64,000 nt of DNA, taken from assembly GCA_963555705.1 (NCBI GenBank), contig OY743181.1, forward strand, positions 23,068,513 to 23,132,512. Direction: 5' to 3'. Both the position numbers and the translations under genes were made by a program. Positions 1-64,000 of the stretch are shown one piece after another. The DNA is from Ligustrum vulgare. Lineage: Eukaryota; Streptophyta; Magnoliopsida; Lamiales; Oleaceae. The notes under the pieces are model-generated. The model ran no database searches. It was not told where the DNA came from and was given only the letters and a program-made list of their open reading frames with translations. Position 1 is the first letter of the stretch. The number at the start of each line of letters is the position of its first letter.

Positions 1-978
1 TATTGGGTTATAGTGAAAACTAAACCAGGCGTAAAATAGAATTCAGGGTGTGGCTTCAGTCCCGTGAACGAACAAGTGACTCCGACATTCGACAGAAAGA
101 TCCTCACCGTGTTTTTTGTCTTTATTTTGCTATAATTTCTTCCTAGTAAAAGGGAAAAAAAATATTTCAAAAAATGAGTTTTCTAAGAATGTGATGAAAT
201 TTTTGAATTTTTGTATAAATTATTTTCTTAATAAAATATATGATTAAAAATGAGTTTAAGGATATGAGAGTGTAAATAATGAGACTCCACATCTTAAGCA
301 AATCGGAGCATCTTCAATGGATTTTTTATATTTAGAAAGCATATTCTACATAATAGAAAGTATCTTTAAATTTAAAGAGCAAAATTTTTTACAAGTTCAA
401 ACAAACTCTTTATTTTTTTACTCCTTATTTTACTTTTTCATAAAAATATTTATTATCGTTTTTTATTTTTAGTTAATATTTATTTTTTTTAAAAGTTAAT
501 GATCAATAATATTAAATATATGTAATAAAGAAAATTAATGTGAAAACATTGAAAATTAGAAATTTTGAATACATATACATATAATAATAGAGACTATGTT
601 TGACTCTTTAAATTAAATTGTTGAAATAAAGGGTCTATCATAGTGGAATAATGGTAATTATTTCAATCTTGAGATTGATCTCTACTCAATTGACATTTTT
701 TCATTAAAAAATGAAGAATTATCTTATACATGTGTATATGGACACCTCCTCATTTTTTTAATATGTGTCAACTTAAGTGTCTCAAATCTTACAAAACAGA
801 CAACCCTGACCAAACCTTTTCCATCAACGGGTGAAAATGCACCTTCTCCTGTTTCTATTACCATCCTCCTCGAAATTTTAAACAGAACTCAAATTTTTCC
901 CTTTCGATTTTTGCTTTTTTACTTGGTTTTGTAAAATTTATTTTTTGCTTGGGCTTAATTAACCAAAAACCCCCAGAG
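1..978. other. AT-rich sequence upstream of the GIF gene
   Basis: No gene was recognised. The stretch is very AT-rich. A GAGCATCTTCAAT motif near 305 resembles the end of the MITE at 4596, but I found no matching inverted end. The GIF promoter and 5' UTR must lie in the last few hundred bases; I could not fix a TATA box or start site. Confidence 0.5.
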
Positions 979-3900
979 ATGCAGCAACCAGGGCAAGTGT
1001 TTCCAGTTACACCTTCATTTCCTCCTACTAACATCACCACTGAGCAGATTCAGAAGGTATTCTGTATTTTTAATTGTTTTAACACTTGTTTTAATATATG
1101 GGTTATTCTGTTTGGTTTATATGTATGAGCTTGTAGGGTTTCGATTAAATAAATTATGGTTTTGTTACTGATATTTCATTCCTAATGGTATGGCTCTCGA
1201 TTATAATTCCAATTCTGTAGAATCTATAAAGGAAAGTGAATCTTGATTGAAGACTCGAAAGAAAAGTTGTGTTAATGACACTTGTTAGGTGATACTGTTT
1301 GGGTCAAGTCACGAAGTTTCTAAATACCTGTTTTAGATTAAATTCTTCTGATGATATAGCATTTAGTAACTCGTATCTTCATCATTTCCATTGGCAGTAT
1401 AAAGTAAGAATAGTCTTTTTGGGTTCATATGCATTATCAATGAGAGCTCCACATCTTTTAACCGATTGCACCTAACTATGATTTCAAACTACATCCTTTA
1501 CAATGAACTTGTTTGTCAAAATTGATTTATTGCACCACTGTTAAATAGCTTAAATTTTTAATAGTACTCATATAAATTATAAGTTTACAACTATGGAAGA
1601 CTTGACATACATTGGTTAATTTGATCCAAATTTCAGTCTTTTCTTATGGCTCTCTGAAAACTTGGCCCTACTTATTTTGCCAAAAAAAAAAAAAAAAGAA
1701 AAAAAAAAAAGTGAAATCCTTTTTAAGGGTGTCGTTTCATTTTCCAAGTTAATTAACATGGGATTAGTTGCAATGAATGTTGGGAAAGTAGGGTACTTTG
1801 ACCTGGGTAGTTTTGTAACTTTTGTTTATGTGAGTTGGTGAATGATGAGCACATTAAAGGGGTCTTTCTAATCTTTGGTCTCAAACCTCTTCTATACAAT
1901 GGGCACCATTTTTTAAAAATATCTGATTTTTCCTAAACTATCATTTTTTTTTATAACCACTATCTAGATAGAATTTTTGATCTTAAAGGAGATCTTCTAT
2001 AATTCCGCACGTGAGGGGTGATTTCTTGTAAAATGTGCAGGTATGTTGCCTACAGTAAGAGTAGTAAAGGTCAACATTTATGTGTATCTAATACATGTTT
2101 GGCATGCTGGATCGCATAGAACTGAATAGGATTAATAAAGGAAAAGGAAGTTAAAGTAGTGTTTTTTACTTTGCAATACTAGGTAACAAATGTGCCATTC
2201 GTGTTTCCTCTTTCTTCTGCAGCATAATGACTCTAATGCTGCCAACAATGAACCCTTTCCAACTTTACGGTTCATAACTGCCAAAATAACGCCTACGGGG
2301 GTGTTTAGTTTTAAGGATTACAACTGTCTGTGTCCTTTACGTGGGATCACCATCCAACAGCCGCAATGCAATCATTTCTAAGTATCACCATCCAGCTATA
2401 TTGTTTATTCAAACACCACCTCTCTGAAGCAGAGAGACACTGAAAGCTTTTATTTTTCCTTCTCTTTCCTAATTATAAAAGAGATTTGATGGGTGACAAG
2501 ATCCAGTTGAATAAAACGTTGGGAGTGGTGTAGTGATGGCAAAAAGATTGACGGATAGTCTGCATTCTTGGAATAATTGTCATGCTTCGCAGGTCTATTT
2601 TAGTCCATTTAAAAAATTTCCATGCTGTAACCGAGATTTTTTATTTACCTAAAATAGGGTGGATTCCTTTTTTTATTTGGTAAGTTGAGTAATTTTCCAC
2701 TTGGTTTGCTAGTTAATGCATGCAAAAATAAACTAATCATCACAGGCTAGTATGCAATTTCGTGGTGAGCCGTCCTACTTTCAATTTGCATGGTCTCGAT
2801 TACCTCTTGTCCCATATAACATGTAGTGCTTTATAAAAATAAATAAATAAATGAGATAATATTTTTTGCCTGTTTTATCTTACCTTAGCAGTCAGTTTTC
2901 TGGTTTAATTTACATCTTGACGTGCAGTCTTTTTTTCAATTCATGATGTAGTACCTTGACGAAAACAAGAAGTTGATATTGGCGATTTTAGAAAATCAAA
3001 ATCTTGGTAAACTTGCTGAATGTGCCCAGTGAGTCTCTCTCTCTCTCTCTCTCCCTCCAACCCAACCCACCCCACCCTCAGCAGCTGCACACACTTTCTC
3101 TTCTACATGTGTATTTCTGTGAATTAGCTTTTTATATTGCTAAATGATGTTGCTATATCGTATGCCAAAGAAAGAAACATTGACCTCACAACTGGAGATG
3201 AAATAGATACTGTTGCTGACTCATAGTTTGTGCATTCAACTACTTTCCATTATCTAACATCAGATGTAGTTGACACTTTATGCTATAAAACTTAAATGCA
3301 TGTTTTACCACATGTTAGAAGTGTTGGTTGGGATTGACAATTTAGTTTTTACTTTCTTATTTTCATTGGAGATGAGATATTTGGTGGCCTTGGAACGTGG
3401 ACCTTTTGTTGATGAGGTATCTCTTGCTATTCGCTATATTACATCTTAAGAGTTTTTCTTAGCGACCACTGTTCCAATATTCATGCATAAGCATTAGCTG
3501 ATTATCAGAATCTTTCTAATTTTCTGTATCAACTTATATGTGGTCATCCATACACGTGCTGTGTGTGAATGAATAAGAGAGAGAAGGTCATTTATCTGAA
3601 GTAGGTTCATTAGATTTGGCTCAGTATCGAAGATGTGAGTGAGTGAACCCCAGAATTCACAAGCCATATAAGTTACTGGACAATACTTATTTGTTTTACT
3701 GAAAAGAAGAACTCATGTGATTTCACTTTTATGATATGCTGCTCTGGATGATAAGGTACCAGGCTCGACTTCAAAAGAATTTGATGTATTTGGCTGCAAT
3801 TGCCGATGCTCAATCGCAGACACCTGCGATGCCTCCTCAGGTATCTTATGATGTCAGATACTCCAATTTCATCGATAGTGTTTCACAGTTTAGGTTATTC

Positions 3901-4320
3901 TTACGTTAGCAAATGCAGATGGTTCCGCAGCAAGCAATGCAACAAGGTGGGTTTTACATGCAGCATCCTCAAGCTGCAGGAACAGGCCAGCAGCCTGGTA
4001 TGTTTCCCCAAAGAGCATACTTACAGTTCAATAATCTACATCAAATGCAAGATCAGCAGCAGCATCTATCCCAACATCATCCGCAGTCACAAGCCGTGAA
4101 AACTCACATGGGTATGCGGCCTGCCGGGGCTAGTAATGGCATGCACTCCACAAACATCGAGGCTACTCTTGGAGGGAGTGGCCTCGTTTTGAATTCCGGC
4201 CTAGCTGATATACATGGAGGAAGTAAGCAAGATAACCCTGCGGAGGGATCCTCTGGAGCAAATGCGCAGCGAACCTCAGATGCTGCACATGGTGGTGGAG
4301 ATGGAGAGGAAGCTAAATAA
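979..4320 (+). CDS. GIF: GRF-interacting factor, GIF2/GIF3-like (SSXT/SNH domain co-activator), four exons
   Basis: Exons read as 979-1056, 2952-3028, 3756-3840 and 3919-4320, all with GT-AG introns and frame kept, giving about 213 residues. Exon 1 starts MQQPGQVFPVTPSFPPTNIT and runs into EQIQK. Exon 2 begins YLDENKKLILAILENQN and exon 3 carries QKNLMYLAAIADAQ; together these form the SNH (SSXT) domain at about residues 17-80. That domain binds growth-regulating factors (GRFs) and links them to SWI/SNF chromatin remodelling in the nucleus, driving cell proliferation in leaves and flowers. The C-terminal exon is rich in Gln, Gly and Met, with MQHPQA and HMGMRP motifs like GIF2/GIF3 rather than GIF1/AN3. 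Length fits the family (about 195-225 residues). No break was seen; introns 1 and 2 are long and hold simple repeats (poly-A near 1681, CT repeat near 3031). GIF2 and GIF3 cannot be separated without a tree. Confidence 0.93.
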
Positions 4321-4595
4321 CGACCCTGTGATATATCTGAAATAGTCTCTTGTAGGATTAGCGTCTTTTGTATGGGTTTTTTGTCTGTTCAGCAAGCTTC
4401 GAACATGAAAGTTTGTCGTGTTTTAGTGGTAGCAAAGGATAGGTGTTTTTCCTTACTAGACTAGAAGTCTCTCTCTTAATAGGGGGAGACAGTTGGCTAT
4501 AAGCTTCTGCCCTGTTCTACAATAATTTTAGTTGTTTTATAAACAGTAATTTAGTGACTAGTATTACTTTTTGTGTTGATTATGATCCTCGCACG
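4321..4595 (+). other. Probable 3' UTR and downstream flank of the GIF gene
   Basis: Non-coding sequence after the TAA stop at 4318-4320. It is AT-rich with several AATAAT-like signals around 4522, but no single poly(A) site can be fixed. Confidence 0.45.
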
Positions 4596-5138
4596 CTTAG
4601 AGCATCTTCAATATTGGATATCTTCCAAAGTATGATGCGGTCGGAGAGAGAAAAAGGGAAAAGAAATAGAGTATGGAAGGAGGAAAGAGAATAAAAAATA
4701 TAAGAGAGACAGATCTATACAAACTCTCAGTATTTATTGTACAATGTGTTTAAATGATGTATTGAAATAGACATTCTTCTATAATAAATGTTGTTACATA
4801 TTGTTCCTTCCAAATCATTGTTATGTCAACTGAATATTCAATGTAGTATTGTGGATGTGCCCCCAGGGCACATCTCCAAGTGGCAAAGAGGATGGGTGGT
4901 AAGTGCTCAGCGCAGCTGTGTGCTTGGTTCGATTCCCCGCAAGGTGGAATTGGCCTTGTGGCAAGCGGGAGTTATTGAGATTTGCTCATGCTTACCATAA
5001 GCCCTTCCACCCTGGCTACTTGGAGGCATAACCTGGATTTACCTTCCCGAACCAATGGCCTTGGGCGTGGTCGGTTCGGGCCCTCAGGGTGTGGGCTACA
5101 CCTTTTTTTTTTTTTTTTAGTATTGTGGATGTTCTTAG
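4596..5138. mobile_element. MITE with GAGCATCTTCAAT-type ends, carrying a SINE
   Basis: The left end reads CTTAGAGCATCTTCAATA; the right end, reverse-complemented, reads CTAAGAACATCCACAATA, 14 of 18 bases matching. Without the SINE and one TSD copy the element is about 269 bp. No coding capacity. The TSD of the MITE itself is not clear, so the superfamily is open. Confidence 0.6.
4859..5118 (+). mobile_element. tRNA-derived SINE with T-rich tail
   Basis: About 260 bp between perfect 14-bp direct repeats AGTATTGTGGATGT (4845-4858 and 5119-5132). It has a pol III A-box-like TGGCAAAGAGG (4881-4891) and a canonical B box GGTTCGATTCC (4926-4936) at tRNA-like spacing. It ends in a run of T rather than A, as I recall for Au-type plant SINEs. 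It sits inside the right part of the surrounding MITE. Confidence 0.85.
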
Positions 5139-5589
5139 ATAGAATAATGATCCAAGTATAGCAGGGCCTCCACTAACATAGCTCCCTCTATGTGAGGGGG
5201 TCCCTAATATACCTATGGTATAACCCTATTTGATAACATTCATAAAAAGTATAAATGATATTTAAGCATAAGTTTTTAATGTATGCTTTATATGCCATAG
5301 GTTGTCCATGGCTTTTATGAAGCTTGAAATTGAAATTTGCGAATAGCTATATTCCCGACCCCCCCCCACCCACCCCCAAAAGTAAAAGTAAAGTATGTCG
5401 TGCTAAGGACATGCTTGGTGGGGGTAGGAAGATGAAAAATAAGCTACATTTTTGTGTATTCCACAATCAATTTTTATCCGGTATAAGTTAGGGATGACAG
5501 GGGAAAAAATTATTATACCCGATACCTAGAGTTGGAATTGCCTGTTGGGTACATAGGGCAAGTATCATTGCTTCAAAATGGAGGTGGAT
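5139..5589. other. Intergenic, no feature recognised
   Basis: Unique-looking AT-rich sequence with a C-rich run near 5358. No credible ORF or element end was seen. Confidence 0.5.
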
Positions 5590-5830
5590 GGATTTGTTAC
5601 ATGAGAAATGTTAAATGTACGGACCTGTACATGTACAGGCTACATACTGTAGCAATGAACAGTAATTACTGTTCATTGCTACAGTATGTAGCCTGTACAT
5701 GCCTGTACTTGTAGCAGTGTTACATTATTCATCTATCCTCATCATTGCTACAGTAATGCTACAGTATGTAGCCTGTACATGTACAGGCATGTACCTGTAA
5801 AAGTGTTACATTATTCATCTATCATCATCA
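5590..5830. repeat. Inverted and direct repeat block with a 72-bp perfect palindrome
   Basis: Bases 5630-5665 and 5666-5701 are exact reverse complements with no spacer (centre AGTAA/TTACT). The right arm is repeated directly at about 5757-5825, with a shared GTGTTACATTATTCATCTATC-like tail after each copy. The 16-mer CCTGTACATGTACAGG is itself palindromic. The outer flanks are weakly inverted, so a small foldback or MITE-type element is likely. Confidence 0.8.
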
Positions 5831-5989
5831 TTTCTTCTAGAAGAAACATGAATCTGCCACAATTTGAAAGAAATAATTTCACCAATTACAAACATTAGAC
5901 GAGGAAAGGGACCTGTCCGGCTCAGAACAAGTTCTGTTTGGCCTTGCTTTATAATCGGATACAAGGGCGGGACTAAGAGATAAAAATAT

Positions 5990-6465
5990 GGGTAATTATA
6001 TTATATTAACACTACAATATTTGTTAACTACACCAATTTTATTTTTAATGAATATCCCTTAACTTTTCTTATTTTTACACTTATGCTCTCAAGGTTTTTA
6101 TATAAATCTTTTATTATCAACCATCTATTAATTTTCATATTTTGTCCATAAATATGATTTTTGTCCAAAATATTCTTATGAGGGCGAAAAAACTAATTTA
6201 TCTCTCGTATTTTTAAATAATCGAAGTAATAATACAAACATCAAAAATAAATGTTTTTCCTTCTTTTCAATGCACAATAGCAGAATATTTGGATAGAAAT
6301 TGTGATTAAAAACAAAATATATTAATTAATTGAAAGTTAAGAATAATAATGCTTTGAAAAAAAATTGAGGACATAAAAGCAAAAGTTAGCAAATATTAAA
6401 AACCTTTTATGTAATTAAAATGTGGTGTAAATATAAAAACTTGTAGCGTGAATATAAATATATCC
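5990..6465. mobile_element. MULE-type MITE, copy 1
   Basis: It starts GGGTAATTATAT and ends in a degraded inverted form. Flanks TAAAAATAT (5981-5989) and TAAAAATAC (6466-6474) form a 9-bp TSD with one mismatch. It is homologous along its length to the copy at 38852-41038, which has a perfect 9-bp TSD. Non-coding, 476 bp. Confidence 0.75.
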
Positions 6466-6613
6466 TAAAAATACCCGATGGGATGGGAAAGGAAATGACT
6501 TTTCAGACCTAATCTGTCCTATAGCCATTTCAATTCAAAACAAAATGCATTGTCAATAAATAGCTTTCATTAAGGAAGTTAATTGAGTTCGGAAAAACCT
6601 AAACTTGGACAGG

Positions 6614-6880
6614 TAGCAATGGGTCGAGTCAGTTCGGCGTGCTCGTCTCGTCAAAATGACTAGTCGAGTCATGAGCTCATGTCAAACGAGCCTAGTCTAG
6701 GCTTGACTCATTTGACCGGTATCGAGCTCGGCTTGGCCCACGAGCTTACGGCTCGTGGGACGAGCCGAGCTCGACTCGCCGGCACGTTAAATATTTTTTC
6801 CCTCCTCTTATGACTTAATATATTATATATAAATTTATAATTAGTTACATAATAAATAAATTAATAAATCGGCTTGCCGA
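6614..6880. mobile_element. hAT-like subterminal region rich in GAGCTCG/GGCTCG repeats
   Basis: Starts near TAGCAATGGGTCGAG and holds many short direct and inverted GAGCTCG, CGAGCC and GGCTCGTGGG motifs. The same style appears at 17150-17378 next to the hAT transposase remnant and in the hAT MITE at 36121. It may be the other end of the 14.6-17.4 kb hAT element, now separated by later insertions. Confidence 0.5.
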
Positions 6881-6966
6881 CTCATTAAATATATTTTTAT
6901 CTAAATATAGGATAAATAGCGCAAAACGTCCCTACCGTTTACACTAATTGTGTAAATCATCCTTAT

Positions 6967-7864
6967 TGATAAGATCCCAATAAGGGAACACGAAAAAACG
7001 CGGAATTAAACGAAACAAATATAGGAAAGATTCAAATTCAGCCAACAAACACAAGAACACAATAATTGAAATACTGAAAAAGGTAAAATTGACGATAGGA
7101 CCTGAACCCAACAATCACAACGCAATGAATGACGATGTGGATTGAAGAACCGAGATTTCGAAACGCCACAAGGGATGTCAAACTCCTTGATAAGTTTCTG
7201 ATTGGAACGCCACAAATATTCAAGAAAAATATTTGATAAGTTCAATTGACTGTTCTTCAAAAACAAGAAAAAGAAATCCTCCTTTTCTAGAGAGAAAATT
7301 CTCACATCAATTCAATAATATCCAAAGTTGTTATTAATGAAAAACAAAACAATATAATGTAAAACTGACCTAACTAGGTTTAGCCGCTAATTGGGCCCAA
7401 AACATAGAAGTAAATAATTAAAAATGGAATTAAATTAAAAAAAAACGCGAAATCTGGAAAATAGATGTTACGGCCGTAACAATGTCACTTACGGCCGTAA
7501 ATGACTCTCTGTTAATGAGTTACGGCCGTAACAAGAACTCTCACGGCCGTAAGTATCAAATTGCTGAATTTCTTCAATTCCACCAGAGAAGGAGTTACGG
7601 TTGTGAGTTATTGTCTTACGGTCGTAAGTATAAAAATCTTGGAATTCTTGTTTTTGACCCGAGGGGCTGTTACGGCCATGAACAACTGGTTTTACGGCAG
7701 TGAATGTGCTCTTGGTCTCCAAACATTGACCCTTGGATTCGGCTCGATCCCTTTGTCTTCTCGGCTCGATTCTAACATGAAACTTGTGTTGTTTCCCGCG
7801 TAGATCACTGTCGCGTTGCCGATAGGTCGACTTCTCCTTTGGTCTCCTACTTCGGATCACATCA
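6967..7864 (-). repeat. 3' LTR of gypsy element A
   Basis: 898 bp, pairing with 12518-13418. It holds an array of about eight TTACGGCCGTAA-type palindromes in four pairs between 7467 and 7702. Confidence 0.9.
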
Positions 7865-8447
7865 TCCCTCCTTTCTTGGAAAGGATTCGACCTCGAATCT
7901 GTATATGGCCTCTCCTTTATGTATCTCTTGCTTTCGTTGGTTCGAGGGACTTGTTCATGTTTTGTGCTATCAATCATCCTTTGGGGCTGTTCTGTCCGGA
8001 AATTAATTTTCTCTTTGGCCTTAGTTTTGTAATTTGATTGTAGTACCTGCAAAACAGAATTAGCCAAACTAGGGAGGGATGTGTTAGCAAATGCAAATAA
8101 ACTCATTTTTGTGGTAGACTCTCTTTTCTTTTTCTTTTTACTCTCAAGCTCACCTTTTTTTGAGGCCGTGGCCTCAACTCTCTTGTTTTCAATTTTCACA
8201 CTATCTCCTTTTTATGAGGTCGTGGCCTCAACGCTCTTATTTTTCCCCTCAAACTCGCTCTTTATTTTCAATTGGTACTCTTGGACCTCTTTAGGTGATA
8301 GTGGAGCAAGAGTGATCATTTTTCCACCCTTCACGAAAGAATATCAATTTTTAAACCCATCATGCACCACTCTCCTATCATGTTGCCTGACCTTCCCAAC
8401 AAAATATGCCCAACATGCATAGGGACCACATCACACACAACCTCATC
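7865..8447 (-). pseudogene. Remnant of gypsy A protease tail and pol start, joined to the 3' end
   Basis: Read on the minus strand from 8447 downward, the sequence matches the protease-to-pol linker of element C: a VPMHVGHILLGR block beside the solo LTR, then a basic linker (KKKKRESTTKMS) and SLPSLANSVLQ. It then jumps to the end-of-pol block with DSRSNPFQE (about 7870-7900). Everything between the pol start and the integrase tail is deleted. Frames shift, so no protein is expected. Confidence 0.7.
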
Positions 8448-10532
8448 TGTAGCGACCGAGAAAATTCTATAACAATAAAAGTTAAATTTATTTAATTTGT
8501 CGCTACGACTTCACCCGATGAAAACGTGTTCGCCAAGCAAATTAAATTATTTTAATATTTCAAGAAAGAAATTTAAATCCGTTTCAATCTTTATTTCCGA
8601 TTCGCGATTTTAAATTTGTCTGAAATTATTATTTCATTTTAAATCCAATTCTTTATTTTAATCCCATAACCAAATACCTGAATTATTTTCCCTAAATTAT
8701 GTGGCTGTAAATTCAAAGGGTTACCCAAATTCATCAGATTCTCAAACGTTCCAAAATGATATTTTCATTCAATAATATATTTATTCACCATCATCACACA
8801 GGAGTTACAGTCATCAATTTCACCTTTTCAAATTTTTGTAACTGAATAAACGCCACAGATTATTACACCATGTTACAGTTTTACACCATTGTCCATAAAA
8901 TCATCTTCACCATTTTTTTTTGAATCTTTCCATTCCCTCATGAGCATCTGCAGAATTTGAGTAAGGATTTCTTTGACTCAAACCGACTTTCTTCAACTCT
9001 TCCATGACACACAATCACAAACATTCCCCATTTCACAACGATCACAATCTGTAGTCCACCGGTGATACTCCAAAGCAAACTGGGTGTCAGCACCACCACC
9101 TCAACCCGACACTGCCAATTCAGAATCCACAACCGGTATCACCATGGCCAAAACTTCAGTCCACGACTTCCACATTCAGGCCCGACACCAACGTCACAAA
9201 TCGCCCTTACCCATTTCACTTTCTCCCCACAATTTATACCAAACACCCAAGAAATCAGGAAAACAATGAAGCCCAACATCTTACCTTGGTTATCGATCGG
9301 ATTATCGCTGATGAAGCCTTCAAACACGCACCTTGTAGACTTGGTTTTCTCCCACTAAGAACAACCAAGAGCCTCTTTTCACGTACCCCATTCACCCCTT
9401 CAGTCGTCGCCGCGAGATGGCAGCAATGTCGCCGTGGACGACGACATGGGACCGGGAAGGGCAACGCCCTCCCGATCGGCTCTCCCTCTCTGTCTTATGT
9501 TTAAGGGAGAGAGGAATGGAGATTTTTTTTATTTATTATTAGATTATTTTTGAATTTTCCCTTTAGTCCCCAAGTTCTCAAAGTTAATTATTTCAGGTCC
9601 TGTTGACTTTTAAATGTTTATTTCAATCCCAGGTTTTGAAAGTTATTATTTAAGCCCTGCAGTTTTTTTAAAAATATCCAAGTCAGTCCCCTGTTATTTT
9701 GGAAAATTTTATTCAAGTCCAAATTCTTTAAAATGTTAGATTAGTCCATAATCTTTTATTTTATTTTAATTTAAACACTCAATTTCCCGAACATTTCTAA
9801 TTCAAAATTTATTTTTTTGGCTAGACGACGCGAACGGACGATTAGAGACTTGAAGTTTTTCCCGCTCGATATATATACTCGTTAAGCTTTAAGGTAGACT
9901 CATACTCAATAATTTATTTAGCTATGATTTGCATGTGAATTTGGAATTATGTAAATCATATATGATGTTATGTTCATGTGATTAATCATGAGGGGTAAGA
10001 CGGGCAAATGCTCTCCCGAAAATGGTGTATAAAGAAGAAATGTTATATGCGCTATAACTTCCATGCATAATTGCATGTTGAATTAAGACAAGACAAGGCT
10101 ACTTTCCGTACTTATGTGAATATGCGATATGTTATGATGTTATGAGAAAAATATGTTTGCATGATTACATGTTTATGTGCAATTTATGGATTAAGTGAAT
10201 TATTCGGTTATGAGTTTACTGAGTATTTCTTAGAAATACTCACCCCGTTATTAACAATTTTTGCAGACTTCGGAAGCGGTGGCGAGTGATGGACTCAAGT
10301 GGCAAAGAAATAATTAAATGTTATTTTAAATATTAAAATTTCCGTTTATTTTAAGTCGAACTTTTTAATGTGCCGACTATGGAGGATTTAAAATTTTATT
10401 TCTATGAATGATTGGAACAATTTTATGCAAAACTTAAAATTTCAATTATTTCCGCTAAATGAATATTCTTTTTGAAATTGAGTTTGAGACGATGAAGTGG
10501 CGTTTCGAGTATTTAGAACTCAGGGCGTTACA
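8448..10532 (+). mobile_element. Solo LTR, about 2.1 kb (Del/Tekay-like ends), inside gypsy A
   Basis: It starts TGTAGCGACCGAG and ends CTCAGGGCGTTACA. A perfect 5-bp TSD TCATC lies at 8443-8447 and 10533-10537. The gypsy A protease frame continues across the insertion: GGFRD on one side, DEVVCDVVP on the other. There is no internal region and no convincing ORF. The TGTARCGCCC-type ends and length suit Del/Tekay chromoviruses, but that assignment is inference. Confidence 0.85.
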
Positions 10533-10735
10533 TCATCTCTAAAACCCCCAATGGTGAATTTAATATTAACCTGTTTGTTCACCTTAAGTTTTCCCAACTC
10601 GGTTAACCAATTTAATTTATAGGGGTTGGGGTGTTTCACCTTAGGCAATCTCAACTTCTCCACAAATAATGTACTAACCACATTAGTACAACTTCCCCCG
10701 TCAATTACTATCCCACAAACCTTTTTTCCCACCAA
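10533..10735 (-). pseudogene. Gypsy A aspartic protease fragment
   Basis: Minus-strand frame with the catalytic-type IDGGSCTNVVS motif and KHPNPYKLNW, as in elements B and C. It is cut at 10537 by the solo LTR and continues at 8447. A frameshift separates it from the gag ORF. Confidence 0.8.
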
Positions 10736-10761
10736 ACACCTAGTGTGGAAAGATTATCCAG

Positions 10762-11883
10762 CTATTCATCAATTTCAACCATCTTAGTTCGAGAATTTAG
10801 GACACGTCTATTTACAAGGGACCCTTTCACCGCATAAGTTAACCCCTCTTCATCACTACTACTAGCCCCAACATCCATTAACTTAGGCATTCCCTTAAAT
10901 TCATCATCGGAACTAATTTCACCATTATCACTCAAGAGCATTACTTTCTTATTTGGACACTGTGATGCTATATGGCCCGACCCCAAACACTTAAAGAACT
11001 TAATATTTCTATCCCTAGTAGGTTGAGAATCAAAAATATTTTTACCTTTAGTTGTAAGTTCCTCCTTTCCCTTCGGGACGTGCTCATCATTGTGATCCTT
11101 CCTCAGTTGTGATGTAGGATAAGTTCCTGGTGATTGTTTAGATGTCCCCTTTCGCCTTAATTGCCTTTCCACCTTCATTTCCATGTGCACCATGTCTTCC
11201 AGTTCCACATAATGTTGTAACTCAATGAGGTTTGCAATATCTCTGTTCAGCTCATTCAAAAATCTAGCCATTGTAGCTTCCCGATCCTCCACCACGTTGG
11301 CCCTAATCATGCCTACCTCCATGTCTCTATGATACTCCTCTACACTTCTAGAACCTTGCGTGAGCCCCTGCAACCTTTGATAAATATCCCTATGATAGTG
11401 GCTTGGGACAAACCTCTTCCTCATTATGATTTTCATCTCACGCCATGTATCCACCGGACCCTCACCATTCCTCCTTCGATCATTCACCAACTGATCCCAC
11501 CAATTAATGGCATAACCGGTGAACTCAACAACCGCTAACTTCACCTTCTTTCCTTCATAATAATTGTGGCAATCAAACATCAACTCTACCTTCTTCTCCC
11601 AATCTAGGTAAGCCTCCAGATCACTCCTCCCATGAAAATGTGGAATAGACATTTTTATTTTACCTAGATTATCATCTATCTCATCCCGATCACCACGATC
11701 TCTTCTATTATTTGCCCTTTCATTCCTATCTCCTCTACCCCTTCTCCTCCTTACACTAGCCACAGATGATTGGATACTATTTCCTTCACTCGCAAACTCT
11801 TCATCATGAAACCCATATCTAACCCTTTGATTATGTCTCCCCCTATGATCTCTCCGATTCCCTCCTAGCTCTAGGACCCACAT
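10762..11883 (-). pseudogene. Gypsy A Gag fragment
   Basis: A 373-residue frame with the retrotransposon Gag core (SDLEAYLDWEKKVELMF, YAINWWDQLV, RFVPSHYHRDIYQRLQ). The zinc knuckle reads FFKCLGSGHIASQCP, so the first Cys of the CCHC knuckle is replaced by Phe. The start Met shown is probably not the original; the true N terminus lies upstream in a damaged region near 11890-12120. Non-functional remnant. Confidence 0.85.
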
Positions 11884-12503
11884 GAGTTTGTTCCCTACGC
11901 AACTTATTAATAGTTTCTTCCTGCCTATCCATCCTAGTCATCAACTTCTCAAATTGCTCATGTAAAGTCTTCATCACACCTACATCATTGTTATTCACCC
12001 TATGCATACCTTCCGGTCATTTTTTGTGGCTCGTTGATGAAGCTGCTGGCTCCCTTCTGTAAATTCCCTGGTTGTCCCCAACTGATGAAGATGATGAATC
12101 CCATCCGCTAGACATTATTAGTCTTCACAGAAATAAGTAGTATGCTCCTCGAAAAAATATATCGCTTGTGTATCACTCAAAATCCCCCTTCCAAGCACTT
12201 CAAAAACAGTCCAAGAACTCAAGTAAGGGTAGGACACGATAAGACATGAGTAAGAACAGGAGAATTTGGAAATTGAGACAAATTCGGAATATTCGGGAAA
12301 ATAATGAAATTTTCATTTTTTTTTTCCTAAACAACTAGACAATTTGACTACGAATATGGCGGAAAAAAAGGGAATTAGATTTGGATAAGAATTGACTAAG
12401 ATAAACAAGTTTGAATTTTTTTGTGGAATTTTATATGAATCAAACAAAGAAAAAATTTACTGGTACGAAGAACAAAAAAATCAAGAACTGAATCTAGATC
12501 CAA

Positions 12504-12515
12504 GCTCTGATACCA
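12504..12515 (-). promoter_or_regulatory. Primer-binding site of gypsy A
   Basis: The minus strand reads TGGTATCAGAGC, complementary to the 3' end of initiator Met-tRNA, two bases from the end of the 5' LTR. Confidence 0.9.
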
Positions 12516-12517
12516 GA

Positions 12518-13418
12518 TGATATGATCCCAATAAGAGAACACGACAAAATGCGGAATTAAACGAAACAAATATAGGAAAGATCCAGATTCAGCCAACAAA
12601 CACAAGAACACAATAATTAAAATATTGGAAAAGTTAAAATTGACGATAGGACCTGGACCCAACAATCACGACCCAATGAATGACGATGCGGATTGAAGAA
12701 CCGAAGTTTTCGAAACGCCACAAGGGATGTCAAACACCTTGATAAGTTTCTGATTGGAACGCCACAAATATTCAAGAAAAATATTTGATAAGTTCAATGG
12801 ACTTTTCTTCAAGAACAAGAAAAAAAAATCCTCCTTTTCTAGAGAGAAAATTCTCACTTCAATTCAATAATATCCAAAGTTGTTATTTCATAACGAAAAA
12901 CAAAGCAATATAATGTAAAACTGACCTAACTAGGTTTAGCCACTAATTGAGCTCAAAACATAGAAGTAAATAATTAAAAACGGAATTAAATTTAAAAAAA
13001 GGCGAAATATGGAAAATAGATGTTACGGCCGTAACAATGTCACTTACAGCCATAAGTGACTCTCTTTTAATGAGTTACGGCCGTAACAAGAACTCTCACG
13101 GCCGTAAGTATCAAATTGCTGAATTTCTTCAATTCCACCAGAGAAGGAGTTACGACCGTGAGTTATTGTCTTAAGGCCGTAAGTATAAAAATCTTGGAAT
13201 TCTTGTTTTTTACCCGAGGGCTGTTACGGCCGTGAACAACTGGTTTTACGGCCGTGAATGTGCTCTTGGTCTCCAAACCTTGACCCTTGGATTCGGTTTG
13301 ATCCCTTTGTCTTCTCGGCTCGATTCCAACATGAAACTTGTGCCGTTTCCCACGTAGATCACTGTCGCATTGCCGATAGGTTGACTTCTCCTTTGGTCTC
13401 CTACTTCGGATCACATCA
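12518..13418 (-). repeat. 5' LTR of gypsy element A
   Basis: 901 bp, pairing with the 3' LTR at 6967. The palindrome array lies at 13021-13256. Confidence 0.9.
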
Positions 13419-13716
13419 CCTATCGTTTCAAATTTGGCATTTTACGCCCTCATTTCAACATTTTCTTGTGGATTTCGTCCTTGCCGTCTTATTCCATCAA
13501 GTTTTTCCGTCGAATCTGTATAATTTGTGCAAAACGTCCCTATTGTTTGCCTTCTTTGCAAAAATAGTCCATATCGTTTCAATATTAACATTTGAACCCT
13601 TAATGACCTTTCTTTGCGCTAAAGGTCCTTACATTTTATTTTTTTATTAAAACATTGTAAAATAGATACTTTATCATTCTAATCAAATAAAATAAAATAA
13701 ATAGAGAAGAAAGAAG

Positions 13717-13757
<41 letters not shown>

Positions 13758-14604
13758 GAAATCCTAATTTTTTTAAATAGTGCAAACGAGTCCCATTTTA
13801 CAGAATTTAAAAAGTAATTACCACAAGAAAATATTGATTCTTTTGCACTATTAAAATAATTTTAAACTTTGACTATTATTATTATTACTACTGCTCCACC
13901 TCCTCCTCCTCCTCCTCCTCCTCCTCCTCCTCCTCCTTTCTTTCTATTTATTTTATTTGATTTGATTATAATGATAAATTATCTATTTTAAATGTTTTAA
14001 TGAAAAATAAAATATAAGGACCTTTAGTGCAAAGAAAAGTTATTAAGGGTTCAAATGCTAATATTGAAACGATACGGACTATTAGTGCAATAAAGGAAAA
14101 CGATAGGGACGTTTTGCACAAATTGTACATATTGGATGGAAAAACTTGACGGAATAAGACGGCAAGGACGAACTCCGCAAGAAAAAGATTGAAAAGAGGG
14201 CGTAAATGTCAAATCTGAAACAAGGGATGATTTGCACAATGAGTGCAAATGATATGGAAGTTTTGCGCTATTTAACCCTAATTATAATTTGAAAAGATAA
14301 AAACTAAAATTGAGAAAATAAATTAAATTTAAAAGTTTAAAAATTAAAGCCCTCCTCATTTATTTCCGGGCTTTGAACCGGCTATTAAATTGAATAATTG
14401 AATTTTCTAGTATGCGAAGTAAAAATTGTACACGAACAACTTGTTACGTGTACAATTTTTATTTTGAAATCAAATTTTAATTTTATATAAAGAAATTAAA
14501 AGTTTAAAGTTAAATATCATTTACCTGACTGCATGCAATTTAAGCGTACTTATTTTATATGTGAAAATGAGCGTCTTGCCAATCTTTGACACACATTAAC
14601 GATT

Positions 14605-16738
14605 TCAAATATCTTCTTTGAGTTTGCTCCTAACTTTTGACAAAACCCTTTTACCTGCACTAAAAGCAAACTCCGAAGCTACCGTGCTAACCGGAGGTGT
14701 TAGTAGCTCTTTTGCTATGACGGAAACAATTGGATATCTTCGTTCGTTCGTTCTCCAATATTCAAATAAATCAAATTCTAAAGAATTAGCACGCTCCACA
14801 TTTCTAAGTAAATCTTGTTGAAAATATATTTTCAGTTCTTCAAGTATTACAAGTGGACCTGATTCGTTACAACTAGGAGACATACTGTAAGAAGAAGTTC
14901 CTTGTGTTTAACTAATTTTTCCATTAGATTGTATAATTCTACTTCGTCGTCTCCAAGTGTAGTGGTACGTGATGGTGCAGATTATGTATGACTAACATTA
15001 GTTCCTAATCGTGTAGCATATACAGTATACATATTTGCTAACATGCTTTCTAAATTATTATAAGTGATAGGTGTTTCCAAAATCAACGAGCTATTTATTT
15101 TTTAAATAAGAAGTTTTGTACCCTTTAAATTGTAACGCGGGTCCATTACGCTTGCTAAGGGAAATAACATATGTAAATCTTCCCAATATTTACTAAATTT
15201 CATTTCCATAACAATTATCATATCAACAAAAAATGAGTAAATTCTATATCTATAAAAAAGTTCTATCAATAAAATAAAGACATTCAAGAACTCTTGAATT
15301 AATTGGGTAATATATCCCAGATTATATGTTGGTTGAATCGTAAAACTTGTCAAAAACATTTTGACTTTAAAACCAGCTTCTCAATCCTATTCTATTAATA
15401 GATAATCATTTTCATTCCTAAATGTTCCACTGTTATAATACTCGATTAAGATATGTTCATAACCTTCACATGATTTAAGTAACAAGTACGTAGAGTTCCA
15501 CATATGGCCTACGTTGGTGATAAATTTCTTAGGATCTAAACCGTATTGTGAACACATCTCTTAAGTATTGTTTTCTACTTGGTGACATAGGTATGTGCAC
15601 TATGCATTTCTAATTTTGTCTATTTGATCTTTAATATGTTTCATTCCATCTTGAACAATTAAATTCAAAATATGGCAAACACATCAAACATGGAATAAAA
15701 AATCACAAAATTCTGGATTAAGAATTCTACATAACTTATCTACTACAGGCTTATTTACACTAGTATTATCGAAAGTAAATGATCGAATTTTACTTTCAAA
15801 ACCATATTCTTTAACAAGTTGCAGTATAGCATTAAATATGATGATTGTGTGATGTGGAAATTCTATAATTTTAAAAGGGATAGTTTTTTTATGCATAACC
15901 CAAAGTGGATCAAAGTAGTGTACAATTGCAGCAATATAACATTTTTGTTAATATCTTTACAAAGATCGGAAGTAAAAGAAATGACACCACCATATTTATT
16001 TAAATCGACTATTAATTGATTCTTAATTTTAAGAAAATATTCTATTGTATTAGAACGCAGAGCGTTTTGACTAATACCTACGTACCTGGGTTGAAGATAG
16101 CTTTTGATGTAGATAACAAAGTGTTCATTGTCCACTATGCTTAGTGGAAAATCTGTCCCCGCTACGAATTGAACAATTCCAGTTCGATTCTCTTCTTTGG
16201 AATATATCCAATACGAAAGTGTAGATCCAGCTGTAGAACCACTAACTGATGAACCAAATTATAGTTGACTTTGATTTGACTCAACAAACCCATGTTTTTT
16301 CTGACACTTGCGATAGTTATGGTTGAGGTGTGTAGTACCAATGCCCTTTTGTCATGCCAATTGTTCTGCACAATATTTGCACACAGCTTTGAACTCTTGA
16401 GTTCCGTCAATTATATTCCCCGTTGTGACCAATTTAAATTGTTCCCAACACTTTGCAGTTTGCTTCTTACCTTTTCCAGCTTTTCGTTTCCCTCTTGTGT
16501 CGGGAATATCAAGATTATTTTTTGAGATTTGAACATCCGCATCTTCTTCAACACCATCTAAATCGATTTGTTTATTTAATGCATCTTCTTCAATTTCATC
16601 GGGAATTGATATGTCGTTGAGACCAACAAATTCATTTTCGAACTGAGAGTGAGATTGAGATATTGAGTCACCATGCCCCCCAAATCCAATTGGACCATCG
16701 AACAATTTATTAACAAATCTTTGACTGCTGAGATCCAT
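14605..16738 (-). pseudogene. hAT-superfamily transposase pseudogene (RICESLEEPER-like)
   Basis: Minus strand. The N-terminal part (16738-16352) ends in a BED zinc-finger half, FKAVCKYCAEQLA, and the His part follows in another frame. The middle (16135-15684) contains ALRSNTIEYFLK and GGVISFTSDLCKD, typical of the catalytic region. The C terminus (14883-14605) has the hAT dimerisation block: RRYPIVSVIAKELL then VSTVASEFAFSAG. Frameshifts and stops separate the parts, and the region between about 15100 and 15684 is only partly readable. No functional protein is expected. Confidence 0.88.
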
Positions 16739-17149
16739 TTTTTTTTGAAAAAATTGAAATAGAAAATGAAATGTGTGTAATTGTAGTATAGGTGGTGATA
16801 AGAATATTGAAAATTGTGGGTTTATAATTGTATAAATAATAAATGATTAGAATTGAGAGATGTAATCAAAAATTGAGAGATTGAAATGTAAAAATTGGAG
16901 AGATTGAAGTATGTAACTATGTAAGTAATTGTATAATTGTAGTATAGAGAGAGCTTGGACTAATTAATAAGAGAGTAGAATAATTGAGAGATTTTGGTGT
17001 GGAGTGAAGTGAAGTGAAAATGAAGTTGAGGTTGAGGGGTTATTCATAGGATGAAAAAGAGGGAAAAAAATAATAAAAAATGAATTGTCCAATTTGCTGT
17101 GACCATTACCAGCCAATCCAACGGGATTGTAATTTAATTTTATTTATTT

Positions 17150-17378
17150 TTAAAACTGGCGAGCTGAGCGGCTCGTGGGCATGAGCCACAAGCCAGCCAC
17201 TTGCTCGTGGGCACGATCCATGAGTCCACGAGCCGATCCATGCTCACCTCGTGGTTCAATAGGTTCGATCGGTTCGCCCACTGGCTCGTCGAAATGATGA
17301 GCCAAGCCGCCCTTGACTTGTGTTTTCGCGAGCTGAGCTGATGAGCCCACGGGCGGCTCAGCCCGTTTGCCACCACTA
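17150..17378 (-). mobile_element. 5' terminal region of the hAT element
   Basis: On the minus strand the end reads TAGTGGTGGCAAACGGGC, close to the common hAT terminal sequence, followed by many CGTGGGC and GAGCTGAGC subterminal repeats. It lies just upstream of the transposase remnant. The eight flanking bases (CCAATTGC) have no clear match at 6606-6613, so the partner end is unproven. Confidence 0.65.
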
Positions 17379-18555
17379 CCAATTGCAGACTCTTTAACCT
17401 CAATTCCAAATGCAAAGTTTCATGTGGATTCTTAGCAATTTCTATAAATTTTTCTATTTTTTTCTCCTCTCTCTCTCTCTCTCTACATTTTTGAAGTTAG
17501 TCGTGAAAACAAAATTTGTAATATATTATTCATGTGGAAGATACCCATCTAATCATGCAACGTGTCATTAACTCAGTTTGTTTAACAAAACGGTTTTGCA
17601 ATATGCAGAAACCTTATACATGTGCATTTTGCTCATGTTGGTCCAAGATACTCAAACGTCGAACAATTTGAAACCATAAAATCGCAGAAAATTAAATTTG
17701 TAGAAACATAGACAAATGAATACAAGATTTTTCAACTTCTAATGGGTCCGGATGTTCACGTACGGTACTCATCCGTTGAATATTTACAAATAGATACTAC
17801 TCCAAATTCATTAAAATCAGTTGAAATCAGAATTTTACAAATGTATAGAAAATCAAAAGATTTCCCAATTTCTATTGCCTCACTAAGATGTTCACCACAA
17901 CAAGCATATCATTCAACAACTATCTATAGACGTATTATAAACCCCCAAAATTCTCAAATATTTATTACCGAATGAAGACGAAGAAGATCTCAGAAAACCC
18001 TAGCCCAAAACTCAAGAACTAGAGAGAAAACTAAGAGACTAATTGATGCAAGATGCGAATAATTTGTAACGAACAATAAGGAACTAGCAGAGAAAGGGGT
18101 CCAAGAAGAGAAAAATAAAAGGGTAAGAGGAAATCAATCTTTATTCATATAATCAAGGGGTTGAGAATTATAATGAACAATCTCTCTATTTATAAGGCAA
18201 GAAATGGAAAGAAACTTAAATAAACTTCTAATAAACTAGAATATTTTAGCAATATAACTAATAATATTATATCTAAATGGATATATTTTAAATAAACTAT
18301 ATTTTAAAATCAAAATTAAATTCTAACTCTATTATGTATTTATCTCTATCTCTATCTCCATTATTTCTCACAAGTTGAGAGAACTAGACTCGAATAAGTT
18401 AGAATGGCACTTCATACTCCAAGGAGATCAATCTTTAATCTTGACCAAGTGCCTATTTTGAACATAATCATCTTGTTGAAGTCAAGTCAAGTCAAGTCAA
18501 GGAGGACGATTGTAATGCCCCAAGTATTTCAAGACTAAAGCTTTGATACCGAACT
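17379..18555. other. Non-coding stretch with possible LTR-element remains
   Basis: No gene was recognised. On the minus strand there is a TATAAATAGAGAG box near 18195 and an AATAAAGATTG signal near 18145, as in an LTR promoter. TGTAATGCCCC at 18512 resembles an LTR end. The stretch directly after the LTR at 18556 (minus-strand sense) should be that element's 5' leader. A short ORF at 17742-17975 has no recognisable features. Confidence 0.4.
18542..18555 (-). promoter_or_regulatory. Probable degraded primer-binding site
   Basis: The minus strand reads CGGTATCAAAG just after the LTR, close to TGGTATCAGAG of the initiator Met-tRNA site. This fixes the 18556-21512 LTR as a 5' LTR on the minus strand. 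Confidence 0.6.
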
Positions 18556-21512
18556 TGTAACGCATCGAATTTTCAAGACTTTTTTTTTTTAAATCACTTC
18601 ACTTAAAATGTAAAGATATTAATTTTAAAACATTATTATCAAGATCTCAAGTTCAATAAAAGTGTGGCTGTTCAAATAAAAAAATTCTTATTCAATGGTG
18701 TGTCCACAACTCACAGGACGACCTAGCGCAGCATTCTCTGTCAAGCTATCTGAAGATCCATGTCAACCCTCTTTAATTCATTTCTATTGTTACTCGAAAT
18801 GTTAGATATCGTGGAATGAGCATAAACTTGCTCAATGAGTAGAATATGGCGCACATGTGTTATTGTACATTAAGATATACTAGTCAACTTTACATACTAA
18901 GACAAGTCCAAATGTATGATGAATAGTCGATGCATATGTATGTTCTTTTCAAAAATCATGTTAGATGAGTAATAGATGCATATGCATGTTCTTTTCAAAA
19001 ATTATGTTTTAAGGGCCCAATTATAGATTATCTCATTTACCCCAAAGTGCTTATCATTTCCATCACCTGGATATCGATAAAATGTTCATAACACATCATA
19101 TTATATAAGACTATTTCATCCTCTAGGACTTCCACATCTCTGTCATCTTTCACTATGTTCGACTCCAACAGAGATATTAGATCGCCATGTCGTTCCTCAC
19201 AACTCTCAGAGTCACGAGGTGCTCCTGATATCATCAACATCAGCCATAAGATGTCAGATTACAACATGGATATTAGATCACCATGTTATTCTCCTCAACC
19301 CTAGGAGTGGCAAGGTGCTCCCAACATCATCAACATTGATATCCATATGCACAAAACTCTTCTTTATGCATAAAATTTCTTTCATGATTCTTCATCTATC
19401 AAATGTCATTGCATTTCCAAAACATCATCTATCAAATATCATTGCATTTCCAAAACATGAATCAAATGTAATTTCATCATATCATGTTATCACATTATAC
19501 CACATAATAACACATAATAAGTATATCGAATATTCAGTTCATTAATCCAATGATTCAAGTAACCATATTCAAATTACATTTAATGAAATCATAAACATAT
19601 CCATCTTACTTATCATTAATCAAATACTTAAAATAACACATTCAACTCACTTTATAATTGAATCATAATTCACATAAACATATTCACTCACTTATAATCA
19701 TATAGTTCACGTAAATATATTCCAATCACATCAACTGGAATAATATAATTCAATTAAATATGTTCTAATCACATAATCAAGTAAATTTACTCTGCTAACT
19801 TATTATCATATACTTCAAATAAACAAAATGCACTCACTTATTAATTAAATACTTATCATAACATATCTACTCACATCTAATAACCAATTGAACATATCTC
19901 ACTCACTTATAATGAAATCATATACATAAACATATTCATCTTACTTATCATTAATTGAATACTTCAAATAACATATCCTACTCATATTATAATGAATCAT
20001 AATTATTATAAACATATTCAAGTCTAATAACCAAATAAAATATCTCACTCACAGTTTATTGGACGAATAGATCCTTGAACGACTCCTAGAATAACTTTCT
20101 TTTGAAATGGAAGTCTTTCGACCAACTTTAAACTCAGTGTATGGAGAAATAAGCATACAACTCCTAGTGCGTCAATCCACATGAGTTGTATAATATTTCA
20201 TTGGAAAGAGCATTGGATCTGGAGTTCAACAGATTATACGGATTGCAAATCAGAGTTGTAAATCAAAAATTATGACTAAATGAAGTTTGGTCGACATGTT
20301 GTACATTTGGTGTCGACACAAAATCAGTTGGTGCCAAAACCGAAGTGTCAAAAAGCCATTTTCTTCGTTTTGAACCAAGGTGTCGACACAAAACCAGTAG
20401 ATGTCAACACCAAACGTATTTTCACGATCTGAAACCCAATTTTCTTGATTGGTTTGATCTAAAATCATATATTTTGATAACGGGCTTTGATAAAACATGC
20501 TTGGTGATACAAAGGAAGTCTTGAGACGGATTAAAACAACATGTTGGCTCAATTACGGTTTTGGAAGGAAGAAGACGTGAATGAGCTATTCTTTTCTTTC
20601 TCACGATTTTGCTAAGTTTTCAGTGTGTTCTTATAACTCAACCAGAACTATTTATAGAAGAAATCAAGGCAGGAGGTGGAGAAACATATTCACATTTTTT
20701 ATATCTTTTTGGGTGGCTTAAACCCATCCCAAACCGTGGCTTATTTATAGGTGAGGAGAAAGCAGGAGTTTTCCCAAGCAAGTTGGAGCTATCAAGCTTT
20801 GGTTGGTGACTCATGAATCCTAGAAGCTAGAGGAGTTCATCTTCATTACATGCAAGCTGGAGGTGGCTTTCTTACATTGGGTGACTCATATAACCTATAC
20901 AGAAGGAGGTGGAAGTCTAAGGTATCAAGTAGAGCTGGTGGGTTCTATTGGTCAAGAGGAAAAGTTATAAGGTTGATTTATGTAAGTTGAAAGTGCAGAA
21001 TTCCCGTTTCAATTGACCATTTTTGAGCTAAAGTTCGAGACATTAAGTAAGTCCAAATCATAATTTCTTGGTACCTTTACGAAGCACTCACGGAGTACTT
21101 TTACTCATAATTTACGGAGCAAGAAATGGATAATCGAGAAAGAAGTTATGGCTTTTCAAAGTAGGCAACTTAACACAATTTTCGAGTTCACTGTTTTTAC
21201 GGTCCTAATTTTAAAAATTCACTGAGGGCTATCCGTTGGTCAGAATGATAAACCATTTTCATATTCTCGTAGTTAACTCCGATAACATGCTCATACATAA
21301 ATCACATGTAATCAATTGAGGTAAAGGGATATAGAGAAATTCTCAAGAAAAGAGACACTTTAAATATGTTTTTGACTTAACTTTTCTTTTTTAAAAATTC
21401 ACTTTTCCTTTATTTTTCTTTCTTTAAATTCCAAAATAATTAAATAATTCTAAAAATAACTTCTTACGTCATAATGGACAATTAATGACGTTAGAATTTT
21501 CAGGTTGTTACA
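18556..21512 (-). mobile_element. Long (about 3 kb) LTR of a chromovirus-type gypsy element
   Basis: The ends are TGTAACGCATCGAATTTTC and GAATTTTCAGGTTGTTACA (TG...CA). It contains a direct duplication of about 90 bp (around 19160-19250 and 19255-19345; GGTGCTCC, ATCATCAACAT) and palindromic GGTGTCGACACC-like motifs near 20320-20420. No clear 5-bp TSD exists, fitting a truncated element rather than a solo LTR. No coding sequence was seen. Confidence 0.7.
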
Positions 21513-22199
21513 ATGATCTTTCTTATGAATCAAATAACGAAACTTATCACTTGATGAAAACTAGGAATCATCTCCAATAATATGATCTGCCCATGGGGGC
21601 GATCTCTTCGTTTGACCAAACAACGACATGGAAGTTTGACCAAACAACGACATGGAACTTCAAGCTGCAAAATTCCATGCAACTCATCATTAGAATCTTC
21701 AATTATTTGTCCATAGTGAGGAGCACAAGGAAATAACGATGTAGACTAACATGTAAAAAAAATGATTGCAACATTGAATGCTCAAATGTTACTTGATAAG
21801 GAAACAATTCTTCTACATTGAAAATATAAATTTCATTTAAATGTGATAGACCAATCAAATCGATTAACTTTATATGAATATTCAAAATCTCTTTTCTTAA
21901 CGTGTTTGGGAAACTGAGTCGATGAAACACATAATAAAACATAATATTTTGCATTAAAATCTCCTAGCTTATAGTGTACATCGAAAACAATTTCAAAAAT
22001 TTAGGAATCTTCACTAAAAATGACGGACCAACATTTTATGTCTGTAATTAGTAGGTAACAACCTAATATCATGGGAAAGTATGAAATGGAACAATGGTCT
22101 TGAAAATTAACGTGGCAACCTAGGGAGTATCATGCAATTGAGATAATGGTAATACAAATTCAACATGAAAATCATGCAAAAGTTCACATTAGGGAAAAT
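21513..22199. other. Unassigned flank of the PDS5-like pseudogene
   Basis: AT-rich with small direct repeats (TTTGACCAAACAACGACATGG twice at about 21610-21655). No protein was recognised. It may hold intron or decayed exons of the adjacent pseudogene. Confidence 0.35.
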
Positions 22200-22522
22200 A
22201 ATACACTGTTTAGAACTCTCAACATTTGGGAAAAGAGACGAAACAACTTCACTATACTCATCTAAATAAATTCCTAATGATTTTATAGATTTTTACAAGT
22301 GAGCTTTGATCATATCAGGACAATTTTCAAGAAGTCTTTCAACCACATTGAATGCAATAGGAAAAATCTCTTTATACTTACACTCTACGAAAGAAGGGTA
22401 ATCAAGTCTAGAGAAATGTTATCACTTTCTTCCAACATTAGGGTCATAATTGTCTCGATGGATGTGAAGATATTTCCTAGATGAGCTTCTCTTAAGACTA
22501 AAAGAAAATGTCGAAATATGTT
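22200..22522 (-). pseudogene. PDS5-like sister-chromatid cohesion factor, 3'-ward fragment
   Basis: The minus strand carries FRHFLLVLREAHLGNIF, then SIETIMTLMLEESDNISLDL, then after a one-base frameshift KEIFPIAFNVVERLLENC, a stop, and SIKSLGIYLDEYSEVVSSLF. This order matches plant PDS5 HEAT-repeat proteins, which bind cohesin. The copia element inserted between this piece and the one at 35745, inside the reading frame. The frameshift and stop show it was already or is now dead. The assignment is from recalled family motifs. Confidence 0.75.
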
Positions 22523-23317
22523 TGTTGGGATTTTGGTCCCAAACAAACTCCGGGGGCGATGATGAAACATCGGGTCGGCTTTTTTGCTTCGTAGGCCGTC
22601 GGCCCATGATCGAGGTATTTTATGCCCCAATTAAACCACAATATGCGTAACCCAAGAGTGAACATGTTAGGAACTTTACCATCCTATCTTGAGGTGTTAA
22701 TTGGGTCATTGGCCCTGTTGCTCGATAGGTGGATCCGATTGGCGGCCCGAGTTTTAATTGGGCTCCCGACCCATTCCCTAATTAAAACCTAGACCTAAAC
22801 CTACCTATCCTATATATCTACTCTCTCACTCTCAACGCACATAACACACTCTCGACCGAAGCCTCTCTCTCGCTCCTTTCTTCGTGACTGCGGCACTCTT
22901 TGGCTCTTCCTTCTCTGTGAACTTTGGTAACCTGCGACCCGGCTCCTTCTTTGGCCTCTAGCCTCGCTGCCCCTTCGTGGTGGGCTGTGTCCGCCGCTCT
23001 CCTTCGTGCGTATCGGCTGACTTCACCGCACCTCGGTGCGTCCTTATTCAGGCTCTGTTTGGTACGGTTTTCTTAGTGAAAACTTGTGGGTTGTGGGTTG
23101 CCTCGGAGTGTGATCTTACCTGTTTCGTGTGGTGTTGCCGATTGTGGTTATTGGGGCAATTTCTGAGCCCTCGGTTCCAGTCACACGATCGTGACATTAT
23201 CAAGACTTAGGGAGTTTTCTCTTTTTCTTGTTTATTGTTAATTTATCATTTCAATTACTTGTCACTTATTGAGAATAACTTGTTACTTTGTGTTTGTGCA
23301 AGGGAAATTCTCCAACA
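22523..23317 (+). repeat. 5' LTR of the copia element
   Basis: 795 bp, TGTTGG...CCAACA. TATATAT near 22811 is a candidate TATA box. Confidence 0.95.
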
Positions 23318-23319
23318 AA

Positions 23320-23332
23320 CTGGTATCAGAGC
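23320..23332 (+). promoter_or_regulatory. Primer-binding site of the copia element
   Basis: CTGGTATCAGAGC two bases after the LTR, complementary to initiator Met-tRNA. A leader of about 680 bp without a gene follows to 24008. Confidence 0.9.
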
Positions 23333-24008
23333 CGTGTCTGTGTGTCTGACTGATCGGCTGATTCGTGACATTCTCTGAAATTCGATAATTTTTTCATTCA
23401 CCTCTGTTTCACTGATATATTGCAGAAATTATTTTGTGTCAATTGGAATTTTCATTTACTTAGTGTTATCTGAAAATTCTTTGATTAATTATTCTCTGTG
23501 TTTTCTGTTTTGCAATCACTTTGTAGGTCAATATTTGCTTAGTGCTGATTCTGCCTACATCCAGGGATAGCTGATTGCAAACTTCGCTAAAATAAATAAA
23601 TAATTTTCGCATCACTCCTTATTACGGACACAGAGAAGTCCGCTCTGGTAAATTGGCTGATCACTTTTAAATTTCTGTAATAGCAGGTCATCGTGTGGGG
23701 TGACCATTAGGCTTGCGGTTGCCTGTTGCTAGTTATAAGATTTAACTGTTATTACCTGTGATTTGGGATATTGCTGATTTCATACTTGTTCTTGATACAT
23801 CTTGGTGATTGTCTATTACGTGTTGCTCTTGATATTAGAATTGTTTCCCTTGACCTTACCCGTGTCGAAGATTCTCTTGACCTGAGACCTTTTGAGTCTC
23901 ACGGAATCCTGAGAGTTTAGAACGGCGTATATATTGCGGCCCTTTAGGTTTCTGTGTGAAATTCTCTTTGAGCTGCATATTATTCCATTGTGGTGTGTTG
24001 CTTGAAAC

Positions 24009-24698
24009 ATGTCTGTACATCATTTTGACTTGAGTGTTTTTAATGGAAAGGGTGATTTTTCTATTTGGCAACAGAAAATGAAAGGTATTTTAGTTCAGCA
24101 AAAAGTTTCTAAAGCTATTGATAATTCTTTTCTTGCTACTGTGACTGAAGAACAGAAAAAGGAATTTGATGAACTTGCTTATACTTCTATTATCTTGCAC
24201 TTATCTGATAGTGTTTTACGAAAAGTTGGTAAACACGATACTACTGAAGCTCTTTGGAAAAAGTTACAAGAACTTTACTTAACACAATCCACACCGAACA
24301 AACTTTTTCTTCTTGAAAGTTTTTTCAGTTTCAAAATCGATCCTTCAAAGGAATTAGATGACAATCTTGATATTTTCAATAAACTTGTTCAAGATATCAC
24401 AAATTGTGGTGATAAAGTGCCTGCAGAATACAAGGCCATAATTTTATTGAATGTCATTCCTGACATGTATAAGGATGTTAAGAATGCTATCAAGTATGGG
24501 AGGGAGACCCTTACCCCGGAGGTAGTCATTGATTCACTTAAGAGTAAGGATAGGGAGATTAGAGCTGAGAAAGGTGGGAGAAAGCAAGGGGAGGTCCACT
24601 TTATGAGAGGTAGGACTCAAACAAAGGGTGGTGGAAATAGTGGGAGCGGACAAAGTAGTGGTAGCAAGAAAAAGGGTAGAAGTAGATCCAAATCATGA
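24009..24698 (+). pseudogene. Copia Gag
   Basis: 229 residues in the Tork/Tnt1 style: FNGKGDFSIWQQKMKGILVQ near the N terminus, LHLSDSVLRKV, and LFLLESFFSFK. An in-frame TGA at 24696-24698 cuts it off just before the zinc knuckle CYGCGQLGHFISDC (about 24719-24762), which continues in the same frame. The element probably encoded one Gag-Pol protein; the stop is a mutation. Confidence 0.9.
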
Positions 24699-26105
24699 GG
24701 GAAAGCTGCAGGTAGAAAATGCTATGGTTGTGGTCAGTTAGGACATTTTATTAGTGATTGCTATAAGGAGAAAAATAAATTTAAGGGAAGTGAACAAGGG
24801 GAGGCGAATATTGTGACACCAAAACATAATGAACCTGGTGAGGTTTACGTCCTCTTAGATCACAAGCCTAGTGAAATTAACCTGTCTATGAACTCCCATA
24901 CTGATGAATGGATTCTTGACTCTGGTGCATCTTTTCATGTCACTTCTCATAAGCATTGGTTTGATCATTTGCATGAGTCTGATCATGGTCATGTTGTTGC
25001 ATGGGGTGGAGTCGCATATAACATTACAGGTGTTGGTGATGTTATTGTCAAATTTGAAAATGATTTTGTGCATACATTGAAGAATGTTAGGTACATTCCA
25101 CATATGGGTAGAAATTTGATATCGATGGGAGAGTTAGAAAATGCAGGTTTCACTGGGAGGCTTGGTGACGGGATGATTAAAATGTTTAAAGGTGCACTTA
25201 GGGCCTTTAAGGCCATTAAGAAAAATGGCATTTACACAACTCATGCTGAGGTAGTAAGTGGTAAAAACCATACTATTGCATCCATTGACACCGATCACAC
25301 ACAAAAATGGCACAATAGACTTGCACATGTAAGTGTTAAAGGTCTAAAATTTTTGAATGATAAGGGTGTGTTTGGAAAGGATAAGGTGTCTGACATGCCA
25401 TTTTGTGATCATTGTGTGCTTGGGAAACATCACAGGATGTCTTTTGCATCCAGCACACACCGGACAACTAGAATGCTTGAATACATTCATTCTGACTTAT
25501 GGGGCCCTGGGAGTAATCCCACTTTTGGTGGTAACAAATATTTCCTGTCTATTATTGATGATTTCTCCAGACGTGTGTGGATTTATTTGTTGAAAGATAA
25601 ATCTGAAACCTTTGAAAAGTTTAAAACTTGGAAATTACAGGTGGAGAATCAGACAGGTAGAAATATAAAATATTTGAGAACTGATAATGGTCTTGAATTC
25701 TGTAATTCTGATTTTGACAATATGTGTAAAGATAATGGTATTACTAGACACAGAACTGTGCCTTACACTCCCCAGCAAAATGGGGTTGCTGAAAGGATGA
25801 ATCGTACATTACTTGATAAGGTTAGATGTATGATGTTAAGCTCTGGTGTGCCTAAATCTTTTTGGGGTGAAGCTGTTATGACTGCATGCTATCTGATTAA
25901 TATGACTCCTTCCGCTGCCTTGAATGGTGATACACCATATGAAAAATGGTATGGTAAATGTGCTGATTATTCTATGCTTAGAACTTTTGGTTGTACTGCG
26001 TTTTCTCATCAAAGTGAGGGAAAGTTAGAACCTAGAGCTAGAAAGTGTGTCTTTCTAGGATATCCCGAAGGTGTTAAAGGATATAGGTTGTGGGACAGAA
26101 GTTAA
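24699..26105 (+). pseudogene. Copia zinc knuckle, protease and integrase
   Basis: In frame with Gag. It holds the knuckle, the protease motif WILDSGASFHV, the GAG-pre-integrase block WHNRLAHVSVKGL, and the integrase core with HSDLWGP, DDFSRRVWIYLLK, RTDNGLEF and PYTPQQNGVAERMNRTLL. A TAA at 26103-26105 stops the frame within VKGYRLWDRS; coding resumes at once with IIISRDVTFNE. Membership of the Tork lineage is inference. Confidence 0.92.
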
Positions 26106-26230
26106 AAGGGCGTGAGAATAATCATCAGCAGAGATGTCACCTTTAATGAGTCTGAGATGCCTTGTCTAGGAAACAAAGAACAGCTAGAGATAGGTGGAGA
26201 TGAACCCTCACCTGAGGTGGAGAGTGTTAG
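26106..26230 (+). pseudogene. Copia integrase-RT linker, part before gypsy B
   Basis: Continuation of the copia frame up to the GTTAG target site at 26226-26230; resumes at 33065. Confidence 0.85.
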
Positions 26231-27012
26231 TGATGAGAATCCAGGGAGTCAATCGAGTCAAAATCAAACAGGTCAACCCTCTATCAGAATACCGGTGGGG
26301 CCCATGACAAGATCCAAGGCTAAAGAGGTCCAAGAGTCGATGGCGGGACTCATTTTCAAGCTCCGAAATCAAGTTCACATGGAAGAGAGCAAGATCGAGG
26401 TCAATTGCCTAATTTTGGAAGAACAGGAACTTTCGGTCGACCAAAAGTTCCATTCGGTCGATCGAAACTCTGCAGAATTTTGAGACCCAGCTGCAGGCAG
26501 TTTCGGCTGACCAACGTACGACCGAAACTGCCCTTTCGGTCGACCAGTTGGTCGACCGAAATAAGTTCGGTCGACCGAAACTAACTTTCGGTCGACCGAA
26601 AGTTCTCCGATTGAAATTACGGGGTTTTTTGTTCAATTTCTCAAACTTCTTATTTTTCACTTTTTGTATATATTTGGGAAGCCTTCCAAACCCTAGCTTA
26701 GTTGTTGTTGAATATTGAAGACTCCATTGAGAGCATTTGAGAGAGGTAAATCCTTTCTTTTCTTGTAACTTTTATTGGAATTTATTTCAACTTATATATT
26801 GAGAGTTTGTCTTGTGTATGTGTTGATATTTATTCCTCAAGTCTTGGTATTTGTCTTAATCTCTCCATTGGGCTAGGGTTTGTCAATCCTTGAATTTTGG
26901 TTGGGTTAAACTTGGGTCAAGATTTCCTATTTATTACCCCTTTTAGCTTTCTTGGGTTGATCCATTATTGTTGTGGGAATTTTTGGTTTAATCACCAAAG
27001 GGGTTCGCATCA
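26231..27012 (+). repeat. 5' LTR of gypsy element B
   Basis: 782 bp. Array of TTTCGGTCGACCGAAA-type palindromes at about 26427-26600. Promoter-like TTGTATATATTTGGGAAG near 26665. Confidence 0.94.
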
Positions 27013-27014
27013 TT

Positions 27015-27026
27015 TGGTATCAGAGC
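27015..27026 (+). promoter_or_regulatory. Primer-binding site of gypsy B
   Basis: TGGTATCAGAGC, two bases after the LTR. A leader of about 600 bp without a convincing gene follows. Confidence 0.9.
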
Positions 27027-27634
27027 TTGGCTCTAAAATTGGTAATCCTATCTTTACATTTATTGTTGTTGTTCTTGATAGTTAAAAAAAAAAAAAAACG
27101 AAAATTACAAAAAAATTGGGGAAAATTAGTTGCCCATGAAAATTTCATGATTCCTACATATTGGGCATTGTTGTTATCATCAATTTGAAAGTTATTGGGG
27201 ATGCAATTGAGCAAACACTTGAAAATTTCAAACTATTCAAAGCTTGCATCCTAAGTGTTTGATAAAATGTTTCAAAGAGTGTTTTCATATTGAAACTTGA
27301 CATTCAACTACCAAACACATTCCTAATTGAATTCCTTGTGTCTTACATCAAGTTATTGTGACTATACCCTTGAAAATCTTATTGGTCTAGTTCAATTCCT
27401 TACTTCCTTGTATAATAACAAGCAACTAAATTCTACTTGCTATTGTGTCAATCCTTCATTTGCTTCCTTTGTTGTTTGTGGAATTTGTGCTACACAAGAA
27501 TTAAATTCTCAATTTAGTTGAATTACGTTCCTTGAAAAGTTTGAGTAAGAAGGTGAAGAGTGGTAAAAGGCAAGAGTGGTGAGCTCATTAGAGGGAAAAA
27601 GCCTAATTGAGTGAAACACGAGCGAACATAATTT

Positions 27635-29437
27635 GTGAGGACATTTGCACACTTACACTCCATGGCTCATGCACATACTTCGAGTGGACAAGATTCTAAT
27701 GCACAAACTCAAGAGTTGAGGGATATGATACAAGCTCTCACAGTTACTATGGCGGATATGGGGGGAAGGTTAGAAGGTAGATTAGCAAGGTTGGAGACTA
27801 GGAGGGAAGTTCCACCTCCAAGGGATGATAATGTTAGGAGGGGTGATAGGAGAAGGCCTAGAGATGAGTATGAATATGATGATGTTGATGATGATGAATT
27901 GGAGAGTGAAGGGGGTAGTGATCAAAATTGGAACATGGGTAGGAATAGAGGAGGAAGGAATGTGAGGGGAGTAGGACGAGGTCATGGGAGGAACCCTAGG
28001 GGTAGGGATGGAATGGATGGTAACCTTGGAAGTATCAAGATGAAAATTCCTTCTTTCCATGGGAAGAGTGATCCGGATGCCTATTTAGAATGGGAAAGGA
28101 AAATGGAATTGATTTTTGAATGTCATAGGTACTCCGAGGATAAAAAGGTTAAGTTAGCGGTAGTGGAGTTTACCGACTATGCCTTAGCTTGGTGGGATAA
28201 TTTATTACTCACTAGGAGAAGGAATTTCAAGGGTAGTGTGGATACTTGGGATGAGTTGAAGAGCCTTATGAGAAAAAGATTTGTGCCAAGTCACTACTAT
28301 AGGGGGCTCTATCAAAGACTACAAACTCTTACTCAAGGAACAAAGGGTGTTGAAGATTATTATAAGGAGTTGGAAAAAGCTTTGATGAGGGCCGACATAG
28401 AGGAGGATAGAGAAGCCACTATGGCTCGATTTATGAGTGGGTTGAATAGGGAGATAGCCAATGTGGTTGAATTACACCATTATGTTGAGATGGAGGAGTT
28501 GGTACACATGGCTATTAAAGTGGAGGCTCAATTGAAGAAGAAGGAGCAATTTAAAAGAAAGGGGCAAGAAAAATTCTTGGGAGGTCCTAGTTCCAATTGG
28601 AAGACTAAGTGGGGGAGTGAAAAGGTTGATAGGGCACCACTTAAGGACAAAATTGAAACCTCCAAGGGAAAAGAAGTTGGCTTCGTCAAGGATAACCCAA
28701 AGGTTGTTCCTACTACTTCTAGGAGTCGGGATATAGAATGCTTCAAGTGTAGAGGACGGGGGCATTATGCTCGAGAGTGCCCTAACAATAGGGTGATGAT
28801 TATCAAAAATGGGGAGTGGTACTCGGAAGATGAAGAGGACGAAGAGGGGAAGTCGTGTAGGGGAGATAGTGATGACAAGGAGGAAGAGGTGGAGGGAATT
28901 GTTAGTCCACCCAAGTCTTTAGTCACCATTAGGTCTCTCAACACCCAAGCCAAGGTGGATGATGCGGCTAAGCAAAGGGAGAATATCTTCCATACTAGGT
29001 GTCTTGTGAAGGACCAAGCGTGTAGTCTCATCATTGATGGGGGGAGTTGCACCAATGTAGTTAGCACTAGTATGGTTGAAAGGTTGGGATTACCTTTAAT
29101 GCCACATCCTAATCCTTATAAGTTACAATGGTTGAGTGATTATGGTGAGTTGAAAGTAAGTAAGCAAGTATTCCTTATTTTCAACATAGGGACCTATGAG
29201 GATCAAGTACTTTGTGATGTGGTGCCCATGCAAGCTACACATATTTTATTGGGGAGACCATGGCAATATGATAGGAGGGTATTGCATGATGGTAGGAAGA
29301 ATCGGTATAGTTTCCAAATGAATGGAAAACCCGTGACACTCCTACCTTTGAGTCCGGAAGAAGTTTACAAGGACCAATTGAAACTCAAGAAGGAGGAGGA
29401 GGAGGAAAAAGAAAGAAGAAAAAAAAGATGGAGTTGA
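27635..29437 (+). CDS. Gypsy B Gag-protease
   Basis: 600 residues, uninterrupted. Gag core with SDPDAYLEWERKMELIF, YALAWWDNLL, and RFVPSHYYRGLYQRLQ; CCHC knuckle CFKCRGRGHYARECP; then acidic linker and retroviral-type protease with LIIDGGSCTNVVS and HILLGRPWQYDRR. The C terminus is a charged tail (EEEEEKERRKKRW). Protease sits at the end of the Gag frame, and pol lies in the -1 frame, overlapping the end. An A-run (about 29421-29430) lies at the overlap. Confidence 0.93.
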   Translation: MRTFAHLHSMAHAHTSSGQDSNAQTQELRDMIQALTVTMADMGGRLEGRLARLETRREVPPPRDDNVRRGDRRRPRDEYEYDDVDDDELESEGGSDQNWNMGRNRGGRNVRGVGRGHGRNPRGRDGMDGNLGSIKMKIPSFHGKSDPDAYLEWERKMELIFECHRYSEDKKVKLAVVEFTDYALAWWDNLLLTRRRNFKGSVDTWDELKSLMRKRFVPSHYYRGLYQRLQTLTQGTKGVEDYYKELEKALMRADIEEDREATMARFMSGLNREIANVVELHHYVEMEELVHMAIKVEAQLKKKEQFKRKGQEKFLGGPSSNWKTKWGSEKVDRAPLKDKIETSKGKEVGFVKDNPKVVPTTSRSRDIECFKCRGRGHYARECPNNRVMIIKNGEWYSEDEEDEEGKSCRGDSDDKEEEVEGIVSPPKSLVTIRSLNTQAKVDDAAKQRENIFHTRCLVKDQACSLIIDGGSCTNVVSTSMVERLGLPLMPHPNPYKLQWLSDYGELKVSKQVFLIFNIGTYEDQVLCDVVPMQATHILLGRPWQYDRRVLHDGRKNRYSFQMNGKPVTLLPLSPEEVYKDQLKLKKEEEEEKERRKKRWS

Positions 29438-32400
29438 GTGAGGGGCAAAACGAAAGTGAGAAAAAAAGAGGGGAAAAAAGTAGTGAAAAAAGAAAAGAGG
29501 GGATGCAAGAAAAAAGAAAGAGAGCAAAGGATATTGAGAAAAAAATGAATTTTTATGCGAGTAGAGGTGATGTAGAAAGAGCTTTGAAGGAAAATCATTC
29601 AATTCTTTTGTTGGTCTATAAGGAGTCCCTCCTTACACTTGATGACCCTCACACTTCCCTCCCCACTTTAGCTACTTCTTTGTTGCAGGAATTCGAGGAT
29701 GTCTTTTCGGAGGAGATGCCTAGTGGGCTTCCACCCATTAGAGGCATCGAGCATCAAATTGATTTCATCCCCGGAGCCGTCATTCCAAATAGACCGGCAT
29801 ACCGAAGCAATCCGGAGGAGACCAAGGAACTCCAAAAACAAGTTGAGGAGTTGATGAGTAAAGGATATGTTCGTGAGAGCATGAGTCCTTGTGCCGTTCC
29901 CGTGCTACTAGTACCCAAGAAGGATGGGACCTTTAGAATGTGCGTCGATTGCCGAGCCATTAACAACATAACGGTAAAGTATCGACACCCCATTCCTAGG
30001 TTAGATGATATGCTAGATGAGTTGCATGGTTCGTGCATTTTTAGTAAAATCGACTTGAGAAGTGGATACCATCAAATTAGGATGAGGGAAGGAGATGAAT
30101 GAAAAACCGCTTTTAAAACTAAATATGGTTTATATGAGTGGTTGGTTATGCCCTTCGGTCTCACTAATGCACCGAGCACTTTTATGAGATTAATGAACCA
30201 TATCTTGCGTGCATTCATTGGGAAATTTGTGGTAGTTTACTTCGATGATATTTTGATTTATAGCAAAAATTTGAATGAGCATATTGAACACTTGAGGAGT
30301 GTACTTGTGGTTTTGAAAGGAGAACAATTGTATGCTAACCTCAACAAGTGTAATTTTTGCATGGAGAGTGTGATCTTCCTTGGATTTGTAGTTAGTACTA
30401 AAGGAATAGAGGTTGATGAGGAAAAGATCAAAGCCATTAAGGAATGGCCCACGCCTACAAGTGTCACCGAGGTAAGAAGCTTCCATGGGTTAGCTAGTTT
30501 TTACTGACGTTTTGTCAAAGATTTTAGCACACTAGCTTCACCACTTACCGAGGTTGTTAAAAAACATGTTGGGTTTAAATGGGGGGAGGCGCAAGAAAAG
30601 GCCTTTAATGAAATAAAGAACAAATTGTGCACCGCCCCGGTTTTATCCTTGCCTAATTTTGATAAAACTTTTGAGATTGAATGTGATGCTTCAGGCACAG
30701 GTATTGGAGCAGTTTTGATGCAGGAGAAAAGGCCGATTGCCTACTTTAGCGAGAAGCTCAGTGGAGCCGCCCTGAACTACCCCACCTATGACAAGGAGCT
30801 CTATGCGTTGGTAAGATCGTCAGAAACATGGCACCACTACTTGTGGCCTAGAGAGTTCGTCATCCACACCGACCATGAGTCATTGAAGCACTTGAAGGGG
30901 CAAGGGAAGTTGAGCAAGAGGCATGCCAAATGGGTGGAGTACGTAGAAACTTTTCCCTATGTCATCAAATACAAACAAGGTAAGGAGAATGTGGTAGCCG
31001 ACGCCCTTTCTCGAAGGTATGCTCTTATTACGACCTTAAGTGCTAAATTGTTGGGTTTTGAGAGCATTAAGGACTTGTATGCGCATGATGCGGATTTTGC
31101 TAGTATATTTATATCATGTGAGAAGGTTAGATTTGGGAAGTTTTATAGGCATAAGGGGTTTTTGTTTCGAGAAGGTAAACTTTGTGTGCCAAATTGCTCA
31201 TTGAGGGAATTGATGGTAAGGGAGGCCCATGGCGGGGGATTAATGGGTCACTTTGGGGTAAGGAGAACCCTTGAAATTTTACAAGAACATTTCTTTTGGC
31301 CAAAAATGAGTAGAGACGTTGGGCGAATTTGTTCTAGGTGCATAACTTGTAGAAAGGCCAAGTCCAAAGTAGAACCACATGGATTATATACACCCCTACC
31401 TGTCCCTAGTGAACCTTGGACGGAAATTTCTATGGACTTCATTTTAGGGTTGCCTAGGTCAAAAAAAGGTAGTGATTCCATCTTCGTGGTTGTAGATAGA
31501 TTTAGTAAAATGGCGCATTTCCTTGCTTGTCATAAAACTGATGATGCTATTCATATAGCCGACCTATTCTTTAGGGAAATCGTGCGACTCCATGGGGTTC
31601 CTAGGAGCATTGTGTCGGATAGGGATGTTAAATTCCTTAGCCACTTTTGGAAGGTCCTGTGGGGGAAATTGGGAACTAAACTTTTGTTTTCAACAACTTG
31701 TCATCCCCAAACCGATGGCCAAACTGAGGTGGTTAATAGAACTTTAACACAACTTCTTCGCACCGTCCTTAAGGGCAATCTAAAGAATTGGGAAGAGTGT
31801 TTACCTTTTGTTGAATTTGCATATAATCGAAGTGTTCATTCTACTACTTCTTTTTCTCCATTCGAGATTGTTTATGGCTTTAACCCTTTAACTCCTTTGG
31901 ATTTGATTCCGCTACCTATTGATGAAAGAGGTAGTTTAGATGGGAAGCGAAAGGCGGAGTTGGTAAAATCTCTCCATGAGAAAGTCAAACTCCAAATCGA
32001 GAAGAAGAATGAACAATATGCCTCCAGTGCCAACAAAGGTAGGAAACGAATGACATTTGAGGCCGGTGACTGGGTGTGGTTGCATTTGAGGAAGGAGAGG
32101 TTTCCGGCTCAAAGAAAATCAAAATTACAATCACGTGGTGATGGCCCCTTCCAAATCCTAGAGAGAATCAATGACAATGCCTACAAGCTTGACCTTCCTG
32201 GTGAGTACAATGTATCGGCTTCTTTTAACGTATCTGACTTATCCCCTTTTGATGCAGGTGAAGATTCGAGGTCGAATCCTTTTCAAGAGGGAGGGGATGA
32301 TGAGAATCCAGGGAGTCAATCGAGTCAAAGTCAAACAGGTCAACCCTCTATCAGAATACCGGTGGGGCCCATGACAAGATCCAAGGCTAAAGAGGTCCAA

Positions 32401-32550
32401 GAGTCGATGGCGGGACTCATTTTCAAGCTCCGAAATCAAGTTCACATGGAAGAGAGCAAGATCGAGGTCAATTGCCTAATTTTGGAAGAACAGGAACTTT
32501 CGGTCGACCGAAAGTTCCATTCGGTCGACCGAAACTCTGCAGAATTTTGA
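29428..32550 (+). pseudogene. Gypsy B Pol: reverse transcriptase, RNase H, integrase
   Basis: RT begins with KGYVRESMSPCAVPVLLVPK and continues through FSKIDLRSGYHQI and the catalytic YFDDILIYS. RNase H has [16 protein letters not shown] and [10 protein letters not shown]. Integrase has the HHCC region ([14 protein letters not shown]), MDFILGLP, and [18 protein letters not shown]. The C-terminal block [20 protein letters not shown] then [12 protein letters not shown] resembles CRM chromoviruses. Two nonsense codons: TGA at 30100-30102 where Trp is expected, and TGA at 30505-30507 where Arg is expected. The frame reads on into the 3' LTR to 32550, encoding [10 protein letters not shown]. Confidence 0.93.
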
Positions 32551-33064
32551 GACCCAGCTGCAGGCAGTTTCGGCTGACCAACGTACGACCGAAACTGCCC
32601 TTTCGGTCGACCAGTTGGTCGACCGAAATAAGTTCGGTCGACCGAAACCGAAAGTTCTCCGATTGAAATTACGGGGTTTTTTGTTCAATTTCTCAAACTT
32701 CTTATTTTTCACTTTTTGTATATATTTGGGAAGCCTTCCAAACCCTAGCTTAGTTGTTGTTGAATATTGAAGACTCCATTGAGAGCATTTGAGAGAGGTA
32801 AATCCTTTCTTTTCTTGTAACTTTTATTGGAATTTATTTCAACTTATATATTGAGAGTTTGTCTTGTGTATGTGTTGATATTTATTCCTCAAGTCTTGGT
32901 ATTTGTCTTAATCTCTCCATTGGGCTAGGGTTTGTCAATCCTTGAATTTTGGTTGGGTTAAACTTGGGTCAAGATTTCCTATTTATTACCTATTTTAGCT
33001 TTCTTGGGTTGATCCATTATTGTTGTGGCAATTTTTGGTTTAATCACCAAAGGGGTTCGCATCA
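32298..33064 (+). repeat. 3' LTR of gypsy element B
   Basis: 767 bp. Same palindrome array at about 32497-32650, with a 15-bp deletion between two palindrome units relative to the 5' LTR. Confidence 0.94.
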
Positions 33065-34870
33065 GTTAGAATCCCTATTCCCATTACCCTGAGTGAGGTG
33101 GAGAGTAACCTCCAACAAGATCACGAGAATGTAGAAGAAGATGACCCTATAGATCATCCTGTTGACCATAACCCTTTAGATGGCTATCAGTTAGCTAAAG
33201 ATAGGGAAAGAAGACCACATAGAGAACCCCAAAGAATGTCCGACTACGTCATAGCCTATGCTAGTTACCAAGACCTAGCTGATAAAGAGCCCAATACCTA
33301 TGAGGAGGCTATGAGAAGTGAAAATAGTAAATTTTGGGTTAGTGCCATGAAAGAGGAGATGGAATCGCTCCATAAGAATCAAACTTGGGTTTTAGTGGAT
33401 AGACCAAGAGATAAATCAATTGTAGGCTGCAAATGGGTCTACAAGGTGAAGGAGGGTACCACTGAGAATGAGCCTGTGAGATACAAGGCTAGGCTAGTTG
33501 CCAAGGGGTACACACAAAAGGAAGGGGTAGACTATAATGAAATTTTCTCGCCCGTTGTTAAGTATACCACCATTAGAGTCATGCTTGCTTTTGTTGCGTT
33601 TTATGACTGGGAACTTGAACAACTTGATGTGAAAACTGCTTTTTTACATGGAGATCTTGAAGAGAAAATTTTTATGTTTCAACCCAAAGGTTTTGAAGAT
33701 AAAGAAAAACCTGATCATGTGTGTTTTCTTAATAAATCATTATATGGTTTAAAACAGTCACCTAGACAGTGGTACAAGAAATTTGATTCTTATGTGCTTT
33801 CTATTGGTTTCAAGAGGAGTGAGTTTGATCATTGTCTATACTATATGCATCACAGCACTGATGAGTGTGTGTATTTGTTACTTTATGTGGATGACATGTT
33901 ATTAATTGGTTCTAACATGACTTTAGTAGACAAGATTAAAATTGAGTTAAACAAGGAATTTGATATGAAGGACCTAGGCCATGCTAAACGTATTTTGGGT
34001 ATGGAAATTGAAAGAAATAGGTCTAATTCCTGTTTATTCTTGCATCAAACTTCCTATGTGCAAAAGGTGTTAAAGAAGTTTGGTATGATAAATTGTAAAC
34101 CTGCTTCTGTACCTCTTGGAAATCATTTTGTTTTAACAAAAGATCAATCACCTGCGAATGAGGAAGAAATAGCTTATATGAGTAATATACCCTATTCTAA
34201 TGTGATTGGTTCTGTGATGTATCTGATGGTTTGTACTCGGCCAGATTTGGCCTTTGCTGTTAGTACTTTGAGCAGGTACATGTCTAATCCTGGCCCCACT
34301 CATTGGGAAGCCTTGAAGTGGCTACTCAGGTATCTTAGTGACACTTATAATGTGGGTTTAATCTATAAGTGCAAATCTAATAATGTGAAATTGAAGGGTT
34401 TTACTGATGCTGATTATGGTGGAGATAGAGATAATAGGAAATCTACTTCCTCTTATGTGTTTACTTTGTGTGACTCATGTGTTAGTTGGAAGTCTCAGCT
34501 CCAACATATTGTTGCTCTCTCTACTACTGAGTCTGAATATATTGCTGTTACCGAAACCTTTAAAGAAGCTTTGTGGTTTAAAGGATTACTTAAGGAACTA
34601 GGAGCCTTAAATGAAAGTGTAACAGTATATTCTGATAGTCAATCAGCTATTCATTTATGTAAGAATCCTGTTTTTCATGAACGTACTAAACACATTGATG
34701 TTAGATTACACTTTATTAGGAATATTGTTTCTCAAGATGAAATTAAACTTGAGAAAGTGCATACAGATTATAACCCTGCAGATATGGGCACAAAGGTGCT
34801 CACTTTGGTAAAATTTAGAAGTTGTCTACTGCTTCTAAATATCGGCACAGGTATGAAAAGGTCCGATTAG
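33065..34870 (+). pseudogene. Copia reverse transcriptase and RNase H, part after gypsy B
   Basis: The frame from 33098 is open for 590 residues. RT shows [57 protein letters not shown], and the catalytic YVDDMLLIG. RNase H shows [19 protein letters not shown], and [10 protein letters not shown]. This half is intact; the polyprotein as a whole is broken upstream by two stops and the insertion. Confidence 0.93.
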
Positions 34871-34949
34871 TTTAGGACTTTAATCTTGCAACTACTAAAC
34901 ATGTGTTGTTTTGTTTTTTGCAGGTTTGTTCGGTACCAAGGTGGAGGTT

Positions 34950-35744
34950 TGTTGGAATTTTGGTCCCAAACAAACCCCGGGGGTGATGATGAAACATCGG
35001 GTCGGCTTTTTTGCTTCGTAGGCCGTCGGCCCATGATCGAGGTATTTTATGCCCCAATTAAACCACAATATGCGTAACCCAAGAGTGAACAGGTTAGGAA
35101 CTTTACCATCCTATCTTGAGGTGTTAATTGGGTCATTGGCCATGTTGCTCGATAGGTGGATCCAATTGGCGGCCCGGGTTTTAATTGGGCTCCCGACCCA
35201 TTCCCTAATTAAAACCTAGACCTAAACCTACCTATCCTATATATCTACTCTCTCACTCTCAACGCACATAACACACTCTCGACCGAAGCCTCTCTCTCGC
35301 TCCTTTCTTCGTGACTGCGGCGCTCTTTGGCTCTTCCTTCTCTGTGAACTTTGGTAACCTGAGACCCGGCTCCTTCTTTGGCCTCTAGCCTCGCTGCCCC
35401 TTCGTGGTGGGCTGTGTCCGCCGCTCTCCTTCGTGCGTATCGGCTGACTTCACCGCACCTCGGTGCATCCTTATTCAGGCTCTATTTGGTACGGTTTTCT
35501 TAGTGAAAACTTGTGGGTTGTGGGTTGCCTCGGAGTGTGATCTTACCTGTTTCGTGTGGTGTTTCCGATTGTGGTTATTGGGGCAATTTCTGAGCCCTCG
35601 GTTCCAGTCACACGATCGTGACATTATCAAGACTTAGGGAGTTTTCTCTTTTTCTTGTTTATTGTTAATTTATCATTTCAATTACTTGTCACTTATTGAG
35701 AATAACTTGTTACTTTGTGTTTGTGCAAGGGAAATTCTCCAACA
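34950..35744 (+). repeat. 3' LTR of the copia element
   Basis: 795 bp, preceded by a purine-rich AAGGTGGAGG tract (34938-34947). Confidence 0.95.
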
Positions 35745-36003
35745 ATGTTGATTATCATATGCTCACAATCTGGATCATACATGATGATGCAGTATCTCAT
35801 ATTAGCCATAGTCTCTAGTATCCTAATTTCCTTAACATATAAGTTGATAGATGTGTCGGTGAGAAATGCAAATGATGAAATAATTAATGCAAAGATGTCA
35901 TGCACTGTCCCATCGCTATAAGGAGTATCAAGTGTCGTAATACGAAATATTTCACTAAGGGAAGAATCAACTGCTACTTTTATAATGGAATTTAAGTGCT
36001 TTT
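35745..36003 (-). pseudogene. PDS5-like cohesion factor, 5'-ward fragment
   Basis: The minus strand reads IIKVAVDSSLSEIFRITT, then DTPYSDGTVHDIFALIISSF, then YVKEIRILETMANMRYCIIM and DPDCEHMIINI, ending at the copia target site. The motif order is that of plant PDS5 and leads directly into the piece at 22522. Upstream exons are not recognisable; the neighbour is a hAT MITE and copia debris. Confidence 0.78.
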
Positions 36004-36120
36004 ATAGATCATCGAAGACTAATGATATGACAAGTGTATAAGAGATGTGCGTCTGGGTGGAGCAGATGATTGATCTACTTGTGATAGTAAAAATTTTCAA
36101 TTTACTTAAATAGATATAGG

Positions 36121-36532
36121 TAGGGATGGCAAAACGGCTCGTCGGCTCAAGCCGCTCGGGCTCGGTTAGGAAAAAGCTCGGGTATAGCTCGGCTCACAGC
36201 TCGAGATTTTGACCCAAAGCTCCAGCCAAGCTTTTTTTTTTTTTAGAGATGGGCTTTGGCTCCACTCAACTAGACTCTACTCGACTCGAGCAAAAAAAAG
36301 CCCGTCCAAAAAGTTCGATAGGAGCTTGAGCCATGAAATTCGACCACGAGCACGGCTTAACTTATTGTATATATACACTTTCAATAAAAAATTTGTGTAT
36401 TTTTGTTATAAAAATAAAAATTAAAAGTTCGGGACTTGGCTCGACTCGGCTTGAAAAGCTCGAGCTTAAAGCTCGAACTGAACCTTATTTTTGGGACGAG
36501 CTTTGGCTCAGCTCGACTTATTGACATCCCTA
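36121..36532. mobile_element. hAT-type MITE, 412 bp
   Basis: Ends TAGGGATGGCAA and TTGACATCCCTA are inverted. Flanks GATATAGG (36113-36120) and GATATAAG (36533-36540) form an 8-bp TSD with one mismatch. The inside is rich in GGCTCG and GAGCTCG subterminal motifs. Non-coding. Confidence 0.88.
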
Positions 36533-36540
36533 GATATAAG

Positions 36541-38840
36541 CATAATATCATATTTCTTGAACTTATTAAGAATCTTCTCAATATAATGTGATTGAGACAA
36601 TATGAAACTATCAGATGTTCCAGATATTTTAATTTATAATATAACATCGGCAACACACAAATCTTTTATTTCAAACTTACACGTTAATATCTTTTTAGGA
36701 GTTTGAATTATGGTATCATTATTAATCATAATTCGCATGTCATCTACTTATAAACATACCATGACATATCCATTTTGAATGCTTTTGATAAATAAATATT
36801 TGTTACACTCACTAATTTTGAAATCATTTAACGTCTGAGCCATTTCAAATTATTTATGTCATTTCTTAGGAGCCTGCTCCATAAAGCGATTTAACAAATC
36901 GACATACTTTCTTTTCTTGTCATGAGGAAAAAAATCATTTAGGCTGCTCCATATAAATTTCTTAATCTAATTTGTCATTCAAGAAGGCTGTTTGAACATC
37001 CATTTGATTTGATGTATATCCAAACCATTTAACGCAACTATCATGATAAGCATACAAATGGATAAATTATTGTAACAAGTGCATAGGTATCGAAATAATC
37101 AAGACCTTCTTTTTGCTTGTAACCTTTAGTGACAAGTCTAGCTTTGTATTTTTCAATTAATCCATATGTTTTCATTTTTGTTTTGAAAATCCATTTACGC
37201 CCATGGCTTATTGCTGGGTGGATGTTCTACTAATTCTCATGTATGATTTTGCAGTATGCATTCATTTTCACTAAGAACAACTTCTTTCCCATATGAAGCT
37301 TCGATATATGACATAGACTTTTCATAACTTTGAGGATCATTTTCTAACATATATGTTATAAAATCAGGCCCAAAGGAGGTTGTCATCCTAGATCTCTTAT
37401 TACGTCTAGGTTCTTCCTCATTTTTAGATTCTTGATCTATAGCCTCTTCATTTCCATGAGATCTCTTTAGTGAGCTTGATTCACTTTGCATGTTATAAGG
37501 GAAAATGTTTTTTGAAAAATGTAGCGTCCTTCAATTCAATAATCGTATTAACATGTACATCAAGAATTTCAGACTTATGTACAATAAATCTATACACACT
37601 ACTATGATTAGAATATACAGTCAATGATTTTTGGTCCTATCTTAACCTTTTTAGGTTTAGGAATTGCTACCTTAGCCAAACATCCTCGTACCTTTAAGTA
37701 TTTATTATTAGATAATTTTCGTAATTCATAAGGTATCTTGTGCATTTTTCGATGCAGTAGCTTGTTGAGAATATAATGGGCAGAAAGCAAAGTTTCCCCC
37801 ACAAGTTCTGCGGTAATCTTGAACTTAATATAGCATTCATCATCTCCTTTAATGTTTGATTCTTTCGCTCAACAATTACATTAGATTGGGGAGAATAAGG
37901 CACAGTTGTTTGATGAATAATTGAATGTTTCGAACAGAATTTTTAAAATTGAGAATCATATTCATCACCTCTATCACTTCTTATTACCTTAATTTACTTT
38001 TCTAAGTTGATGATCAACTTCTAGTTTATAGTGTTTGAACACTTCAATTACATCGTCTTTACTTTTGAGTAAATAAACATAACAATATCAAGTGTGGTCA
38101 TACCAATATCAAGTGTGGTCATCGATAAAAGTGATAAATTACTTGTTATAGCCTCTAGTTTGAACAAAATTTAAATCACATATGTTGTTGTGAATTAAAT
38201 CTAGAGGTTTGGTACTTCCGTCGACGGAACGAAAGGGTAAACGAGGCATTTTAGATTTAACACATATATCGCATTTACGATTAGGATCTAAATCACACGT
38301 GCTAATAAATCCATTTTGATTATTCTACACTAAGTATTATAATTTACATGTCCTAACCGTTCGTACAAAATATTAAACAACTCAAGCAAGTAATTAAAAG
38401 ATATAATTATATTCACAATAGAAGGCACAATAGACAATATATTCATTTTAAAGAGCTCATCATTTAGGTAGCTATTTCCTACAAACATATCATTTTTAGT
38501 AAGGACAAATTTGTCCGATACACAGACTAACTTAAATTCATTCTTGCTTAATAGAGAATCGGATACTAATTCTTATGAATCTCATGAACATGAAGAACAT
38601 CGTTCAAAGTAAGCTCTTTATCAATTTTCATTTTCAGCACTATCTTTCTTGGTCCATCAACTTTAAAAGATGAAGAGTTTCCCATGTAGAGATTTTCTTT
38701 ATGGTTCATCACTTTTTAAGTACAAAACATCCAACGACTTGCATGAATATGACAAGTAACTCCAGTATTCACCCACTATTCCTTAGTATTTCCTACCAAG
38801 TTGCATTCAAAGGCGACCACAAAAACATTCATTCCTAGTA
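36541..38840 (-). pseudogene. Decayed Ty1/copia pol (protease to reverse transcriptase), minus strand
   Basis: Reading the minus strand downward: protease-like WVNTGVTCHI near 38770; integrase with MPYSPQSNVIVERKNQTLK (37903-37845) and ILNKLLHRKMHKIPYE; linker with RRNKRSRMTTSFGPDFITYM (37403-37344); RT start [20 protein letters not shown] near 37200; catalytic VDDM near 36740 after a stop; RT end GTSDSFILSQSHYIEKIL near 36600. Many stops and frameshifts. No LTRs seen; distinct from the copia at 22523. Confidence 0.85.
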
Positions 38841-38851
38841 CTTTTTAAAAA

Positions 38852-41038
38852 GGGTAAATATATCAACACCACATTTTTTGTTAACCACACCACATTTTAA
38901 TTGCAATGAAGATCCCTAATTTTTCCTTATTTTTAAATTTATCCAGCCAAGTGTTTTTTTTAATCATCAACTCTTTATTGATTTCCACATCTTCTCTTTA
39001 AAGACGATTTTCGTTTAAAATATTTATTACGTGGGCAAGAAATACTTATTTATCTCTCATACTTGTAAATAATCAAAATAAATAACTAATACAAAAGTTA
39101 AACAAAACATTTGCACATCTTTTTAATGCAAACTAGTGTTACACCCGTGATATGCACGATCATTTGTTACTCACAAATATAGAACTTATATGTTAACATA
39201 TAAAATGAATATTTAATTAAAAATAAGAAACAAATGAAGATAATTAATCACAAAAAATCTACAAATTACACACACCTTAATTATTTTTTACCATTAGTAT
39301 GTTTACCGTTTCAGGAAATTTCTTTAAATATTGTCATTTAAATTGATTTAAAGATTAAAATGAGAAAATAAAATTACATTTAAACAGAATTTGTAATATG
39401 TTAAAAAAATAGTTATATCTGTGATATACGCTCACAATTTTATTAAAAAGAAGAAGGAAAATTAAAAACAGGTTGATGAACGTTCCTATTTCATCCTCTT
39501 TCATTTTTTTTTTTTTAAAGAAAAATATTTATATGATATTGACTAAGGTTTTTTTTTTTTTTTCCCCTACGAATTAAAATAAAATTGTCATCAATTTTCA
39601 AGAAGGAAAGGCATACCAAGAAACTTAATTAGGGAGTTTGAAAAAGCGGCTATTTAAAAATTTGCATTCTAATAGATTATTTTAAATCTGAAATTTGTCC
39701 AAAATGAATAATTATAGTTAATTAATACTACGTATCATTTTAGGAAATATATTTTGGCAGAAAAGTGGGTCAATATCTGTTCATGCTCCCTCTTTATATA
39801 TTTCGTTTCTTTCTTGTGACATATTTAATCCTTGTTTAAGCCCTAATTATATACAAAATGAGTTTTTTAATAGTGATTTTTTGGAAAATATATATACTTA
39901 AGCCCCTGTTTGAGACCCATTATTTCAAATAATTTTTTTGTGACAGTAAATTTTGGTAGAATGAGTTTTAAAAAAGTATGATTTTTTTTAAAAATATACG
40001 TAAATTATTTTGTTAATAGAATGTTAGTTGATAATGAGTTTTAGAAAAATGAGGTTTTAATTAAGGGGCACCTAGTAGGAGCCAAATTTTTTACCAAGTG
40101 GCGACAATTGTAATAGTTTGGAACTTGATGACTTATTATAAAAAAAAATTCGATGACCATTTGCATAACTATTCAATTTTAATTATTATTATTGATGTAA
40201 TTAATCTTTCCAAAATATAATTTCTAGATTATCAAAAATAAATTTATCTCTACCTGAAATAACGAAATAGTACAATTATAATTGTTACTAAATATCTTAA
40301 TATAATATTTGATATTTAAATATATCAAAAAATATTTCATTTTATATTTACTTTAACATTACAAATTAAATACAGGTGATCCTAATTTCAATGAATTAAA
40401 CTGGATATTTATTATTTATTTTATTTTGATAAGAAAAACAACTCGAATTGAAATTAATTATATATGACCAAATTCAATATAGTTAAGAAATTATAAATAT
40501 CATTATAGGACTTAAATGAAACAATCTTGAAATAGAGGGACATTGAGAAAAAGTAAGTGGTACAAAATAAATTTTTTACCTTTAATCTTTGATGTGATTT
40601 TGAGGATGATATGTTTACAGTTGACTCTAACTTGTAGTTCGTATTAAAGTTCTCGTTGAGATCTTTGATTTGATACACATATTGCATATTTTTCGATTTC
40701 AAAATAATATTATAATTATCAAAAATATTGTCATTCATTAAAGTACTTCTATTTTAGGAAAGTCAGTTTAGGCAGGAAAATTTTCAAAACTTGTTTTTGA
40801 GAAGTGTCTTACTTCTATATATTATAAAGATAAAGATAAAGATAAAGATTAGCAGAATATTTGAATATAAATCGTGATTAGAAATAAAATATGTTAATTA
40901 ATTGAATGTTATGAATAATAATGCGATTAAAAAAAATTGAGGACATAAAAGCAAAAGTAAACAAATAGTAAATATCTTTCTTTCAATTAAATTGTGGGGG
41001 TAGATATAACAAAAAAAATTGTGTGAATATAATTACCC
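38852..41038. mobile_element. MULE-type MITE, copy 2, interrupted by a Helitron
   Basis: Inverted ends GGGTAAATATAT and AATATAATTACCC. Perfect 9-bp TSD TTTTAAAAA (38843-38851 and 41039-41047). Homologous to 5990-6465 on both sides of the Helitron. Without it the element is about 471 bp. Confidence 0.85.
39133..40848 (-). mobile_element. Non-autonomous Helitron, minus strand
   Basis: On the minus strand it starts TCTTTATC and ends with a hairpin CGTGCATATCACG then about 10 bases later CACTAG. Insertion is between A and T without target duplication, which the uninterrupted MITE copy at 5990-6465 confirms. AT-rich, no Rep/helicase. The 5' end is a TCTTTA tandem repeat, so the exact first base may be off by a repeat unit. 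Confidence 0.82.
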
Positions 41039-41047
41039 TTTTAAAAA

Positions 41048-41824
41048 AGGTTAGGCGTGTTCTGTTTGAATTTTGTTTTCTATTTTCATTTTCTAAAACA
41101 TTTTATGTTTTATATTTTCATTTTCTATTTTCAAATTGATGAAACGAGTTTGGATTATCATTTTGTAAAATTATTTCTCAAAAGGGAAAACTCGAAAAAA
41201 TGTTCGGTTTGAAATCTAAGATATCTCATGTTAAATTATAAAAAATACTCAAGAGGTACAAAACTTTCAAATGTGTTCAAATCGGTCATGTCTTCACCCT
41301 TAGCCACCAACCCCCACCACTCCCACAACACCCGCTCCGGTCAACCTCCACCACCCGCCAACACCCATTCCGACAAACCAAAAATTAGATTGAATCCATT
41401 AACTATTCACTAAAGGATTGAAATTGAATTACCAACGTGTCCTCTGAATTCCTCAACCAACCTTCAACCTAGCCACCAACCCCTGCTGCCACAAATACCA
41501 ACTCTGGCCAGCAACCGCCATCCCCATAAATCATACATACAAGCTCAGTAAAAGATGTAAACCATTTTAATCAGAGCTTGAATACACTCATAAAAATATT
41601 TGATATATCAAAGAAAGTATAGAGAAAAGACATTCTTGAGGATTTAGTCCAAAGAGCTTGTCTTTCCCTGCCTTCTAACGTACGGTTCCCTAGGTAGGGG
41701 ACTGAGTACGAAGGCAGTTAAGGGGCTGCCTGGTTGCTTGTTGTTTGAGTGGAAAGGATTTAGCGGTTTGACTTAGAAAGAGTTACATCGTGACAGTTTT
41801 TTTTTTTTTTAAAGTGATAGAATG
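41048..41824. other. Intergenic, no gene recognised
   Basis: AT-rich flank, then Pro/Thr-rich short frames (41228-41413) without recognisable domains, and a more GC-balanced stretch near 41660-41760. No element ends could be fixed. Confidence 0.4.
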
Positions 41825-42420
41825 TTGTTAAATGTATCTACTAGTGTTTTGTAAACTTGTGTAAGTTGTTAAGTTATAGTAATCATTGACAAATATTGCA
41901 AAAAGTGAAAAAGTGACACCGTGTTACTTTTTAATTAAAAGAGAAGGTAAATTAAAAAAACAAGTGATAAGAAGTGATATTTGTCACTTTTCAAAAAAAA
42001 AAAAAAAAGTGTCATTGTGTAATGTATCTATTAGTGTTTGTGAATTTTTATAATTTATTAATCAATGATTCATATTGCAAAAATTGAAAAAGTGACATTC
42101 AAGTAAAAAAAAAAAAAAGTGACAGTGTCACTTTTTACAACTAAAAATTGATGTCACTTTCTAGTTAAAAGAAAGTAAAAAAGAGACTGTGTTTGTGTAT
42201 GGAGAAGGGAGAACGTGTAATATATCTAGTAGTGTTTGTGAACATGTGTAATTTATAGTCAATGATAGATATTGCAAAATTAAAAAATTGATCTTCAAGT
42301 AAAACAAGGTGTCAAGTTGTCACTTTTTTTCACTAAAAAGTGACAAAGTGTCACTCTTTAGTTAAAAGAAAAGTGATAAAAGGTTACATTATGTCACTTT
42401 TTAAAAAAAGTGGCACAATT
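41825..42420. repeat. Three degenerate tandem copies of a unit of about 190-200 bp
   Basis: Units starting near 41829, 42018 and 42217 share AATGTATCTAxTAGTGTTTxTGAA, a TATTGCAAAA block, and AAAGTGACA..TTTTTAAxTAAAAG blocks. Poly-A runs break the copies. Function unknown. Confidence 0.7.
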
Positions 42421-42624
42421 ATTATAATATTTTGAATAAAATTAACGAATAATGAATTTATTCTAAGATTTTAATTTATTTTTTATTGAGATTTTTTTAA
42501 AAATAAGTTATATTATGTCACTTTTTTAAAAAGGTGACAAAATTATTTTAAAAAGTGATAAAATCACTCAAAAATAGCACTCAAAATTTAAAAAGTATTT
42601 TTACTTCCTAAAAATTTTTAAAAG

Positions 42625-42796
42625 TGTTACAAACTAGAGAGAAAAGATAGAAAAGTAGAAACACCAATATACTTGTATATTTTATTATGAACCAGACCCT
42701 CATATATATAGGAAGAATAGAGATATACAAAGTAATAATGTCTAGGTTTATAGGGGTATAATTGTCATTCAATAAAAGGAGATATTATTTACAACA
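42625..42796 (-). repeat. 3' LTR of N1
   Basis: 172 bp; aligns with 57159-57333 along its length. Confidence 0.8.
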
Positions 42797-42826
42797 CTCC
42801 TCCTTGAATAACATATTATAAAATAT

Positions 42827-43205
42827 CTGCCTCGTTAAAATCTTGTTTGATAAAAATCCAATGGGAAAAAATATCAAATGAAGGAAAAAGTGTACAGTTA
42901 TTCTTGAAGTATTAATATGAATACTGCCTCGTTAAAACTTCACCAGGAAAACCCAATGGGAAAAAACATTGGCTAAGGAAAAATAGTACAGCTACTCCTC
43001 CTAGTGTTGATCACTGTAAATCATCGAGTAGATGCATCCCAATCTTATGAACTGATTTCTTGAACGTAGATGTTGGCAATACTTTTGTGGATAAATCAGC
43101 TATATTGTCACTTGAGTGAATTTGTTGAAAATTTTGGAGTATTTTGATACTGCCTCGTTAAAACTTTGTAAGAAAAACCTAGTGGGACAAAACCTGATCG
43201 AAGTA
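42827..43205 (-). repeat. Tandem blocks near the 3' end of N1
   Basis: Three imperfect copies of TGCCTCGTTAAAA..AAACCxAxTGGGAxAAAA at about 42827, 42925 and 43151; a fourth lies at about 51630 beyond the nested insertion. Each is followed by a purine run and, in most, a CTACTCC(C/T)CCT stretch. Confidence 0.7.
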
Positions 43206-44307
43206 AAAAAAAAAAAAGTACAGCTACTCCCCCTGATTCAATTTCTATTGAATCATCCATATCTTGATATCTTCAAGAGTCCCGTATGAAAGAGTATATC
43301 AATAGACATTTATAACTGATAAGTGTATTTTATACACTTATTTGTATGTCTAAAGTAGAATATATTGTTGACGTTTTAGGATAATTGAAATAATTGCTAT
43401 TAAATTAGTCTGATTTGTTTACTTTTCAGAAAATATCTCAAAATATGAAGAATGAAGCAATTGATTTGAAAAATGCACAATTAGATTTAAATTAGAGCTA
43501 AATTGAGTAAGTGAGAAGTTGATGACGTCAACCGGGAAAGATGCAATTTTCTAAAGTAAATAAATTAGAAGTTGGAAGTCCCAATTGAAAAAGTTAAGAG
43601 CTGAATGGATCAAATCAAGAAGATTCCAAAGTTTGGGGACTCAATCACAACAATTGGAAGTGGAGAACCGAGGGTGCAATTAAAAGGCGGGGACCAACTT
43701 ATACAGCCGAGAAAAGATGAAAATCGCAATCGCTTGATGCATACCACGCAATCGCATGAAAGTGCAAAATCTTCACCCAAGACTTTTACCTTGAACCGTG
43801 CGATCGCGCGATGTTTAACCACACGGTCGCGTGGTTATCCGTCTGTGCCGTAGATCAGATTTTTCTTGCAATTTTTAACAGACTTTAGGCTTTTTGACCT
43901 AAGTTTCTTCCTAACCTATAAATACAACTTATGAAGCACGAAATCAGAACCTTTGCCTCTCCAAAGAAATAGTCACAATAGAGAATTCAACATCAAATTC
44001 TTGGGAAATCAAGCATCACAAAGGGGCGTGAATTGAAGATAATTGAAGAATCAACACTTGATACAAACGTTTCTTTCTTTATATGACATTCAATGAACGT
44101 TTATAATTGTTTTTGCTCTTTAATTGTGACGTGTAACTAAAATTTATGTTGGGATGAACGATGTAGCTTAGTCATATTATTTTAATTCCATATTTCATAG
44201 TTTTAACGATTTCGCTTCATGTATTGATTTATTATTGTTCTTAACGTCTGAATTGCTTGATCACCAATTCACGATAAATTGAATTATGTCCATAATCCGA
44301 GAGGTGA

Positions 44308-45112
44308 TGATGTGATCCAGACCACGGATACAAGCCCGCACAAAGATCCGTTGAAGATCAAAGGAGGACCGATGACTCGATTGCAAGCAAAGAGGGCCAA
44401 TGAAGCAATGGAAAAGTTAGTTCAAAAAACAATGGCCAAAACAATGTTCGTGTCATCAAAAGAAGCAAGTTCCATGTTGGGACCGAGCCAAAACGAAGAG
44501 TGGATCAACCTCATTCAAGCCGACGAAGAAAATTGCAATTTTTCAAAATTCACGGCCGTAACATATGGGAGCTCACGGCTGTAACGCAGCCTCAGATCAA
44601 AAACAAGATTTTCAGAAAATTGGCTTACGGACGTAAAAATAGTCTCACGGCCGTAATGTTGGAACAGAAAGGGCCTTACGGCCGTAAAGTGAAAGTTCAC
44701 GGCCGTAAATAATTATACGCGTGATTTTAGGAATTTTATTTATTTCCTTATTTTTAGGTATTTGTTTCCTAGTTTAATTAGAACTCTTAACCTAGATTTT
44801 GACCCTATTTATAGGGATGTAATTTTCATTATTAAAAACACAACTTTGATATTATAATTGAGAGACTATTCTGCTTTCACAATCTTATTCTTCATTGAAT
44901 AAAATCCGAACTTGCGAGTTATTCTTGTTTGTTCAAATTTCGGTGAGAATTATTATTGCTTGTGATCAAGAGGTCAATATATCCAGTGATTGTATTGGTT
45001 GCTTGGTTCAATTAATTTTAATTGGATCCATAAATCGTGGTTCTTGGCGTTCTTGGGTCGATTTCAATATTTTGTGGGTTGCGTAGCTACAATTGCTACG
45101 TAGTTTGCATCA
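44308..45112 (+). repeat. 5' LTR of gypsy element C
   Basis: 805 bp. Six ACGGCCGTAA-type palindromes in three pairs at about 44551-44709. Confidence 0.94.
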
Positions 45113-45114
45113 TT

Positions 45115-45126
45115 TGGTATCAGAGC
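45115..45126 (+). promoter_or_regulatory. Primer-binding site of gypsy C
   Basis: TGGTATCAGAGC two bases after the LTR. A leader of about 540 bp without a gene follows. Confidence 0.9.
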
Positions 45127-45672
45127 TTAGGTTCCAAAAATCAAGGTTATATCTTTGTTTTTTTTTTCTTGAGTCTTCTTTAATCTTGTTCTTCGTGTTC
45201 TTCCAGTTCTTGAGTCTTTAATCCAAAAGGTGTCACAAAAAAATTCAATAGTCGTTATTTCCTTCGTTTGTTATCCAAATTAAATTTCGTTTGTTTCATC
45301 TTTTTTGAAGTTGAATTTTCGAGAAATCCAAAAAAAAAAAAAAAAAAGAAAAAAAAAATTCTCAGCCCAATTACAATAGCAGTTATTTGATTTCCAAAAA
45401 AAATATATTCTTGACTCAATCCTAGTTTCCATAAAAGTGTCAAGTTCTATATCGAGTCAAATTTCATTCTCTAAAGGTCTTCTTCAAGTTTTCCAAACAG
45501 TTCATAGAATTCTCACTCTTACTCGATTTGAATCATTCGGGCTTAAACTTGTTTGAGTTCGGGTTCGTTCTTTGAAGCAATTGGGGTGAAAGCCATTGAG
45601 TGGAAAAAGACAGAGAGGTGAGATCAATAGAGGGTAAAAGCCAATTTTGAGTGATACACGAGTGAAATACAC

Positions 45673-47529
45673 ATGAGGCATATAATATTTAGCTTTAGGA
45701 TGTCTGAACAATCTGCTACTACAAAAAACAACGATCGAGTCAACATGACGGAAGAGATGGTACAACGGTTTAAGCGGTTGTTTGGGGATGTGTTAGGTAG
45801 ATTAGAAAGGCTTGAGCAACCTCGAGAAGTGCCTAATGCCCGTAGGCAAGGTGGGCAAGGTCGTAGAGTAGAGGGGATCGATGAGAATGAAGAAGGTAGT
45901 GATTTTGACGATAGAGTAGTTAGGCATGGAAGAAGGGATAGAGATCTTGGTGGTGATAGGATGGATGGTAGTATGAGTAACATCAAAATGACAATTCCGT
46001 CATTCAAGGGTAGGAGTGATCCGGAAGCATACCTAGAATGGGAAAAGAAGATGGAATTAATTTTCAATTGCTACACTTATTCGAAAGAGAAAAAGGTTAA
46101 GGTAGCTGTACTTGAATTCTCCGATTACGCTATTACTTGGTGGGATCAATTGGTGACTTCTAGGAGGAGGAATCGCGAGAGGTCCTTTAGTACTTGGGAT
46201 GAGTTAAAAGCTATCATGAGAAAGAGGTTCGTTCCTAGTCATTACCATCGGGAGCTTCATCAAAAATTACAAAGTCTATACCAAGGATCAAAGAGTGTGG
46301 AGGATTATCATAAGGAGATGGAGATGTTGATGATTAGAGCTAATGTAGAAGAGGATAGGGAGGCTACGATAGCTCGATTTTTGAATGGGTTGAATAGGGA
46401 TATAGCTAATGTGGTTGAACTGCAACATTATTTGGAGATGGAAGATATGTTGCACATGGCTATAAAGGTGGAGAAGCAAATAAAGAAAAAGGGAACAGCA
46501 AGGTATCAATCTGGTTCTAATTCTTCTTGGAAGCCGGAGTGGGATAATAAAGGAGATGAGACTGTTTCTAAAGGGAAGTTTGAAGCACCAAAAGGGAAGT
46601 TTGAGGCACCAAAAGGGAAGGAGGAACAAGCTAATAAACTCGTACCTAAAGGGGAACCTCAACCATCTAGGAGTAGAGACATTCAATGTTTCAAATGTTT
46701 GGGGAGAGGACATGTGGCATCTCAATGTCCTAATAGGCGAGTGATACTTGTACGAAAGGATGGAGTCATGGAGAGTGATAGTGAGGAAGAGGATTATAGC
46801 GATATGCCCGCGTTGGAGGAAGTATGTGATAATGAGGATGTGTTATCCAGGGAGCATGGCGAGTTATTAGTGGCAAGGAGACCTCTTAGTGCTCAAATCA
46901 ACACGGATGATTTGGAACAACAACGGGAGAACATATTCCATACACGATGTCGCATAAATAATAAGGTATGTAGTATGATTATTGATGGTGGTAGTTGCAC
47001 TAACGTCGCTAGTACTATACTTGTTGAAAAATTAGGATTACCTTTGTTAAAACATCCTAAACCTTATAGGCTTCAATGGTTAAATGATAGTGGAGAAATT
47101 AAGGTGAATAGGAGGGTGTTGGTGAATTTTTCTATTGGTAGCTATGTGGATGAAGTTATGTGCGATGTGGTACCTATGCATGCCGGGCACATTTTGTTGG
47201 GTAGGCCTTGGCAATATGATAGGAAGGTCACGCATGATGGGTATAAAAATAGGTATATCTTTACCAAATGGGGAAAAACCATTACACTTTCACCATTGAC
47301 ACCATCACAAGTGTATGAAGATCAAATAAAACTGAAAAATGATGAAGAAAAAAGAGTAAAGGAAAATGAGAGAAAGAGAGTTGAGGCCACGACCTCGGAA
47401 AAAGGAGAGGAAAAGAGAGTTGGAGTCACAACTCCAGAAAAAGGAGAGGCGAGAGAAAAAAAAATGTTGGGGTGCATGCCTCAGAAAAAGGAGAGGGAGC
47501 GAAGAGTGCCAGAAAAGAAAGAAAAATGA
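45673..47529 (+). CDS. Gypsy C Gag-protease
   Basis: 618 residues, uninterrupted. Gag core SDPEAYLEWEKKMELIF, YAITWWDQLV, RFVPSHYHRELHQKLQ; zinc knuckle CFKCLGRGHVASQCP; protease MIIDGGSCTNVAS and HILLGRPWQYDRK. The C-terminal tail holds short repeats (KRVEATTSEKGE / KRVGVTTPEKGE). Start may be the internal Met of MSEQSATTKNN (about 45700). Pol overlaps its end in the -1 frame, as in element B. Confidence 0.92.
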   Translation: MRHIIFSFRMSEQSATTKNNDRVNMTEEMVQRFKRLFGDVLGRLERLEQPREVPNARRQGGQGRRVEGIDENEEGSDFDDRVVRHGRRDRDLGGDRMDGSMSNIKMTIPSFKGRSDPEAYLEWEKKMELIFNCYTYSKEKKVKVAVLEFSDYAITWWDQLVTSRRRNRERSFSTWDELKAIMRKRFVPSHYHRELHQKLQSLYQGSKSVEDYHKEMEMLMIRANVEEDREATIARFLNGLNRDIANVVELQHYLEMEDMLHMAIKVEKQIKKKGTARYQSGSNSSWKPEWDNKGDETVSKGKFEAPKGKFEAPKGKEEQANKLVPKGEPQPSRSRDIQCFKCLGRGHVASQCPNRRVILVRKDGVMESDSEEEDYSDMPALEEVCDNEDVLSREHGELLVARRPLSAQINTDDLEQQRENIFHTRCRINNKVCSMIIDGGSCTNVASTILVEKLGLPLLKHPKPYRLQWLNDSGEIKVNRRVLVNFSIGSYVDEVMCDVVPMHAGHILLGRPWQYDRKVTHDGYKNRYIFTKWGKTITLSPLTPSQVYEDQIKLKNDEEKRVKENERKRVEATTSEKGEEKRVGVTTPEKGEAREKKMLGCMPQKKERERRVPEKKEK

Positions 47530-50500
47530 GTTTCTACGCAAAAAGGAGTGAAATCAAAAAGGCATTCATGGAAGAACGATCGATGGTTCTTCTGCTGTAC
47601 AAGGAATCATTCATTGCATTTGATGAAATTAACAAATCCCTCCCTAGTTTGGCTATTTCTTTATTGCAGGAATTCGAGGATGTGTTTCCAGATGACATAC
47701 CTAGTGGGTTACCACCCATTCGAGGTATTGAACATCAAATTGATTTTATACCTGGAGCAGTCATTCCAAACCGACCAGCTTATAGGAGTAATCCCGAGGA
47801 GACGAAGGAGCTTCAAAAGCAAGTGGAGGAATTAATGAGTAAGGGGTACATAAGGGAAAGCATGAGTCCATGTACCGTACCCGTGTTACTTGTGCCGAAG
47901 AAGGATGGGACGTGGAGAATGTGTGTTGATTGTAGAGCCATCAACAATATAACGGTAAAGTATCGTCATCCTATTCCTAGGTTAGATGATATGTTGGATG
48001 AATTGCATGGCTCTAGCATATTTAGTAAAATTGACCTTAAGAGTGGTTATCATCAAATTTGAATGAAAGAAGGAGATGAGTGGAAAACTGCTTTTAAAAC
48101 TAAGTATGGACTGTATGAATGGTTAGTAATGCCTTTTGGACTTACTAATGCACCTAGCACATTTATGCGTTTAATGAATCATGTTTTACGTGCATTTATA
48201 GGTAAATTCGTTGTAGTTTACTTCGATGATATCTTGATATATAGTAAAACTTTGAATGAGCATGTGGAGCATGTTAGGTGTGTGCTTGTGGTTTTAAGAC
48301 AAGAGCAACTTTTTGCTAATTTTAAAAAGTGTGATTTTTGCATGAAAAAAGTTGTATTTCTGGGTTATGTGGTTAGTACTAAAGGAATAGAAGTAGATGA
48401 AGAAAAAGTCAAAGCTATTTAAGAATGGCCAACACCTAAAAGCATAACTGAGGTTAGGAGTTTTCATGGCTTGGTTAGTTTTTATAAGCGCTTTGTTAAA
48501 AATTTTAGCACGATTGTCGCACCACTCACAGAAATTGTCAAAAAAAGTGTAGGGTTTAAATGGGGTGTAGAAAAGGAGCATGCATTTGATACTATCAAAA
48601 ATATGTTATGTAAAGCACCGGTTTTATCACTTCCTAACTTTGACAAGGCTTTTGAGATTGAATATGATGCCTCAGGGCTAGGCATTGGAGCTGTTTTAAT
48701 GTAGGATCAAAGGCCAATCGCCTATTTTAGTGAAAAAATGAAAGGGGCTGCACTTAATTATCCCACATACGACAAGGAGTTATACTCACTTGTGCGCGCT
48801 TTGGAAACATGGCAACATTACTTGTGGCCACGGGAGTTCGTGATACACACTGATACACACTGGTTTTAAGACAAGAGCAACATTACTTGTGGCCAAGGTG
48901 GGTAGAATTCATCGAAACATTTCCCTATGTCATCCGATACAAACAAGGTAAGGAAAATGTGGTGACAGATGCATTGTCTCGAAGGTATGTTCTTTTAAAT
49001 TCTTTAAATTCTAAATTACTTGGATTTGAATACATTAAGGACATGTATGTTAGTGATCCGGACTTTTCTAGTATTTATGATTCATGTGGTAAAGGGGCTG
49101 TGGATAAATTCTTTAAACATGATGATTATTTATTCCAAGAAAATAAATTGTGTGTCCCTAGGTGCTCAATGAGGGAGTTACTTGTGAGAGAGGCCCATAG
49201 TGGAGGTCTAATGGGTCATTTTGGAATTAAAAAGACCATCGAAATCCTAAGTGAACATTTCTATTGGCCTAAGATGAAGATTGATGTGGTTCGGGTTTGT
49301 AATAGATGCATTACTTGTAAGAAGGCTAAATCTAGGATTAAACCCCATGGATTATATATGCCTTTACCCGTCCCTAGTGAACCTTTGGTCGATATCTCTA
49401 TGGATTTTGTTTTGGGACTACCTAGGACTAAGAAGGGAAGAGATTCAATTTTTGTGGTAGTAGATTGCTTTAGTAAAATGGCACATTTCATACCATGCGA
49501 CAAAACTGATGATGCTACTAACATAGCTGAAATTTTCTTTCGGGAAGTCGTACGCTTACATGGGGTTCCTAAAAGTATTGTCTCGGATAGGGATGTTAAG
49601 TTCCTTAGTCATTTTTGGAGGGTCTTGTGGAACAAATTAGGTACAAAACTACTTTTCTCTACAACTTGTCACCCACAGACCGATGGAAAAACCGAGGTAG
49701 TAAACAGGACAATGATTCAATTGTTACGCACGATAATCAATAAAAATCTGAAAAATTGGGAAGAGTGTTTACCATTTATTGAATTTGCATATAATAGGGC
49801 TATACATTCTACTACTTCTTATTCACCATTTGAAATTGTTTATGGTTTTAATCCGCTAACACCATTGGATTTAATTCCTTTACCTGTGAATGAACGTAGT
49901 AGTCTAGATGGAAAGAAAAAGGCTGAGATGGTTAAAGCACTCCACGACAAGGTGAGGTTGGCGATTGAGAAGAAAAATGAACATTATGCTTCGCAAGCTA
50001 ACAAAGGAAGAAAGGGCATCATATTTGAACCCGGTGATTGGGTTTGGGTACATTTGAGAAAGGAGCGGTTCCCAAAACAACGCAAGTCAAAGTTACAACC
50101 ACGAGGAGATGGTCCATTCCAAGTGATTGAAAGGATCAACAACAATGCCTATAAATTAGATCTTCCTAGTGAGTATAATGTTTCGGCGTCATTTAATGTT
50201 TCTGATCTATCTCCGTTTGATGCAGGTACAGATTCGAGGTCGAATCCTTTCGAAGAGGGAGGGGATGATGTGATCCAGACCACGGATACAAGCCCGCACA
50301 AAGATCCGTTGAAGATCAAAGGAGGACCGATGACTCGATTGCAAGAAAAGAGGGCCAATGGAGCAATGGACAAGTTAGTTCAAGAAACAATGGCCAAAAC
50401 AATGTTCGTGTCATCAAAAGAAGCAAGTTCCATGTTGGGACCGAGCCAAAACGAAGAGTGGATCAACCTCATTCAAGCCGACGAAGAAAATTGCAATTTT

Positions 50501-50542
50501 TCAAAATTCACGGCCGTAACATATGGGAGCTCACGGCCGTAA
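47472..50542 (+). pseudogene. Gypsy C Pol: reverse transcriptase, RNase H, integrase
   Basis: RT from SKGYIRESMSPCTVPVLL to YFDDILIYS (about 48220-48246). Stops at 48060-48062 (TGA), 48420-48422 (TAA) and 48702-48704 (TAG). RNase H is damaged near 48841-48900, where part of the domain is replaced by copied fragments. Integrase from 48887 is open to 50542: [61 protein letters not shown]. The frame extends into the 3' LTR with [11 protein letters not shown], then into the palindrome array. Confidence 0.92.
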
Positions 50543-51071
50543 CGCAACCTCGGATCAAAAACAAGATTTTCAGAAAATTGGCTTACGGCCGTAAAAATAG
50601 TCTCACGGCCGTAATGTTGGAACAGAAAGGGCCTTACGTCCATAAAGTGAAGGTTCACGGCCGTAAATAATTATACGCGTGATTTTAGGAATTTTATTTA
50701 TTTCCTTATTTTTAGGTATTTGTTTCCTAGTTTAATTAGAACTCTTAACCTAGATTTTGACCCTATTTATAGGGATGTAATTTTCATTATTAAAAACACA
50801 ACTTTGATATTATAATTGAGAGGCTATTCTGCTTTCACAATCTTATTCTTCATTGAATAAAATCCGAACTTGCGAGTTATTCTTGTTTGTTCAAATCTCG
50901 GTGAGAATTATTATTGCTTGTGATCAAGAGATCAATATATCCCAGTGATTGTATTGGTTGCTTGATTCAATTAATTTTAATTGGATCCATAAATCGTGGT
51001 TCTTGGCGTTCTTGGGTTGATTTCAATATTTTGTGGGTTGCGTAGCTACAATTGCTACGTGGTTTGCATCA
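50266..51071 (+). repeat. 3' LTR of gypsy element C
   Basis: 806 bp, about a dozen differences from the 5' LTR. Palindrome array at about 50507-50667. Confidence 0.94.
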
Positions 51072-51989
51072 GGTGAGTTAATAGTTTAGAACGTAGTAAT
51101 AAATCCGGTAATTGAACGAGAGATAGAGATATACTATTGTTATTATTGCAGTCGTGTGTAAATTCTTTTGTTTATTGCATCTAGATAAGGAATATTCAAA
51201 CCCGCTGGAAAGATACATGGTTGACTTATTTAGGTAGAATTGATTTAAACTCGAGAGAGGAATTTTAATATAAATTAGTGAATTCGACCGAGTACATAAT
51301 TAGGAAATAGAACTGGAATTGGAGTTAATATAATTGGTTAGGTGAAATCGGGATTCCCAACTACATTACAATCATCTTTAAAAACAAAACAATCTTGTTT
51401 AATTTTAATTCTTTAGTTTATGTTCTTAATTTTAATTTTAATTCCCAAATTCTCTTCATTTGTTCAAATAGAGTTACAAACTAAAATATTTCGGTACTTA
51501 GTAGCAGTCCCTGTGGGAACAATAATCCAGACTCTTAGGTCCACTATATTATTTCTCACGACCCGTACACTTGCGGGGGTATTTCGCATTGCGAGATATC
51601 GGTGAACAATAACAACTACCTATTAAAAACTTGTTAGGAAAACCTCGTCAGGAAAACCCGTGGGACAAAACATCGGCTAAGGAAAAAAGAATTTAGCGCA
51701 TATTAGCTCCCCCTCATAGGAACATTACAATTATTTAGATATTGTATATAATTATTTCAATTATTAATCGGTGCAATATCGAATATGTTCACCAAACATA
51801 TAGATATGGCACATATCTCATATTATTTGTTCTTCAAATATAAATTCAATTATTCCTTTGAACTTGAAGAACTATAAAATATTTTCAATCATTTGAATAT
51901 GCTGCAATGAGCCATGTTCTATAATCAATATTCATCAATACATTTAATACAGTTCTCAAATCTGGAAGTGACTTATTCATTTCAATGAA

Positions 51990-54900
51990 CAATAAACTTA
52001 TTCACTTTAGGTGAATAATTAACCACGAATTTGAATTTGAAAATCAATTACCACGATTTTCAAATATTATTTATAATAACGGTACATCTCAATTCCAACA
52101 CTTTGTCATATAGATTCATTTGTACCATTCTAAGGTTATATGATCAATCACATTCCATTACAAAGTGATTCTATTCCAAACATATTAAATATTCAGATTG
52201 CATAGTATATGTATACTTTGATCAAACAAGTTTCTTAAAAACTTGAACTAAATATCTCAGACATATATAATCCCTCAAGGATTATACTGTATGCTTCAGG
52301 CATCGTATATGTTTCACATTGCAATTGTCAAATTGCTACCACCAAATTTAAGTTGTGAAACTTTAGATAGGTAACGATTCCTATACTTCAAATAGATCTT
52401 CTCTAATCATTTCACCGCAATCCTAAAGTATTGAAGTATTGATTACCCTTTATAATCTCACTCAATGGTACTTCAAAGAATACTCCCAACATACCGAGTT
52501 GATGATCATATATTTTGATATCACTCATTAGTACATCAAAGAGTGCAAGCTAGTAATTAGAGTCAATCATCTTTCATTATATACATTTCTAATAATTATA
52601 TATTTATTGACAACTATTATGCTTTTGTCAGGAAAATAAAATATTACATTTGTGCCAGATCTTTGAACATTTGTTGCGCAACAAGTCGTGTATTACGACT
52701 ATATCTATAGGTATTTTACTGACTTTACACTTTTAAGTGTTTGGACTTCACGTCCCAAAACTTCAAGTTTTGTAGTAAATTTAATTTAGCCTGAATGCAT
52801 ACTTTTGCTAACTATTTTTATGTCGATTTTTTTTGACATAATTTCTTTTATTATCCTCGCTATCATTCATATTATGATGCGGCTAGCTTCGCAATTTGCT
52901 TTTGCATAAGTGCTTTATAAAGTGTGCGACACAATTATCATCTCAATTCGATTTCTTTCCCCACAAGACATAATTACAGAGATCTTAGTTTTTCAATATT
53001 TCAAGTACTTGAACCTTTTCTGGAAATTTACAATTAATTATGTCAATAAATACTCTCTTACGAGTATATGCCTCCTCAATAAGACCATCATAATCATTTG
53101 CTCGATTTTTATTTATTTGGGGATCTATGTTCGAATCAGATATCGCTACTCTTCAAACGTGTCATATATCAATATAAGATAGAGCATATGTAGCTAATAT
53201 ATGATATTTTATCAATCTCTTATAGATATTGCATCTTATAATTATGTTATCTTTTTACCTTTTCATTCGTAGTTTCAATCGAAATTCTGGTTCATATTAT
53301 CAATTGCGAGGATATATATAACGTAATATAATGCTTTGTACAATTTAAAGCTACTAATCTTCCCCCTAATGCTGAGAAAATTGTTCAAACAAATTGACAA
53401 TCATTTTTTCGGCGTTATAAAATATCACTGATTTAGGATATATGTTCAAACCACTCATTTATTCTCAACATTCTTTATTTTCCATTTCAGTGCATTGTGG
53501 TGGATCAGTTGCACTATCAAAAAAATTAGGCTCTAACCATAAGCCAATTACAATGGGGAGAACTATGATATTGACATGATGCGTAATAGAATTTCATAAA
53601 CAAAAAGAGAAGTATTTTGTTCTCAATTAAATTAATTGGAGGAATTTAACAAGCAAAAATGTTAAATAATTTATCGACATCCCAACTAACACTTATTAAA
53701 ATGTTGAGATTCATGCCCACTAGCATTATCAAGACACATTCTTGATTACTTAATCTGAAGATTATGCTCATAATTTAAAATTTGAGCAATAATCTTGCAA
53801 ACATCAGGTTGCGAACACCATGCAATCATCTAGTATATGTATCAAATTTATTAGGTACAAATAATATTCAGACGATCAACGTGGAGGAAAAAAATTAGAT
53901 GGAAAAATTAGGCTCTAACCATAAGCCAATTACAATAGGGAGAACTATGATATTGACATGATACGTAATAGAATTTCATAAACAAAAAGAGAAGTATTTT
54001 GTTCTTAATTAAATTAATTGGAGGCATTTAACAAGCAAAAATGTTAAACCATTTATCGACATCCCAACTAACACTTATTAAAATGTTGAAATTCATGCCC
54101 ACTAGCATTATCAAGACACATTCTCGATTAATTAATCTGAAAATTATGCTCATAATTTAAAATTTGAGCAATAATCTCGCAAACTTCAGGTTGCGAACAC
54201 CATGCAATCATCTAGTATATGTATCAAATTTATTAGATACAAATAATATTCAGACGATCAACGTGGAGGATGATGGGGCCCCATGTATCACCCTAATTAT
54301 TTTAAGAAATATAAGGAATTTAATCCCTATTTTAGTTAGTGACGGTCAAAAAATTTCATGAAAGAGAACAAAATATCATATATGATTGAATTGAAGAATC
54401 TTTTGGTTCTTTATTGAGTATCCATTTTAATTTCGCATAATTATTGATCCAGTGATGGTCCAACTGGTCATGTCAAATAATAAAATCAAATTGAACTTCT
54501 GGTTCAATATAAGATATAATTCAATGATTAAACATTATATAATCATATATCATTCAAGTAGTCAAACTAATCAATGTCATTATGACATTTGTTATATGTT
54601 TTCTTTCAGAGATAAACATAAACTCAAATGAGATATTATTTAAAACATATGCTACGTTTTTATTACTCATTCAAAATAAATTTGTCAATATTCTTCTGGA
54701 ATATTGAAATTGCAATATCATACTCTTCAAGAGCAGATAATATTATGTTAAAAATATTGTGCTTATTCAGGAGCAACGACATATTAAACTCGAATATTCA
54801 ATATGAAATAAGATTTTCCTTCTTCAAGAGCAAAAATGAAATATTCTTTTGGAATATTTTATAAAATAACTCAAATGAGATATTTCTAATGCTGCAATAT

Positions 54901-56680
54901 TCTGCTGGAATATCGATTAGATCAATATTCCTCAAGAATATTGATTTAGATTGATACAATATTCTTAATATTCTTCTTGAATATTGTGCTATTTTATTGG
55001 ATATACATTCAAACAAATGTTTATTGTAAATTGGTATAATTAAAAGGATATGATAATATCGAATAACTATACCGTTTTATATAGAAATTCAAAGTTAAGA
55101 GAATACTAACATTTATTTTGAAAAGAAAAATAAATTTTTCCTTGTAAATTATTTTGCCTAGAATTTCTTGTCTTTACTTGGTTGAAGGGAAAATAATTTT
55201 TCTTTTGTTACAACTTAATAAAAGATTTGTGAACAGAAAACAAAATTTACTAACTCATGTAATATTCTTCTAGAATATTACTCATAGTGTTGTGTTACTT
55301 CAAGAACAACAATTAATTCTTCATAATAGATAGATTTGCGATTAATATTTTTTTAGAATATTAATTTTATTGTTGTGCTACTTCAGGATCAACAATATAT
55401 TTGATCTAACAAACTATGTTATTCATGAATAAGCAACATAATAAATCTAAATATTTTCCCAGAATATCAAATTGATAATATATATCTCATGATATTGGGC
55501 TCTTCGTGAGTAAATTATATTCCGTTAGAATATTTCATATGGAAATTATGATTCTTCAGGAATCATCATAAAAATATATTATTTTACATCATAATAATCT
55601 TCTGGATTATTAATAAATTCGAATTTCTATTAGCGAGAATACAATATTTATCACATGAGCAATAAAATAACATTCTTCTAAAATATTGAAACGTAGCAAT
55701 AACGCAATATTCTTCTGCAATATTGATTCGAACCTCATTCAATTATAACAATAATAAACACCTATTGTGCTACTTAGGAGAAAAAACGAATTATTCTTCT
55801 GAAATAATGAAATAATTATATTTCTCAAATTGCGATAAAATATTCTTCTGGAATATTTATCTAATATGTATTGTATTTCTTCAAGAACATTAACACCATA
55901 TTCGTTTAAAAATATTTTAAATTATGCTTTTTCAGGAGCATTGGGTCAATATTCTTCTAGAATATTAAAATTGTAATAGACTGCTTTTCAAGAGCAAGTA
56001 ATATTATATATACATGATATTACTTAATACTTGGGTTACAAGACAAAGATAAAATCTAAAGATTACAAAAATATTGGATTAATATAAACAAATAGATATA
56101 CTACAAATAAACTGTGAATATGGTTATTCAATATTTGCTAATTTTGATTCTAGGATTTTAGGCTGATCTTGTGCGGCACAAATGGTACAGAAAAACATAA
56201 TTGATATAGGCAAAAAGAGACAATGACAAATTTTTCATTACCTTTTAGAATGAAAATTAATGTGTTGGAACAAGATATGTCTTCTTCCGCTAACGAACTT
56301 ATTTCGATTATTCAAAAATAATAAATCAATATTCTTCTAAAATATTGAAAATTATAATTTATGCTCTTCATGAGCAAATAATATTCTTCTGGAATATTAA
56401 TTATAATGTCGTGTTACTTTAGGAACAACAACAAACTATTGTTAAATATTTTAGATATTTGCTCTTCTGGAGCAATTGAATAATAAATCTTTCAAAATTA
56501 TGCTCTTCGGGAGCAATTAATATTCTATACGAATATTATTATAATAAAAATTGTGCCACTTCAGGACCAACCATAAATTATTCTTCTGGAATATTGAGAA
56601 TCAAAATTCATGCTCTTCAGGAGGAACTAATATTCTTCTGGAATATTAATGACAATGTTGTGCTACTTCAAGAGCAGCAC
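51990..56680 (-). repeat. Array of small hairpins with near-constant loop inside N1
   Basis: In element sense (minus strand) many units read stem - CAGAA or CTGAA - stem. Checked by eye with perfect stems: 51998-52018 (8 bp), 52227-52245 (7), 52266-52286 (8), 54687-54705 (7), 54921-54945 (10), 54967-54985 (7), 55261-55279 (7), 55558-55576 (7), 55602-55622 (8), 56459-56475 (6). Stem sequences differ (AATATTC, TAATAATC, ATGATTC, TTGCTC and others) while pairing holds. No coding frame. Confidence 0.8.
53521..54284. repeat. Tandem duplication, period 382 bp, in N1
   Basis: Two copies starting AAAAATTAGGCTCTAACC at 53521 and 53903 and running to GATCAACGTGGAGGA (53888 and 54270). High identity with scattered substitutions. 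The unit covers decayed integrase-like sequence. Confidence 0.9.
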
Positions 56681-57158
56681 AAATTATTTATAATATATAA
56701 TATAAATAAATAAATAAATAAATAAAAGGATAATAATATGTAATTGAACTCACTTGACGACGTGTATAATCAAAATTGCAATATATTTTTCTCTTTGTTT
56801 GCCCCTGTGCACTCAAGGGAATGATTAAAAAATAATAATATGCACAAATTTCTAAAAGAATTCGAAAAGAGAATTCAATTGGTGTACATGATATTAGTTG
56901 GAGAAGAATTGTGATTCTTTCAACAATTGGAGAAGACTTGAGCGGAAGAACAAATTGGGATTCCAGGTTTCAATAATTAGAATTCGTATTTCAGCAATTT
57001 CAACTGAAAAAGAATTCGGCTACATTGATTTCGGAACTTCGAAAAAATCATAAGCCACCAAATTAATTTTGATGCACATGATAATATATTCTAACTAATA
57101 TTTTGATATCTGAGATTTTGGAAAAAAATTCTAACTCAATTTGGTAGAGACTATAATG

Positions 57159-57333
57159 TGTTATAAACTAGAAAGAAAATGATAGAAAAGTAAAGACACC
57201 AATAAATTTGTGTATTTTATTATGAATCAGTGCATCATATATATGGGAGAATATGGATATACAAAGTAATAATGTTTAGGATTATAGGGTTAAAATTGTC
57301 ATAATTCAATAATACAATATAATATTTACAACA
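57159..57333 (-). repeat. 5' LTR of N1
   Basis: 175 bp, TGTTATAAAC...TTTACAACA; element runs leftward. Confidence 0.8.
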
Positions 57334-58676
57334 AAAATGTATTTTTGTAAATTGTCCAAAAATAAGAGTATTTGAGTAAGAACCCCAAATCTAGTATCAA
57401 AATCAAAGTAAATGTAAAACGTGAAATTTTATTATTTTTTTCATAGATGGGAGTTTTCTGTCATTTTTGAAAAGGTGGAGTGTAGTCAAATTATAAAAAG
57501 AAAAAATAACTCTCGTAAAGGAAAAAAGAAAATTTCCTTATCTAAATATAAATTAAGAATAAAGGAAATTAGAGAAAATATTATTTCAAATCTAGCATAA
57601 ATATTTACGTAATAATTAGGAACAGAACGACAGTTAATAAGAGTAGCTTCTCTTTTTCCATGGGAGGGATTTTGTGTGACTATGAAAGACAACGTTGAAT
57701 GGTTTCCATAACGGAGCAATTTAGTTCCATAAAGTGGTCGGTAGCCAATCTTGGTAAAAAGATAATTATACGTGAATAAGTAAGCTCTAAATTTTTATTT
57801 TGTTCTCGATCAAACTTAAAATTAAATTATTAATTAATTAATTAATTAATTTTGTTTAAAAGTAAGAAAAATCAACTTCTCAGAACATATTTGGGAATTA
57901 AAGTATCTTTTTCTTTTTAGTTAAGCTTCTTGAAAATTTTAACTTGAGATATAGTGAATTCCTAAAGAAAATTATTATAAGTCGTAGAAAATAGTGTAGA
58001 TTTATTATATCATGCAAATTATGGTAGAGGCCAACATTAGTACACGGGGAAATCATATCAAGAACACTTGAAATGTGGGGGAAAAAAAATAGTGTTCTAA
58101 AAAGCGTAATGTGTGACGAAACAGTTAGGTCGAGCGTTAAGCTTAAATGCATCCAAGCGCGAAAAAGGGCGGTAGTGCTCGAGTAAAGCGAGGGTAGAGC
58201 TCGAAGCGGCGATGCCAAGTATCAAGCTTAAGCGCGCCTAAACGTAAATGTAAGTGGGTTTTTTAGAACACTGGAAAAAAATAATAATAATTCAAATGAA
58301 GAAAACGTTTAAAAAAAAAAAAGGACTATTAATTAGCACTTCAATGTGTGACATACAAAGAATTTAGACGAATATCAATTTTCTCACAAGACAGATGTCA
58401 TATTTGGTGGAACCATGCCAAAAACGAGATGTAAATGTAACACACATGGGTGGGTGGGGACGGAGTTAGGAATTTTTGTATCATGGGGGACATATAGAGG
58501 TAATATAATTTACGAAAAAAATGACATTTCTTAATAGTGGGGCTTGTTTGGGAGTTAAAGTTAGATTTGAATTAAATTACTAAACTGTCCTTTATTTGAG
58601 TAAATTTGATCTTTACAAATTTTATTGTAGAGACAAAAGTGTAAAATGAACAAAATAGTCTTTAATATTTGAAAAC
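57334..58676. other. Spacer between N1 and N2
   Basis: AT-rich with (AATT)n near 57830-57855. No gene recognised; short frames on the minus strand are Phe/Leu-rich noise. Holds the small MITE at 58091. Confidence 0.5.
58091..58272. mobile_element. Small MITE with AGTGTTCTAAAAA ends
   Basis: AGTGTTCTAAAAA at the left, TTTTTTAGAACACT at the right. Flanks GGAAAAAAAAT and GGAAAAAAAT are a likely 9-10 bp TSD. GC-richer core with AAGCGCG and GGGCGG motifs. 182 bp. Confidence 0.7.
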
Positions 58677-58884
58677 TGTTATAAATAATGTATATATGTG
58701 AATGACATAACCATTATATCCCTGTAAACTTTACAATATTACGATTGTGCCATTGTCCACTCCTATAAATAGGAGCCTATACTTACCAATTTATTACACC
58801 AATTCTTGAAGAGAAATTCTCTCCTCTAAACTCTCTCCATTTCTCTCTCTATGTTGTTCTTATGATTTCGATGATTTTATAACA
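58677..58884 (+). repeat. 5' LTR of N2
   Basis: 208 bp; TATAAATA box at 58764-58771 and a pyrimidine-rich R/U5 part (TCTCTCCATTTCTCTCTC). The ATAACACGTTATCAGCACGA junction is a motif I recall from plant copia leaders. Confidence 0.7.
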
Positions 58885-59017
58885 CGTTATCAGCACGAGT
58901 CTCTAACCAATTGAGTAATAACGGGAGTATGCTCTACAGTTGCATCTAAATGATGAGCCTCTGTATCAGAAACCTGATTATTACTAACCAATGTTTCCTT
59001 TTCTCTCAAACTGAAAA

Positions 59018-59380
59018 AGAATGATTCTGGCCGATCCAGATATCCGATCGACGATCGGCCACCGCCATCAGAACGGGCTTGTCAAGGAGAAGACTCGCCT
59101 AAAATTTGGCGCAGAACCAACGGCTGAAACAAAAGATATCGACCGAAGAAGAAAATCTGAAAAACTGTGCAAAAACAGATATCTGACCGAAAATTGAAAT
59201 GCTTATTCCGGACGATTCTGAACTCCGATCGACGATCGGCCAGAGGCATATCAACGGGTTTTTCTAGGAGAAGACTCGAATGAAATTTGGCGCAAATCCA
59301 ACGGTTAAAACGGAAGTTATTGTCCGGAGAAGAAGATGCTGGCGGACTGAAAAATGATGATTCCGGCCAAACGGTTGATC
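59018..59380 (+). repeat. Degenerate tandem repeat, unit about 155-180 bp, in N2 leader
   Basis: Copies start near 59018, 59198 and 59352. Shared blocks: CCGATCGACGATCGGCCA, AGGAGAAGACTCG, and AAATTTGGCGCA..CCAACGG. GC-rich sequence continues to about 59515 (GGCGGCGGCGGCGCG). A frame at 59287-59616 has no recognised domain. Confidence 0.75.
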
Positions 59381-59824
59381 TTTTGGAAAATCGGAGACCA
59401 CCGGCATGTTCAGGACGCCGAGGCACATATTATGGTGATGGGTCAATTTTTCCGATCACCGGCGCGTGGCGGCCGGCGGCGGCGGCGCGTGGCGGATCCG
59501 GCGATGACGAAAGGCAGTTTGTCCGTTTTGATGAATTGGATTTTTCTATGATCTTATTTTTCTGTTTTGTGCAGTTTTTAAAATATTCCGGCGGTCGAAC
59601 ATGGCGGTTTTCTTAAAAACTGTTTTTGGAGCAATCCTGACGAGATTTTGAACTTCGGACCAAAAGTAAGTTTGTTCTAAATTAAATTTTAAACCTATTG
59701 ACGGTTTCAATTTATTCATATGAGCAATATATTAAAATATGGACGATTTTGCCCTTAATAATACATACAAGTATAATAATCGTAAATTAACGATTAATAT
59801 GTGATCAATTGAATTATATTATGC

Positions 59825-60000
59825 TGCCACCTACATGGTTGGTTTTACCACCTACATGGTTGGCTTTACCCGGTTTAATTATTTCATTATGTCGATTCCG
59901 CCTATATGGCCGGTTTAATTGTTTCATCTCGTTGATACCGTCTATATGGCTGGTTTAATTATTTCATCACGTTGACACCGCCTATATGGTCGGTATATCA
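59825..60000 (+). repeat. Short tandem repeat, unit about 45 bp
   Basis: Repeats of CCGCCTATATGGCCGGTTTAA-like units separated by TTTCATxxxGTTGA, four to five copies. Confidence 0.8.
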
Positions 60001-60139
60001 ATTGAATACATATAAACACCTCAGTTGTTGGTTAATTCTAACATATTAGAGGGTTGTTGTCAACATATATACTTGGTGGTATAACCCCAGTATCGTTATT
60101 GTTAATATATATATACAATATTATTGTTATTTGATACTT

Positions 60140-60540
60140 CATTAAATGATACCAGAAGTTATCAATACTAAAGTTAGAAAATATTTTATCAAATGATACC
60201 AGAAGTTATCATTACCAAAAGGTTGATAAATATTAATAAAATGTTTTATCCAATGGTACCAGAAGTTACCAATATCTGAATTTGAATGGGTGGATGAAAA
60301 TTATTCAACAAGAGAATGTTGATGTATGATAAGATAATATCACATGATAGCACGGATATAGCTAATGTGAAAATAATCTCATCAGTATTATGAGATGAAT
60401 GTTAGATGATAAGTGCCTGGAAAAGTTCTTGCACGAGCACTTATATATTCCAGAAGAAGTACATATTTACTCCAGAAGAAGTAAAAATTATCATCTAAAC
60501 ATACTGAAATGATATTATTATTGCTCCTGAAGAAGCATAA
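60140..60540 (+). repeat. Hairpin array in N2, part 1
   Basis: Units with CCAGAAGT or CCTGAAGA loops: 60147-60164 (TGATA/TATCA), 60192-60213 (AATGATA/TATCATT), 60254-60271 (TGGTA/TACCA), 60466-60485 (TTTACT/AGTAAA), 60522-60537 (TGCT/AGCA). Stems differ and stay paired. Confidence 0.8.
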
Positions 60541-60597
60541 ACGAGACATACATGCAAAATGCAAAAGGGGAAAACATTTATGATCCTCAAAATTAAA

Positions 60598-60815
60598 GAT
60601 GTGTTTCGGGAGTAGCCGTATCCTACCACCTCTGACCTTTTGAGGAAATAAAGAAAAAAGTGTGTTTCAAGAGTAAGAAATACTCCATACTCTACCACTT
60701 TAAATCTTTGAGGTACACAAGATTAATACATTGATAAAATCCTAGAAATTTATGGTGTGTCTCAAGAGTGAGAATACTCCGTACTCTACCACCACCTATT
60801 CTAGAGTTCACAAAG
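60598..60815 (+). repeat. Three tandem copies of a unit of about 75-90 bp
   Basis: Copies near 60600, 60662 and 60752 share GTGT(T/C)TC(A/G)(A/G)GAGT..ATACTCC.TACTCTACCAC and TTTGAGG-like ends. They end just before the antisense ORF segment. Confidence 0.7.
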
Positions 60816-60894
60816 ATAAATTTACATTAACCGGACTCCATTTTCGCTTGATTCCCCTTCCTTGCGACCAATCTATCTTTACTCCTGCTGGATC

Positions 60895-61461
60895 TTATAT
60901 TGGAATATATGATTGCAACTTATCCAGCAGTTCCTCGATAGTAGGAGCAGAAATAAGGATTCTCCTAGAAAATGGAGATATGAATCCCTGTTCCACAGCA
61001 TAATCAAGAAATGTTAGCAAACCATCAAAGAAATTGTTTACATTTAAAAGCCCTATAGGCTTAGTATGGAGATCTAGTTGAGCCCATGAAGTAATATTAA
61101 AGATTTCTTCTAAAGTACCAAAACCTCCAGGCAGGGCTATGAAGGCATCAGAACCATATAACATGCAAGTTATGCGTTCATGGATAGATAAGGTTTGTAC
61201 TTCATGCCCTCGTGTTTTGCCTGCAATATCAGCTAAAGGAGTAGGTATAACACCTATCACTCTTGCTTTCTCTACTAGAGCGGATTGTGAAACACAACCC
61301 ATCAATCCACTGCTACCTCCTCCATACACGAGAGTGATACCTTTCTCTCCCAATTTCTTTCCTAAATCCACGGCTGCTTCTAGATACCCAAAACCTTTTC
61401 CCACTTTTGATCCACAAAATACACAGATAGTTTTGATCTGTCGAAATTTTGGTCCTTCCAT
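60895..61461 (-). CDS. LOG-like cytokinin riboside 5'-monophosphate phosphoribohydrolase, intronless
   Basis: 188 residues, no stops. LOG enzymes release active cytokinin bases from their nucleotides in the cytosol. Visible: Rossmann start ICVFCGSKVGKG (12-23), VYGGGSSGLMG (45-55), HER (94-96), the signature PGGFGTLEE (111-119), then SWAQL, KPIGLLNV and GFISPFSRR. Slightly shorter than typical plant LOGs (about 210-220). The position after the conserved Arg, usually Lys, is Ile, and the signature has Phe where Tyr is usual. Plant LOG genes have several introns; this one has none and lies antisense inside N2, so it is a captured or retro-copied gene rather than an ordinary locus. Expression and activity are unknown. 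A nearby ORF upstream on the same strand (61711-62256) may belong to the same captured segment. Confidence 0.88.
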   Translation of the reverse strand: MEGPKFRQIKTICVFCGSKVGKGFGYLEAAVDLGKKLGEKGITLVYGGGSSGLMGCVSQSALVEKARVIGVIPTPLADIAGKTRGHEVQTLSIHERITCMLYGSDAFIALPGGFGTLEEIFNITSWAQLDLHTKPIGLLNVNNFFDGLLTFLDYAVEQGFISPFSRRILISAPTIEELLDKLQSYIPI

Positions 61462-61710
61462 TTTTGAAAGTAAAGAAGGAAAATGTTATTTTGGGATGCA
61501 TGAACTATGAAAAATGTTTGGCTATTTAAAACCGAAAAACTTCACTATTTACTGGTCGTTTTTCGAAAAAGTGAAGATTTACTTTTGACAAAATCATCCT
61601 ACTCACCTTTCGGCGATTTAATATTTTTAACCAGCCTTTATCAAAACTCGTGAAAGGAAACAGAAAAAAATATTTTATATGTGCATATATATCAAATGAT
61701 TTACCTTGTA

Positions 61711-62256
61711 TTAATGCTGCATAGCCAAAGCATCATTGTTTATAACAGCATGGCAAACAGGATCTTTTGCTATTATATTTTTGAGACTATATCTCTCTTT
61801 ATCGCTGATGAATTTAGCCCATAAAGATAGTAGCTCACGCTGCACATATCCACTAGGGTGCGTCTCAAGAGTCAATCGGATATCATCCAATGACTCCTTA
61901 CTCAGTCCACCCTTAATGAAGTCTATCTTATCATCTCGATTTATGGATGAATATCCTATTGATTTACAACGGGTATCACATGTCCATCGAGCACATTTGT
62001 AGCAACTATTTAATCTTTTTGCTCTTCGCTTCTTTGCAAAAGTACTCTTACCTAAGCCAGGCTTGTGCTTAGAAAATGAATCTGGTAATTCACCAGCTAA
62101 TCGAACTTTTGCTTCGATCAACCAGCGAACATCTTCTGGCATGCCATGATCCATCAGCAACCTCAATCTTTCGAGCCTAATTCGATAAATTTTTCTCAAA
62201 TCATTTACTGGAAGATTGGAATAATATTTGCGAATATTTGAAAGTATGATATCCAT
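61711..62256 (-). CDS. Basic Cys-finger protein, resembling flexivirus nucleic-acid-binding proteins (possible endogenous viral gene)
   Basis: 181 residues, no stops. Centre: GLGKSTFAKKRRAKR (67-81), an Arg/Lys-rich tract, directly followed by C85-x2-C88-x4-C93-x3-C97. This basic-tract-plus-finger arrangement is the hallmark of the small 3'-proximal nucleic-acid-binding proteins of carlaviruses and vitiviruses (Betaflexiviridae, Viral_NABP family), where they act as RNA-binding proteins and silencing suppressors. Residues 1-60 are helical-looking and charged; residues 110-181 have no recognised motif. It is longer than the usual viral protein (about 90-140). Start is the first Met of the frame. 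Lies 250 bp upstream of the LOG-like ORF on the same strand. The viral link is motif-based inference; a host or element-encoded zinc-finger protein is the alternative. Confidence 0.5.
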   Translation of the reverse strand: MDIILSNIRKYYSNLPVNDLRKIYRIRLERLRLLMDHGMPEDVRWLIEAKVRLAGELPDSFSKHKPGLGKSTFAKKRRAKRLNSCYKCARWTCDTRCKSIGYSSINRDDKIDFIKGGLSKESLDDIRLTLETHPSGYVQRELLSLWAKFISDKERYSLKNIIAKDPVCHAVINNDALAMQH

Positions 62257-62539
62257 TTTTTGATGGATCTAGCCTTCTTCCCAAATCATCTATTTAAATG
62301 CATTATTCAACGCGTAAAAGAGCGACGGCTCCGCGTGTCAGTGATATGGATTCCATCAAGAAATAATGGAATAAATTATTGAAAAGGTGAGATAATATGC
62401 CATTACCTTTTTCGATATAAGGGAAGATTTGGCGACAAGATTGAGATTATGAGATATTTCCTTGGATATTGTACCTGATTTTTCGGTATACTAAAAGTAA
62501 TAAAGGTATACTGATTTGAACTATATAGAATACTGATGA

Positions 62540-63400
62540 AATAAATGTTGTATTGAACCAGAAGTTCATACATATGTACAAGTGAAATATCTTATTGAAC
62601 CAGAAGTTCATACGTACAAGTGAAATATGTATATAGTATGAACCAGAAGCTCATAAATGAAATATACATTGTATTGAACCAGAAGTTTAGCGATATTGTA
62701 TTGAATCAAATATTCATACATAGAAATGAAATAAAACCGTATAGAACCAGAAGTTCTATAATAAACGGTTAGATTATCAAAAGTTCCAAATTATTTTCTA
62801 TGAGAATAACTTATTCAGAAATTGTTTATCATACAACAATATTCTATGTCAAACAGGGAATAGCTCAAGAAGCTTTATTATTTGTAAAAGTGCGATATGC
62901 ATACACTCCACCAAAGCGCACTGAGATATATGATTGAAATTACATCCCTAAAAGAATGACATGTGTTATGGCATTTTAGCCGATTGATAATATTTGAGAA
63001 CATTATGGTGAAAACACGCCTGAAGCGTAATTATGCCTGAAGCATAATGACTATCGATTCCAAAAATAAATATCTCTTGAATGATTGAAATGATTCCTTT
63101 GAGGCTAAATACTCAAAGTAAGTAAAAGGGACATAGTCAAATGATAAGATATTCAGGTACCTGATGATAGAACATATAAAGAGATCTCTCCACGTTATAT
63201 TGAGATGGAATCGATAAATAAGTCGACTGCATACCCTCTTATGAAATAAGATTGATGAAATCATAATTCTTTGGCCAAGTATGAAACCCTAATGTAGGGA
63301 TTATTGTTCAAGGACCTGAAGTCCAAATGCTTAAATGTGTAAAGCCAGTAATTATATGTACAAATGAAAAATATTTCACAGTCGTAAAAGACGACTAGTT
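62540..63400 (+). repeat. Hairpin array in N2, part 2
   Basis: 62554-62568 and 62596-62610 (TGAAC/GTTCA), 62637-62655 (TATGA/TCATA), 62740-62760 (TATAGAAC/GTTCTATA, 8 bp), 63016-63028 (ACGC/GCGT), 63030-63048 (ATTATGC/GCATAAT), 63312-63324 (GGAC/GTCC), all with CAGAA or CTGAA loops; 63380-63396 (AGTCGT/ACGACT) has an AAAAG loop. Confidence 0.82.
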
Positions 63401-63799
63401 GCGCGCGAAATTTTTCATAGAACTGGCATGACATATGGTGGATAGACTATAGTCTAAATCACTAGCTTGAGCTCCTTGATATACCAATGAGTGAGATCAA
63501 AATGTATGATTCTCATCTCGGTACTTTGGGAGTATTCTTTGATGTACCAGTTGATCGCGGTACGTTGGGATTTCAAGTAAAATGATTGTAGATTATATGT
63601 CGAAATTGATATCTATTTCAATGATTGATTATGCTCCTGCAAAATTAGAAATTGCAGTTTATAAAGTGTAAGAACATACATGTATAAATCATTGAAAGAT
63701 TCAATATGCCCAGATTAGTATCACTATAGAATAATACAAATGACTCCATGATATAATATGTTGAAAGTGAAATTGGAGTGTACTATTTATGACATCTGG

Positions 63800-64000
63800 G
63801 AAATTGATTATTCACTAGAAGTGAATACGAAAATGAATATTCACCAGAAGTGAATTTGAAATTGATTATTCACTAGAAGTGAATTTGAAAATGAATATTT
63901 AATTATTCACTAGAAGTGAAAGATGCAATCTATGAAAGTGAATTATAGATTTGATTATTCACCAGAAGTGAATTCTAAATTTGATTATTCACCAGAAGTG
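63800..64000 (+). repeat. Hairpin array in N2, part 3
   Basis: At least five complete tandem-like units ATTCAC-(C/T)AGAA-GTGAAT, at 63809, 63839, 63868, 63906 and 63957, with spacing of about 29-50 bp; a sixth runs into the window end. Here stem and loop are both conserved, so this part is a recent local amplification. Confidence 0.85.

What the first reader, a model, noticed from the sequence alone, without database searches (positions are those of the whole stretch)
51990..64000. Array of covarying hairpins with a near-constant CNGAA five-base loop in a pair of LTR elements
I checked 28 units by hand in N1 (minus-strand sense) and N2 (plus-strand sense). The loop is nearly always CAGAA or CTGAA in element-sense RNA. 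Stems of 4-10 bp differ between units (AATATTC, TAATAATC, ATGATTC, TTGCTC, TATAGAAC, ATTATGC, ACGC, TTTACT, GGAC) and remain self-complementary. Constant loop plus compensatory stem change is the signature of selected RNA structure, not simple sequence decay. The array appears in both elements in the same sense orientation. I know of no described plant retroelement with such an array. A packaging, Gag-binding or RNA-stability role would be guesswork.
Basis: seen in the sequence. Interest (0 to 1): 0.93.

Follow-up and report, generated by a model that had tools for sequence, protein, structure and literature searches.

The report
Same-cap RNA hairpin array in retroelements
Two related plant jumping genes carry dozens of small hairpins whose tips are nearly identical while their stems differ and stay self-matching, which suggests repeated docking sites for a protein that recognises the element's RNA.

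Summary
In two related plant LTR elements (N1, minus sense; N2, plus sense) the 7-mer CYWGAAG occurs 42 times in sense and once in antisense, against 1.4 expected; the 42.5 kb used as control is at chance. At 32 of 42 sites the three pairs outside the closing C-G are all Watson-Crick (background 4.4%). Counting each different 5' stem triplet once, 14 of 17 find their exact partner, 0.74 expected. A covariance model from 13 N2 units finds 14 held-out sites at E<0.5, all on N1's sense strand and none elsewhere; without structure it finds one in N1. So stems covary around a fixed asymmetric cap. Many N1 units are tandem copies, but the array as a whole is not one palindrome copied.

I found no gag-pol in N1 beyond an RNase H-like tail. 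Best explanation: a multivalent RNA recognition array in non-autonomous Copia-type elements, most likely packaging sites for Gag supplied in trans. That function is inferred. No copy outside the window could be examined, and neither folding energy nor wobble counts prove RNA-level selection. It differs from Sirevirus palindromes and matches no Rfam family at threshold.

The parts
57159..57333 (-). N1 5' LTR (TGTTGTAAAT...TATAACA)
   Evidence: 84% identical to 42621-42796 over 180 bp; ends read by eye
52000..56680 (-). N1 hairpin array: 22 exact CYWGAAG caps; 46 of 55 sites with at most one cap mismatch have at least 3 of 5 stem pairs, 21 of these 46 with the exact cap
   Evidence: 14 held-out covariance-model hits at E<0.5, all minus strand
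51640..51745 (-). GGGGGAG plus a block like Copia 3' untranslated sequence, right after the array
   Evidence: read by eye; similar blocks near 43230 and 42990 before the 3' LTR; label from recall
43011..43109 (-). 32-residue remnant like a Copia RNase H C-terminus (DNIADLSTKVLP...), the only pol remnant seen in N1
   Evidence: translation; weak match to the tail of the window's own Copia ORF 33098-34870 (E 0.1)
42625..42796 (-). N1 3' LTR, preceded by a purine tract
58677..58884 (+). N2 5' LTR (TGTTATAAAT...TATAACA), followed by the presumed primer-binding region CGTTATCAGCACGAG (primer tRNA not identified)
   Evidence: aligned with N1 LTRs; sequence
60145..60545 (+). N2 hairpin cluster a: 6 exact caps, 5 of them with the one-base 3' offset; includes a compensatory A-T to G-C change between copies at 60152/60199 and 60259
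62540..64000 (+). N2 hairpin cluster b: 14 exact caps; runs off the window
63360..63554 (+). Block homologous to N1 52653-52462 (about 71%), placing both arrays in the same position of one element lineage

Best explanation
N1 and N2 belong to one Copia-type LTR lineage in which the space normally used by gag-pol is filled, at least in N1, by an array of short RNA hairpins. Each hairpin is a variable self-complementary stem capped by the same 7 nt, C-[YWGAA]-G, in element sense. Shown: cap constancy, strand asymmetry, stem covariation between units, shared position in both elements. Inferred: the cap is read by a protein that docks on many units at once, the stem only presenting the cap. The likeliest reader is Gag (nucleocapsid) made by an autonomous relative, so the array acts as dispersed packaging signals that let a coding-poor RNA compete for particles. 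Local tandem duplication makes new units, and selection keeps cap and pairing while stem sequence drifts.
For: Cap 42 sense to 1 antisense against 1.4 expected; control DNA at chance. 32 of 42 units with three perfect stem pairs; 14 of 17 distinct triplets with exact partner against 0.74 expected. 19 non-redundant units: 59 of 95 pairs, above all 5000 permutations. N2b units: 79.2% of cells paired against 59.1% shuffled (0 of 500 as high) and 25-39% in slid registers; covariation score 0.572 against 0.202 (0 of 500); two coarser measures are weaker (28 and 16 of 500 as high). Model transfer N2 to N1 needs the structure: 14 held-out hits at E<0.5 with it, one N1 hit at E<5 without. Compensatory change within a tandem family: TGATA..TATCA to TGGTA..TACCA. 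Three stems lie at matching places in N1 and N2 (by eye). Cap loss in N1 (21 of 46 hairpin-like sites exact) fits neutral decay since insertion (0.51 expected from 84% LTR identity), as if the source had uniform caps. Spacings show no reading frame, so no repeated peptide. No gag-pol match better than E 0.1 to the window's own Copia and Gypsy ORFs. The packaging role rests on analogy: dispersed stem-loops sharing a coat-protein recognition motif (PMC6281560, passages).
Against: No protein partner, expression data or further family copies were examined. Stems are weak (-3.8 to -6.4 kcal/mol for five plain units, -1.7 for one offset unit), and the one TAGAA unit folded closes an extra pair to a three-base loop, so the five-base loop is not uniform. 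Fold z-scores are modest (means -1.16 to -1.35 in sense against -0.38 and -0.63 in two control stretches) and not sense-specific: N1 -1.35 sense and -1.23 antisense, N2b -1.32 sense and -2.70 antisense. Wobble test not significant (12 to 6, p=0.24). The model missed one of its own 13 training units (63012) and scored N2a units only at E 0.56 or worse. At the three matching places the exact cap is present in N2 at two and in N1 at none. Known retroviral and Ty1 packaging regions are compact 5' domains, not kilobase arrays (PMC5454406, passages). N1 is old and interrupted, so lost coding sequence cannot be excluded, and N2's right end lies outside the window.
Confidence: 0.4

Rival explanations
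1. Same hairpins, RNA-level, but read by a host RNA-binding protein (for example an SR-type splicing or export factor that likes exposed GAAG), giving retention of the full-length RNA, nuclear export or stability rather than packaging.
For: Cap exposes GAA(G) at the hairpin tip; strict sense orientation; array lies in a region without sense ORFs of 100 aa in N1. SR preference is recalled, not looked up.
Against: GAAG-type sites would not need covarying stems and a fixed closing C-G; no binding data.
Confidence: 0.22
2. Selection acts on DNA: oriented palindromic sites bound by a DNA protein, or hairpins extruded in single-stranded cDNA during reverse transcription, for instance to guide strand transfer or pausing.
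For: Perfect complementarity serves DNA equally; antisense folds as well as sense; G.U excess not significant. Palindromic boxes of Sireviruses are discussed with cis-acting transcriptional activators (PMC2829016, passages).
Against: A double-stranded site read as a palindrome should not tolerate 14 different half-sites; 42 to 1 orientation is unusual for DNA sites.
Confidence: 0.15
3. Neutral origin: tandem duplication of a few palindromes plus intrastrand template-switch correction during reverse transcription, which makes arms perfect without selection.
For: Clear tandem copies; one stem triplet accounts for 8 of 22 N1 exact caps.
Against: Arm correction does not explain a constant asymmetric cap over 14 different stem triplets, nor the five-base spacing preference, nor the same cap in both elements with different stems.
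Confidence: 0.13
4. Chance or composition artefact of AT-rich DNA.
For: The array region is 25-34% GC in 2-kb steps, so weak palindromes are common.
Against: Shuffles, same-window controls, antisense strand and held-out model search all contradict it.
Confidence: 0.02

Closest known systems
Dispersed packaging signals of small RNA viruses (MS2 in PMC6281560, passages; STNV and HBV papers seen only as listing and start of abstract)
   Same: Many hairpins across one RNA, variable stems, shared short recognition motif
   Different: Those lie in virus genomes and bind a capsid protein; here the array is in an LTR element, tandemly amplified, and the partner is unknown
Large non-autonomous LTR derivatives (LARD, recalled; the term was met only in the listing)
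   Same: LTRs and presumed primer site with little or no gag-pol and a long non-coding interior
   Different: No hairpin array with a constant cap is known to me there (recall); N1/N2 are Copia-like with LTRs of about 172-208 bp
Sirevirus repeated palindromic motifs (PMC2829016, passages)
   Same: Many palindromic copies in a plant Copia element, in two elements also beside the env-like gene
   Different: Sirevirus boxes have a CGG-CCG core (except Tnd-1) and form CpG islands in the LTR; here stems vary, the cap is fixed, the sites are internal and AT-rich
Ty1 and retroviral 5' packaging domains (PMC5454406, passages)
   Same: Stem-loops near the 5' end of LTR-element RNA, linked to Gag binding and packaging
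   Different: Few, non-repeated structures in a short 5' domain

Membership tests
LTR retrotransposon, Copia type | Two similar LTRs flanking the element | tested here: met
   N1 LTRs 84% identical; N2 only 5' LTR in window
LTR retrotransposon, Copia type | Copia-order pol or its remnant | tested here: inconclusive
   Only a 32-residue RNase H-like tail, E 0.1 to the window's own Copia ORF
Non-autonomous large LTR derivative | No gag-pol between LTRs | tested here: inconclusive
   No sense ORF of 100 aa in 51640-57158; longest sense stop-free stretch 93 aa there and 54 aa in 42625-43320; no gag-pol match better than E 0.1; but N1 is old and interrupted and N2 is cut by the window end
Dispersed packaging signals | Multiple hairpins with shared loop motif and variable stems | tested here: met
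Dispersed packaging signals | Specific binding by capsid or Gag protein and effect on packaging | not testable with these tools
   needs binding and packaging assays
Sirevirus repeated palindromes | CGG-CCG core in the LTR, CpG island | tested here: not met
   Cap is CYWGAAG, internal, AT-rich; definition from passages of PMC2829016
Curated RNA families (Rfam) | Match at the family's gathering score | tested here: not met
   window 42400-64000: two matches with E up to 1, SNORA79 (27.3 bits, needs 55) and mir-8356 (24.6, needs 70)

The most novel reading that the evidence does not exclude
A lineage of plant LTR elements replaced its coding interior with a self-amplifying array of identical-cap RNA hairpins that recruits Gag made by others: dispersed packaging signals as the main cargo of a parasitic retroelement, with unit copy number tunable by tandem duplication.
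Probability: 0.28. Interest if true: 0.85.

Novelty: new variant of a known kind. Interest (0 to 1): 0.7.

Why it matters
How non-autonomous plant LTR elements get their RNA into particles made by others is, as far as I know, largely open. A repeated, strongly covarying hairpin with a 7-nt cap gives a concrete, testable recognition element and a searchable signature (CYWGAAG on a stem, sense only) to link such elements with their helpers across plant genomes. Either outcome, Gag or host protein as reader, would be informative. In the searches made (open-licence PMC only, listings and passages) I saw no description of such an array.

Tried and rejected
Related DNA elsewhere: the primer-site pattern in viral contigs gave 0; the NABP-like protein gave no confirmed viral contig. 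Two hairpin patterns gave 11 and 2 viral contigs, none with an array: in the 13 loci L002-L014 at most 2 capped hairpins on a strand. The one genome-contig scan, spent on the NABP-like protein, gave one contig, L001, from a bacterial assembly but plant-like in content (my reading), with no capped hairpin. The window's own genome could not be searched (genome search did not complete).

Considered and rejected: heat-shock-type DNA sites (recalled consensus GAAnnTTCnnGAA; the GAAC and TCAC stem classes do not fit); repeated peptide (spacing shows no frame); known RNA family; miRNA-like precursors (stems too short, from general knowledge); Sirevirus boxes. An energy-based test of strand gave no support and the wobble test was inconclusive. 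The broadest covariation test, all 92 non-redundant YWGAA sites, is positive but not beyond every permutation (170 of 460, mean 136.9, max 173 of 5000). An alignment that included the offset units was not used for the model because MAFFT placed no gap. In one search two of eight ranges were cut too short by me at the 5' arm and say nothing. Sequence homology between N1 and N2 interiors was found only in the 3' part of the arrays. The relaxed-cap counts (68 of 85 sites in the elements against 76 of 343 in the rest with at least 3 of 5 pairs) include chance sites, since the baseline is 22%. Controls used window 1-42500; 42500-51640 was not among them. Model R2 (no structure) ran with default filters, R1 with filters off, so the comparison is not wholly like for like.
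Full report
What was checked. The region reads as plant nuclear DNA with nested LTR elements (an inference from its retroelement ORFs, and from plant homologues). Self-comparison puts N1's LTRs at 57333-57159 and 42796-42625 on the minus strand (84% identical), with nested elements between about 51640 and 43320 (limits by eye), including a Gypsy element with LTRs 44301-45130 and 50259-51089. N2 has its 5' LTR at 58677-58884 and runs off the window. The LTRs of N1 and N2 align with each other, and 52462-52653 is homologous to 63360-63554, so the two look like members of one lineage with arrays in the same place.

The hairpins are real. In N1, loop-5 hairpins with stems of at least 6 number 23 against a shuffle mean of 2.95; loops of 4 or 6 are at chance. 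Ranking six-mers against a dinucleotide expectation puts CAGAAG first in N2 (13 against 0.7) and fourth in N1 (10 against 0.8). The pattern C[CT][AT]GAAG occurs 22, 6 and 14 times in the sense strand of N1, N2a and N2b and 1, 0 and 0 times in antisense, expected 1.4 in all; in window 1-42500 it occurs 7 and 10 times on the two strands, expected 7.9 each. With the third cap base free, 34 of 43 sense sites in the elements have flanking stems at the set score, against 1 of 24 in 1-42500 and 0 of 2 in antisense.

The stems covary. Taking anchors by loop alone (YWGAA), the 92 non-redundant element sites have 170 of 460 pairs at stem positions 2-6 (permutation mean 136.9, z 3.5, max 173 of 5000, so not beyond every permutation), while 410 control sites (z 0.3) and 54 antisense sites (z 1.0) are near their means. 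With the closing C-G required, 19 non-redundant units give 59 of 95 (mean 31.4, max 49 of 5000). Counting each 5' triplet once, 14 of 17 have an exact partner against 0.74 expected. Pair counting on 13 N2b units (12 distinct) gives 79.2% paired cells against 59.1% in shuffles (0 of 500 as high) and 25-39% in slid registers; covariation score 0.572 against 0.202 (0 of 500); number of pairs with two-sided change 7 against 5.4 (28 of 500) and further pair types 14 against 10.6 (16 of 500) are weaker. The copies at 60152, 60199 and 60259 show one compensatory A-T to G-C change while the cap stays.

Independent transfer. A covariance model from the 13 N2b units was run over the whole window, both strands, filters off. 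It recovers 12 of its 13 training units at E up to 5 (63012 is missed). Apart from these, the hits with E below 0.5 are 14, all in N1 on its sense strand. Between E 0.5 and 1 come two N2a units (0.56, 0.99) and one hit on the opposite strand of the N1 unit at 51998 (0.8). The first hit outside the elements, 14230, has E of about 1. The same alignment without structure finds one N1 unit with E up to 5 (default filters, so not wholly like for like).

Copies and decay. Of 46 hairpin-like sites in N1 (cap with at most one mismatch, at least 3 of 5 stem pairs) 21 have the exact cap, near the 0.51 expected from LTR divergence; in N2 it is 19 of 22. This fits an active source with uniform caps and decay after insertion, but it is an inference, and the relaxed set includes chance sites.

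What it does. The cap is asymmetric, in sense only, and presented on stems whose sequence varies: the pattern of a hairpin read at its tip by a protein, many times per RNA. N1 shows no gag-pol: no sense ORF of 100 aa in the array and no match better than E 0.1 to the window's own Copia and Gypsy ORFs; that best match is the 32-residue RNase H-like tail. So packaging by Gag in trans is my leading guess at 0.4. Reading by a host RNA-binding protein, DNA-level roles and a neutral palindrome-correction origin remain. Results against the RNA reading: fold z-scores are modest and not better in sense than antisense, stems are weak and one TAGAA unit folds to a three-base loop, and G.U against A.C is 12 to 6 (p 0.24). 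At the three places where N1 and N2 stems correspond, the exact cap is present in N2 at two and in N1 at none.

What is known. Sirevirus palindromes differ in core, place and constancy (PMC2829016, passages). Dispersed packaging signals in RNA viruses are the closest working analogue (PMC6281560, passages). No Rfam family reaches threshold. Seven literature searches bearing on the hairpins listed nothing that I recognised as such an array; they cover open-licence PMC only, and I saw listings and passages, not whole papers. Two further papers were looked at by passages for leaders and antisense genes (PMC2576258; PMC11963269).

By-catch. Inside N2, antisense, lie a homologue of carlavirus nucleic-acid-binding proteins (61711-62256) and an intronless LOG-like ORF (60895-61461). 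The first has 335 homologues at E up to 0.001; 120 were listed, and the nine that carry an organism name are all flowering plants. An Orobanche protein joins both domains (P0021). In L001 the same gene sits next to a retroelement integrase ORF. LOG-type (YgdH) domains in plant LTR elements are in print (PMC9289625, passages); the pairing with the viral-type protein I did not see in the two searches made for it (listings).

Noticed in passing
window 61711-62256 (-): Intact 181-aa ORF homologous to carlavirus nucleic-acid-binding proteins (PF05515 E 3.4e-9, PF01623 E 2.4e-5), antisense inside N2; 335 homologues at E<=0.001, 120 listed, the nine with organism names all flowering plants. N1 holds no copy.
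   Followed up: partly
window 60895-61461 (-): Intronless LOG-like ORF (PF03641 E 4.9e-34) just downstream of the viral-type ORF; the LOG search returned 1204 proteins at E<=1e-40, and 37 of the 120 listed are Reevesia pubescens copies, as expected of a mobile-element gene. The window ORF is shorter than its 94% relative P0121.
   Followed up: partly
P0021, and protein pairs P0022/P0146 and P0017/P0204: One Orobanche gracilis protein contains both domains, and two pairs of NABP-like and LOG-like proteins are listed on contigs of equal length (8723 and 4511), suggesting the two genes travel together; contig identity was not verified.
   Followed up: no
L001:194-2347: Contig in a bacterial assembly, plant-like in content: integrase ORF (PF00665, PF17921; Gypsy type by my reading) followed by the viral-type NABP ORF in the same sense, so this protein may be an extra gene of a plant LTR element.
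   Followed up: partly
window about 62257-62420 (-): TATA-like TTTAAATAGA upstream of the antisense ORF pair, a possible own promoter (by eye).
   Followed up: no
window 60570-60830 (+): Three diverged copies of another repeat (gtgt(t/c)tc..gagta..tactctaccac) beside the antisense genes (by eye).
   Followed up: no
window 53521-54270: 368-bp tandem duplication, 96% identical, inside N1; one copy has the hairpin TCGCAA-CCTGAAG-T-TTGCGA, the other has a changed cap and stem.
   Followed up: no
window 59872-59997: Three tandem repeats spaced 40 bp, with a cgcctatatggccggttta-like core, in the N2 leader 5' of the hairpins.
   Followed up: no
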